From Hemileia vastatrix (Eukaryota > Basidiomycota > Pucciniomycetes > Pucciniales > Zaghouaniaceae), in assembly GCA_030280995.1 (NCBI GenBank), contig JASXTE010000005.1:3631001-3695000 (forward strand): a DNA stretch of 64,000 bases, given 5' to 3'. Numbering within the stretch: position 1 is the stretch's first letter; each line of letters starts with the position of its first letter. The translations under genes and the position numbers were made by a program. Positions 1 to 64,000 of this stretch are shown piece after piece. A model generated the notes under the pieces. It saw only the letters and a program-made list of their open reading frames with translations. It ran no database searches and was not told where the DNA came from.

Positions 1-1887
1 TGGAAATGTTTATGAGGAATACTATATTAACTAAAGAAGACTTGCACCCTACTACTGTTCATCATAAAAGTGTCCACCAGAAGAATTCTCAAACTTGTGG
101 TTGACACCTTTGGCCTGGTCCAGCCATATGGGATCAATTCTGCATTAGGAAATGAGGATTTAATTTGGTCAATCAGGGTACTAGAATTAATTTTATATAG
201 ATAAAGTGTCCAACTAAATATTGGAAAAAAATCAGTTGAAAACTTCATTTAGTTTTTCAAAAAATCAAATTAAGTAAAATTTTATTCCTGATGATGCCCA
301 TTTTATCCAACACCTCTTCTGAGCCTTGGAAGTAGGCATTTAGCTTGAATTTTGAATTTCATATAAAGTCCCTATTATTCAACCTATTTCTTTTTATCCC
401 TTTTTTTCTTTTAGATATCAATTAATTTTATGTAAAACAAATCATTTTCATAATTTTTTACCTGTATTTAATAAAATTATTAAAGGTTTAACATCACCCT
501 GTAAGCATTTGGCACATGTTTTTTTGCTATACTAGTAAAAATAATAATATACTGGTAACAAAAAATTGATCAAATGATAAAATATTAATAAAACAGAAAG
601 ATTAAATACCAGTGGATATGTTTTAAGAAAATACCAGTTGCACTGAAGAAGAGCTGCACCCTAGATACTCACCATCAAAAAAGTGTCCAGCACAAGTTTG
701 GCCGAACTTGTGCTGGACACTTTTGGTCAGTTGCAGTCATATGAGATCAATTCTTGCTATGGCAATGATAAAAAGTTTTTGGATAAAAAACTTCACTAGA
801 AGTAGTTTTACATAGCCAAATTTTCTACCTAGATTTCATCCAAACCACAGGTGCACAATTTTTATCTTTGAAAAAAAGTCAATTTAGTACAATTTATCCC
901 TGATGGCTCTCATTTGCTTCAACACCTCTACTGGCCTTTGATAGTAGGAATATTACTTGGATTTCTTTTTTCATATTTGATCCCTTTAACTTAATTTTTT
1001 ATTCCTAATATTGCTTTTGGATATTAATTAATAATTTTTAAAATAAAATATTTTCATACTTTTATACATTTATTTAATAATATTATAAATGGCATAACAT
1101 CACCTGGTATGAATTTGGCACATGAGTATTTTCTATACTTATAAAATTAATAATATAATGGCGACCAAAAATTAATCAAATGATATTAATGAGTGAGGAA
1201 CAAATATAAAATACCAGTAGACATGTTTGTAAGAAATACTAGATGAACTGAAGAAAAATTCTACCCTAGCTACTCTCCATCATAAAAGTGTCCAGCACAA
1301 GTTTGGCCAAACTTGTGCTGGACACTTATGGTCAGGTGCAGTCAGATGGGAGCAATTCTATCTATGGAAATGAAGATAAATTTTTGATATAAAATTACAC
1401 TAGAAGTAGTTTGATATGGCAAAATTTTTATGCTGAAGTTTTGGTAAAGCTCAAGTTGATTTTTTTTTTATTTTTACAAAAAAGAAAATTTAGTGCAAAA
1501 TTAGCCCTGATTGTGATAATTTGATTCAACATCTCTTTTTTCTGTTTATGGCAGGAATTTAACTTGGATTTTAATTTTCATCTTTGATTTTTTTTTTTAC
1601 TTTACTCCTCTCATATTGCTTTTGGATAGAAGTTTATTTTTTGTAAAATAAATCATTTTCATATTTTTTTACCTTTATTTAATAATATTATAAAAGGTGT
1701 AACATCACCCAGTATTCATTTGGCACACAAGTTTTTGCTATACTGATAATATTAATAATATAATGGTGACAAAAAATTAATCAATTGATAAATATGAGTG
1801 AGGCACAAAGATTTAATAACAGTGGAAATTTTTATAAGAAATTTCAGATGATTAAAAATGACTTGCACCCTGGCTACTCTTCATGAT

Positions 1888-1933
1888 AAAAGTGTCCAGC
1901 ACAAGTTTGGCCAAACTTGTGCTGGACACTTTT
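1888..1933. repeat. 46-bp perfect palindrome, one per satellite unit
   Basis: The left arm starts AAAAGTGTCCAGCACAAG and the centre is TTTGGCCAAA with no loop. This copy is perfect over 46 bp. Near-perfect copies lie around 680-725, 1284-1327, 2498-2543 (worn), 3108-3152, 3716-3760, 4328-4374, 4938-4983, 5542-5587, 6154-6198, 6734-6778, 7339-7383, 7947-7992, 9677-9722 and 10257-10301; a very degenerate one is at 68-113. The ten central bases take three forms: TTTGGCCGAA, TTCGGCCAAA and TTTGGCCAAA. All derive from TTCGGCCGAA by CpG loss. The arms are better conserved than much of the flanking unit. Confidence 0.95.
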
Positions 1934-4900
1934 GGTTGCATGCCGTCAGACGCAATCAATTCTTTTTATGGAAATGAGACTGAATTATCACTCCATCATT
2001 GCACTGAAAGTAGTTTTATATAGACAAATTTTCCCCTGGAAGTTTGTCCAAACCTAAGGTAGACAATTTTTTCCTTTGGTAAAAAGTAAATTTGATCCAT
2101 GTTAATCTATGATGGTGCCCATTTTTTCTGAAGCCTCTACTGGCTCATGATAGCAGAAATTATACTTAATATCTTTATTTCATGTTTGATCTCTTTAATT
2201 TTAATCTTACCCTTTTATTTATCTTTAGCTTTTAAATATCAATTTTATTTTGGTAAAACTGATAACTTTCACATTTTTTTACATTTGTTATATTATATTA
2301 TTAAAGTTGTAAAATCATCCAGTGTACATTCATTACACATGTTTTTGCTATACAAAAAACATTAATAATATAATGGTGACTAAAAAATAATCAAATAATA
2401 AATATGGATGACACAGAAAGATCAAATACCCATAGAAATTTTTAAAATGAATATAAGATTAACTGAAGAAGACTTGCACCCTAGCTACTCTCCATCATAA
2501 AAGTGTCCAGCACAATTTCAGCTGAGCTTGTGCTGGATAATTTTGGTTGCATGCAGCCAGATGGGATAAATTTATTCAATGGAAGTTAAAATGAATTTTT
2601 GCTCAATCATTGCACAAGAAGTAGCTTTATACTGCTATACTATCCTCCTGATTTTTTGGAAAACCACAGGTGGACACTTTTATTAATTTTAAAAAAAAGA
2701 AAACATATTCCAAATCTAGAACTGGTGGTGCAAATTTGGTCTGAAAACTCAAATTATCTTTGATGGCAGAAATTTTATTTGAATGTTTAATTTCATATTT
2801 AATCACTTTTATTTTACTTTTTTATTCCTGTTTTTGCTTTCAAATATCAATTTATTAATTGTAAAACTAATACTTTACATATTTTTTTTACTTTTATTTA
2901 ATAAGATTATGAAAGATGTAGCATCTCCCAGTATACATTTGGCTTACAAGTTTTTTCAATACTAATAACATTAATATTTTAATGGTGAAAAACAATGAAT
3001 CAAATGATAAATATGAATGACACAGAAAGATCATATACAAGTGGATTTGTTTATAAGGAATACCTGATGAGCTGAAGAAGACCTGCACCCTAGATACTCA
3101 CCATCATAAAAGTGTCCAGCATAATTTGGCCGAACTTGTGCTGGACACTTTTGGTTGCATGCAGTCAGATGGGATAAATTTACTCTATGGAAATGAAAAT
3201 GACATTTTGCTCAATCATTGCACAATAAGTAGTTTGATATTGCCAAAATGTCCTCCTGATGATTTTTCAAAACTCATCAGGACACTTTCTTTGGTTTAAC
3301 AAAAAAGAAAATATAATGCAAGTTTAGCCCTGGTGGTGCACATTTAATCTAACACCTCTACTTGTTATTGATAGTGGGAATTTTCCTTAGATTTTTTTTT
3401 CTTATTTTATCCCTTTTATTTTACTTTTTTATTGCTAATATTGCTTTGGATATCAATTTTTAATTTTTAAAATAAATAATTTTCATACTCTTATACCTTT
3501 ATTTAATAATATATGATAAAAGGTGGAACACCACCTGGTATGCATTTTTCACACAAGTTATTACTATAGTAATAACGTTAATAATATAATGATTACAAAA
3601 AATTAATCAAATGGTAAATTTAAATGACACAGAAAGATCAAATTCCAGTGGAAATGTTTATAAGAAATCCCTTTTGATTTTAAGAAGATTTGTTGTATGC
3701 CTACTCTCAATTATAAATGTGTCCAGCACAAGTTTGGCCAAACTTGTGCTGGACACTTTTGGTTGCATGAAGTCATATGAGATAAATTCTCTCTATGGAA
3801 ATAAAAATGATATTTCACTCAATTATTGAAGTAAAGAATGTTTAATATTGTAAAATTGTCCCCTGGAAGTCTGTCCAAACCTCAGGTCAAAATTTGTTAG
3901 CTATACATAAAAGTAAGTTTAGACCAAGTCTTGACCTAGGGGTCCCCAACTGTCCCAACACCATTTCTGGCTCTTGATAGTAAAAATTTTACTTGTATTT
4001 TTTATTTCGTATTTGATCCCATTTGTTTTCATTTTACTTTACCATTACTCTTTTTAATTTTAAATATCAATTTATTTTTTTAAAAACTAAACATATTCAT
4101 ATTTTTTTAACTTTATATAATAATATTATTAAAGTTGTAACATCACCAATTTTGCATTTGGCATGCAGGTTTTTGCTATACTAGAAACATTAATAATATA
4201 TATGGTGACAAAAAATTAATTATAAGATAAATATGAATGATAAAAAAAAGTTAAAAACCCAATAGAAATGTGAAAAACAAAAAACTGTTGTACTGAGAAA
4301 CACTTCCACCCTAGCTACTCTCCATCATAAAAGTGTCCAGCACAAGTTCGGCCAAACTTGTGCTGGGTACTTTTGCTCAGGTGCAGTCAGATGGGATCAA
4401 CTTTCTCTGTGAAAATTAAATTAAAAAAATGCTAAATAATTAAATTAGAAGTAGTTTGGTGTGGCTGAATTATCCACCTTGAGTTTTTCCAAACCTCAGG
4501 TGAAAAATTTTTTATCTTTAAAAAAAATTAAATTTTATCAAATTTAGCCCTGATGGCACCTATTTGTTTCAACACCTCTACTGGCTCTTGAAGGCAGGAA
4601 TTTTTCTTGAATTTTTCTTTTTCATATTTGATCTCTTTTACTTTACTTTTTTATCACTCATGTTACATTTGGATATTAATTTATAATTTTGGAAAAGAAA
4701 TCATTTTCATATTTTTTTAACTTTTTTTAATAATATTATAAAAGGTTTAATATAACATGGCATGCAATTGGTGCACAAGTTTTTTCTATACTAATAAAAT
4801 TAATAATATTCTAATGACAAAAAAGTAATCAGATAATAAAATATGAATAACACAGAAAGATCAAATACCATTTGACATGTTTTAAAAAAATAACAGTTGC

Positions 4901-7900
4901 ACTGAAGAAGACCTGCACCCTAGCTACTCTCCATCATAAAAGTGTTTAGCACAAGTTCGGCCAAACTTGTGCTAGACACTTTTGGTCAGGTGCAGTCAGA
5001 TGGGATCAATTCTCTCTATGGCAATGAAAAAAATTATTTGATAAGAAACTTCACTAGATGTAGTTTGATATAGCTGAATTATCCACCTAGATTTCATCCA
5101 AACCACAGGTACACAATTTTTTATCTTTAAAAAACAATCAATTTAGTACAATTTATCCCTGATGGCTCTCATTTGCTTCAACATCTCTACTGGCCTTGAT
5201 ATTAGCAATAATACTTGGAGTTTGTTTTTCATATTTGATCACTTTAACTTAATTTTTTATTCCTCATATTGCTTTTGGATATCAATTAATAATTTTTAAA
5301 ATAAATTATTTTAATATTTTTATACATTTTTTTAATAATATTATAAAAGGTGTAACATCACTCAGTATGCATTTGGCACACGATTTTTTGCTATACTTAT
5401 ATAATTAATAATATAATTAAGACAAAAAATTAATTCAACAATATGTATGAGTGAGGCACAAAGATAAAATAACAGTGGACATGTTTGTAAGAACTACCAG
5501 ATGAACTGAAGAAAAATTCTACCCCAGCCGCTCTCCATCATAAAAGTGTCCAGCACAAGTTCGGCCAAACTTGTGCTGGACACTTTTAGTCACGTGCAGT
5601 CATATGGGATCAATTCTCTATATGGCAACAAAAAAACATTTTTTTATTAAACTTCACTGAAAGTAGTTTTGTTTAGCTGAATCATCCACCTGTTGTTCTT
5701 CCCAACCTCAGGTGTATAATTTTTTATCTTTAAAAAAAAGGTCACTTATTACAATTTAGCCCTGATGGCTCCCATTTTTTTCAACACTTCTACTGGCTCT
5801 TGAGAGCAAGAATTTTACTAGTATTTTGTTTTTTATAATTGATCTCTTTGAGATTAATTTTACCTTTTTATCCCTCATATTGCTTTTGTATATCAATTTA
5901 TTTTTTGTAAAACAAATCATTTTCATATTTTTTTACCTTTATTTAATAATATTATAAAAGGTGTAACATCACCCAGTATGCATTGGGCACACGAGTTTTT
6001 GCTATACTTATAATATTAATAATATAATGGTGACAATGAATTAATCAAATGATATATATGAGTGAGGTACAAAGATTAAGTACCAATGGACATGTTTATA
6101 AGAAATACCAGATTAACTGAAGAAAAATTCTACCCTAGCTACTCTCCGTCATAAATGTGTCCAGCACAAGTTCGGCCAAACTTGTGCTGGACACTTTTTG
6201 TCACATGCAGTCTGGTGTGATCAATTCTCTCTCAATCATTGAACTAGAAGTTTTTTGATATGGCTAAATGGTTCTGCTGAGGTTTTTTTAAACCTCAGAT
6301 TGGCACTTTTTTGTTTTTCAAAAAAGCAATTATAGTCCAAGTTTAGCCTCACTGGTGGACATTTTCCCCAACATGTCTACTTGCTCTTGATGGCAGTAAT
6401 TTTATTTTAATTTTTTATTTCATATTTGATTCCTTTAATTTTACCTTTTTATCCCTCATATTGCTTTTGTAAATCAATTTATTTTTTGTAAAACAAATCA
6501 TTTTCATATTTTTTTACCTTTATTTAATAATATTATAAAAGGTGTAACATCACCCGGTACACGTTGGGCACACGAGTTTTTGCTATACTTATAATATTAA
6601 AACATAATGGTGACAAAAAATCAATCAAAGGATAAATATGAGTGAGGCACAAATATCAAATACCATTTGACATGTTTTTAAAAAATGACAGTTGCACTGA
6701 AGAAGACCTGCACCCTAGCTACTCTCCATCATAAAAGTGTCCAGCACAAGTTCGGCCAAACTTGTGCTAGACACTTTTGGTCAGGTGCAGTCAGATGGGA
6801 TCAATTCTCTCTATGGCAATGAAAAAAATTATTTGATAAGAAACTTCACTAAATGTAGTTTGATATAGCTGAATTATCCACCTAGAGTTCATCCAAACCA
6901 CAGGTACACAATTTTTTATCTTTAAAAAACAATCAATTTAGTACAATTTATCCCTGATGGCTCTCATTTGCTTCAACATCTCTACTGGCCTTTGATATTA
7001 GCAATAATACTTGGAGTTAGTTTTTCATATTTGATCCCTTTAACTTAATTTTTTATTCCTCATATTGCTTTTAGATATCAATTAATAATTTTTAAAATAA
7101 ATTATTTTAATATTTTTATACATTTTTTTAATAATATTATAAAAGGTGTAACATCACTCAGTATGCATTTGGAACACAATTTTTTGCTATACTTATATAA
7201 TTAATAATATAATTAATACAAAAAATTAATCAAACAATATGTATGAGTGAGGCACAAAGATAAAATACCAGTAGAAATGTTTGTAAGAAATACCAGATGA
7301 ACTGAAGAAAAATTCTACCCCAGCCGCTCTCCATCATAGAAGTGTCCAGCACTAGTTTGGCCAAATTTGTGCTGGACACTTTTGGTCATGTGCAGTCAGA
7401 TGGGATCAATTCTCTGTATGGCAACAAAAAAACTTTTTTATCAAATTTCACTAGAAGTAGTTTGGTTTAGCTGATCATCCACCTGCTGTTCTTCCCAATA
7501 TCAGGTGTATAATTTTTTATCTTTAAAGAAAAGGTCACTTATTACAATTAAGCCCTGATGGCTCCCATTTGCTTTAACACCTCTACTCGCTCTTGATAGC
7601 AGGAATTTTATCAGTATTTTTTTCATATTTGAACTCTTTGACTTTTATTTTACTCTTTTATTCCTCTTTTTACTTTTAAATTTCTATTTATTTTTTGTAA
7701 AACTAATCCTTTCCATATTTTTTTACGTCTATTTTAAAAAATTATTGAAGGTATAACTTCACATGGTATGCATTTGGCACACAAGTTTTTGCTATACTAA
7801 TAACATTAATAATATAATGGTGATAAAATATTAATCGGATGATAAATATGAAAGATACAGACTGATCAAATACCAGTAGACATGTTTATGAGAAATACAA

Positions 7901-8000
7901 GATGAAGGAACTGAAGAAAATTTTCACCCAAGCTACTCTCCATCATAAAAGTGTCCAGCACAAGTTTGGCCGAACTTGTGCTGGACACTTTTAGTCACGT

Positions 8001-9116
8001 TGTGGTAGCCTAAAGTTTAGTATGACACCTAAGTACCTAAATGGAGTTATTACGGCGTGCAAGATTGGCGTTATTATTTTATAAAAGGCTTTTATTGAAT
8101 TTATTTGAGTCTTAAATATAAAGAAATTTGGTTAAAAACAAATGCCTACATGAAATCAATTTATTTTACGGAGAAAACTTATTTTGCGGTCTGAAAAGAT
8201 TATAAGTATCAAGTCAAGTCACTCAAGAACCTTGGGAAATTTTTCCAGAATTTTTACTATTTTTCTTATATTTTTAAAAGAATTTTAAAGATTTATAGAA
8301 ATATTTACGTTTTCAGAAATTACTTAACTTTAATAAATTTTCACGGGGTAATTAGAGCTGCGCAGACTACGAAAATTAGTTTGGAATATAAAGGGGAAGT
8401 AGCTCTATTATGTGTAATTTTTCTAGACTTTTTATTATAGTTTTTAAGGTTCTAATTGAGTCGGGAAGTCTGGACGGACTCCGTTTGGACTCCGTACGGA
8501 CTCCGCTTTGACTCCGTACGGGCTCCGGATTGACTCTGGGAGAGCTCTGGAGGGGAAAACTTAGGCACGTGACTAGGAATACTTAAGTGCCTCTCAAACT
8601 CGAAATTGAGGGGGGGATAAATCATACAGCTTAATCATTGACCACCACGGTCTCATTTTTTATTACTCAACAAATTAAAATAAATTGTAATACCCTTATA
8701 ACTTTATATTTTATATATAACATTTTATAAATACTACTCAACAATTTAAATCACACTTCATACAGGGTATCTTTAGAAAGGTCTTCATCACTGGGACTTG
8801 ATTATTGCTGTCTCATAAAACTCAAATTATAATAAAAACATAAAAGTCAATCTTTACAGATCTTTCACTGGTACACCTTAATTGTTGTTATCAGTATTTC
8901 TTTTCTCAACAGCCACGATCATTTAATCTCAATAAGCGTTATATATTTTAGAGTTTCATTATTTTTATCAATCAGATCCAAGTAGATTGGTTAGCTTAGT
9001 GATTTAGAATTCCCATTTTGTTATTTTATTGGAAGGACGGGGTTTTCAGCTAAATCCACATATCTCCTCCGGATTCTGCTTACAGCAAGGCGACTGTAAG
9101 AGTTTACCTTACCATA
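8001..9116 (+). mobile_element. Solo LTR of Ty3 family B
   Basis: Begins TGTGGTAGCCTAAAG and ends TTACCTTACCATA, matching along its length the two LTRs of the full element at 29277-40935. It sits inside a satellite unit and is flanked by the 4-bp duplication ACGT (7997-8000 and 9117-9120); the satellite unit resumes without loss. It contains the family's CGG/CCG-rich stretch (about 8461-8530). No internal region is present, so this is the product of LTR-LTR recombination. It differs from the 29277-40935 LTRs at scattered positions, so it is an older insertion. Confidence 0.93.
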
Positions 9117-10794
9117 ACGTGCATTCAGATGGGATCAATTCTCTATATGGCAAAAAAAAACATTTTTTTATTAAACTTCACTACAAGTAGTTTTGTTTAG
9201 CTGAATCATCCACCTGTTGTTCTTCCCAACCTCAGGTGTATAATTTTTTATCTTTAAAAAAAAGGTCACTTATTACAATTTAGCCCTGATGGCTCCCATT
9301 TGTTTCAACACTTCTACTGGCTCTTGAGAGCAAGAATTTTACTAGAATTTTGTTTTTCATAATTGATCTCTTTGAGATTAATTTTACCTTTTTATCCCTC
9401 ATATTTCTTTTGTATATCAATTTATTTTTTGTAAAACAAATCATTTTCATATTTTTTTACCTTTGTTTAATAATATTATAAAAGGTGTAACATCACCCGG
9501 TATGCGTTGGGCACGCGAGTTTTTGCTATACTTATAATATTAATAATATAATGGTGACAATAAATTAATCAAATGATATATTTGAGTGAGGCACAAAGAT
9601 CAAGTACCAATGGACATGTTTATAAGAAATACCAGATTAACTGAAGAAAAATTCTACCCTAGCTACTCTCCGTCATAAATGTGTCCAGCACAAGTTTGGC
9701 CGAACTTGTGCTGGACACTTTTTGTCACATGCAGTCTGGTGTGATCAATTCTCTCTCAATCATTGAACTAGAAGTTGTTTGATATGGCTAAATGGTTCTG
9801 CTGAAGTTTTTTTAAACCTCAGATTGGCACTTTTTTGTTTTTCAAAAAAGCAAATATAGTCCAAGTTTAGCCTCACTGGTGGACATTTGCCCCAACATGT
9901 CTAATTGCTCTTGATGGCAGTAATTTTATTTTAATTTTTTATTTCATATTTGATTCCTTTAATTTTACCTTTTTATCCCTCATATTGCTTTTGTATATCA
10001 ATTTATTTTTTGTAAAACAAATCATTTTCATATTTTTTTACCTTTATTTAATAATATTATAAAAGGTGTAACATCACCCGGTATGCGTTGGGCACATGAG
10101 TTTTTGCTATACTTATAATATTAAAACATAATGGTGACAAAAAATCAATCAAATGATAAATATGAGTGAGGCACAAAGATCAAATACCAGTGGACATGTT
10201 TATAAGAAATACCAGATGAACTGAAGAAAAATTCCACCCTAGCTAACCTCCATCATAAAAGTGTCCAGCACAAGTTCGGCCAAACTTGTGCTGGAAACTT
10301 TTGGTCACATGCAGTCTGATGTGATCAAATCTCTCTATTGCAATGAAAATGAATTTTTCTTCAATAATTGCACTAGAAGTTGTTTGATATGGCAAAATTG
10401 TCATCCTGAAGTTTTTTTAAACCTCAGATTGGCACTTTTTTGTTTTTCAAAAAAGCAATTATAGTCCAAGTTTAGCCTCACTGGTGGACATTTTCCCCAA
10501 CATGTCTACTTGCTCTTGATGGCAGTAATTTTATTTTAATTTTTTATTTCATATTTGATCCCTTTAATTTTACCTTTTTATCCCTCATATTGCTTTTGGA
10601 TATCAATTTATTTTTTGTAAAACAAATCATTTTCATATTTTTTTACCTTTATTTAATAATATTATAAAAGGATTAACATCACCCGGTATGCATTTGGCAC
10701 ACAAGGTTTTGCTATACTTATAATATTAATAACATAATGGTGACAAAAATCAATCAAATGATAAATATGAGTGAGGCACAAAGGTCAAATACCA

Positions 10795-12339
10795 ATTAAT
10801 CAATAGTTCTTTTTAATATTATAAATTTTTTGATTAAATAAAATGCTAATAATGAATTATATTTTTCATCCACAATTCCACTCTAATGATTCCCACTGCA
10901 CAAAAAGGGTTCACTTGGTCCTTTCTTTACTGCTTGTGCATATATTTTATTGCCCACAGTACTACAATTTTTTGTAATGATTATCCCACATCTGATTCAG
11001 GAATATTTTTAAACAATATAAGTTTTTTTTACAAAAGACCTTATCATATCCAATATCCCACAAAAAATACAACCTGTTTTTGTATTAAAGCCCATTAATT
11101 ATTAAGAAATTGTTAAAATAATTAGATTAGACCCTGGCACAGCTAGATCCATACCAACCGACCTAAAGTCTTTTCAATATTGAAAACAATTAAATAAAAT
11201 TATGATATCATACTAAATTATGGGCACCAACCATAATTCAGCACTTCTCATTTGCTCTGCTACAAGATGAGTGCATGTAGCATTTTTCTAATGTTGGACT
11301 GTTTTTCTTCCTTCCCTCACACCTTTAGTCCAGAATGAAAATTTAGTATGAGTTTTGGTCAAAATGGTTTGCCAGTGTTATCTGTATGCAATATGAATTC
11401 ATATTGCATATTTCTATTTATGCATAAAATATACTCGTTAAGCATCATTTTTTTGCATTTTTCAATCATTATGCATATTTATGCATATTCATATGCATAT
11501 TCATTATACAGATTTATATGCATATTAATATATTTTATTCATATACGTATATGCACCTTTTTTTTGCATATTCAATATGCATATTTTTAATGCATATTCA
11601 ATATGCATATTTTTATGCATATTCAATATGCATATTTTTATGCATATTCAATATGCATATTTTTTATGCATAATCACTATGCATATTTTTTATGCATATT
11701 TATTCTTCATAGTCATTATGCATACACTTTGGATAGGCATTTCACATCAATTTTTAGCATGCAATAAGTATCCACCATGCAAATTCAAATGCATATGCAT
11801 GTATATCATACACGCAACATATATTCAAGTTTATTATTTGAATATTAAGGTATGCTAAGTGATGTTGTTCAACCTTTTGCCAAACCTGAGATTAACTGAT
11901 GTTCAATGTGGTTCTTAAGCTCTGCTCAAGGAGGGATTGTTCTGGATTCAATCTGTGACAGTTTATTTTTTCAATGTTTTTTTATCAGATTTAAAAAAAT
12001 CTTTCTGACAGTTTCAGGATGGTTTCCCAACAGTTTCCTGACAAATTCCTGATAGTTTCAAATAGAGGGAACTGCTAGCAGTTCACCCCCAGATTTCCCG
12101 TGGTGATTCTTTAAGCATTCCACTTACTCCATATTCAATTTCCCCCAAATTCCAACATCATTCTTTTTTGCTCTATTTTTCCTACTTTTCAATCAAGGTA
12201 AGTTTTATCTCCTTTTTTTCATACCTAAATGATATCTATTTCCTTCTATAAAAATTTCATACTTAAATATATGCATGTCTCTTATCTGGATAACAGTGGA
12301 CTTATTAAACTCTTCTTGTTCTCATCTCCATTACCACTT
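10795..12339. other. AT-rich spacer without a recognised gene
   Basis: No open frame here looks like a real protein; the frames at 10886-11098 and 11348-11858 are short and biased by AT repeats. The only structured part is the ATGCAT minisatellite listed separately. From about 11940 a pyrimidine-rich stretch leads into the repeated module at 12355. Confidence 0.6.
11566..11720. repeat. ATGCATATT minisatellite
   Basis: About five copies of a 25-28 bp unit of the form GCATATTCAATATGCATATT, each holding short self-complementary ATGCAT and ATATGCATAT segments. Looser ATGCATAT motifs extend from about 11460 to 11800. Confidence 0.85.
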
Positions 12340-12354
12340 TTCAAGTTTTTGTAA

Positions 12355-13310
12355 GATTTTGAAAATCAGACTTGGAATTAGGGTTAGGTTTATTCGAATC
12401 TAATTTTCTTTTCCTGAATATTCTTATGAAGACTACCTTTCATTTCCCACAAACAGATTTGAATTTGGTTCAGTGGTCGCTGTGATATTGACTGTTAAAG
12501 CTGAGCCTTTTTTTCCCAATTTAATTTTTTTATTTCATTTTTATATGTAACAAAGTAGGTTTAGGTTTATTTAAATCACATTTACTTTAATTAAATATTT
12601 TACTGAAGCCTATCTCTAATTTTCCACAAACAGGTTTGGATTAGGTTCATTGGTTGCTGAGATTTTGACCTTTGAAGTTGAGCTTATTTTTTTCCATATT
12701 TCACTTATCTTATTTCACGTTTTTATAGTGCATAATTAGAGAAAAAGGATTCTGAAGCTCTTATCTGATTATTATCTAGGCTTTTATCTTCCTCTTTTTG
12801 GACTTTTCATCATCCCTTTTCAAGTTTTTATGCAAATTTTAAAAGTAGAGTCAGAATTAGAATTAGGTTTCTTTGAATCAACTGTCCTTTTAGCTGAAGA
12901 TGCTTCTGAAGACTATCTTTCATTTCCAGTAAACCAGTTTGAATTTGGTTCAGTTGCTTCTGAGATATTGACCTTTAAAGGTGAGGCTTTTTTTTATAAT
13001 TTCACTTTTATTTTATTTTATAATGAATATCATAATATCTACATCATTCATTTATCCTTCCAGATTCCTTTAATGATCTAGGCTTTTATCTCCCTCTTGT
13101 TGGAATTTTGATCATCAGTTTTCAAGTTTCTGTGCAATTTTGAAAATCAGAGTCAGTATTAGGGATAGGTTTATTTGAATCTACTTTCCTGTTAGCTGAA
13201 GATACTTCTGAAGCCTATCTTTCATTTCCAGAGAACTGACTAGAATTTGGTTCAGTGGTTGCTGAGATATTGACCTTTAAAGTTGAGCCTTTTTTTTCCC
13301 ATTTTCATGT
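12355..13310 (+). repeat. Four decayed copies of a coding-like module
   Basis: Four related blocks lie at about 12355-12510, 12549-12690, 12830-13000 and 13125-13300, the last two about 298 bp apart. Each reads, after frame adjustment, as a peptide close to YLSFPxNxFEFGSVVAEILTF. In copy 3 the frame is open for roughly 45 codons and ends at a donor-like GGTGAGG; the others have stops or indels. The similarity is higher in the module than between modules. This suggests duplicated exons of a dead gene or repeat protein. I do not recognise the family, and no complete gene can be built. Confidence 0.6.
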
Positions 13311-14243
13311 TTCTTTATTTCATAATGCATAACATAACATTTACATCATGCATTTATCCTTCTAGATTCCTCAAACTACCATTCTCTTTACCTATTATTC
13401 TGCCCTTTCATCAAGGTGTGTTTTTTTCTTTTTCTTACCATTTTCATATGTCTATCTTTCACACATTTTTGCTTCTCTTATCAGATCAGTCAAAAGTTAG
13501 TCCAACAAATCAACAAGGTAAAAAAAGAAGGTAAAATTAGTAGGTAGATCAAAAAAGTATGGGAATTTGTAAAGTCATTGAAAAAAATTTTATTCTTTCA
13601 TGAATTTTTAATAAATAAATATGATATTTCAAGTTACTACACTAAATTAATGAGCCAACAACCTGGTGTTGTATACACGGTAATCATGAGAACATTAAAT
13701 TGTTTCATGGGGTTCATCTTGCCTATACCTTTGGAATGTCCCAAACTTAGTTTCTAGACTTGGTCCACATTTTGGCTTGAGGAATTGTCATTACTATAAA
13801 ACTAGTGAATTTGACTTATCTTATTTATTTATTTATTAATTTATGGAATAATTCTAAATTTTTGGTGATTTTCACGCCTTACTTCAATAAAATGCAGGGG
13901 GAGGGTATTGCCAAATTTTCAAATCTGACATGGAAAAAATTGGTGATACCCACCTCTTGCTTCAATAAAATGCAGGGGAGGGTATTGCCAAGTTTTTCAA
14001 ACAGATATTGATTTTTGTTGACTTAGCTTTATTCAGAAATACAAAATGGGTGGTGAGGTGATAAAATTATGTTGGTGATGAGGTTTTTTACACAGGTGTC
14101 AGTATTATGTTACCATCTGAAATTCCAAAAAGTGCAATATTTTAGAGTCCAGTAAGGAAAAATGGTGTTGAAAGAATCACATGATACAACTAATTTTGAT
14201 AAGATTAAAAGTAACTATTAAATCATGAACCAAAAAAGAATAT
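13311..14243. other. Spacer with a ~78-bp direct duplication
   Basis: No gene is seen. A segment containing CTTCAATAAAATGCAGG followed by GAGGGTATTGCCAA occurs at 13882-13913 and again at 13960-13990. The upstream TTGGTGAT text also repeats, so the duplicated unit is about 78 bp. The rest is AT-rich sequence with simple tracts. Confidence 0.6.
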
Positions 14244-14430
14244 TCATTTCCTTATAGAGAATATACATGACATTGAGCTTTTTGGAAACAGTAGTAATTC
14301 CACTCTCCAAATCATAATCATTGATACCAAAGCCAGTGGAAGTAGAAGTGAAATGAGCCTTTTTATATTTTTATTGATAACTTTTGAACCTCTCCTCCAT
14401 TTACTTAGAATTGATGTCAATTCTCCCATT
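14244..14430 (-). pseudogene. Diverged fragment of Myb/SANT-like family protein
   Basis: Read on the minus strand with one stop, this encodes a peptide resembling the downstream remnant at 14755-15562: both contain FKxYQxKYKKA followed by STGFGI and an acidic ISxGI stretch. The frame is broken (a stop inside KYQ-like text) and only this central segment survives. It is either a tandem duplicate or a second insertion of the same gene family. Identification rests on the sister copy; the family assignment is inference. Confidence 0.5.
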
Positions 14431-14449
14431 TGTTTTCTTTTTTTTTTTT

Positions 14450-14710
14450 ACTACATTTTCATTAAGCATTCAATTTCCTCAACAGATTTATTAGCTTTAA
14501 TGCACTTTATCAAGAAAATGTTCAAAAAAAAAAAAAAAAAAAAAAATTGGAATTCAATTTGAAAGAAAGAAAGAAAGAAAGAAATAAAAAAAAAAAAAAA
14601 AAAACTAGTCATTACACATTTTTATTAAGCATTCAATTTCCTCAACAGATTTATTAGCTTTAACACATTCTATCAAGAAAACTTTTTCTTTTTTTTTTTT
14701 TTTTTTTTTT
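14450..14710. repeat. Duplicated 80-bp segment between homopolymer runs
   Basis: The text containing AAGCATTCAATTTCCTCAAC and TTTATTAGCTTTAA occurs at about 14463-14518 and again at 14627-14682. Between and beside them lie long A runs (14524-14546 and 14586-14603), a GAAA tetranucleotide run (14561-14583) and a T run (14691-14710). The pattern suggests local duplication mediated by the homopolymers. Confidence 0.75.
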
Positions 14711-14754
14711 GAACCATCTTCAAGTTGATACATGAGTTTCATTTAATCCAATTG

Positions 14755-14929
14755 GAAATGGTACTTAAGAGCCTTCTCCACTTTCTTTATCTCAAATTGC
14801 TTCTCTTCCAACTCATGTGCTTTCTCATCCCTCTTTAAAGAGAAGCTCAATTTTCTTCTCCTATTCAAGCTTCAGACTGGCTTGCTTGAGGATCTTCATT
14901 TCATTCATTAGCCTTTTTAGAAATAATAA

Positions 14930-14960
<31 letters not shown>

Positions 14961-15562
14961 GAGATGTGAATATAAAAAAAAAATAAATAAATAAAAAAAC
15001 AACAACTAGACAAGAAATAAAAGCTCACTGGAGTGAGGTCAGGTTGGTTTATATTGCCATAAGGATCTATTGTAAAGATGTCTTGATTTTTGGAAGTCAA
15101 ATGAGGGGAGGATTTAGTAGAAGTAGAAAGAAAAAGATTTCTTTTGAAATCATGTTTTGAGATATCATCTTCACCATCTAACATGTTTTCAGGATTAACT
15201 TTGGCTGGATCTCCAAATATGGAATCCATCTTTTTATAGTAAGGACATAAAGAATCAAGTTGATTGTCTATAGTTTTGATGCCCTTACTGATATCAATGT
15301 CAGTAATACCAAAACCAGTGGAAGATGAAAGAGTCTTAGCCTTCTTGTATTTGGCTTGATAGTGCTTGAAGCATTCAGACATCTGTTTTTGGCAAAAGAT
15401 TAATCCTTCCATCTGTCTTATTTCATAATTCATTGGCCATTAGAAAATAGCCATTGATGTTTGATTCAAGGGGCTGTCCTACTTTAGTTGCCTTCTCAGT
15501 ACCAAAACAAGAATCATAATTAGTTATAGTTTTCAGCCAGTTGATAAATATGAGATGATCAC
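14755..15562 (-). pseudogene. Myb/SANT-like domain protein remnant
   Basis: On the minus strand, reading begins near 15560 with DHLIFINWLKTITNY and a CFGTEK segment, meets a TGA after MANEL, then continues in another frame with FKHYQAKYKKA, TGFGITDIDISKGI, CPYYKKMDSIFG and VNPENML (ORF 15433-14861). A third frame near 14840-14760 gives a charged coiled-coil tail (ELEEKQFEIKKVEKALK). A donor-like GTGAGC at about 15029 could mark an intron. This order (W-x-NY motif, YxxKYKxA, TGxG, CPxxxxMDxIFG, coiled coil) matches the Myb/SANT-like proteins expanded in rusts and oomycetes, known to me from family patterns only. Frameshifts and stops mark it as dead. Confidence 0.55.
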
Positions 15563-15597
15563 CTTTTTTTTTAGTTGAACAGTCTTTTATTTCTCAG

Positions 15598-15680
15598 ATG
15601 AGCATGGGAAAGAGGGAGTAATGGGATTTAAAGAACATCTGGGGGATATGGCTGCCTTTGAGAAGATCTATGATGATGAG
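15598..15680 (+). other. Orphan exon candidate
   Basis: A well-formed acceptor (TTTATTTCTCAG, ending 15597) and donor (GTATGT, starting 15681) bracket 83 nt that read, in phase 2, as a plausible globular or helical peptide containing GKEGVMGFKEHLGDMAAF. I cannot place flanking exons, and the family is not recognised. It may be a relic of a gene destroyed by the surrounding repeats, or chance. Confidence 0.3.
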
Positions 15681-15689
15681 GTATGTTGA

Positions 15690-16220
15690 GATATTTGAAG
15701 ATGAAGAGGAGAAGAAATAAACAGATGAGATGGGGAGGGGTTTTGAATGGATAGAATGAATAGACTGGATGGGAGTGTGCAGCAAGGTAGGGAGGGCTGG
15801 CACATCCAGAAAGTTATCCAAGATGTGGTTATGAAAAATTGAGGATAAAAATGTCAGATAGAGGTGAACATTGACATGTAAAAGGTCTAATAACCCAATT
15901 ATTAGCAAAAATAATTGCAGAAGATAATTGGGGTATAATGATTTTTATCCACAATTAATTTAATTGCAGATTGGTCAACATTGATACCCACTATTATTCT
16001 TATTACTCATACATTCTGTGTAGCTATCAGTTTGTATACATTGTGATACTGCAGCATAGTTGAAACCTAACACTCCACATGCCCTATTGCATGTGTCTAG
16101 CATTTTACTCAGTCCTGGATATACCTAGGCTGACCAAACTTCACTGTCTTGGATATATATATATATTTATAGATATTCCAAACCACTCAAAAACTGACTG
16201 CTCTTCTATCTATCTATTAA
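15690..16220. other. Intergenic DNA downstream of ALG2
   Basis: AT-rich and without a credible gene on either strand. It contains a short TA dinucleotide run near 16157 and presumably the 3' untranslated region of the minus-strand ALG2 gene. The minus-strand frame at 15594-15908 has no protein-like composition. Confidence 0.5.
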
Positions 16221-18040
16221 TCAATTCATCCAATGATATATAAAATAATAAACTAAGCTAATGATAAAAGGTATCACTAAACCCACCACCACCACCACCA
16301 CTTGACTCAAAACAAGATTCTTAAACCTACCCCACCCACCACCACCACCATTAACAACCATCTCTCTTTCAATTCTTCTTTCAACTAAATCAATTAAAAC
16401 TTTCTCCACTTCCTTCACCATCACCTCTTTTGAAAAAAGTGTTTCCACTCTCTTTCTCCCTCTTTGACCCATTTCCATCAACTCATTTTGATCCATCTCA
16501 ATCAATAACTTGATTAAACTTTCACACCATGTGGAAGGGTTGGTAGGTGAGATTCTTAATCCAGTTGAATGGTTGGGATCTTCTTGATGATCGATAATCG
16601 TTTCTTTGGGTCCACCTGAATTGGTAGATAAGATTGGTAAACCTGATGCCATACCTTCTAAAGGTCCGATACCTAAATGTTCATTAGTACTTGTGTAGGC
16701 TAAGATTAGAGTCGATTTGGCTTGAAGAAGGTCAAGTTTTAATTCATGTGAAGCGTTAAGTAAGAAAACCACATCAGCTTCCGAATTAGAAGACGATGAT
16801 GATGATGATGATGATGAGATAAATTGATTGTTTTGATAAATGGCCATAGTGAGAGGATGTAAGGTATTCAAAGTATCATTAATTAACCTCTTCAATCGAT
16901 CAAGTGTTCGTACATTATCCATCACCCTTTCATCATATCCACCCATTAAAACTAATCTCACTAAATGATTCTTTTTCATTTGACTTGCAATGTTAGAATT
17001 AAGTTGAGTTTTAGGATGAGATCGAAAGAGAATAAAAGCATTAACGATCAAGTCCAAATCTTTTTTTGAATCAAATCGATTGATTGATAAAATCGTAGGT
17101 CTTTGACTCATTATCCCATTACTTTCTTCACCAACACTATGATGATGATGATGATCATCCACGTCCACGTCCACATCATGATTGTTGTTGTTGTGCCACT
17201 TAAACCTAAAAGCTCCTAGATCCACACCAGGATAAATCACTTCAGGTGTTACAGAAATTGATTTAAACGTTTCTTTAAAAACATGAGCCGTAAATTGAGA
17301 ATTAACGATAATCATATCGGCATTCGCTGTAGTGACTTGTTCAATCCAATCAAGAGGTACTCTATAACATGTCTTAAATAACCGAAACAGAACATGATGT
17401 AATTGAGATGAAAGTTGAGGTTGAAGAAGAGATTCATGATGAGTTTGATGATGAGAAGAAAAGGGAGAAGAATGATCAGAAAGTAATAAATCAGGAAAAT
17501 GACAATAAAATAAAACCGGGATTCCAGTAGCTAATCGAATGAACGGAATAGCAGCACTCAATTGATCAATAAAGAAGACATCAAAAAGAGGAGTGGAAGA
17601 TGATGATTGAAAAGTCCAAATGCGAATGATGAGGGAAAGAGTGAGATGGAGTTGACGGATTATAGCCAGGAGAGTATGAAATCGACCAGCCAACGTACGG
17701 GGGAAAAGAGAATTTCCAAGGACCTGGACCGTCAAGGTACCTGAAAATCGACCAAGACAATGAAGATAAAATCAGATCAAGACGAAGAGAAGCCACACAA
17801 GATAATTTTGATCAACTATATAAAAATTATAATCCATGAATCAGAAACCACGAAAAACAAACCATCAACGGTCTCAGGAAAGGCGCGATCAGGCGAATGG
17901 AAACTGGTCAAGATTTCCACTGAATGCGTTACTGCTGCTCCTGATTTATGGGCAAGGCCTGCAGCCAAGTCGACGACCAGACGTTCAGCTCCACCGATCC
18001 CAAGATCAGGATGGATGAAACCGATTCGAAGGGGACGCAT
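16221..18040 (-). CDS. ALG2: Alpha-1,3/1,6-mannosyltransferase ALG2
   Basis: Adds the second and third mannoses to the dolichol-linked oligosaccharide on the cytosolic face of the ER. Two exons: 18040-17863 and 17740-16221, with an intron whose donor is GTTTGT and acceptor TTTTCAG; the join gives [12 protein letters not shown] in frame and a 565-residue protein. Residues 6-20 hold the GT4 N-terminal glycine motif ([13 protein letters not shown]); NRFDSKKDL near residue 280 is the donor-binding region; [12 protein letters not shown] near 412 is the EX7E-type motif. Two hydrophobic segments end the protein, as usual for ALG2. Unusual low-complexity inserts (Asn/Asp/His near 180-200 and a Ser run near 370) lengthen it beyond the usual ~500 residues. 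It lies 124 bp downstream of the TAF6 stop. Confidence 0.95.
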
Positions 18041-18164
18041 GGTTTACAGATAAGATGATGGAGAGGGAAAGATACAATGGGTTCTCTTATTACCAGTTTA
18101 TTTTATTCATCCATCAACACTATAACAAATAACAACTATCATCATCTTTTTCAATTATTATTTA

Positions 18165-19410
18165 TCAACTTGCCATCACCACTTCATCCATCTCAACATC
18201 TTCATCTTCACTCATTCCTCCATCTTTGTCACCCCCATCCTTTCCATCTTCATCTCCATTTCCACCACTCCCATCACCTCCCAATCCTTCTTCTTTCTTG
18301 CCATCTCCTGTAGTTTGACTAGTTGCTGAGGCATTGAGACCATCATGCTGTGATTCGACTTTCGTGACACCCAGAGAACTATCACTACTCATTTGGGATT
18401 GGGTTGGCTGGTGTGATGTAGACTGAGAAGGTAATGGTTCAGATTGGATCGGTGTATTCTTGGTGGTAGACGAAGATAAAATCATGTTCTCATCCCCATC
18501 TTCGTCTTTATCATTGTATTTACTACTTGCACCATTTTTATACTCACCCACCCCCCTACCTCTTGAACGCTCACGTCCTCCTCCTACCATCATATGGTCA
18601 TCATCGCCATCAACATCATCATCATCATCATTGGATTGAGCTTCATGATCTTCAGAGGCTTTATCACCAACGACTTCTCTAATCAACCCATATGCTTTTT
18701 TAGTTTTTTCATCCGTTGAGCTTGCCATTAATTTGGCCCCGAAAATCGCACCTACATCCTTTTCTAGTTCATCTTGTGCAGGTATGTCTTTGGTTTCTGA
18801 GCTGAATTCTGCCATTGTATTCTATACTAGCCCAACACATATATTCCCACCACACCACCACAAGAATATATGCAACATAAAAAATTCAGTTGATTGATCA
18901 GACAAAAAATAAAAATACAAATCAAGATAAAATAAAAAATAACTGACAATAGCTTCTTCAAGCAAGAGGACAACATTTAGTTGATCGGTTATCATATCGC
19001 CTTCAAGTCTTTCACCAAAAGCTTTAATATTGGTGACCAAAATTGCTACCGCAGCTTCTCTTCCCAACCATCTCAAGGCAACGACAGCACCCAACCGACT
19101 GTTTAACCCGCCTTCACACAATGCTCGACTGATCGTTCTTAACACTCTAGCTCTCAAGCTGGGATATGCATGAGCAAAACGCGAAAGGATTAAGGAGAGA
19201 AGACTAGCAGCATGGCGACGCTGGTCAATGTGAATGAGTGGGGTATTGGATAGAAAGGAAGTTAACAAGGAAGGAAGGATTTGGTGTAAATAAGGTTCTG
19301 TTTGCAGGTGAGGGTTTTGGAGTATAGATTCTAAAAGAGACAAGGAACGAGGTATAGAATAATGATGAGTTGAAGAGGAAGTAGTAGTATTCGCTGTATT
19401 AGCAGGAGTG

Positions 19411-19457
<47 letters not shown>

Positions 19458-20524
19458 TGTGGTAGCGGCGGTGGTGTTGGTGTTGGAGATGGTAGAATTA
19501 GCGATGGTTTGAGTAATCTGGGCGTGTGATGATGAGCGGAAAGATACATAGAAATCAGTGATTTTTTTGTTTTTTTTTAATCATCATCATCATGACTTAT
19601 GAACCTTTTCTGCAGTGAGTTGAACGAGATATGGGACTAAAGGTTGAAGGCCAGGATCAGCCGATAAGCTAGCAAAAGCGGCGATGGTGTTGGTAGAGTA
19701 CTGTGAAGTAGGTTCAAAAACCGCTCTAGTTAGCCTATCAAAGTAAAGACGCAATTCTTTTGACAACTGCTGTTTTGTTGGAGTGGGAGTGGGTTTGGGA
19801 AGTAAACGTTGTTGATCGGATTTCTTCAACGGGAGTGCGGGATGAGATTCGAGCTCTAAAGATTAGGGGTGAAGGGAAGAGATGAGATGAGATGATGAAG
19901 AGATGAGAGATGATGAAGAGAAGCAGACCAGCTGGGGAAGGATTTTGAGGGATAGTGGGTTGGATGCCTTCAACGGCGAGCCAGTGAGCTGTATTGAGAA
20001 GGAAAAGAAAGATGAGAAAGAGGAAAAAGAAAAAGAAAAAGGAAGAAAAGAAGGAATTATACCAGTATAAGAAGGTTCTCTTGGAACGGGAGGAAGATGA
20101 CTATTGACGATTTTAGCCAAATCGATTTCATGATCGTCGTCAAAATAAAGATGACCGACCGAGGACGTTGTTCTTCTAAAGTGAAGGGTATCAGTAGAAG
20201 CAAAACCCCATTGAGGTTCGATATTTCTGACTCTGAGAGCGAGATCGACATCTTCAGGTAACAGTTTAGTACGATGGGCATGACGCATAAACTTGATACT
20301 CTCTTCGATGATTTGATGAAGTCTGAATTCGACGTCGGCAGCGAGGGTGGCAGCAGCAATATCAGAGAGAGAAGAGATGCCGATGGATTCAGCGACGTCC
20401 TGGAAGAAAGGAGGAGATCGGAATAAGAAAGTAAGTCAGACTGATGGACGAAAGAACGATCCACCTTGATAGTTGCCTTGGGCCATACGGCGGTGAGGAT
20501 TGGAATGGTGGAGCGAGTGGCCAT
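18165..20524 (-). CDS. TAF6: TFIID subunit 6 (TAF6), histone-fold and HEAT domains
   Basis: A core subunit of TFIID (and SAGA-type complexes) in promoter recognition by RNA polymerase II. Six exons fit one frame: 20524-20465, 20399-20063, 19988-19929, 19855-19605, 19517-18948 and 18821-18165, giving 644 residues. Exons 1-2 encode the H4-like histone fold (VWPKATIK; DVAESIGISSLS; KFMRHAHRTKLLPEDVDLAL; RNIEPQWGF). Exon 3 encodes the AHWLAVEGIQPTIPQNPSPA linker typical of TAF6. Exons 4-5 form the HEAT-repeat domain (LTRAVFEPT; EPYLHQILPSLLT; RAVRLR-like helices; RWLGREAAVAIL). Exon 6 is an acidic low-complexity tail. A poly-Thr run from an ACT repeat opens exon 5. The exon 4 donor (GTTCAT) is weak, and exon 6 might contain a further intron. 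Confidence 0.93.
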
Positions 20525-20570
20525 GGATGGGAAAAGGAAGAGAAGAAGGAGAAAGAGAAAGAGGTGTAAT

Positions 20571-20890
20571 AAATATAAAGAAATATAACTAAATATAAAG
20601 AAATATAATAAGTATAAATAAATATAAATAAATATAACTAAATATAATAAATATAAAGAAATATAAAGAAATATAAAGAAATATAATAAGTATAATAAAT
20701 ATAAATAAATATAAAGAAATATAAAGAAATATAAAGAAATATAAAGAAATATAATAAGTATAAATAAATATAAAGAAATATAAAGAAATATAAAGAAATA
20801 TAAAGAAATATAATAAGTATAATAAATATAACTAAATATAATAAATATAACTAAATATAATAAATATAACTAAATATAATTAATAATAAA
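20571..20890. repeat. AAATATAAAGAAATATAA minisatellite upstream of TAF6
   Basis: About 320 bp built almost only from 8-11 bp words: AAATATAAAG, AAATATAATAAG and AAATATAACT. It starts about 50 bp upstream of the TAF6 ATG, so it occupies the core promoter or 5' UTR. It is seen directly as tandem words; any regulatory effect is inference. Confidence 0.9.
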
Positions 20891-21452
20891 TCATCCCAAG
20901 AAAATCTCGGCCAGACACATTCACCATAGACCAATAAAATGCGCTTCTCACACTGAGATCATCCCATTCAAGGTACGTAGCTAATCATATTAGATCAATA
21001 ATCTCTCTCTTGTTTCTTTCTTTCTTTCTTTCTTTTTTCATTAACTCTCAGCTTACTGCTCTTCCGTCATCCTGTTCCTTCCCTCCTGCCATCTCTTCCC
21101 TTCACCTATAATCCTCACCTCTCTCATCTCTGCATTGTAAATTATGTTCCTGCCACTAAACTTTCTCTTCATCTTCACTTCATCACAAGCCACACTCCAA
21201 GCCTTCTTCTAATGATAATCATCCTCTTCATTCACAACTTAAAATCCTTCCTTTCTTTTTTAAATACTCCTCTTCCTTCTCTCCTCACCCCCTTTTCCTA
21301 CCCCTCTCAACTCACGCGCAATCCTTGACTATTTCGTAACTTTCCTTCTTTCAATCATCTCGTTACCCACACTACCACTTCCATAACATCACTCCCTAAT
21401 ACAAACGTGATTTCCTTTTCTTCTTCTCATTCTATGTCTATCATGTCCACAT
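20891..21452. promoter_or_regulatory. Intergenic region upstream of the membrane-protein gene
   Basis: Between the TAF6 promoter minisatellite and the plus-strand gene lies C/T-rich sequence (TTTCTTTCTTTCTTTC near 21014 and long CT stretches to 21440), typical of fungal promoters and 5' UTRs. A CCAAT text occurs near 20929. No coding region is seen. Confidence 0.45.
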
Positions 21453-21571
21453 ATGTCAACTACAACTATGTCTTCTTCTCTTCATCATCGTTCTTCTCCT
21501 TGGAAGCACCCAATTCTTCTTATTGTTTCTGATTCCCCATCAGTTTTCACGAGAACTGAAAAACTGAGAAA

Positions 21572-21606
<35 letters not shown>

Positions 21607-23659
21607 CAAATCAGGTGCCAGAAAAATCAATTTCACACCATATCCCTGTTAATAATATTAATAGTAATAACAATCATATCCCTAATAGTCATTACCATAA
21701 TCATCTTAATAATCAACTTAATTCCTTCAAAACACCTCTTGGAAACCGCTTACAACAGCCTGCCATTATTTCTTCCTTTACTACCACCTCTAAAAATAAG
21801 GATGCCCCCGTGATGGCTTCTAATTCCTCATCCTCATCAACCAAAAAGACCCTTGCCTATCTGGCTAAAGAGTCAGCCCACTCTAATTCCACCCCATCAT
21901 CGTCACCAAACTCTTCTGTACCATCAGCTAAAAATCAAACTCAACGATCAGCGCATAAAGCCCCATCTTCTAACACAACTCTTACGGGTAGTAATAGTAG
22001 TAGTAGGCTTGACGCCTCCTCTAAACTTGATAATGCTGCAGTCCTATCGACTTCCTCCAATTCATCCCCTGATCCCACTTCTGATCTCAATCAACCCGTC
22101 CAAACTATCAACTCCAATAATAACAATAATGATATCAGTAATAATAGTGTCAATAGTCTTAATAGTAATGGTACAAATTCACCTTCATCCGTTGATTTTC
22201 CTGCTTCCTCATCTCAGTCTACCTCCTCATTACGTCACTCAAAAACTGTCTTGGTAGTCGGTATCCTATCCGGTGTTCTGGCTCTCTTAGCTCTTGGTTT
22301 TTTAGTATGGTTTTTTACCCGATATCGTAAGAAAAATAAGGTTAAAGATATTCAAAGACAGACAGAAAGGGAAAGAGAGAATGAGAAAGAGAGAAGGTCT
22401 CCTTTTGAAAAAGCTGTCAGACAAGTCGTCGATCCCAGGCAAATTCGTCGTATTAAAGTTAATTCTCATCATCATCATCATCATCATCATCCTTTAACAC
22501 GTGATAGTATTGCTAGCTTTGGAACTCCCTCAGATGATGAGAGCTTTGAAATCGTTAGTGATGCTAATAGTCCAACGTAAGTGGTGGAATGTGTTTTGTT
22601 TTAAATTTTTTTACTAGTACTTTTTTTATATTGTATATATGTATGACAGGCGGTCGAGATATTAGACTTTTCTCTTTATATATATATATATATGATATAT
22701 TATGGATTTTGTGGATTTTTATAATGCAATAGATCTTAACATTTTCATGTATTCATTTTTGATTTTTATATACTTATATATTCAGGTCCAGGAAATCTCG
22801 TTCAATGCTTTTTCCACCTCAACTTCCACCTATTCAAGCTTTCACACCACCTTCATTAGTCGTTAAAACGACAACCACCACGACGACTACTAGTGACGGT
22901 AAGGGTAGCGTTAAGGGTAGTAGTCATAAGAATGGTGGCTCAAGAGCGGATTCTCAAACTTGTTTATCGTCTTCATCACCACTGTTATCGGCTTCATCTT
23001 TCTCTTCTTCTGCTGCTTTTTTGGCTGGACTGAGAGAAAAAGAAAGACAAAAAGAAAGGGAAATGGAAATGGAAAGAGAATTGGCAAGGGAAAGAGAGAA
23101 AGAAAAAAACAAGATTAATACTGCTAGTAGTAGTACAGAACATTTCTCAGCTCACGACGCTATTTTTTCAGTTTATGAACCACCTAAATTGATGACTACT
23201 ACTTCCCAATATATTACACCAGATCCATCTTGTTCAGATTCTAAAACAAGTCAAAGAGGATTATCTTCATCCTCTTCTGGATCGGCTTTTTCTTCTGTCT
23301 TTTCTTCAGCTTCTTCTTCTCGTACTTCAGATTCATCAAGTGGTGCTTTAGGTTCTTTTAATTGGTCTAGAGTCCAAATCGGATCAGATGGAATAGGAGT
23401 TGGACATTTTGGTACGAGAATGAATGAAGGGAGGGTAATAGGTACTTATAATCAGAATCAGAATCAGAATCATCATCAGAATGATTATCTTTATCATCAT
23501 TCTCCTCTTCAACCTTTTCCTCGTCCTCCTCTTCCTCTTCCTCATCATCATCATCATCAGTATGAACAAGGTCAAGCGCAAAGACAAAGATGCAGTTATG
23601 GATATGGTTATACACAAGCACAGGCACAGGGGCAAGGGCAAGGGCAAGGGCAAGGGTAA
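21453..23659 (+). CDS. Ser/Asn-rich single-pass membrane protein, family unknown
   Basis: Two exons, 21453-22576 and 22786-23659, joined in frame by a GTAAGT donor and a TTCAG acceptor to give about 665 residues. The N-terminal part (to about 260) is rich in Ser, Asn, Thr and Pro; one membrane span follows (about 265-290, VLVVGILSGVLALLALGF), then a basic stop-transfer RYRKKNK, an Arg/Glu helix, a His8 run and a DDESFEIV stretch. Exon 2 adds poly-Thr, a charged coil (about 458-483), Ser runs and a Gln-Gly tail. The layout resembles mucin-like cell-wall sensors (Mid2/Wsc type), but no family motif or clear signal peptide is seen. A 34-nt T run (21573-21606) is read as poly-Phe; it is more likely part of a short intron ending at CAAATCAG, so the true N terminus is uncertain. 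Confidence 0.7.
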
Positions 23660-23686
23660 GGGTAAGGGTAAGGGTAAGGGAAATGA
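23630..23686 (+). repeat. GGGCAA/GGGTAA hexamer array over the stop codon
   Basis: A run of GGGCAA units turns into GGGTAA units. In the gene's frame CAA is Gln and TAA is stop, so the C/T change ends the protein; the array then continues in the 3' UTR. Repeated GGG triplets could form a G-quadruplex on the sense strand. Confidence 0.85.
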
Positions 23687-24010
23687 TAAAAGGTTGTGAA
23701 AATAAAAATAAATAAATAAAAATGAGATGATTTATTTTTAATTTTTAGAGGCGTAGTGGTGTTCCATGTATGTATGTATGGATGGATGGATGGGTGGGTG
23801 GGTGGGATGGTCTAACATCTAATCTGTAATGCAGTTTTTAATAAATTGTGTCATTGGTTGACTATTATTATCAATATTATTATTAATGTTTTTACTTTTT
23901 TATTACATATATGTTGATGAGTGAAATATTAAGTGTGTGTCTTGTGTGGGTGGGTGGGTATGTATAAACAAATATATTTTGTGTATACTAGGGGGGAGGG
24001 AGAGGGAGAG
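23687..24010. other. 3' flank with simple repeats
   Basis: Contains short TGTA, TGGA and TGGG runs (about 23767-23806 and 23947-23958) and presumably the 3' UTR of the membrane-protein gene. It ends in a purine run (GGGGGGAGGGAGAGGGAGAG) abutting the first LTR at 24011. No coding region. Confidence 0.6.
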
Positions 24011-24816
24011 TGTCAGACAGGCTACTAGACTTACCCAATAAAATAATTAATTATCTTACTGAGATGAAGCCACGCCTTTTAATCCTTATTAATAATTAAT
24101 TATTTACAAACTACTTATGTATTACTTACAACTAACTAGCTAAGTACAATAAGTAATGTAAATAATTAATAAGAAATAAGTAACTGTCACATACATTTTT
24201 ACTCCCAAACACTGTGCTCAATAATACAGATGAGAGGAAATAAAATTAGTATTAAAAAATATAAAAATATAAAAAGAAGAAACCTTTTCAAATTCCTTTA
24301 TTTAGATTTTGTTGAATCAACATTTTAAATCAAATGTTTTTGTACTAAATGTGACAGACCAAGGGATTCAGATTTTTATTTCAAATAAAAAAATACTTTT
24401 TTATTTACACACTATTTAGTATAACTCTTATTATTTCACATACACTCCTTATTTAGCTTCTTTTTTCTCACACCCTTGTATTAGGTGGTGTTAACTCTGT
24501 ATTTTTATTCCTCACATCTTTGCCTATAAAGGTCCTCTCTTTTTGTACTGTTCAGGACATTCCTTTTTACTTACATTTTTTACAAACCAATACTACCATT
24601 AAAATTTATTACTATTTATTACTGACTTAGTACTTACATCTCATAATTCTAAATCAATAATTATAATAATAATTAAAAATCTTACCTCTAATCATTGAGT
24701 AATAAATCTTAAAACTTATAAGAGAAGTATGTACATTATTTTGAGCCCTTTAAATCCATTGTTGCCATCCTTGGAATACCTTGATATTCTTCTAGACATT
24801 AAAGTCCACCTTGACA
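24011..24816 (+). mobile_element. 5' LTR of family A (copy A1)
   Basis: Starts TGTCAGACAGGCTACTAG and ends CCACCTTGACA, giving TGTCA/TGACA terminal inverted repeats. The end is supported by the split LTR at 46883/56158, whose pieces sum to 804 bp, and by the related LTR D, which also ends TTCTAGACA...TGACA. A TATAAA box lies at 24525-24530. Two nucleotides after the end comes the putative primer-binding site. Confidence 0.85.
24525..24530 (+). promoter_or_regulatory. TATA box in LTR A
   Basis: GCCTATAAAGGTCC sits in the last third of the LTR, the expected place for the U3/R boundary. The same text occurs in the split LTR (about 47393) and as GCCTATAAAAGG in LTR D (about 58763), so it is conserved across two LTR families. 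Confidence 0.65.
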
Positions 24817-24840
24817 ATTGGAGACCTTCAGGAATTGTCA
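24817..24840 (+). other. Putative primer-binding site of family A
   Basis: AT spacer then TGGAGACCTTCAGG in A1; the equivalent in A3 (56161) is TGGAGGCCTTCCGG. It begins with TGG, complementary to tRNA CCA, but I cannot name the tRNA. The site lies inside a TTGACAATT / AATTGTCAA inverted repeat. Confidence 0.45.
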
Positions 24841-25189
24841 ATGGCACATTGTTATTTTGAGGACCGGAGACCGTGGGACCATCACCATGGAGGTACCTAT
24901 AAGGACAATTGGACGACAAAAACGACGAACGTCATACATCATGTGACTTATTTTTTTGCTGCGAATGGGAATTGAACAGCACTCCAAAACTTAAGCTTCT
25001 ATACTATCTGATAGTTATATATTTTGTGGTAATTATTGATTTCTATTCGTGGGTCACTTTGCACTCTTCATACTCTACATATTTCCTTTTACTCAGCACT
25101 CTGTAAGTGGCATTAATTTGCTCATTTAACAGGGGGAGGTGTCTAGTAAATTGGAATGAAATTTTTTATTTATTTTATTTTTCCTAGTT

Positions 25190-25545
25190 GACAAAGATAG
25201 AGCAATTGTTTTCTTAGTCCTAGAAGTAATAAATTATATATTAAAAATTTTTTTTTCATTATAATTTTCAGTTGACTCTTGTCCTGATATATTTAAATAT
25301 TAATTTTTCCAGTTGAAAAATTGTCCTGACAATAAAATTTTTTAAATTCATATTTAATATTTCAGTAGACATTAAGTCGTGTTAATTATTAAATTCTCAG
25401 TTGATTTAAAATCCTGATAATAATTATCACAAAATTGTTAATAAGAAATTTAAATTTAATTCTTCAGTTGATTATTATATCATTGTTTTAAATTGTTTCG
25501 AATTAATAAATTGATTATTATTTTAGTTGATTTTATCCTGAAAAA
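25190..25545 (+). repeat. Repeated CAGTTGA...TCCTGA motif in the family A leader
   Basis: Seven modules near 25193, 25269, 25309, 25362, 25397, 25464 and 25523 have the form pyrimidine tract, (C/T)AGTTGA, 5-20 nt, then TCCTGA or a close variant. The A3 leader (about 56528-56890) holds the same set. Each module resembles a 3' splice site. They precede a good acceptor (CTCTCTCATTGCAG) just before the gag ATG. Confidence 0.6.
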
Positions 25546-25637
25546 ATTTTATTTTATTATTTTTCTTTTAAATAAAAGTAAAAATAGAATCTAATTCATC
25601 TTATTGTCTCCCTCTCTCATTGCAGTAAAAATTAGAA

Positions 25638-28600
25638 ATGACTGATCAAGGTGTCTCTGCTGCACATGAAGAGGAATTGGATTTAATTGATTATGATGAG
25701 GCTACTTCTTTGAGTTCTCATTTAACTAGTAAATTATCTCAAATTAATCAATTAATTCACCAATCAGGATGTAGAAATGGAGGAAGTGGAAATTCTGGTA
25801 GAAACAACTCAGGAACAGAAACCTGTAATAAACCCCCCAGAAGAACTTCCAAAAGTCTTCAAAATAAAAAATATGCCACTACCTCAACAAGTAAAGAACC
25901 TGTCAACACACATAAAGGAATTAAGGACAGAAAACTTGAGATTGAGGTCAATAGTAGATGCTCTAGACGAAAAGGTAAGAAAAATAGACGCTTTTCTTTA
26001 AGAGAAGAGGAAACCTCCTCCCCCCAGGGATCTTCATCAATTGGCTCCCCAGCAGCCAGAGAAAGTGGAAGTATCCAAGTGGAAGTGGGATTGGCTGAAC
26101 ACTCAGTGGGATTACCTGTCTCAAAGTCAACAGACACCCCAAGAAGGTCCATCAAGACACAGCCAAGTCAACCCCACACCTCCTAACCTCTATCATGGAG
26201 GAAGAAGAAAAAAAAACAATATGATCTTGCCCAGCAAACCTTGGTAAGCCCCTCTATTGATTCACAAGTACCATTTCTTGTAACTAATTCAGTTCCCTCA
26301 GGTAATTCTGGAAAAGGAGATGAGACTGTGAGACTTGTAGAGGCTGAGAACAGTGGACAAATTGCTAAAAATTCAAATGTATCTAATACTTTAGTTCTAA
26401 TTGCTACTTCAATGATAAATCCTGATATGGCTATTATTGATGAAACACTGGAACCTGAGTTTTATGAGAATCTGGAAAGTTACTCTGTTTTCTTACTGAG
26501 AAAAACTCCAGATAAAGCTAACATAAATGATGAATATTTGAGGGATTTTATTGCTAAACAAAATCATATCATGAACAACATGCAATTGACTCAGAAATAT
26601 AATAGTTTGTTAACTGAACAGGGTTATCAAGCATTGAGGAATGAGTTACAGAGAGTTTCTGATGATTTGTTTCATTACAAAGCAACCCATGAAAAGAAAC
26701 TTGCTTTATAGCAGAATATCAAAAATGATTTGTCTAGACTGAAAGATACTGTATCTACCTGTTGCCTGAAGCTAGAGGAAGATAAGATGAACCTGAAAAG
26801 ATTAAGTGATCATTATTTATCTTTTCAAAATAAAACCCAGTTATCTTTTGCAACAGTCAATGAGAATTTATCTAGTCTTCCAAAAGTGAAAACCAGACTA
26901 ACAACCATTGAAGAAAAATTGAATTCATTGTTTAATGATCAAAAATATTCTGAAACTTCCTTGAAGGAACATAGGGTACAGGATGCTCCAAGTTTACCTG
27001 TTGCTAGTCCATCTAAAGTAAAATTAGATTCAGAAATGCCTGTTGATACTACTGAGTTTCCATCAAAAATTGATGATGCACCAGGATCTTCAACAGAGGG
27101 ATTAAACAATGAGATTACTGCACAACTAGAGAAGTTACAGCTGCTCCTTACTCAGAAACAAGCTGGTACTAAAGAGACTACTCCAAATCAAAAGAATTGG
27201 CCAAAACTTGACCAGTACCCAACATTTGATGGTGATTCTTCTTCTGATTGGCAGCAATTTATTTGCAGAATTGATAACTTAAAAAATTCTTACAAACTCC
27301 CAGATGAGGAAATTGTGTCCAAGTTAATTTCTTTGTTCACTAATGTTGCCCTAATGTGGTATGAATCTGTTCTCCTGGAAAGAAATGACTACTCATGGGA
27401 AGATTGGAAGAAATTAATTAAAGCACAATTTGGTGGCTCCAAGTTCAGAATGGCTCAACAAAAGCAGTATGAGGAGACTAGATATAGATCTTCCACTGAT
27501 AAACCTATTGAGTTCTTAAAAAAACTTGTAAAAATCTTGATGGCAATGGACCCAAATATGGAGTTTGATTTATGGAAGGACAAGATCCTTTATAAATTAC
27601 CAATGCCTCTGAGAGACTTGATAGTGGCTAGGACTGAGTTCTTCAGAGAAACCTCTTCATTCATTAATACTTGCAATGAGATCCTTCTAAACAATAAGTA
27701 TTATGCCAGAAGATTCATTCATAGGACCCCTTTGGAGAAATCCTCCACTTACCAACAGAAACCTCTGGAAAAAGTTGGTAAACCTTCTTCCCCTGTTGCA
27801 CCAAAAAAGTATGCAACAAACACTTGCTTCAAATGCAACAAGCCTCGGCAGAAAGGCCATTTTTGTGACAAGAGGATAAATCTTGTTGAACAAACTGAGG
27901 AGATGGCTAATGACACAATAGAACTGGATGATACTTCAAGGGATTGTGCCAGCAATATTTCATATGAATCTCAACAAGAAATCTTGATGCTGCAAGAAGA
28001 TATTCATTATTTAAATACTATTGATATTGATAATAATGATTTATCTACAGTGGAGGATGCTGAGATCATAAGGAACATTGAGGATAACTCAATTATAATT
28101 GCCCCTTTCAAAGCACCAGTCTTGATCAATGGAACCAGCATGGAAGTTGTTCTGGACTCTGGAGCTGGAGGAAGTGTAGTATCTGAAAAAGCACTTGCTT
28201 CAGTGGATCAAGACTATAAATCAAAACTGTTGCCTATCACTTCTGAAAACTGGAGAGTTTATGGCTCTGTTTTGTCCCCTATTGGTAAATACAAGGCCAT
28301 AGTATTTTTTAAATATAACCATGGGTCTGTAAGAGATATTTGTGATTTTGTTGTCATGAAAAATGATAATTTAAGCAGTTGGTTTATCATAGGAAATGAC
28401 ATTTTAACCAAATATGGCATAAAATTAGATCCTTCAAACCAATGCTTCACAATGGGGATAAATGGGAAGAGAAAATTTAAGTTTTCCTCCCCCAAAAAAT
28501 TATTAAAACCAGGATTGAACACATGTAATTCTGTGGTTGAATATAAAGGAAGATCTACAAAAGAAATTCATAACCTTATGTCTGAAATTGACAATGCCTC

Positions 28601-29276
28601 TTTAGGAGAACAACTTTCTGGTAAGGATAAAGATTCCATTATTAACTTGATAAAGTCTTTTCCTATGGCCTTTGCTCATGGGTCACATAAACTGGGATTA
28701 GTTAAAGAAGAAATGAAACTTTCATTGTCTTGTCCATTAACTGATATACCACCTAGTTTTAAGAAGAAGCCTTATCCTGCTTCTCCCACAAAGAGAAAAG
28801 ATATTGAAGACAATATCTCTACCCTTTTAAAAATGAATATTATTGAAAAGGTAGTTGAAACACCTAAATATTGTGTTATCTCACCTGTCCTAATTTCTCA
28901 TGAGAAAGATAAAGCCAGGTTATGTGGTGATTATAGAGCACTAAATACTTATACTGTTGATGATATCTATCCTTTTCCTAGAATTAACTCTATACATGCT
29001 ACCTTACAGGGTGCTAAATATATCAGCTGTTTGGATGGACATAAGGGATATCACCAGGTACCTGTTGAGAAAAATTCTCAGAATTTTCTGATGATTACTA
29101 CTCATATGGGTATTTATAAGTATGTTAGGATGCCATTTGGCCCTAAAAATGCCCCTTCAGTTTTTCAAAAAGTCATGGATAACACATTCCATCAGGAGAT
29201 AATTGAAGGATGGCTGATGGTTTATATTGATGATATCATTATATTCTCACTAAAATTTGAGGACCATCTCAACCAT
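25638..29276 (+). pseudogene. Family A gag-pol, 5' part of copy A1
   Basis: Starts at ATG 25638 (MTDQGVSA). The N-terminal region is spread over frames: a coiled coil (KELRTENLRLRSIVDAL, 25777-26001) ends in TAA, then PQQPEKVEVSKWKW and, past an A-run at 26211, the rest of gag. A TAG at 26709-26711 is TGG in A3, so it is a nonsense change. From 26730 the frame holds a coiled coil, capsid-like region, an atypical CX2CX7HXC knuckle (CFKCNKPRQKGHFC), protease LDSGAGG (about 28153) and RT with YIDD (about 29222). It is broken at 29276 by element B and resumes at 40936. Confidence 0.9.
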
Positions 29277-30419
29277 TGTGGTAGCCTAAAGTTTAGTACG
29301 GCACCTAAATATGTAAATGGAGTTATTACGGCGTGCAAGATTGGCGTTATTATTTTTTAAAGGGTTTTATTTAATTTATTTGAGTTTTAAATATGAAGAA
29401 ATTGGTCACGAGCGAATGCCTACACGAAAACAATTTATTTTACGGAGAAAACTTATTTTTACGGTCTGAAAAATTTATAAGTATTAAGTCGAGTCACTCA
29501 AGAACCTTGGGAAATTTTCCCAGAATTTTTACTATTTTTCTTATATTTTTAAATGAATTTTAAAGTTTTATAGGAATATTTACGTTTTCAAAAATTACTT
29601 AACTTTGATGAATTTTCACGGGGTAATTAGAGCTGCGCAGACTACGAAAATTAGTTTGGTAGGTAAAGGGGAAGTAGCTCTATTATGTGTAATTTTTCTA
29701 GATTTTTTATTATGGTTTTAAGGTTCTAAATTGAGTCCGGAAGTCCGGACGGACTCCGTTTCGACTCCGTACGGACTACGTATGGACTCCGCTTTGACTC
29801 CGTACGGACTCCGTACGGGCTCCGGATTGACTCTGGAAGAGCTCTGGAGGGAAAAACTTAGGCACGTGACTAGGAATACTTAAGCGCTTCTCAAACTCGA
29901 AATTGAGAAGGGGGGACACATCATACAGCTTAATCATTGACCACCACAGTCTCATTTTTTATTACTCAACAAATTAAAATAACTTGTAATACCCTTATAA
30001 CATTATTATTTTTTTTACATAACATCTTAGAAATACAATTCAACAGTTTAAATAACACTTCATACAGGGTATCTTTAGAAAGGTCTTCGTCGCTGGGACT
30101 TGATTATTGCTGTCTCATATAAATTTAAAATATTATAAAAACATAAAAGTCAATCTTTACAGATCTTTCACTGGTACACCTTAATTGTTGTTATCAGTAT
30201 TTCTTTCTCAACAGCCACTTTCATTAAATCTCAATAAGCGTTAATTATTTTAGAGTTTCATTATTTTTATCAATCAGATTCAAGTAGATTGGTTAGCTTA
30301 GTGATTTAGAATTCCCATTTTGTTATTTTTATTGGAAGGACGGGGTTTTCAGCTAAATCCACATATCTCCTCCGGATTCTTCTTACAGCAAGGCGACTGT
30401 AAGAGTTTACCTTACCATA
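29277..30419 (+). mobile_element. 5' LTR of element B
   Basis: TGTGGTAGCC to TTACCATA, 1143 bp, about 20 bp longer than the 3' LTR because of extra units in the GACTCCGTACG minisatellite. Termini form an imperfect inverted repeat (TGTGGTA / TACCATA). Confidence 0.92.
29734..29826 (+). repeat. CGG/CCG-rich minisatellite in LTR B
   Basis: Repeated GACTCCGTACG words with many CCG and CGG triplets in both orientations, standing out in AT-rich surroundings. Shorter versions occur in the 3' LTR (about 40273-40343) and the solo LTR (about 8461-8530). CpG sites survive here despite CpG loss elsewhere in the window. Confidence 0.8.
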
Positions 30420-30421
30420 GT

Positions 30422-30444
30422 TGGCGCCCAACGTGGGGTTCGAA
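30422..30444 (+). other. Primer-binding site of element B
   Basis: Two nucleotides after the LTR comes TGGCGCCCAACGTGGGG followed by TTCGAA. This complements a tRNA 3' end through the T-loop (TTCGAA in the tRNA strand as well). The acceptor text GGGCGCCA fits tRNA-Lys of several eukaryotes; the tRNA identity is inference. Confidence 0.75.
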
Positions 30445-30594
30445 TTCTCTAGCTTTCTTTAAAGACTTACTTGGATCAAGAACGTTATTAGCCTGCAAGA
30501 GGCTTATTTTCTGGAACTCTAATTGGATTTTTGTTATTGGCCTGCAAGAGGCTTGTTATTTTAACGGTTTTTAACACTTTTCTTATGTTTTGGG

Positions 30595-31776
30595 ATGTCT
30601 TCTACTAGTGGAACTGCTGTGTTGGCTGCTGGTGTACCTTTTAGGGCATCAGTGAGGATTGTATCTTGGGTTGGGCCCAAGTTTTCTGGAGATGATTTAG
30701 AAGGATTTTTACCTAGGTATGAAACTGCAGCTGCAATTGATGGTGCTTTACCTTTGGATATGGTGAAGCAGATTAGGTTCTTTATTTTGGACAGAGAGGT
30801 GGAAAAGGAGGTTATTTCTATGGATGGTTATAAAGATCAAAATTGGAGAAAGCTCAAGATGGAAATGGGAAAAAGGTGGCCAAAAGTTTATTCATTGGAG
30901 GATCTAAAGGATATAGTTAGGAAATGGGAATCAAAAGGTGGTGTAACATCTCTGCATCAGTATCATCAGTTTATGGTTGAATTTCAGGTGGTTCTGGATT
31001 ATTTGTTGGAGTATGAAATTTTATTTCATGATAATGCATCAAAGTATGTTTTTTGGGATGCTATGGGGGAAAAGGTTAAGAAAGATGTTTTGATGGTGCT
31101 TATTAATGGGAATTTAATGAAGGATCTCCCAGATGGAGAAACTAGGATTCCTGGTATGGAGGTGCTAAAGAAGGCTATTTTGGAACATCTGGATACTCAT
31201 AACTCTGTTGATTTGGACTCTGGAGAAGACACTGAGGTCGCTCAAGAGATAGAAGAGGATGGTGTAAAAGAACTAGTTACTTATGAAATTCCGGATTCAG
31301 CCATTCCTGAAGATTTTGTCCAGCCTGAAGATATTATTTTTGTTGACTCTTCTGTTTGGAAAGAAGAGATTTTTGAAGATGAAGATATTGTTGTCATTAA
31401 TGACAAAATTTTGAATGATGGGGATAATTTTTTGTTGAATGATTTGAAATCGGATTTAGAGGATTTTTTGCCTCAGGTTTTGTCTTCAGAAGCAGAGACT
31501 GTCTGCAATGAAGATATGGATATGGTGGATTTGTTACAATCTCAGGGAGAGATTGTTAAGGAGGATATGGTTTTCCCTGCACTAATAAAGAGTGTAGTGG
31601 CATTTGATAATAGAGTGCATAAATTGGATGCACTCATGTTTTGGAAAAGGGTTGTTTATTTTTTATGTCCAATGGTAGGACAAATTATGGGGGTTTATTT
31701 TTGGGTTTTATGGAATCGGTGGATAAGCCCTTGGGGCAAAATTATGGATTATCTCCAGGGGATATCAAGAATTTAA
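30595..31776 (+). CDS. Element B Gag-like protein
   Basis: An intact 393-residue frame from ATG 30595. The N-terminal half (WVGPKFSGDDLEGFLPRYE; MVKQIRFFILDREVEKEV; RWPKVYSLEDLKDIV) matches the capsid-type region of basidiomycete Ty3 Gag. The C-terminal half is strongly acidic and has no CCHC knuckle; it ends with a hydrophobic, aromatic stretch (about residues 345-370, WKRVVYFLCPMVGQIMGVYF). Two copies of a GCCTGCAAGAGGC hairpin precede the ATG at 30490 and 30539. The stop is followed three bases later by the first hairpin-tail motif. Confidence 0.85.
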   Translation: MSSTSGTAVLAAGVPFRASVRIVSWVGPKFSGDDLEGFLPRYETAAAIDGALPLDMVKQIRFFILDREVEKEVISMDGYKDQNWRKLKMEMGKRWPKVYSLEDLKDIVRKWESKGGVTSLHQYHQFMVEFQVVLDYLLEYEILFHDNASKYVFWDAMGEKVKKDVLMVLINGNLMKDLPDGETRIPGMEVLKKAILEHLDTHNSVDLDSGEDTEVAQEIEEDGVKELVTYEIPDSAIPEDFVQPEDIIFVDSSVWKEEIFEDEDIVVINDKILNDGDNFLLNDLKSDLEDFLPQVLSSEAETVCNEDMDMVDLLQSQGEIVKEDMVFPALIKSVVAFDNRVHKLDALMFWKRVVYFLCPMVGQIMGVYFWVLWNRWISPWGKIMDYLQGISRI

Positions 31777-31867
31777 TTCCTCCGAAATGAGGATAAACTA
31801 CCTAAACTCGGCTGAAATTTTTTTTATCCTTATGTCTTCAATTTATTCAGGATTCAAATTATTATGA

Positions 31868-34800
31868 ATGCCCTCATTTTTTGGGGTAGCAGGGGCTGAT
31901 CGCTTTAATGTTGTAATCTCTCCTCAGGATGAGATCTCGGATTGCAATAGGTCAGCTCACTTGGAGATAATTCAAGTGGATTCTCAATTATTTTCTGTTA
32001 ATATTACTTTGGAGTGCAAATACGTTTTGGACTTTTTTATATGTTTATTGGATTTACCCGGTTTTTCTATTAAATTTAAAAATGGTAAAAAAGGCAAAAT
32101 GGGCCAAATTAGGTTGGATAAAAATTGGAAGGGTATGTTTTATGACCTCCAGCAAGAGGGTAAACTGCAAAAATTACATCAAAACTCGATTAAAAATCTC
32201 AGTATAAGTAAAACACAAAAAAATAACTTATGTGAAAATGTTATTCGGGACCTCCAGCAAGAGGTTAAACTGCAATTATCTCCTTCTATTTTGGACCTCC
32301 AGCAAGAGGGTAAACTGCAAATATCACATCAAAATTCGATTAAAAATCTTAGTATAATTAAAACTCAAAAAAATAATTTTTGTGAAAATTCAATTCCGGG
32401 CCTCCAGCAAGAGGTTAAACTGCCGACTTTCTTTACGGGTGATTTACTGTTGGATAAGGGAAGCAAAGGTGTTGGAAAATCTGTTTATAAATTAGACGAG
32501 GGAAAGGAGAAAAGGGTAAAATTTAAAAATGAAATAAAATATTTTTCTAATTTTTCTTATTCCGATTCTGGCGATGAAGAAGATTCATTTGATGAAAGTT
32601 TTAATGGCGATACAAAAGAAAATGTTTTACCTCAAGTTAATTTAGATGTGGACGCAGCCAAATATAAGAAGGTAGCAAATAAAGTTCGACCTATTAATGA
32701 ACCGCTACCTGCTGAATTAAATCCACCTTTGAGAAGACCAAGGTTATCAAGAGATCCTTATGAAAGTCCCTTGGTAAAGAATCCGCCTGAATTTTCTGAG
32801 AAGTCAAGAATCACTTTTGAGAGACTGGGTGTTGTTAATTTTGGACCTGATGGTTGGTTGTCTGGAGAAGAGAAGAAGTTGTTGTTGGATGTGATGGTCA
32901 AGCGAGAGAAGGCCATTGCTTTTGTAGAAGAGGAGAGGGGTGTGTTGAAGCATTCCTATGGGGAGCCTTACAAGATTCCTGTGGTATGTCATGAACCCTG
33001 GCAGCAGAAACCAATTCCTATTCCGGCTGCATTGAAAGAAGCCTATATTGAAGTTGTCAAAGAACGGATACGCACTGGACTGTATGAGCAATCAACGTCA
33101 AGTTATTCTAGTCCTGTATTTTGTATCAAGAAACCGAATGGCAAGCTTAGAGTTGTTCATGATCTTAGGGAATTAAATAGGGTTACAATAAAGGATGCTG
33201 GGATACCGCCTAGTGCTGAGGAGTTTGTTGAAGTGTTTGCAGGGAGAGTGTGTTATGGTTTGGGAGATATTATGGGTGGATATGATGAGAGAGAGTTACA
33301 TCCGGACTCAAGGCCTCTCACTACATTCGATACGCCACTTGGACGTTTACAGTTAACAAGATTACCTCAAGGAGCAACAAATTCGGTTGCAGTTTATCAA
33401 GCTCAGATGGCTTGGATCCTTCAAGATGAAATTCCACAATATGCTGGAATCTTTATAGATGATGGAGGAATTAAGGGACCAACAACCGACTATGATAACC
33501 AGGTGTTGGAAGAGAATCCCGGGATACGCAAATTCATTTGGGAGTTTGCAATTACTTTAGAAAGAATCTTGTTTCGAATTGAAGAGGCTGGTTTAACTAT
33601 TTCAGGTTCAAAATTTTCATTTTGTGTGCCAGCCTTAGAAATATTAGGCCATGTGGTATGTAGAGAGGGTAGGATTATGTCCAGGAAGAAAGTTAACAAA
33701 ATTCAGTCCTGGCCAAGACCCAAGAATACAACCGAAGTTAGAGGGTTTTTAGGCGTTTGCGTATATGTTAGAATGTTTATTAAGGACTTTTCTTCATTGG
33801 CAGCTCCATTGAGACGGTTGACGAGAAAGGATGCAGACTGGGAGTGGGATGAAGAGTGTGAGAAGGCGTTTGTGAAGTTGAAGGAGGTTGTAGGGAAGGA
33901 TTTAGTCCTGCACAAGTTGGATTATGGAAAAGGAGCTGGCAGAATTTATTTAGCAGTTGATTCAAGTCAGGTTGCAGCTGGGGCGGTTTTGTCTCAGATG
34001 GATAAAGCTGGTTACATCAGGCCAGTTAGGTATGAATCTGTAGTATTTACTGAGGTCGAATCAAGATATTCTCAACCAAAATTGGAATTATGTGGTGTGG
34101 CGAAAATACTGAAGAAACTTCAGCATATTTTGTGGGGGCAACATTTTGAGTTGCAAGTGGATGCAAAATCGTTAATCCAGATGATTAATTCCCCAAGTTT
34201 ACCGAACGCACCCATGACAAGATGGGTAGCTTTTATTCAACATTTTTCATTTGATTTAGTTCATAAGCCTGGCAAGACTTTTACTATGCCAGATGGTTTA
34301 TCAAGAAGACCACCCACTGAAGAAGATTCAGACTCAGAAGAGTTCGATGAAGATATACCTATTATCAAAGCCAGCACTAAAGGAGCTGAAGACTTTCCAT
34401 ACCTCCCCCATGAGGTTAAACTGGCAGGACTATTATGTTTAGATTATGGTGTTGATGACCTCCACCAAGAGGATAAACTGGAAAATAGTTTTTATGTTAA
34501 TAAAGGTGTAGATAAATTCGGCAGAGAGGAGGTAGAAGAAGATGTGGTGTATGTAGAGGAAGATGGATTGGTAGTGTGGGATAGTAGTAAATTAAGGAAT
34601 GGTGTATATGTTGGAGAATTAGAGAATTTAAATAAAAAGGTGGATAAAGAGAAAGAGGTATTTTCGAATACGGTTTACAAAGGATCCAAAGGTTCAGAAG
34701 AAAAACGTCGACATAGCTCGATTAAAAATTTATTTAGGGGTCAACTATTATTGGCTCATTCATGTGCAGGTGATATTGGTGATAGAGAAGTCCCTATTGA

Positions 34801-36127
34801 TGTTATATTAATCGATTTTCAAGATGAAGTCTGGGGTCAGACTGGTTTTTATTTTTTGTTAGTCAAATATTTGTTGACTTTAGAGAGGCCAGAAGATTGT
34901 GTAGACGATGAATGGGTGGCTATCAAGAGGAAGTCATCTACGTTTTACCTATCTGGTCGACGTTTAATGAGGAGGAGGTATCCAAATCCTCAAGTAGTTA
35001 TAACTCAACAGAAGGGGCAAGAATTAGTTTTGAAATCACTGCATGAAGATCTCGGGCATAGAGGCGTTGGAGAAACGTTTAGAAGAATTTCTGATCGATT
35101 TTGGTGGCCTGGCATGAAGATGGCTGTTAAACAGTGGGTTCAGTCATGCGAAGAATGTCAAAGACAAAGTTATTTAAGGCCAAAAGAACCTGGACGCGCG
35201 ACCGGTGAATATACGCTCTTTGGAAGAGTTAGTTTAGATGCCGTTCATATAAAAGAGGGACGGTATAAATATTTAATTGTGGCCAGAGATGATTTATCTG
35301 GTTGGGTAGAGGCAGCGCCTCTTATTAATTTAACTGCCAAAAATGTGGCAGAATTTTTTTTGAATAATTGGGTATATAGGTATGGGGTGATGAAGTTGGT
35401 GACGGTAGATGGAGGTCCTGAATTTGGGACAGAGTTTAAAGAGGCCGTATTGAAAGTTGGATCAAAGGTTAGGGTAGCAACCCCATATTATCCTGAAGCT
35501 GAAGGAATGGTTGAAAGAGGGCATCAAGTTATTAAGGATGCTTTAGTTAAAATGTGTGGGACAAGTGCCGAAAAGTGGAGGCACTATTTACCTTTAGTTT
35601 TATTTGCTGATCGAATCACTGCCAAAAGGACGACCGGATTTTCACCTTATGAACTTGTTTTTGGACAGAAAGCAGTTTTACCGGTTGATTTAGAAGCTGA
35701 ATCATATCTTGGAGTTGACTGGGACACGGTCAAAACTACTGAAGATTTATTGTGTGCAAGAATGATGCAGCTAGAAAAGAAAGAAGAATATTTAGAAAAG
35801 GCATATTCGCAGATGATGAAGATCCGAAATCAATCAGTTAGATATTGGGATGAGCGGTTGGCACATCGATTAAGGAAACCTTTGAACCCAGGAGATATGG
35901 TCCTGGTGTATAATAGGAGTTTGTAAAGTCAGTGGGGAAAGATGTTTGCAGATAGGTGGAATGGACCGTATAAAATCAAGGAGCAAGTTTCCGGCGGTTC
36001 ATATGTGCTAGAAGAGTTGGATGGAGTAGTATTAAAGAAGAGGGTAGCGGCCGATCAAGTGAAACGGTTCTATCCTAGAGGCACCAGGAGTGCCGAAGTC
36101 TTCCTCCGCAATGAGGATAAACTATGA
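31868..36127 (+). CDS. Element B Pol (RT, RNase H, integrase), one internal stop
   Basis: The frame starts at ATG 31868, directly after an in-frame TGA, and is in the +1 frame relative to gag with a 91-nt gap. A TAA at 35924-35926 interrupts an otherwise continuous frame that ends at 36127. Residues about 100-190 hold DLQQEGKLQ-type repeats. RT has LPQGATNSVAVYQ and the catalytic FIDD (about residue 529); RNase H has YLAVDSSQVAAGA; integrase has the HHCC finger (LHEDLGHRG ... SCEECQRQ) and D, D, E residues in SLDAVH, VTVDGGPEF and GMVERGH. I see no DSG/DTG protease motif. The last residues after the stop (WNGPYKIKEQ, RVAADQVKRF) are the usual integrase C-terminal region. Confidence 0.9.
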
Positions 36128-36365
36128 CATTTATGAAATTATATGGACGAACTCCAAAATGAGGATAAACTACAATTTTAATGACTTTTATTAAATTTAT
36201 TCCTCCGCAATGAGGATAAACTATGATATCAATGAAACTTTATGGATTCCTCCGCAATGAGGATAAACTATGATATTAATGAAACTTTATGGATACCTCC
36301 GCAACGAGGATAAACTATGATATTGACAATATTTTATGATGACCTCCGCAACGAGGATAAACTAT

Positions 36366-37480
36366 CTTTTTTTTTATCAAAATACTTTACTATCGTTACA
36401 CTGTATATGGTCAACGAAACTGTGATGAAACTTAACGAAATGCAAGAAGGCCTTCTTTGAAATTTTCAAAAACTTAAAATTCTTAAAATATGGGTGAAGA
36501 TAGTGTTGGGAAATTTTTAAAAATTTATTGGAAGAAGTGTTTACAGGGGAACCTTCTTAATTTAATATTGGCAAGTGTGGGGGTAATTGATGGGCTGGCT
36601 GCTCTATACACAATTGCCCCATAATGTTCGTTTCCAAAATTTTCCCTGTTTCTAGTTGAATCCTGGCTTTGTCTTTTAATTATAGGAAGTCCACTAAGAC
36701 TATAAACTGGAACGAATCAAGAGACACCGCTCTAACGCCGGATTCAAGATTTTTTTATTTTGTTTTTGATTTTTTATGTTAGATTGTGATTTCTTTTCTT
36801 TAATATATATTATGAATTAATGTAAAGGTGATGCTCACTGGTGGTCTCTAATCATTTTTATAAATTGGAGGGAGCCCACCCAGTGATCATCATTATAAAA
36901 ATTATCTTCTAAAAACTTTCATTTATTTTCTTTTCTTTTCAATTTCTCAAAATTGTGTAACCACATCAAGTTGCACTTGGATGTGGGTATGATGTCGAGG
37001 GTACGGCTCATCAAATGGCCGGGGGGCATCTTTTAAAAATTTTATTTTGATAATTCATTTTTTTATTACCTTTTTTATCTTTCTTTAAAATTAAATTTTA
37101 ACTTTTATTTCAAAACTATCTTTTCTAAAATCTTTTATTTTAAATTAAAAAAAAAAAAACAAAACAAAAAAAAAAAAAAAACAAACAAATTTAAATTTAA
37201 AAAAAAAAAAATAATATAAATAAAAATTAAATTAAATTAAAATAAAAATAAAAATAATAATAAAAAATAAAAATAAAAATAAAATAAATAATAAATAATA
37301 AAATAATGAAATAAAAAAAAAAAAATTAAAATTAAAATTAATTAATTAAATCAAAATTATTATTATATTTCTTAGTTTTGTTTTTTTTAGTTTTCATTCT
37401 TTAGTTTTATTCATTTAGTTTAGACAGGAAACAGGGTCTAGGGAAACTCAATACCTATGGGATTTTACTTCAAGACAGCT
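36366..37480 (+). other. Element B non-coding region with inverted repeats and A-rich tract
   Basis: No coding frame. It holds an imperfect inverted repeat (GTGATGCTCACTGGTGG near 36829 against CCACCCAGTGATCATCA near 36888), a second hairpin near 36961-36986 (CACATCAAGT / ACTTGGATGTG), and a 230-bp run of A-rich simple sequence (37140-37370). One hairpin-tail motif (36688) lies within. Confidence 0.65.
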
Positions 37481-38407
37481 GTTAGTCCTCCAAGACTTTA
37501 AACTGGCTACTGTTCAAGACGTTCTTTAAGGTTTATTTTATACGTATTTTGGATCTTCTAGTCCTCCAAGACGTTAAACTGGCTACTTTTCAAGACGTTC
37601 TTTAAGGTTTTTTATACCTATTTTGGATCTGTTAGTCCTCCAAGACTTTAAACTGGCTTCTGTTCAAGACGTTCTTTAAGGTTTTTATACATATTTTGGA
37701 TCTTTTAGTCCTCCAAGACTTTAAACTGGCTACTGTTCAAGACTTTCCTTAAGGTTTTATACAAATTTTGGAGCTGTTAGTCCTCCAAGACTTTAAACTG
37801 GCTAATTTTCAAGACGGTCATTAAAGATTTTATATTGGAGCTGTTAGTCCTTCAAGACTTTAAACTGAAATTAAAAGACGTTCAAGATTCTATGGATATT
37901 TTCGGAGACGGTTTTCTTTTTATATAAATCAAATGTTAGGTCCACCAAGACCTTAAACTGGACTGTTATCAAGCTGTTGGGTCCACCATGACCTTAAACT
38001 GGATTTCTTATTGATTAAATGTTTGGTCCACCATGACTTTAAACTGGTAGTTCATTCATTGTTTAGTCCACTATGACTTTAAACTGGAAAATTAATATCT
38101 GCAGGATAATTCAACATTCATTGGACCACTATGGCCTTATACTGGATTACTTGTCGATCAAATGTTTGGTCCACTATGATATTAAACTGGATTATCAAAT
38201 TTATTCAATCTTTGGTCAAGCCTAGGCCTTACTTAGGAATATATCAAGATATTTATGCACTTAAACGATCTTTGGTCCACCAAGACCATAAACTGGCAAT
38301 CGATTATATGTTTGGTCCACCAAGACTTTAAACTGGAATGTCAATCTTGTTTGGATAACTCAATTCAATCTTTTAATTTATCACTGTCCACTAAGACTCT
38401 AAACTGG

Positions 38408-38997
38408 TTATTCAATTATTTCTGGAATTGGGTGTTAATAAGCTTTAGGAGGCTAAAATTTTAGGTGGTAATGATGCTAAAGAAAGCATAATGGTTAATT
38501 AGGTGAAATTTGTGGCGCTTTAACATGGTCTAAAGTTAATATTATTATTGGAAGCCTGGCAAAAGTATTTTATGGGTTTGCTGTATAGCAAAGTTTGAAA
38601 ATTGTGATGAAGGAATCAGAAGTTAGGATGGTAGTTGGATTTTAGGGAATGATTTTTTTTAGTGCCTCATAGTTAGGCCATTTTTTTTTGGTGTGAAGCT
38701 TGGAGGACCTTATGGCGAGATTGGAATCATAGAATTCGGCTCAGTGGGGGGCCCTATGAGGTTGGAATCAGGAGTATTCGGCTCATAGGAAGATCCACTC
38801 TCTCAATGCTGTGACAAGAAGGAAGACTGGTATATGGGAGTCTGAAGGGATTCAAACCTTGCTCTCAGTAGTGGAATCATCACAAGATTTATATTATTTT
38901 ATTTTATGTTATATCAGGCCAGAGAAGAAAGAAAACATCATTTATGTTGAAAGTTTAAGAAGACCAAGCAAAAACAAAATTTTATCAAGTTACACTG
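38408..38997 (+). other. Element B non-coding stretch before the antisense gene
   Basis: No credible frame on either strand. A partly repeated text around GGAATCATAGAATTCGGCTC (38728) and GGAATCAGGAGTATTCGGCTC (38765) is seen. It may hold the 3' untranslated region of the antisense gene at 38998-39690. Confidence 0.5.
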
Positions 38998-39690
38998 TTA
39001 GAAAAGATAATTTCTTTGAAATTGTTCAACATCATTATCAAAGCTTTGCATTAAAATTCTTCTTTTCATGAGGTCTTCATGGTTATTAGCTGGAGTTTCT
39101 TGAAAATAGGCCAGCATTTTTCGTTTCAACTCATTATTAAAGTCAAGAAAAAGATAGCGATGAAAATTTGGGTAATGATTGATATAGTCCGTCTTCACTC
39201 TACCAACATCATCAGTGTTGGTTATTTCGACAGCTAGAAGTTCAAATATGTTATTAAGTCATAGGTTTAGTCAATTTTGATTAAAAGTTTTTTTTAGTAA
39301 GATAAATAGGGTCTTACATTTAGAGCCAGGAAACATAGTCTCAGCAAAGTTAGTTGGGGGAACTGGCGCTATAGGATTAGGATCTTGTGAAGGCAAAATT
39401 AGGCCGGGATCCGTTGATGAAGATTGAACTTTTGAAGCTGTTTTTGATCTTATTCGTTTTAAGAAGACAGGAATTTTGGATCGCTTTTTAGAAGTTGAGG
39501 GATCAGGGAGAGCTGCTGGTCCTAAATATACGTTTGTTTTAGAAGGAACTATTGGCCGGTTGCATTTGACTTTTTTCACACATAATAAGTCGCAAGCTGT
39601 TCTGCCAGGAAGATTAGGGTTGGACATTAAACAAGGTACCTGGTATCGAGCGCAGAGTTCACATGGAGCGACAAGTTCTTTGGAAGACAT
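38998..39690 (-). CDS. Antisense Zn2Cys6-like gene of element B
   Basis: Antisense to gag-pol, between pol and the 3' LTR, with its ATG 124 bp from the LTR edge. Exon 1 is 39690-39318, exon 2 is 39233-38998. The 84-nt intron has donor GTAAGA, acceptor TTCTAG and a CTAAAC branch-like text; the join keeps frame and gives 202 residues without stops. Residues about 10-44 hold six cysteines, PCELCARYQVPC then TACDLLCVKKVKCN, spacing CX2CX6CX12CX3CX5C, one step from the fungal Zn(II)2Cys6 consensus. A basic stretch (KKRSKIPVFLKRIRSK) follows, then a Pro/Ser linker and a charged helical C terminus. A DNA-binding role is inference; a retroelement-captured regulator is the favoured reading. Confidence 0.7.
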
Positions 39691-39800
39691 ATTAATGAAG
39701 ATGAATTTTATAGTTGATTAAAGAAGATGGTGGTTGAAGGTTAAAGATGAATATTGTGTTCAACCACTTATGCAAAGTTTTAAGAATGGGGACATTCTCA

Positions 39801-39813
39801 ATTGGAGGGAGGA
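39801..39813 (+). other. Polypurine tract of element B
   Basis: ATTGGAGGGAGGA directly abuts the 3' LTR start at 39814, the expected plus-strand primer position. Confidence 0.7.
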
Positions 39814-40935
39814 TGTGGTAGCCTAAAGTTTAGTATGGCACCTAAATATGTAAATGGAGTTATTACGGCGTGCAAGATTGGCGTTATTATTTTTTTAAAG
39901 GGTTTTATTTAATTTATTTGAGTTTTAAATATGAAGAAATTGGTCACGAGCGAATGCCTACACGAAAACAATTTATTTTACGGAGAAAACTTATTTTTAC
40001 GAACTGAAAAATTTATAAGTATTAAGTCGAGTCACTCAAGAACCTTGGGAAATTTTCCCAGAATTTTTACTATTTTTCTTATATTTTTAAATGAATTTTA
40101 AAGTTTTATAGGAATATTTACGTTTTCAAAAATTACTTAACTTTGATGAATTTTCACAGGGTAATTAGAGCTGCGCAGACTACGAAAATTAGTTTGGTAG
40201 GTAAAGGGGAAGTAGCTCTATTATGTGTAATTTTTCTAGATTTTTTATTATGGTTTTAAGGTTCTAAATTGAGTCCGGAAGTCCGGACGGACTCCGTTTC
40301 GACTCCGTACGGACTCCGCTTTGACTCCGTACGGGCTCCGGATTGACTCTGGAAGAGCTCTGGAGGGAAAAACTTAGGCACGTGACTAGGAATACTTAAG
40401 CGCTTCTCAAACTCGAAATTGAGAAGGGGGGACACATCATACAGCTTAATCATTGACCACCACAGTCTCATTTTTTATTACTCAACAAATTAAAATAACT
40501 TGTAATACCCTTATAACATTATTATTTTTTTTACATAACATCTTAGAAATACAATTCAACAGTTTAAATAAAACTTCATACAGGGTATCTTTAGAAAGGT
40601 CTTCGTCGCTGGGACTTGATTATTGCTGTCTCATATAAATTTAAAATATTATAAAAACATAAAAGTCAATCTTTACAGATCTTTCACTGGTACACCTTAA
40701 TTGTTGTTATCAGTATTTCTTTCTCAACAGCCACTTTCATTAAATCTCAATAAGCGTTAATTATTTTAGAGTTTCATTATTTTTATCAATCAGATTCAAG
40801 TAGATTGGTTAGCTTAGTGATTTAGAATTCCCATTTTGTTATTTTTATTGGAAGGACGGAGTTTTCAGCTAAATCCACATATCTCCTCCGGATTCTGCTT
40901 ACAGCAAGGCGACTGTAAGAGTTTACCTTACCATA
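39814..40935 (+). mobile_element. 3' LTR of element B
   Basis: TGTGGTAGCC to TTACCATA, 1122 bp, nearly identical to the 5' LTR. Differences seen include one shorter minisatellite and about seven base changes. It is followed by CCAT, the second copy of the target duplication. Read in antisense it lies just upstream of the antisense gene. Confidence 0.93.
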
Positions 40936-43327
40936 CCATCTGTGTAAAGTTTTCCAAATAATGGATGAGATAAATATGACACTTGCTTTGAAGAAATGTA
41001 AATTTGGTTTCCATTCTTTAAAAGTTCTTGGTCATGTTGTGTCAGGCTTACAGATATGTGTTGACCAAAACAAAGTGGCAGCCATACAACAGGTGAAGGC
41101 TCCTAATATAGTTAGAGAGCTACAGAGTTTTTTGGGAATGTGTGGATACTATAGACAGTATATTAAAAATTACCAAGTCATAGCTTTACCACTTACCCAA
41201 TTAACTAGAAAGGATGTTGCTTTTGTCTGGAATAGTGAAAGACAAAGGGCCTTTGACACTATGAAACACTGTTTGATGTTAGCACCTATTCTTGCTTTAC
41301 CTGACTTTAATCAGCCATTTGTTTTATATACTGGTGCCAGCTTTATTGGTCTGGGTGCTGCCCTCCATCAAAAACAAGTGATGAATGATAAAGTATCAGA
41401 AGTAGTAATTTGTTATATTTCAAGAACTTTGAGAAATAGTGAATTGAAATATGGTGCTACTCAATTGGAATGCTTAGCTGTAGTGTGGGCTCTAGAAAAG
41501 TTACATTATTACCTAGATGACCAGAAATTTGAACTTGTCACTGACTGCAGTGCAGTTAAATCCCTTTTAAACTTGAAAACACCTAACAGACATATGTTCA
41601 GATGGCAGTTAGCTGTTCAAGAATACAGAGGGAGAATGAAAATTATTCATAGGGCTGGTATTTTTCACTCAAATGTGGATATGTTATCAAGGTTACCTTT
41701 ACCAAATGATGACTCTAATCCTGCTTATGATCCTCAGGATGAAATCATTCATATTCATGGGATATATGTGGTTGATATGGAGGAAGAGCTATTACAGCTT
41801 ATTCTGGATTCATATGATAAGGACACTGACTTGAAAAAGTTATGCACCATATTAAATGATCCAAAACATGCTTCAATACAAGAATTAATTAAAACCCTCC
41901 CACCAAAGTACCAAAAGGCTTTGGAGAAAGGTAAATTTTCAATTGATGAAGGATATCTATATTATAGAAGAAAGTTGAGTAATGTCATTGTTATTCCTCC
42001 TTCTATGAAAAAAATAATCTTGAAAATTTGTCATGATGACATATTAGCTGGACATTTTGATCTTGAAAAAACAATGATCAGATTTAAAAACACTGCTTGG
42101 TGGGTTAATATGTCTGAAGACACCAAATTATATGTTGAATCTTGTGATCCTTTCCAAAAATCAAAAAGATTGACTGGTAAGAGAGCTGGATTAATGGAAC
42201 ATATTGAACATCCTGATGCACCATGGCAGATAATAAACATGGATTTTGTAACAGGATTACCTATTGCTGGAAAAGACAGCTACAACTCTTGTTGGGTTAT
42301 TGTGTACAGATTCACCAAAATGTGTAAATTTATCCCTACTCACAAGGATGTTTCCACCAAGGAATTAGCTTTCTTATGGTGGTCTCATATGTTTAATACT
42401 GCTGGTTTTCCTAAAGCCATAATCTCTGACAGAGACCCTAAATTTACTTCTGAATTTTGGATGTCTCTGATGGATGTTTGTGGTTGTGATCTGAAACTAT
42501 CTACTTCCCATCACCCTCAGAGTGATGGATTAGCTGAAAGAATGATTCAGACTCTAGAGGACATGATAAGAAGGTACTGTTCTTTTGGCCTTGAGTATAA
42601 AGACAATGACAGATTCACTCATGATTGAGTTAACTTACTTCCTGAGTTGGAATTTGCTTATAATAGCACTGTTCATTCTGTTACTCAAAGAAAGCCTTAT
42701 GAACTCTGGCATGGATATGTTCTAAATAATTCTGCCCAAATTCTCAATAATAAAATACCTAAATTGGATTTACATCCTGGTGTAAAATCCTTTCTTCAAA
42801 TGAAACAACTTTGCAGAAGTCATGCTCAAAAATTTATTGAAAAATCATTTGAATATGAGAAGAAGAGATGGGACAAATCCCATAAAGAATACACTTTTAA
42901 GAAGGGTGATGAGGTGTTGATTTCTACAGTCCACTTCAATCTACAAGGTAATAACAAATTGAAAGACCCATTTGTTGGTCCTTTTGTTGTAAGAGGAATG
43001 GTTGGTGATAATGCAGTTGAAGCTATTTTTTATTCTACATATGACAGAAAACATTCTGTTTTTCCAATATCTCTCTTAAAGCCTTATACATCCAATAGTG
43101 ATTTGTTTCCCAAAAGGAGGGGAAGACCAAAAAAGACCCCTAATGAAATCACTGAGACAGCAGAAATTGATAAAATAATAAATGACAGAATAGTTACTGC
43201 TGAAAGGGGTACAGAATACTTATTGAGTTTCAAGAATAAATCTTCTGAATATGATTCTTGGATACCTGGGAAGGAAATATCTAATCTTTCTACTCTACTA
43301 AAGAAATATAATAAGAAAAAATCATAG
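40936..43327 (+). pseudogene. Family A gag-pol, 3' part of copy A1
   Basis: Continues the RT interrupted at 29276. It holds the end of RT (KKCKFGFHSLKVLGHVVSG), RNase H, integrase, AT-hook and chromodomain. A TGA at 42626-42628 replaces the TGG found in A2 (HDWVNLLPELEFAYN); A3 has the same TGA. RNase H reads LYTGASF where the family has DAS; the integrase finger ends CDPF instead of CxxC. The C terminus has RRGRPKKT (about 43115) and a chromodomain (IDKIINDRIV ... EYLLSFKNKSSEYDSWIPG). Confidence 0.9.
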
Positions 43328-43359
43328 CATTTTTTTATTGTTTTTTTAGAGTGAGGGAG

Positions 43360-43672
43360 TGTCAGACAGGCTACTAGCCTTACCCAGTAAAATAATTAAT
43401 TATCTTACTGAGATGAAGCCACACCTTTTAATCTTTATTAATAATGAATTATTTACAAACTACTTATGAATAACTTACAACTAACTAGCTAAGTACAATA
43501 ATTAATGTAAATAATTAATAAGAAATAAGTAACTGTCACATACATTTTTACTCCCAAACACCGTGCTCAATAATACAGATGAGAGGGAATAAAATTAGTA
43601 TTAAAAATATAAAAATATAAAAAGAAGAAAACTTTTCAAATTCCTTTATTTAGATTTTGTTGAATCAATATT
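43360..43672 (+). mobile_element. Truncated LTR between A1 and A2
   Basis: Starts TGTCAGACAGGC after the purine tract AGAGTGAGGGAG and follows LTR A for about 313 bp. It then joins directly to pol sequence at CCCCCAAAAAATT, equivalent to A1 position 28488. The deletion removed the rest of the LTR, the leader, gag and protease; the junction shows only a few bases of shared text. Confidence 0.88.
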
Positions 43673-46600
43673 TCCCCCAAAAAATTATTAAAACTAGAAT
43701 TGAACACATGTAATTCTGTGGTTGAATATAAAGGAAGATCTACAAAAGAAATTCATAACCTTATGTCTGAAATTGACAATGCCTCTTTAGGAGAACAACT
43801 TTCTGGTAAGGATAAAGATTCCATTATTAACTTGATAAAGTCTTTTCCTATGGCCTTTGCTCATGGGTCACATAAACTGGGATTAGTTAAAGAAGAAATG
43901 AAACTTTCATTGTCTTGTCCATTAACTGATATACCACCTAGTTTTAAGAAGAAGCCTTATCCTGCTTCTCCCACAAAGAGAAAAGATATTGAAGACAATA
44001 TCTCTACCCTTTTAAAAATGAATATTATTGAAAAGGTAGTTGAAACACCTAAATATTGTGTTATCTCACCTGTCCTAATTTCTCATGAGAAAGATAAAGC
44101 CAGGTTATGTGGTGATTATAGAGCACTAAATACTTATACTGTTGATGATATCTATCCATTTCCTAGAATTAACTCTATACATGCTACCTTACAGGGTGCT
44201 AAATATATCAGCTGTTTGGATGGACATAAGGGATATCACCAGGTACCTGTTGAGAAAAATTCTCAGAATTTTCTGATGATTACTACTCATATGGGTATTT
44301 ATAAGTATGTTAGGATGCCATTTGGCCCTAAAAATGCCCCTTCAGTTTTTCAAAAAGTCATGGATAACACATTCCATCAGGAGATAATTGAAGGATGGCT
44401 GATGGTTTATATTGATGATATCATTATATTCTCACAAACATTTGAGGACCATCTTAACCACCTGTGTAAAGTGTTCCAAAAAATGGATGAGATAAATATG
44501 ACACTTTCTTTGAAGAAATGTAAATTTGGTTTCCATTCTTTAAAAGTTCTTGGTCATGTTGTTTCAGGCTTACAGATATGTGTTGACCAAAACAAAGTGG
44601 CAGCCATACAACAGGTGAAGGCTCCTAATATAGTTAGAGAGATACAGAGTTTTTTGGGAATGTGTGGATACTATAGACAGTATATTAAAAATTACCAAGT
44701 CATAGCTTTACCACTTACCCAATTAACTAGAAAGGATGTTGCTTTTGTCTGGAATAGTGAAAGACAAAGGGCCTTTGACACTATGAAACACTGTTTGATG
44801 TCAGCACCTATTCTTGCTTTACCTGACTTTAATCAGCCATTTGTTTTATATACTGGTGCCAGCTTTATTGGTCTGGGTGCTGCCCTCCATCAAAAACAAG
44901 TGATGAATGATAAAGTATCAGAAGTAGTAATTTGTTATATTTCAAGAACTTTGAGAAATAGTGAATTGAAATATGGTGCTACTCAATTGGAATGCTTAGC
45001 TGTAGTGTGGGCTCTAGAAAAGTTACATTATTACCTAGATGACCAGAAATTTGAACTTGTCACTGACTGCAGTGCAGTTAAATCCCTTTTAAACTTGAAA
45101 ACACCTAACAGACATATGTTCAGATGGCAGTTAGCTGTTCAAGAATACAGAGGGAGAATGAAAATTATTCATAGGGCTGGTATTGTTCACTCAAATGTGG
45201 ATATGTTATCAAGGTTACCTTTACCAAATGATGACTCTAATCCTGCTTATGATCCTCAGGATGAAATCATTCATATTCATGGGATATATGTGGTTGATAT
45301 GGAGGAAGAGCTATTACAGATTATTCTGGATTCATATGATAAGGACACTGACTTGAAAAAGTTATGCACCATATTAAATGATCCAAAAAATGCTTCAATA
45401 CAAGCATTAATTAAATCCCTACCACCAAAGTACCAAAAGGCTTTGGAGAAAGGTAAATTTTCAATTGATGAAGGATATCTATATTATAGAAGGAAGTTGA
45501 GTAATGTCATTGTTATTCCTCCTTCTATGAAAGAAAAAATCTTGAAAATTTGTCATGATGACATATTAGCTGGACATTTTGATCTTGAAAAAACAATGAT
45601 CAGATTTAAAAACACTGCTTGGTGGGTTAATATGTCTGAAGACACCAAATTATATGGTGAATCTTGTGATTCTTTCCAAAAATCAAAAAGATTGACTGGT
45701 AAGAGAGCTGGATTAATGCAACATATTGAACATCCTGATGCACCATGGCAGATAATAAACATGGATTTTGTAAGAGGATTACCTATTGCTGGAAAAGAAA
45801 GTTACAACTCTTGTTGGGTTATTGTGGACAGATTCACCAAAATGTGTAAATTTATCCCTACTCACAAGGATGTTTCCACTAAGGAATTAGCTTTCTTATG
45901 GTGGTCTCATATGTATAATACTGCTGGTTTTCCTAAAGCCATAATCTCTGACAGAGACCCTAAATTTACTTCTGAATTTTGGATGTCTCTGATGGATGTT
46001 TGTGGTAGTGATCTGAAACTATCTACTTCCCATCACCCTCAGAGTGATCGATTAGCTGAAAGAATGATTCAGACTCTAGAGGACATGATAAGAAGGTACT
46101 GTGCTTTTGGCCTTGAGTATAAAGACAATGAAAGATTCACTCATGATTGGGTTAACTTACTTCCTGAGTTGGAATTTGCTTATAATAGCACTGTTCATTC
46201 TGTTACTCAAAGAAAGCCTTATGAACTCTGGCTTGGATATTTTCCAAATACTCCTGCCCAAATTCTCAATAATAAAATACCTAAATTGGATATACATCCT
46301 GGTGTAAAATCTTTTCTTCAAATGCAACAACTTTGCAGAAGTCATGCTCAAAAATGTATTGAAAAATCATTTGAATATGAAAAGAAGAGATGGGACAGAT
46401 CCCATAAAGAATACACTTTTAAGAAGGGTGATGAGGTGTTGATTTCTACAGTCCACTTCAATCTACAAGGTAATAACAAATTGAAAGACCCATTTGTTGG
46501 TCCTTTTGTTGTAAGAGGAATGGTTGGTGATAATGCAGTTGAAGCTATTTTTTATTCTACATATGACAGAAAACATTCTGTTTTTCCAATATCTCTCTTA

Positions 46601-46849
46601 AAGCCTTATACATCCAATAGTGATTTGTTTCCCAAAAGGAGGGGAAGACCAAAAAAGACCCCTAATGAAATCACTGAGACAGCAGAAATTGATAAAATTC
46701 TAAATGACAGAATAGTTACTGCTGAAAGAAGTACAGAATACTTATTGAGTTTCAAGAATAAATCTTCTGAATATGATTCTTGGATACCTGGGAAGGAAAT
46801 ATCTAATCTTTCTACTCTACTAAAGAAATATAAAAAGAAAAAATCATAG
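43673..46849 (+). CDS. Family A pol, 5'-truncated copy A2, otherwise intact
   Basis: An open frame of about 1050 codons without ATG at its head, from the region before RT to the chromodomain. RT: MVYIDDIIIFS (about 44405). RNase H: LYTGASFIGLGAAL (44847). Integrase: CHDDILAGH ... SCDSF (fourth zinc ligand is Phe), MDFVRGLP, VDRFTKMCKF, SDRDPKFTSEF, SDRLAERMIQ. C terminus: RRGRPKKT AT-hook (about 46637) and a chromodomain ending KKYKKKKS. It keeps TGG where A1 and A3 have TGA, so it is the least damaged pol copy, but it lacks gag, protease and start. Confidence 0.9.
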   Translation, partial: SPKKLLKLELNTCNSVVEYKGRSTKEIHNLMSEIDNASLGEQLSGKDKDSIINLIKSFPMAFAHGSHKLGLVKEEMKLSLSCPLTDIPPSFKKKPYPASPTKRKDIEDNISTLLKMNIIEKVVETPKYCVISPVLISHEKDKARLCGDYRALNTYTVDDIYPFPRINSIHATLQGAKYISCLDGHKGYHQVPVEKNSQNFLMITTHMGIYKYVRMPFGPKNAPSVFQKVMDNTFHQEIIEGWLMVYIDDIIIFSQTFEDHLNHLCKVFQKMDEINMTLSLKKCKFGFHSLKVLGHVVSGLQICVDQNKVAAIQQVKAPNIVREIQSFLGMCGYYRQYIKNYQVIALPLTQLTRKDVAFVWNSERQRAFDTMKHCLMSAPILALPDFNQPFVLYTGASFIGLGAALHQKQVMNDKVSEVVICYISRTLRNSELKYGATQLECLAVVWALEKLHYYLDDQKFELVTDCSAVKSLLNLKTPNRHMFRWQLAVQEYRGRMKIIHRAGIVHSNVDMLSRLPLPNDDSNPAYDPQDEIIHIHGIYVVDMEEELLQIILDSYDKDTDLKKLCTILNDPKNASIQALIKSLPPKYQKALEKGKFSIDEGYLYYRRKLSNVIVIPPSMKEKILKICHDDILAGHFDLEKTMIRFKNTAWWVNMSEDTKLYGESCDSFQKSKRLTGKRAGLMQHIEHPDAPWQIINMDFVRGLPIAGKESYNSCWVIVDRFTKMCKFIPTHKDVSTKELAFLWWSHMYNTAGFPKAIISDRDPKFTSEFWMSLMDVCGSDLKLSTSHHPQSDRLAERMIQTLEDMIRRYCAFGLEYKDNERFTHDWVNLLPELEFAYNSTVHSVTQRKPYELWLGYFPNTPAQILNNKIPKLDIHPGVKSFLQMQQLCRSHAQKCIEKSFEYEKKRWDRSHKEYTFKKGDEVLISTVHFNLQGNNKLKDPFVGPFVVRGMVGDNAVEAIFYSTYDRKHSVFPISLLKPYTSNSDLFPKRRGRPKKTPNEITETAEIDKILNDRIVTAERSTEYLLSFKNKSSEYDSWIPGKEISNLSTLLKKYKKKKS

Positions 46850-47508
46850 CATTTTTTTTATTGTTTTTGTAGAGTGAGGGAGTGTCAGACAGGCTACTAG
46901 ACTTACCCAGTAAAATAATTAATTATCTTACTGAGATGAAGCCATGCCTTTTAATCCTTATTAATAATTAATTATTTACAAACTACTTATGAATAACTTA
47001 CAACTAACTAGCTAAGTACAATAATTAATGTAAATAATTAATAAGAAATAAGTAACTGTCACATACATTTTTACTCCCAAACACCGTGCTCAATAATACA
47101 GATGAGAGGGAATAAAATTAGTATTAAAAATATAAAAATATAAAAAGAAGAATACTTTTCAAATTCCTTTATTTAGATTTTGTTGAATCAATATTTTAAA
47201 TCAAATGTTCTTGCACTAAATGTGACAGACCAAGGGATTCAGATTTTTATTTCAAATAAAATAATACTTTTTATTTAAACACTATTTAGTATAACTCTTA
47301 TTATTTCACATACACTCCTTATTTAGCTTCTTTTTTCTCACACCCTTGTTTTAGGTGGTGTTAACTCCGTATTTTTATTCCTCACATATTTGCCTATAAA
47401 GGTCCTCTCTTTTTGTACTGTTCAGGACATTCCTTTTTACTTACATTTTTTACAAACCAATACTACCATTAAAATTTATTACTATTCATTACTGACTTAG
47501 TACTTACA

Positions 47509-48280
47509 TGTCACCGGACGACCTACGCACAAGGTCGAGGATGTTCCTGAAAGTGAGATGAGGGATTTAGAAACTTCTTCGAAGCACAGAGGAATGATTC
47601 GAGGAAGTGATTCGAAGGTCACTCTAAGTAAGAGCTACAGGTTCGAGGTATGTTCGAGAAGAATGATAAGATAGTTTCAAAGGTAATAGGAATTCTTAAG
47701 ATCTCACTAAGGGTTGGAAACTCAATAATCAAAGGTTTAGGATTTAGAAATGATTTATTGAGAAAATAAAAGAAAGATACAATAACAATGATTTAACTTA
47801 AAGATTTTACCACTATTAAATGTAAATACATTTTATAATTTAATTCTAAGGAATATCAAACCAAATACCCAACCCTTTTATATCCTTTATTCCTCCTTGC
47901 ATTGACCTCCCTTTCATCACACCATTCCCATACCATTGACCATTACTAACATACACTTAATCCCTCTTTGCTAATATCCGTCCATGCTCAATTTACCCCT
48001 TTTAAATTAATTAACAAACTTTCAATGAAAACTACTACTGTACTATTACGTTGATCCTAGCGCTGTGCGTCGCTTATTGAAAATGAGACTAAGGCACCCT
48101 ATTGAGAGATTGACTAATTTAGATTTAGAGTTTAGGCTAGCGCAGTTAAATAGTAAGTACACAAAGGGGAATCGCAGTTGCTATGGGGAATTGCTTTCTG
48201 CGCTTCAAGTATAGATTTAGAACTCGATATTATTGATTTAATGAGCTGCTTTTTCCTCGAGTGTCATGTGGCGTGTGACA
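47509..48280 (-). mobile_element. 3' LTR of element C
   Basis: TGTCACCGGACGACC to GGCGTGTGACA on the plus strand; the same length as its partner at 55204-55975, with scattered, mostly transition differences. No purine-rich tract is visible next to its inner edge at 48281. Confidence 0.92.
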
Positions 48281-48382
48281 GATGTCGGGTATAAGAATCG
48301 CGAGCTCTGTTGAGCTTGAGCCATCTTCTCACACTAGTTTCCCTTTTCTTTATAAAATTTTTTTTTTAATTTCCCTATTATA

Positions 48383-49285
48383 ATGAATTGTCCTACTCCC
48401 ACACCTACGCCTCCACACCCTAAAGCGGATGGGGGAATGATTACGCGACAGTTTTCCCAAGCTTGCACAGCTTGTGAAAGTATGGAATACTTCTGTGTCA
48501 AAAGTACGGTGACTCGAGGCCCTCGCCAGAAATGCGAGTTTTGCCATTGGCAATGAGTGGCATGCAATGCGTTGACAAAGAACGCAGAGATCGAACAACG
48601 GTTTACCAAGACCAAGTTTTGGGTGATCCCTAAAACAAAAGAGGTGGTCGAAGACATTTGGGATGTCTTGGTTGGAGACGAACAATCGGTGGGGGAGAAT
48701 GATAAGGAGCTCAACAACAAGATCACAACCTGGGTAACCCAGGCCACGAGTTTGACGAATTGGTGGAGGAAGATGAAGATGAAGTCCCTGTTCCAGGGCG
48801 GGCACCCAAGAAACGACGGGTGGTCATTGAAGACGATGAGAAAGAGAGAGAAGCAGAGGTAGAGGTGGCTCCAAGGTTGTTCTTAGAATCTGACCCCATC
48901 TTCGAGGTAAGCTTTAGTTGTTGTTTTTTTAGGAATGAGGTTACTGATGAGTTTTGTTTAGGCGTCAAATACCATTGAAGACCCAATTGGGGAGCCTGCG
49001 TCGCTTTTGCCAACTGAGGCAAGCCCTCCGGTCACAGGTGTAATCGAAGAACCTGAGGACACGTTGGACCAGGTGTGGTCGAAGAAACCTCGTCAGGGTC
49101 GACGAGTAAGGTTCGCAGAAGAGTTGTGTGGGGAGGTCGATACAATTATCGACGCTGCTTCCTTCGACATGGCAGAGGAACTCTTGGAGATTGGAGAGGT
49201 GGTTCCGGTAGGAGAGGAGGAGGTATTTGAGAAATGCAGGAAGGAGATAAGGGTAATTTTGGAGAAGATGAAAAGATTGGTTTGA
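48383..49285 (+). pseudogene. Antisense Zn2Cys6-like gene of element C, damaged
   Basis: Antisense to gag-pol, with the ATG at 48383, 103 bp from the 3' LTR edge. The cysteine cluster is ACTACESMEYFC then KCEFCHWQ-V-ACN; spacing CX2CX6CX12CX2CX6C fits the fungal Zn(II)2Cys6 consensus exactly if the TGA at 48555-48557 (likely from CGA) is read through. A frame change follows near 48700. An acidic region (EEDEDEVPVPG, KKRRVVIEDDEKE) leads to a 55-nt intron (48907-48961, GTAAGC ... TTTAG). The last exon (ASNTIEDPIGEPASLLP to KMKRLV) is open to 49285. Position and design match the antisense gene of element B, but outside the cluster I see no clear sequence similarity. Confidence 0.65.
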
Positions 49286-50294
49286 GAAAAATTAAAAGAG
49301 AAAAATTTGAAATGAAAAGGAGAGATGTAAAGAAGTAGAAAAGTAGAATTGTATTTTAGTTTTTTATTTTATTTTATTTTATTTTATTTTTTTATTTTTG
49401 TAGGTGAATATTATTATTTTTTATAAGATTTAGGAGAGAGAGAAAAAAAGTTTTAAATAAAATTTTGCTTTAGAATTTGAAAGAAGAAATTTAAATAAGA
49501 AAGAAAGAAGTTATTTAATTGAAGGAAGTTTTAAGTTTTTTTTTTTTTTTTAAAAAAAAGAAAAATTTATGTAAGAGAAGAGAGAAAGAAAGAAAAAAAA
49601 TGGTTGGTCATTGAGATGAGTTTGTTGAAATGAGAATTTAATGAAAGAAGAATTTGTTATTTGCGAAAAGTTGTTTATTGATTTTTTTAGGAATTTTTTA
49701 GTTGAAAAGAGAGGAAGAAGAAGAAAAAATAAACAGAATTTAGAATTTAAAGAGAATTTGAAAAAGAAGAATCATTTGTTCAAAGAATTTTTATAGGGAG
49801 ATTTAGAGGTTGAAGTTAAGTTCGAGGAAATGGTCGTGTCGTACAAGATTTTGATGATTCGAAGGAAAGAAAGTTTTAAAGAGAGAATAAATTTTTAGAA
49901 AAGAAATTTTTAAAGAGAATTTTAAATTTAAGAAAAGAATGTTTTTAGAGAATTGAAAAAGAAAAGAGAAAGAAAATATTTAGAGAGATTTAAGAGTTTT
50001 TTATTTTATTTTTTTATTTATGTTTATTCTATTTATTTTATTTTATTTTATTTTATTTTATTTTATTTTATTTTATTTTATTTTATTTATTTATTTATTT
50101 ATTTATTTTTTAATTTTAATTTTGATTTTACTTTTAGTTGGTTTTGGAGAAAATTTTATAGAAGGAGAAGAAAGAAAAAGAAGAGAGAAAAAAAAGAAAA
50201 CAAGGCTAAGAGATTTAAGAGGTGTTTTAGATTTTTTAAGAGAAAAAGAAAAAAAAAAAAAAAAAGAAAAAGAAAATTTAAAATAAAAGAAATT
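49286..50294. other. Strand-biased purine-rich stretch with TTTTA repeat
   Basis: About 1 kb between pol and the antisense gene of element C in which the plus strand is dominated by A and G (AGAGAAAGAAAG-like text), broken by a TTTTA/TTTA repeat at about 50037-50108 and shorter TTTTA repeats near 49370. The small frames here are low complexity. No gene. Confidence 0.75.
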
Positions 50295-53200
50295 TTAAGG
50301 TTTTGGTTTTAAAGGATATTTCAAATGAAAAGATTTTAGGAGTTCAGGGGCATTAGAAACATTGATGGCTGGTTCCCAGGATGTTTTGTCTGAGTCATTG
50401 AGGAAGCCTTCCCATTCCACGAGGTATTAAAGTTTCCCCTTGCGTATTCTTGAATCAAGGATACGACTTACTTCCCACTCTAGATGATCTTCTACTTCGA
50501 CCGGTTCCGGAGGGGGTTGGTTCTTGCCCAGGTATATTTCTCGAGCCAGTTCCAGGAGAGATACATGGAAAACAGGGTGAATTGCCTGCCATTTAGGAGG
50601 TAACTTGAGTCGAAATGCAGTTTTAGAGACTTCAGAGTCAATTTCGAATGGTCCCAAGCGCTTTTCAGCCAGTTTCTTTGATGCTTGTGTTGTTTGAATG
50701 TTTCGTGCGTCGAGCCATACTTTGTCGCCTGGTTTAAAGGAAGGAGCAGATTGTCAATGTTTGTCGGCCTGTTCCTTGTATCTTCGAATTGCTGATTCCA
50801 AATTTGTTTTAAGTTCTTCTTGGAGTCGTGATATAGTTCGAAGATAATGTTCCGCAGGATGATTGGTTCCTACATGGATTGAGTTGAATCGAGGATGTCG
50901 TCCATAAATGGTTTTGAAGGGAGATTGTCGTGTCAAAGAATGAGTCGAGTTATTATAAGCAAATTTGGCCAATGGTAACCATGTGGTCCAATCGTCTTGT
51001 TGGTAACTGACATACATTCGAAGATATTGTTCGAGGATTTGGTTAACTCTTTCTGTTTGACCATCGGTTTCAGGGTGATAGGCCATGGAGAGGTTCCTCT
51101 TGATATTGAGTTGTCGACACAGTTGGGTCCAGAATGTGGATACAAACAATGAGCCTCTATCTGAAATAATATCATTTGGTAAGCCGTGTTTGGAAAATAC
51201 ATATTCCAGAAACAATTTTGACAAATCTTCTGCTGTAGCAGTAGTAGTGGTTTTAATGAAAATAGACATTTTTGAAAATCTATCTACTATTACTAATATA
51301 GCATCAAAATCATTAGAAAAAGGAAGTTGAGAAATGAAATCCATTGATAAAGATTCCCAAGGTTTAGAGGGGATAGGAAGTGGTTGAAGCAACCCATGCT
51401 TCCGGTGACGGGGAGCCTTATTCCTATTACATTCGTAACAAGCTTTTATATAGGCCTTGATTTCCCTGGTCATACCTGGCCAGAAGAAATCCCTCGCTAT
51501 TAACTGGTAGGTTTTATCAACCCCAAAATGACCAGCTAATGGAGAATCATGTCGACTGTTGAAAATCCATAATTTTATCTCATTGTTGTCGGGTATGACT
51601 ACTCTACCTTCGAAGACTAATAGACCTGATTCAATACTAAATCTTTTGGCCCCTTGCTTTGAGAGTATTTTGTCTTTTAACCCTAAACAATATTCGTCCT
51701 TCGACTGACCTTCAAGGATGTTGGATAGTGGATTTCGAAAAGATTGAATTGTCATCAAATTAAGTTGATGAGTCGTTAACATTGATTCGTTGAAGATTGA
51801 TTGCACATTTGCTGGGTTCTTGTCAGCAAATGCGTCCCCCCGCTGTGGGTAAACGTTGTCCCGACATGACAAGATATCTGGGACAATGCAGTTTTTTCCT
51901 GGGCGATAGGAAATAGAGAAGGAAAATTCAGACAAAAATTCAGCCCACCTGGCTTGACGCCTGGTTAACACTTTGGAAGACATGAAGTATTTTAAAGCAT
52001 TATGATCTGTTAAAATTTGAAAAGGACTATCTAGGCTGAGAAGAAAAGAAAACCATTTTTTAAGACAATGGATAATAGCTAAAAGCTCTTTGTCATGAAT
52101 TTCATAATTTAATTCTGCGGCTATGAGTTTGGGTGACTCAAAAGCAACAGGATGAAACAAATTTTTTTCAGGATTTAATTGGGAGATGACCCCTGCAATA
52201 GCATAATCGCTCCCATCTGTCTCAACTATTTTCAAAGCAGAAGGATCAAAATGTCAAAGATTTGGGGCTGTGGTGAACGCCATTTTTAGTGCCTCGAATT
52301 CCTTTCGTGCTGTAGAAGTAAAAACAAAAGGAATGTCTTTTCTAAGAAGAGAAGTAAGATTGGAAATAGTTTTAGAGTAATATTTAATAAATCTTCTATA
52401 GAAGTTTGCAAAACCCAAAAATCCTTGGAGCGATTTAATGTTTTTGGGCTCAGGCCATTCCAGGATTTTCTGGACTTTTTTGTCATCCATGAATAAACCG
52501 TCAGTGGACAACGTAAAACCCAAAAAATCAATTGATTTGAGGTGGAATTCACATTTATTATGCTTGGCATAGAGACCATGATCTCGAAGACGATTTAGGA
52601 CCTGTCGAACATGATGAATATGTTCATCCAGTGTCTTCGAGAAAATTAAAATATCATCTAAATAGATGACAACAAATTGTTCGACAACATCTTGGAAGAT
52701 GTCATTAACAAAAGTTTGAAAAGTTGAAGGTGTGTTACATAATCCAAAAGTCATAACTAAATATTCAAAACTACCAAATCTAGTGCGCATTGCAGTCAGT
52801 GGTTCATGACCTTCTGCAATGCGAATCAGATTGTAAGCGCCTCTAAGATCAATTGTAGAAAAGAAATTAGCACCATTGAAAAGGGTAAGAATTAATGAGA
52901 TAGGAGGAACAGGATATGCATTCTTCTTAGTGACTGTGTTGAGCTTTCTATAGTCAACACACAACCTAAGACTACCGTCCTTCTTTTTTACAAAGAGGAC
53001 AGGGGAGCCGGTTGGAGATTTACTGGCTCTGATGAAACCTTTGGCTACATTCTCTGCAATGTAGTCTCGAAGAACTTGAGATTTGTCCTTCGGCAAAGAA
53101 TAGACAGGACCTGCCGGAGGTACTGGGCCTATTAACTCTATTTGATGGTCATAGGGTCGATGAGGTGGTAACTTATCGGCCTTGCGGATTGAGAAAAAAT

Positions 53201-53945
53201 CGAGGAAATCGTGGTAGGTTTCTGGTAGAGTTGATTTAATGGCTTCAATGTTGATTTGGTTGTCCTCTTCATCTTCGAGAGAATCTGTTGAGGGGATACC
53301 TGTATTGAGAGAGCAGAATTCGATTACTTCGAGGCAATTTAAATCCTCTTCGAGTGAAGTCATCGAGCTAGAAGGGTTAGCCAATTTCTCATTTAGAGAA
53401 AGATCAGATGCTTGCAAGTCATCTGGCAGAGATTTGTCCTCTAGCAGGACGTTGTCAGGCAGGTTGTTTAACTCCCTATTGACCTGCATTGAAGAATCAG
53501 AAATATACTTAGAGCGTGGGGTGATCAATCCCTTAGTCCAATCAATTTCGGGATTCCAATGCGTTAAAAAGTCATGGCCAAGAATGGTATCGTCCATCCT
53601 TGGGGCGTCCAAGACTGATAATTCCCACTCAAAGGGGGAAAAGTTTGGAAAGTTGAAAACCCATAAAACTTTCTTACTTACCCAATATTTGGGTTCCTCT
53701 GATTTGACCAAATAGATTGGAGTTTGATCGACATCTGTAAATGTTAGTTGAAGCTTTTCGGCAAAAGATAAACTAACAAAAGAAATTGAAGCTCCAGAGT
53801 CTATAAGACAACTGAAGGGGATATCCTCCTTAAAAAGAATGAATCTCAAGTGGTTTAAGGCAACTCCAGTCCTTAAGACATGGAGGTTCTGTGCACTGGG
53901 AGAGATGAGATAGTTTGCTTTGCACACAAGTAAACTATCTACTAG
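50295..53945 (-). pseudogene. Element C Pol, three internal stops
   Basis: One continuous -1 frame after the slippery site, ending at 50295. Protease: CLIDSGASISF (about 53800). RT: SPVLFVKKKDGSLRLCVDYR and YLDD (about 52660). RNase H: ETDGSDYAIAGVISQ. Integrase: HDSPLAGHFG ... CYECNRNK zinc finger, SMDFISQLPF, VDRFSKMSIF, SDRGSLFVSTFW, ETDGQTERVNQ. The C terminus has GPFEIDSEV and a chromodomain (YLVEWEGFLN ... SWEPAIN). Stops at 52254-52256 (TGA), 50754-50756 (TGA before QSAPSFKPG) and 50427-50429 (TAA inside GKL-YLVEW) are each one C-to-T change from a sense codon (CGA, CGA, CAA). Confidence 0.9.
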
Positions 53946-53951
53946 TTTTTT
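53942..53951 (-). promoter_or_regulatory. -1 frameshift site A AAA AAC with abutting gag stop
   Basis: On the minus strand the gag codons read TCA AAA AAC TAG. The heptamer A AAA AAC (53951-53945) is in the correct X XXY YYZ phase, and the -1 frame continues open into pol (LVDSLLVCKANYL). This is the classical -1 slippery sequence; use by this element is inference. Confidence 0.75.
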
Positions 53952-55129
53952 GACTTCAAACTAGTACCTTCTCTTTCCTTCAACTTTACACAGTCTTCCA
54001 ACTTGTTCTTACCCCCACAATACATACATAACCCATTATCTGCTCGTCTCTTCCTCTCAGCTTCTTTAAGTTCCCCTTTAAGATCCAGTACTTTGCTGAT
54101 ATTGCCTGGGGTTGAGCCTTTTGGTCGAGGTTTATCCTTTCCCTTATTGGGTTTGGATTGAGTCGAGGAGGATTGATTTGGTCGTGGGTGTGCAGAAGAT
54201 CCCAATTTAAAATTTAGGCCTTGAGATTTGTTGGCATATCGACGATGTTGAAGTCGTCCTTGATAAATGCCGTCAAGTTCAAGGGTTCAATCCATTAAAT
54301 CTGTTAAAGTAGTCATCTTCTGACCGTGAAGATTTAATTGATCCAGAATCCTCAAAGGAAGTCCTTTCTTGAAATAATACTTAAGGGCATCATCATTCCA
54401 ACCTACTTGAGTTTGAAGTGCTCTGAAGTTTGAGATATATTCAGAGGCTTTACCATTATCACTCATGCAAAGGAAATCAAGTTCAATTTCTGCGTTTTCA
54501 GTTTCATTAGGGTCCCCAAACAACGTAAAAAGTTGGTCTTTGAACTTTTCCCAATTATTGAAAAGTAAGTGGGTTTCTGTCAAAGAAAGCATGAGCAGAT
54601 AAGGTTCAAACCATCTTGCTGCTTTCCCGGCTAGGAATGAAGAAGCGTAAACAACCTTTGATCGGTCGCTGTTAAAGGTTCGAGGGTCATTATGGAACAG
54701 TAGCTTGCAGGTTTGCAAGAAGGGTTGCAATCTGTCGGGGTGATCTCCATTGAATTTGTCAGGAGATTTCATAGAAGGATTTTTGAACTTAGATCCCTCT
54801 GAAGACATTGGATTTGAAAGGGTTTTCATGAAAAGTCTCATGAAATCTTCCAGAGAGTTAGATGGTCCAGGTTCTGAGGATTGACCAGAAGGGTGATTGG
54901 CTGGGGCGGAGGGTGCCTCGTGCATTGTATCCTCTCCTTCTTCTTCATCACTAGAGTCCTCAAAATCTTGTGGGATGTCTTCTACAGATTGAACTGAATG
55001 TTGCCGTTCCCTAAGGTCGAGTGGTTCCAAAGAGTGAGTGCGGGAAACAGGCCTTGTGGCTGTTGGCCTGTCCCTAGCGCGAGCTCTAGTAGTAGCGCCC
55101 GTAGGAGGAGTGCGTTGAACAGGTGCCAT
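53942..55129 (-). pseudogene. Element C Gag, one nonsense change
   Basis: ATG at 55129 (MAPVQRTPPTG), 74 nt inside the 5' LTR. An acidic N terminus (SSDEEEGEDT) precedes the retrotransposon Gag domain (FNGDHPDRLQPFLQTC; AARWFEPYL; WEKFKDQLFTLFGDPNE; YFKKGLP). TGA at 54287-54289 follows LMD, one G-to-A change from TGG, then the same frame continues. The zinc knuckle is CMYCGGKNKLEDC, with Lys where His is expected. The frame ends at TAG 53942 directly after the slippery site. Confidence 0.88.
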
Positions 55130-55203
55130 TTTAAAACTTTTTAAAAACACCTAAAAGGACGTAGTAGTGCAAAGAATGAGAACTACGGAGAATTAAATTA
55201 TAC

Positions 55204-55975
55204 TGTCACCGGACGACCTATGAACAAGGTCGAGGATGTTCCTGAAAGTGAGATGAGGGATTTAGAAACTTGTTTGAAGCACAGAGGAATAATTTGAGGA
55301 AGTGATTCGAAGGTCACTTGAAGTAAGAGCTACAGGTTCGAGGTATGTTCGAGAAGAATGATAAGATAGTTTCAAAGGTAATAGGAATTCTTAAGATCTC
55401 ACAAAGGGTTGGAAACTCAATAATCAAAGGTTTAGGATTTAGAAATGATTTATTGAGAAAATAAAAGAAAGATACAATAACAATGATTTAACTTAAAGAT
55501 TTTACCACTATTAAATGTAAATACATTTTATAATTTAATTCTAAGGAATATCGAACCAAATACCCAACCCTTTTATATCCTTTATTCCTCCTCGCATTGA
55601 CCTCCCTTTCATCACACCATTCCCATACCATTGACCATTACTAACATACACTTAATCCCTCTTCGCTAATATCCGTCCATGCTCAATTTACCCCTTTTAA
55701 ATTAATTAACAAACTTTCAATGAAAACTACTACTGTACTATTACGTTGATCCTAGCGCTGTGCGTCGCTTATTGAAAATGAGACTAAGGCACCCTATTGA
55801 GAGATTGACTAATTTAGATTTAGAGTTTAGGCTAGCGCAGTTAAATAGTAAGTACACAAAGGGGAATCGCAGTTGCTATGGGGAAGTGCTTTCTGCGCTT
55901 CGAGTATAGATTTAGAACTCAATATTATTTATTTAATGAGCTGCTTTTGCCTCAAGTGTCACGTGGCGCATGACA
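55204..55975 (-). mobile_element. 5' LTR of element C
   Basis: 772 bp, TGTCACCGGACG to GCGCATGACA on the plus strand. Reading inward on the minus strand, the next bases are GTATAATTTAATTCTCC, not a TGG-type primer site, so priming may be non-canonical (for example self-priming as in Tf1-like elements). Confidence 0.92.
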
Positions 55976-56158
55976 TTACATCTCGTAATTCTAAATCAAT
56001 AATTATAATAATAATTAAAAATCTTACCTCTAATCATTGAGTAATAAATCTTAAAACTTATAAGAGAAGTACATACATTATTTTGAGCCCTTTAAATCCA
56101 TTGTTGCCATCCTTGGAATACCTTGATATTCTTCTAGACATTAAAGTCCACCTTGACA

Positions 56159-56981
56159 ATTGGAGGCCTTCCGGAATTGTCAATGGTACATCGTTATTTT
56201 GAGGACCGGAGACCATGGGACCATCGCCATCGAGGTACCTATAAGGACGATTGGACAATAAAAACGACGAACGTCATACATCATGTGACTTATTTTTTTG
56301 CTGCAAATGGGAATCGAACCGCACTCCAAAACTTAAGCTTATATACTATCTGATAGTTATATATTTTGTGGTAATTATTGATTTCTATTTGTGGGTCACT
56401 TTGCACTCTTCATACTCTACGTATTTCCTTTTACTCAGCACTCTGTAAGTGGCATTAATTTGCTCATTTAACAGGGGGAGGTGTCTAGTAAATTGGAATT
56501 AAATTTTTTATTTATTTTATTTTTCCTAGTTGACAAAGATAGAGAAATTGTGTTCTTAGTCCTAGAAGTAATAAATTATATATTAAAATTTTTTTTTTTT
56601 CATTATAATTTTCAGTTGACTCTTGTCCTGATATATTTAAATATTAATTGTTCCAGTTGACAAATTGTCCTGACAATAAAATTTTTTAAATTCATATTTA
56701 ATATTTCAGTAGACATTAAGTCCTGTTAATTATTAAATTCTCAGTTGATTTAAAATCCTGATAATAATTATCACAAAATTGTTAATAAGAAATTTAAATT
56801 TAATTGTTCAGTTGATTATTATATCCTTGTTTTAAATGGTTTCGAATTAATAAATTGATTATTATTTTAGTTGATTTTATCCTGAAAAAATTTCATTTTA
56901 TTACTTTTCTTTTAAATAAAAGTAAAAATACAATCTAATTCATCTTATTGTCTCCCTCTCTCATTGCAGTAAAAATTAGAA
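56159..56981 (+). other. Leader of copy A3
   Basis: Nearly identical to the A1 leader. It holds the TGG-starting putative primer site at 56161, the GTAAGTGGCATTAATT text, the repeated CAGTTGA...TCCTGA modules (about 56528-56890) and the pyrimidine-rich CTCTCTCATTGCAG just before ATG 56982. A short minus-strand frame at 56058-56258 is shared with A1 but spans the LTR edge and is probably not a gene. Confidence 0.75.
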
Positions 56982-58003
56982 ATGACTGATCAAGGTGTCT
57001 CTGCTGCACGTGAAGAGGAATTGGATTTAATTGATTATGATGAGGCTACTTCTGTGATTTCTCATTTAACTAGTAAATTATCTCAAATTAATCAATTAAT
57101 TCACCAATAAGGATGTAGAAATGGAGGAAGGGGAAATTCTTGTAGAAACAACTCAGGAACAGAAACCTGTAATAAACCCCCCAGAAGAACTTCCAAAAGT
57201 CTTCAAAATAAAAAATATGCCACTACCTCAACAAGTAAAGAACCTGTCAACACACATAAAGGAATTAAGGACAGAAAACTTGAGATTGAGGTCAATAGTA
57301 GATGCTCTAGAGGAAAAGGTAAGAAAAATAGATGCTTTTCTTTAAGAGAAGAGGAAACCTCCTCCCCCCAAGAATCTTCATCAATTGGCTCCCCAGCAGC
57401 CAGAGAAAGTGGAAGTATCCAAGTGGCAGTGGGATTATCTAATCACTCAGTGGGATTACCTGTCTCGAAATAAACAGACTCAATTACCCCAAGCAGGTCC
57501 ATCAAGACCCAACAGCCAAGTCAACCCCACACCTCCTTAACCCTATCAAGGAGGAAGAAAAAAAAACAATATGATCTTTCCCAGAAAAACTTGGTAAGCC
57601 CCTCTATTGATTCACAAGTACCATTTCTTGTAGCTAATTCAGTTCCCTCAGGTAATTCTGGAAGAGGAGATGAAACTGTGAGACCTGTAGAGGCTGAGAA
57701 CAGTAGACAAATTACTCAAACTCCAAATGCATCTAATCCTTTAGTTCTAATTGCTACTTCAATGATAAATCCTGATATGGCTATTATTGATGAAACACTG
57801 GAACCTGAGTTTTATGAGAATCTGGAAAGTTACTCTGTTTCCTTACTGAGAAACACTCCAGATGTAGCTAACATAAATGATGAATATTTGAGGGATTTTA
57901 TTGCTAAAAAAAATCATATCATGAACAACATGCAATTGACTCAGAAATATAATAGTTTGTTAACTGAACAGGGTTATCAAGCATTGAGGAGTGAGTTACA
58001 GAG
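56982..58003 (+). pseudogene. Family A gag, 5' part of copy A3
   Basis: MTDQGVSA at 56982 ends at a TAA after 42 codons (SER in A1). The coiled-coil frame 57121-57345 and the next gag frame (from 57591) follow as in A1, with the same A-run at 57561-57567 between frames. Gag is broken at 58003 by solo LTR D; without D the frame would continue at 59158. Confidence 0.85.
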
Positions 58004-59152
58004 TGTCAGCCAGGCTATTCCAGGAGTCCAGTAAATGATATGTAACTTATAAAACCTGAAAGAGTGGGTAAGAATGGTATTTAATGAATATAAATTATTA
58101 TTTTATTGCATAATAAAATTATATAGGTATTTTATTATATACAAGTGTTATATTAATTTTATTGGTTATATAAATTTTTATATACATTTAAATTAAACAT
58201 AATATAATATATTCTACAAATAATGGCGCATTTTTATGTTACTTAATTTTTATAAAATTATATTTAATTAATTGAAAAAACATATATTATAATTATAAGC
58301 GTAAAATTGACTTATAATATATTTAAATTAATTATTTAAATTTATATATTAAATAGCACCTTTCATATAATACTAAACAATAATTAATGACACTTCTTTT
58401 GACCCTTAATTATGCCAGGAAAAACCAATTAAGTAATTTATACTAAATTGAGATTAATTACATGTTTTGTTGCATCAAAGTATTTTTTTGTTTCACTTGA
58501 AATATCCTTAAATCAGACTGTACCATCTGTTTGGAATTATTTTTCTCATAGTTCCTATGTTCCAATCTTGTTTAGTTATTCACTATTTTTACTTACAGAT
58601 TTGGGAATTAATGGTGGGAAAATTGGATTCTTAATTGGGGTTTTAATTATTTGTTTCATGTTTTTCTCTACATTGTTATGTTTCATTTACTCTTTGATAT
58701 ATTTGTTTTATTCTATTCTAACTATTGTATTTACAAACATAGTGGCTCTTCAGAGGACCCATTGCCTATAAAAGGGCCTTGGATAATCCCCTGTAGCATT
58801 ATCACTTATTATACACTCCACAAATTAAATACTATTTTACTACGTTTATATTTTTTTATTAGTAATACAATTCTAATTAAAATTCTATATAACAATTTAA
58901 AGGTTGCTTTAAGTCTGATAGTAATTTAAAGTGTTTGCTGCGCAGAACCCTTACATTAAATAGTATTATTATTAATAAATCCTAAGTTTTTGTCATCTCT
59001 CAAAGTTGCTCGCCGTTGTTTTCCTTTTAAATAAATTAAATATTTTATTATAATTTATTTCTTTTATTTTTCCCTTGTGCTCCTCCTTTTCTACTCTTTT
59101 TCTACTCCTTTTCTCCTCTTTTCCTTACCATCTTCTAGACAACTGACTGACA
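58004..59152 (+). mobile_element. Solo LTR of family D in A3 gag
   Basis: Starts TGTCAGCCAGGCTATTCC and ends CTAGACAACTGACTGACA, 1149 bp, with the target duplication CAGAG at 57999-58003 and 59153-59157. The A1 gag sequence is uninterrupted at this place. Termini and the GCCTATAAAAGG box (about 58763) resemble LTR A, so D is a sister family. Hydrophobic open frames at 58448-58929 inside it look like AT-rich chance. Confidence 0.92.
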
Positions 59153-62100
59153 CAGAGAGTTTCTGATGATTTGTTTCATTACAAAGCAACCCATGAAAAA
59201 AACTTGCTTTATGGCAGAATATCAAAAATGATTTGTCTAGACTGAAAGATACTGTATCTACCTGTTGCCTGGAGCTAGAGGAAGATAAGATGAACCTGAA
59301 AAGATTAAGTGATCATTATTTATCTTTTCAAAATAAAACCCAGTTATCTTTTGCAACAGTCAATGAGAATTTATCTAGTCTTCCAAAAGTGAAAACCAGA
59401 CTAACAACCATTGAAGAAAAATTGAATTCATTGTTTAATGATCAAAAATATTCTGAAACTTCCTTGAAGGAGCATAGGGTACAGGATGCTCCAATTTTAT
59501 CTGTTGCTAGTTCATCTAAAGTAAAATTAGATTCAGAAATGCCTGTTGATACTACTGAGTTTCCATCAAAAATTGATGATGCACCAGGATCTTCAACAGA
59601 GGGATTAAACAATGAGATTACTGCACAACTAGAGAAGTTACAGCTGCTCCTTACTCAGAAAAAAGCTGGTACTAAAGAGACTACTCCAAATCAATATAAT
59701 TGGCCAAAACTTGACCAGTACCCAACATTTGATGGTGATTCTTCTTCTGATTGGCAGCAATTTATTTGCAAAATTGATAACTTAAAAAATTCTTACAAAC
59801 TCCCAGATGAGGAAATTGTGTCCAAGTTAATTTCTTTGTTTACTAATTTTGCCCTAATGTGGTATGAATCTGTTCTCCTGGACAGAAATGACTACTCATG
59901 GGAAGATTGGAAAAAATTGATTAAAGCACAATTTGGTGGCTCCAAGTTCAGAATGGCTCAACAAAAGCAGTATGAGGAGACTAGATATAGATCTTCCACT
60001 GATAAACCTATTGAGTTCTTAATAAAACTTGTAAAAATCTTGAGGGCAATGGACCCAAATATGGAGTTTGATTTATGGAAGGACAAGATCCTTTATAAAT
60101 TACCAATGTCTCTGAGAGAATTGATAGTGGCTAGGACTGAGTTCTTCAGAGAACCCTCTTCATTCATTAATACTTGCAATGAGATCCTTCTAAACAATAA
60201 GTATGATGCCAGAAGATTCATTCATAGGACCCCTTTGGAGAAATCCTCCACTTACCAACAGAAACCTCTGGAAAAAGTTGGTAAACCTTCTGCCCCTGTT
60301 GCACCAAAAAAGTATGCAACAAACACTTGCTTCAAATGCAACAAGCCTCGGCAGAAAGGCCATTTTTGTGACAAGAGGATAAATCTTGTTGAAAAAACTG
60401 AGGAGAAGGCTAATGACACAATAGAACTGGATGATACTTCAAGGGATTGTGCCAGCAATATTTCATATGAATCTCAACAAGAAATCTTGATGCTGCAAGA
60501 AGATATTCATTATTTAAATACTATTGATATTGATAATAATGATTTATCTACAGTGGAGGATGCTGAGATCATAAGGAACATTGAGGATAACTCAATTGTA
60601 ATTGCCCCTCTCAAAGCACCAGTCTTGATCAATGGAACCAGCATGGAAGTTGTTCTGGACTCTGGAGCTGGAGGAAGTGTAGTATCTGAAAAAGCACTTG
60701 CTTCAGTGGATCAAGACTATAAATCAAAACTGTTGCCTATCACTTCTGAAAACTGGAGAGTTTATGGCTCTGTTTTGTCCCCTATTGGTAAATACAAGGC
60801 CATAGTATTTTTTAAATATAACAATGGGTTTGTAAGAGATATTTGTTATTTTGTTGTCATGAAAAATGATAATTTAAGCAGTTGGTTTATCATAGGAAAT
60901 GACATTTTAACCAAATATGGCATAAAATTAGATCCTTCAAACCAATGCTTCACAATGGGGATAAATGGGAAGAGAAAATTTAAGCTTTCCTCCCTCAAAA
61001 AATTATTAAAACCAGAATTGAACACATGTAATTCTGTGGTTGAATATAAAGGAAGATCTAAAAAAGAAATGCATGCCCTTATGTCTGAAATTGACAATGC
61101 CTCTTTAGGAGAACAACTTTCTGGTAAGGATAAAGATTCCATTATTAACTTGATAAAGTCTTTTCCTATGGCCTTTGCTCATGGGTCACATAAACTGGGA
61201 TTAGTTAAAGAAGAAATGAAACTTTCATTGTCTTGTCCATTAACTGATATACCACCTAGTTTTAAGAAGAAGCCTTATCCTGCTTCTCCCACAAAGAGAA
61301 AAGATATTGAAGACAATATCTCTACCCTTTTAAAAATGAATATTATTGAAAAGGTAGTTGAAACACCTAAATATTGTGTTATCTCACCTGTCCTAATTTC
61401 TCATGAGAAAGATAAAGCCAGGTTATGTGGCGATTATAGAGCACTAAATACTTATACTGTTGATGATATCTATCCTTTTCCTAGAATTAACTCTATACAT
61501 GCTACCTTACAGGGTGCTAAATATATCAGCTGTTTGGATGGACATAAGGGATATCACCAGGTACCTGTTGAGAAAAATTCTCAGAATTTTCTGATGATTA
61601 CTACTCATATGGGTATTTATAAGTATGTTAGGATGCCATTTGGCCCTAAAAATTCCCCTTCAGTTTTTCAAAAAGTCATGGATAACACATTCCATCAGGA
61701 GATAATTGAAGGATGGCTGATGGTTTATATTGATGATATCATTATATTCTCACAAACATTTGAGGACCATCTTAACCACCTGTGTAAAGTGTTCCAAAAA
61801 ATGGATGAGATAAATATGACACTTGCTTTGAAGAAATGTAAATTTGGTTTCCATTCTTTAAAAGTTCCTGGTCATGTTGTTTCAGGCTTACAGATATGTG
61901 TTGACCAAAACAAAAGTGGCAGCCATACAACAGGTGAAGGCTCCCAATACAGTTAGAGAGCTACAGAGTTTTTTGGGAATGTATGGATACTGTAGACAGT
62001 ATATTAAAAATTACCAAGTCATAGCTTTACCACTTACCCAATTAACTAGAAAGGATGTTGTTTTTGTCTGGAATAGTGAAAGACAAAGGGCCTTTGACAC

Positions 62101-64000
62101 TATGAAACACTGTTTGATGTCAGCACCTATTCTTGCTTTACCTGACTTTAATCAGCCATTTGTTTTATATACTGGTGCCAGCTTTATTGGTCTGGGTGCT
62201 GCCCTCCATCAAAAACAAGTGATGAATGATAAAGTATCAGAAGTAGTAATTTGTTATATTTCAAGAACTTTGAGAAATAGTGAATTGAAATATGGTGCTA
62301 CTCAATTGGAATGCTTAGCTGTAGTGTGGGCTCTAGAAAAGTTACATTATTACCTAGATGACCAGAAATTTGAACTTGTCACTGACTGCAGTGCAGTTAA
62401 ATCCCTTTTAAACATGAAAACACCTAACAGACATATGTTCAGATGGCAGTTAGCTGTTCAAGAATACAGAGGGAGAATGAAAATTATTCATAGGGCTGGT
62501 ATTTTTCACTCAAATGTGGATATGTTATCAAGGTTACCTTTACCAAATGATGACTCTAATCCTGCTTATGATCCTCAGGATGAAATCATTCATATTCATG
62601 GGATATATGTGGTTGATATGGAGGAAGAGCTATTACAGCTTATTCTGGATTCATATGATAAGGACACTGACTTAAAAAAGTTATGCACCATATTAAATGA
62701 TCCAAAACATGCTTCAATACAAGAATTAATTAAAACCCTCCCACCAAAGTACCAAAAGGCTTTGGAGAAAGGTTAATTTTCAATTGATGAAGGATATCTA
62801 TATTATAGAAGAAAGTTGAGTAATGTCATTGTTATTCCTCCTTCTATGAAAAAAATAATCTTGAAAATTTGTCATGATGACATATTAGCTGGACATTTTG
62901 ATCTTGAAAAAACAATGATCAGATTTAAAAACACTGCTTGGTGGGTTAATATGTCTGAAGACACCAAATTATATGTTGAATCTTGTGATCCTTTCCAAAA
63001 ATCAAAAAGATTGACTGGTAAGAGAGCTGGATTAATGCAACATATTGAACATCCTGATGCACCATGGCAGATAATAAACATGGATTTTGTAACAGGATTA
63101 CCTATTGCTGGAAAAGACAGCTACAACTCTTGTTGGGTTATTGTGTACAGATTCACCAAAATGTGTAAATTTATCCCTACTCACAAGGATGTTTCCACTA
63201 AGGAATTAGCTTTCTTATGGTGGTCTCATATGTTTAATACTTCTGGTTTTCCTAAAGCCATAATCTCTGACAGAGACCCTAAATTTACTTCTGAATTTTG
63301 GATGTCTCTGATGGATGTTTGTGGTTGTGATCTGAAACTATCTACTTCCCATCACCCTCAGAGTGATGGATTAGCTGAAAGAATGATTCAGACTCTAGAG
63401 GACATGATAAGAAGGTACTGTTCTTTTGGCCTTGAGTATAAAGACAATGACAGATTCACTCATGATTGAGTTAACTTACTTCCTGAGTTGGAATTTGCTT
63501 ATAATAGCACTGTTCATTCTGTTACTCAAAGAAAGCCTTATGAACTCTGGCTTGGATATGTTCTAAATACTTCTGCCCAAATTCTCAATAATAAAATACC
63601 TAAATTGGATTTACATCCTGGTGTAAAATCCTTTCTTCAAATGAAACAACTTTGCAGAAGTCATGCTCAAAAATTTATTGAAAAATCATTTTAATATGAG
63701 AAGAAGAGATGGGACAAATCCCATAAAGAATACACTTTTAAGAAGGGTGATGAGGTGTTGATTTCTACAGTCCACTTCAATCTACAAGGTAATAACAAAT
63801 TGAAAGACCCATTTGTTGGTCCTTTTGTTGTAAGAGGAATGGTTGGTGATAATGCAGTTGAAGCTATTTTTTATTCTACATATGACAGAAAACATTCTGT
63901 TTTTCCAATATCTCTCTTAAAGCCTTATACATCCAATAGTGATTTGTTTCCCAAAAGGAGGGGAAGACCAAAAAAGACCCCTAATGAAATCACTGAGACA
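59153..64000 (+). pseudogene. Family A gag-pol, copy A3, cut by the window end
   Basis: It resumes gag after solo LTR D. Lesions relative to the other copies: a 1-nt loss in the A run near 59197 (ATGAAAAAAACTTG), a 1-nt gain near 61911 (CAAAAGTGGC), TAA at 62774-62776 (AAA in A1/A2), TGA at 63467-63469 (TGG in A2, TGA in A1), and TAA near 63692 (GAA in A1/A2). The long frame 59233-61956 keeps coiled coil, capsid region, knuckle, protease and RT (YIDD). RNase H LYTGASF and integrase CDPF match A1. The sequence ends in the AT-hook region. Confidence 0.9.

Follow-up and report, generated by a model that had tools for sequence, protein, structure and literature searches.

Pseudoknots of the beet western yellows virus type, found in poleroviruses, combine a short stem 1 with a 2-nt loop 1, a 3-bp stem 2 and one junction base, and in some plant RNA viruses several pseudoknots follow one another in the 3' UTR. 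Retroviral packaging signals are usually located at the 5' end. In plant Retand-type Gypsy elements, family-specific tandem repeats lie between pol and the 3' LTR, and the text describing them uses neither the word hairpin nor the term secondary structure. A minor-groove triplex has been described for the compact polerovirus pseudoknots (PMC7618472), and cis-acting requirements inside pol and the UTRs are reported for foamy virus CAS/PES and for yeast Ty3 and Ty1 in the parts of those accounts drawn on here (PMC3705302, PMC4974528, PMC11381356).

A 23-nt motif repeated in a retrotransposon of Hemileia vastatrix was analysed in a window of 64,000 nucleotides (contig JASXTE010000005.1, positions 3,631,001 to 3,695,000). 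Its predicted fold is like the beet western yellows virus type in having a short stem 1, a 2-nt loop 1, a 3-bp stem 2, one junction base and an A-rich loop crossing stem 1. However, poleroviruses carry one copy after a slippery site, whereas about 29 copies are present here, mostly in non-coding sequence, and a slippery heptamer (XXXYYYN) was found in none of the 22-nt stretches upstream of the eight copies scanned (the six in pol, 31779 and 36103). Predicted pseudoknots in the 3' UTR are shared with the upstream pseudoknot domain of plant RNA viruses, but here they belong to a retrotransposon, occur also in pol and have one common sequence core. The element would resemble foamy virus, Ty3 and Ty1 in having cis-acting regions in pol and the UTRs, but no reiterated short motif is described in the parts of those accounts considered (PMC3705302, PMC4974528, PMC11381356). 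Unlike in Retand, a single 23-nt core, predicted to be structured, is common to different repeat units and families.

The element and its motif copies

The features of the element, in window coordinates, are as follows.

29277..30418, + strand: 5' LTR (BLASTN alignment ends; exact borders putative)
30595..31776, + strand: Gag-like ORF of 393 aa, resembling the capsid region of relatives
31779..31801, + strand: motif copy of the hairpin-only class, directly 3' of the Gag-like ORF
31868..35926, + strand: pol ORF (RT, RNase H, integrase)
32146..32423, + strand: four motif copies (32146, 32251, 32296, 32401) in the linker upstream of RT; loop CAGCAA, tail TGC
34402..34481, + strand: two motif copies (34402, 34459) in the RNase H-integrase linker; loops CCCCAT and CACCAA, tail TGG
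36103..36365, + strand: six hairpin-only motif copies (36103, 36151, 36202, 36249, 36296, 36343) in a 47-bp tandem array at the pol end
36580..36620, + strand: conserved long hairpin GGGGTAATTG...CAATTGCCCC of 10 bp, also in families B', C and D
36688..36710, + strand: motif copy common to families B, B', C and D
37484..37868, + strand: six motif copies (37484, 37560, 37634, 37707, 37779, 37846) in a 73-bp tandem array
37939..38407, + strand: nine motif copies (37939, 37980, 38025, 38065, 38123, 38168, 38274, 38314, 38385)
39814..40935, + strand: 3' LTR (BLASTN alignment)

With LTRs and a pol order of RT-RNase H-integrase, the element is a Ty3/Gypsy LTR retrotransposon. The two LTRs share 97.4% identity over 1144 columns, with 7 mismatches and 3 gap openings (BLASTN), and a PBS-like TGGCGCCCAACG, read from the sequence, directly follows the 5' LTR. 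Neither a CCHC knuckle nor a protease motif was found in the Gag-like ORF of the window copy. This copy is a member of an amplified derivative in which the gag/protease segment has been replaced, and the junction was wholly covered in 40 of 40 scored matches at 97-100%, the window itself among them. This replaced segment had been overlooked in the sequence-only reading. That element B is a lineage without zinc knuckle and protease was ruled out, as L030-L033 and L038 (contig C2) have both; the window copy differs across 30822 to 31864. The derivative, which lacks the CCHC and PR motifs, retains the motif series in the window and in a second element copy (11 motif copies in 1 kb). As the pol ORF is retained along with the series, amplification of the derivative is not by itself proof of a cis function.

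About 29 hairpin-tail motifs had been claimed for this region, and 29 copies were found, all on the + (sense) strand, with starts from 31779 to 38385 and a span of 31779..38407. Six are inside the pol coding sequence and 23 outside; of the latter, all but the one at 31779 lie at the pol end or beyond it (22 copies). The strict form (four standard pairs, 6-nt loop, 1-nt spacer, exact TAAACT) occurs 24 times in the region, whereas 200 first-order Markov simulations gave 0.09 on average and never more than 2; the sole strict match elsewhere in the window, at 53754 (+), has an unrelated loop and is within chance expectation. A covariance model, the source alignment of which includes 22 window copies, recovered 28 copies at E 8e-4 or better from both strands of the whole window, the next match having E 4.6, and missed the copy at 38123 (tail TATACT). 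No copy was found in the LTR, gag and protease stretches examined.

Many copies belong to tandem arrays, whose periods are about 47, 73 and 150 bp, and are thus not independent. The last copy of the 73-bp array combines loop CTTCAA with tail TGA, and the stems at 37939..38407 are GGTC/GACC, GGTC/GACT, AGTC/GACT and variants. In pol, the copies at 32146..32423 translate as DLQQE(G/V)KL and GLQQEVKL, and those at 34402 and 34459 as YLPHEVKL and DLHQEDKL; among the rare codons of pol, 6 of 10 CTC and 6 of 13 CTG fall within these sites. The peptide (DLQQEGKL) was ruled out as the conserved entity, as 23 of the 29 copies are away from coding sites. The long hairpin sits among the motif copies and shows C-G/U-A exchange.

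Pairing within the motif

It is fairly well supported, from comparison of the copies, that the 23-nt motif is a small structured RNA element, predicted in most copies to be an H-type pseudoknot. Loop bases 3-5 are complementary to the tail (NYA opposite UGN), and a change at loop base 3 goes with one at tail base 8, giving G-C, C-G and U-A. The predicted pseudoknot consists of a 4-bp stem, a 2-nt loop, a 3-bp stem, a 1-nt junction and a 6-nt A-rich loop; stem 1 would be NNUC/GANN, loop 1 CN, stem 2 NYA/UGN and, after the one junction base, loop 2 N-UAAAC, which would run along the groove of stem 1. This compact fold fits 22 of the 29 window copies, the other 7 being hairpins without stem 2. 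Stem 1 has little stability of its own (+1.6 to -3.5 kcal/mol).

Pairing was tallied in 192 distinct copies, taken from the window and from 17 other sequences, an earlier tally of 196 having counted four copies doubly in overlapping pieces (L016/L035, L019/L037). These copies were selected by TC......GA with exact TAAACT, a choice that makes stem pairs 3-4 and the tail core invariant by construction and leaves out window copy 38123. The claim that stem pairs change together proved real for the outer two pairs, as pair 2 can form in 190 of the 192, where both C-G and G-C are frequent, and pair 1 can form in 164. The fifth pair, said to be A-T or T-A, is not conserved (standard in 63 of 192, with T.T commonest at 57). 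Where tail base 7 is G (153 copies), a standard pair joins loop 3 to tail 8 in 140 cases, and the three main loop-tail states are CCA/CTA-TGG (94), GCA-TGC (25) and TCA-TGA (17); 10 of the 13 copies lacking this pair have CCA with TGA. The three complementary states occur in both coding and non-coding copies, and loop base 2 varies independently. The hairpin-tail motif of the sequence-only reading is incomplete: loop and tail covary rather than just remaining alike, and stem 2 had been overlooked.

Alignment A2, made from 9 of the 18 sources with exact duplicates removed, has 63 rows, 61 of them counted as distinct. Under the pseudoknot 88.5% of cells are paired, compared with 72.1% in shuffles and 19-39% with slid partners, and the covariation score is likewise above both. 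Two of the five measures were not above shuffles, either for the whole pseudoknot (double-change pairs 3 vs 4.0; further pair types 10 vs 10.7) or for stem 2 alone (1 vs 2.0; 5 vs 5.9). In a tree-based null (89 distinct 25-mers, 60 simulations, a home-made procedure and not R-scape), the second stem pair exceeded 60 of 60 nulls and was the only pair significant by itself; 11 of the 60 nulls reached the value of the loop 3-tail 8 pair, and 37 that of pair 1. Ancestry-corrected covariation thus holds for one pair and not for the others singly, and the proven independent compensatory changes are few. Selection on structure is supported for the sense strand. Cruciform DNA, which had also been proposed, is not supported, the loop-tail pairing being natural for single-stranded RNA.

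The motif in related elements

The motif was also present in other family copies, so that the earlier claim withstood one of the two refutations set for it. The series is not peculiar to one element: within the same 747.6 Mb genome it is borne by Ty3 families B, B', C and D. The matching places are the PR-RT linker, the RNase H-integrase linker, the pol stop codon and the 3' non-coding region. At orthologous sites, motif identity was 0.73-1.00 in 21 of 22 comparisons, against 0.27-0.89 for the flanks; in the remaining one it was 0, the aligner having slipped. Copy number varies between elements, and none of the thirteen isolated TAAACTGG sites on C2 has the hairpin.

An Rfam search of 31500-38600 gave nothing above threshold, with one weak match (E 0.26) that scored 21.9 bits where the gathering score is 42. 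No relatives were found in viral contigs (one pattern scan, two protein scans), nor of the motif-bearing linker in a protein database, and a single match in a bacterial MAG (L001) was judged to be chance. The pattern L-x-x-E-x-K-L was found at three places in the PR-RT linker of two Puccinia coronata proteins, P0007 and P0013, which hints, at the protein level, that the motif may occur in other rusts; a looser pattern was also found in at least 9 other proteins of 120, some within conserved pol sequence. A linker search with P0007 returned P0007 itself and P0013 and nothing further.

Possible roles of the series

The repetition of the motif in related elements suggests an RNA marked by recurring docking sites. 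It is quite possible that the copies are cis-acting sites at which Gag or Pol binds the genomic RNA, gathering it for packaging. In one clade of fungal Ty3 elements the motif recurs along the genomic RNA, in the 3' non-coding region and in pol linkers that tolerate extra residues; Gag, or Pol, would bind each copy, and many weak sites would jointly select and gather the RNA. This reading is favoured by the number of sense-strand copies, their conservation at orthologous sites in four families, the pairing statistics, the rare codons retained in coding copies and the presence of the series in the amplified derivative. It is also favoured because packaging of yeast Ty3 depends on the UTRs and POL, with cis sequences undefined, and because Ty1 Gag binds a pseudoknot, as far as the cited accounts extend (PMC4974528, PMC11381356). 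It is weakened as no motif copy was found at the 5' end of the element, and as the Ty1 pseudoknot could not be shown to act in encapsidation, in the part of that study considered (PMC4974528). The weak stem 1, the 7 of 29 copies without stem 2, the 13 copies with G7 but no loop 3-tail 8 pair, the two measures not above shuffles and the mostly non-significant pairs in the tree-based null weaken it further. More tentatively, about ten to thirty near-identical mini-pseudoknots may together serve Gag or Pol as a multivalent address label on the RNA, kept via compensatory changes, fitted into pol linkers and carried by perhaps thousands of element copies in a single genome.

It is rather unlikely that the pseudoknots work instead through host factors in translation, stability or export, as the 3' UTR pseudoknots of some plant RNA viruses do; the 23 copies outside the six pol sites, nearly all (22) placed from the pol end onwards, the second conserved hairpin with its C-G/U-A exchange among them and the eEF1A-binding 3' UTR pseudoknot domains described in part of one account (PMC8518580) are consistent with this, but ribosomes would melt the six copies within pol. 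A protein-bound hairpin with a single-stranded tail, in which no pseudoknot forms and the loop-tail match reflects shared ancestry of a few copy types, is doubtful. It would suit the 7 copies without stem 2 and the 11 of 60 nulls that reached the loop 3-tail 8 pair, but not the three complementary states in coding and non-coding copies, the independence of loop base 2 or the far lower pairing with slid partners.

Selfish or neutral spread of a short unit by tandem duplication and template switching, leaving similarity by descent, appears improbable: the arrays and the unequal copy numbers point to it, but in 21 of 22 comparisons the flanks differ more than the 23 nt do, and stems have been exchanged with pairing retained. 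Still less probable is an insulator-like series at which a protein of the element or the host binds double-stranded DNA, as the single orientation and fixed core in all window copies would fit but the stem and loop-tail changes preserve a complementarity that double-stranded binding does not need. Stimulation of -1 ribosomal frameshifting is the least probable role, for although the layout equals that of compact polerovirus frameshift pseudoknots (minor-groove triplex: PMC7618472), most copies are non-coding and the absence of a slippery heptamer before the eight copies argues against it.

In the parts of the accounts considered, the sequences that direct packaging of Ty3-type genomic RNA have so far not been precisely defined (PMC4974528, PMC11381356), and a 23-nt RNA element of defined sequence, reiterated in an abundant family, would make the packaging question directly testable. 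The series would also be a natural set of compact pseudoknots for structural work, and would illustrate the way in which a retrotransposon accommodates RNA signals in its coding linkers.

Motif copies in element B

Element B is a Ty3 LTR retrotransposon with LTRs that share 97.4% identity (7 mismatches), and it appears to sit within the pol gene of a second Ty3 element, the RT part of which stops at 29360 and the RNase H-integrase part of which picks up at 40961.

Features of element B (window coordinates)
~29277-30418, 5' LTR, from LTR-LTR comparison
31868-35926, pol, encoding RT, RNase H and integrase
36580-36620, long hairpin (10 bp), 3' non-coding, kept in B and the related families B', C and D
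~39814-40935, 3' LTR, from LTR-LTR comparison

The top database matches to pol were 60-77% identical, and several were labelled Puccinia striiformis or P. coronata. At 39271-39690, past the motif series and before the 3' LTR, the antisense strand has a 139-aa ORF that includes several cysteines. At 500-10700 of the window, a stretch resembling GGCACACGAGTTTTTGCTATACT recurs every ~580-1200 bases or multiples thereof.

The sequence-only reading had described ~29 hairpin-tail motifs in element B, and 29 copies, many of them held in tandem arrays, were counted on the sense strand between 31779 and 38407. The strict form (four standard pairs, 6-nt loop, 1-nt spacer and exact TAAACT) was observed 24 times versus 0.09 expected, and its sole other match in the window, at 53754, has an unrelated loop. 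Scanning the window with a covariance model whose training set partly consisted of its own copies gave 28 matches, the next-best having an E value of only 4.6. A new observation, absent from the earlier reading, is that loop bases 3-5 are complementary to tail bases 6-8. This putative second stem is complete in 22 of the 29 copies, and the remaining seven (31779 and 36103-36343) consist of hairpin and tail alone.

All six copies within pol share one reading frame, translated as L-x-x-E-x-K-L. Pol has 10 CTC and 13 CTG codons, both rare, and six of each fall in these copies. As the non-coding copies have the same letters, the feature shared by all copies is nucleic acid and not peptide. Short CTCGATTAAAAAT-like repeats (SIKNL peptides) adjoin the coding copies at 32176, 32336 and 34717.

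Distribution across families

Counting both strands, TAAACTGG occurs 83,590 times in the genome sequence (747.6 Mb, 791 contigs) and its reversed word 23,386 times. From the first 100 TAAACTGG places listed, 20 stretches were sampled. The motif was found, as had been expected, in other B copies (L010, L012, L013, L014 and a partial copy in L005), and also in the diverged B' (L011), C-type (L015-L019) and D-type (L020-L021) stretches, being fewest in the D-type (4 and 2 by scan, with some weaker ones in a separate scan). The remaining eight stretches (L022-L029) gave chance matches only, and none of 13 isolated TAAACTGG sites had the hairpin.

Matching places across families are the PR-RT linker, the RNase H-integrase linker, the pol stop, a few hundred bases on, and further 3'. 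The set of sites varies among element copies, and no copy was seen before RT in L015 and L020. At three orthologous sites compared between families, motif identity was 0.73-1.00 in 21 of 22 comparisons versus 0.27-0.89 for the flanks. In ten upstream pieces covering LTR, gag and protease, true copies were located only downstream of protease (L035, L037, L039 and, on the opposite strand, L036). Weak matches near the primer binding site in L034 (3 pairs) and in AT-rich sequence in L035 (3 pairs) and L037 (4 pairs) were absent from a second scan and were judged to be chance.

L030 and L031 have a CCHC knuckle as well as a protease motif; no DNA similarity to them was found in the window copy from 30822 to 31864. 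This region holds an open 393-aa Gag-like ORF with no CCHC knuckle and a C-terminal part that looks hydrophobic. All 40 scored places (including the window; drawn from 2028 first-look candidates) aligned to the entire 31640-31960 query at 97-100%, and the window copy is therefore an amplified derivative that has retained the motif series. A second copy of the derivative carries 11 motifs within 1 kb.

C-type pieces contain one to three copies of the long hairpin at 36580-36620; in L015-L017, the short motif follows both the first and the second. In an alignment of 16 copies of the long hairpin, only one of the 14 predicted pairs shows a double change, being C-G in 8 and U-A in 7.

The evidence in other species is the L-x-x-E-x-K-L peptide pattern alone, in the P. 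coronata proteins P0007 and P0013. A peptide of another kind (KVS...C..., SKTLPCAT-like) is also repeated in the PR-RT linker of these rust relatives and may represent a further repeat at the RNA or peptide level.

Pairing in the two stems

Pairing was assessed in 192 distinct copies, picked irrespective of outer stem pairs, loop and tail end. For pair 2 of stem 1, pairing is possible in 190, for pair 1 in 164, and the commonest stems are CCTC/GAGG (70), AGTC/GACT (66), GGTC/GACC (15) and GGTC/GACT (10). ACTC/GAGG, unpaired at pair 1, occurs in 10 of the 192, and chimeric CTC/GAC or GTC/GAG stems in none. The fifth pair previously proposed was not borne out, being standard in only 63 of 192. 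The A.G mismatch of the pol-end hairpin in B', C and D is explained by an in-frame TGA, whose A is the hairpin's first base.

The loop 3-tail 8 pair can form in 140 of 153 copies with G at tail base 7 (CCA-TGG 62, CTA-TGG 32, GCA-TGC 25, TCA-TGA 17, few others); 10 of the 13 unpaired are CCA-TGA, seen in C-type arrays. By corrected mutual information over all column pairs (65 distinct G7 sequences), stem pair 2 ranked top and loop 3-tail 8 next. For 61 distinct rows, 88.5% of cells in the full putative pseudoknot were paired, against 72.1% in shuffles and 19.2-38.5% with slid partners, and the covariation score was 0.353 versus 0.132 shuffled; for stem 2 by itself the values were 82.0%, 69.7% and 8.2-29.5%, with scores of 0.274 versus 0.142. 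Neither double-change pairs nor pair types were in excess over shuffles, for the pseudoknot or for stem 2 alone.

Covariation corrected for ancestry used a custom-written tree-based null of 60 simulations, a hard test as the tree was built from the same 25 nt. The compensatory change claimed earlier gained significance singly for stem pair 2, which exceeded all 60; pair 1 was reached in 37 and loop 3-tail 8 in 11. Few independent double changes are proven for the motif.

Possible role of the series

With a 2-nt loop 1, a 3-bp stem 2, one junction base and an A-rich loop 2, the layout is that of compact polerovirus pseudoknots. No slippery heptamer was found upstream of the motif in the 8 copies tested. 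Compact polerovirus pseudoknots are described in excerpts of PMC7618472 as containing a groove triplex. Excerpts of PMC4974528 and PMC11381356 report that yeast Ty3 RNA localisation and packaging need UTRs or POL, the sequences being undefined, and that yeast Ty1 Gag binds a pseudoknot for which a packaging role could not be demonstrated. Foamy viruses have packaging sites within pol (PMC3705302, in excerpt). No comparable series appeared among the entries listed by one open-access library for dispersed packaging hairpins or pseudoknots of LTR elements, 3' tandem repeats, rust Ty3 elements and tandem pseudoknots, or in excerpts of those four papers and of PMC11963269, PMC8518580 and PMC3835772.

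Given the polerovirus-like layout, the lack of a slippery heptamer at the copies tested and the Ty3/Ty1 and foamy virus precedents, reiterated binding sites for Gag or Pol are tentatively favoured. A role in translation or stability through a host factor ranks second and is considered rather unlikely. As putative reiterated Gag or Pol binding sites, the motifs would mark genomic RNA.
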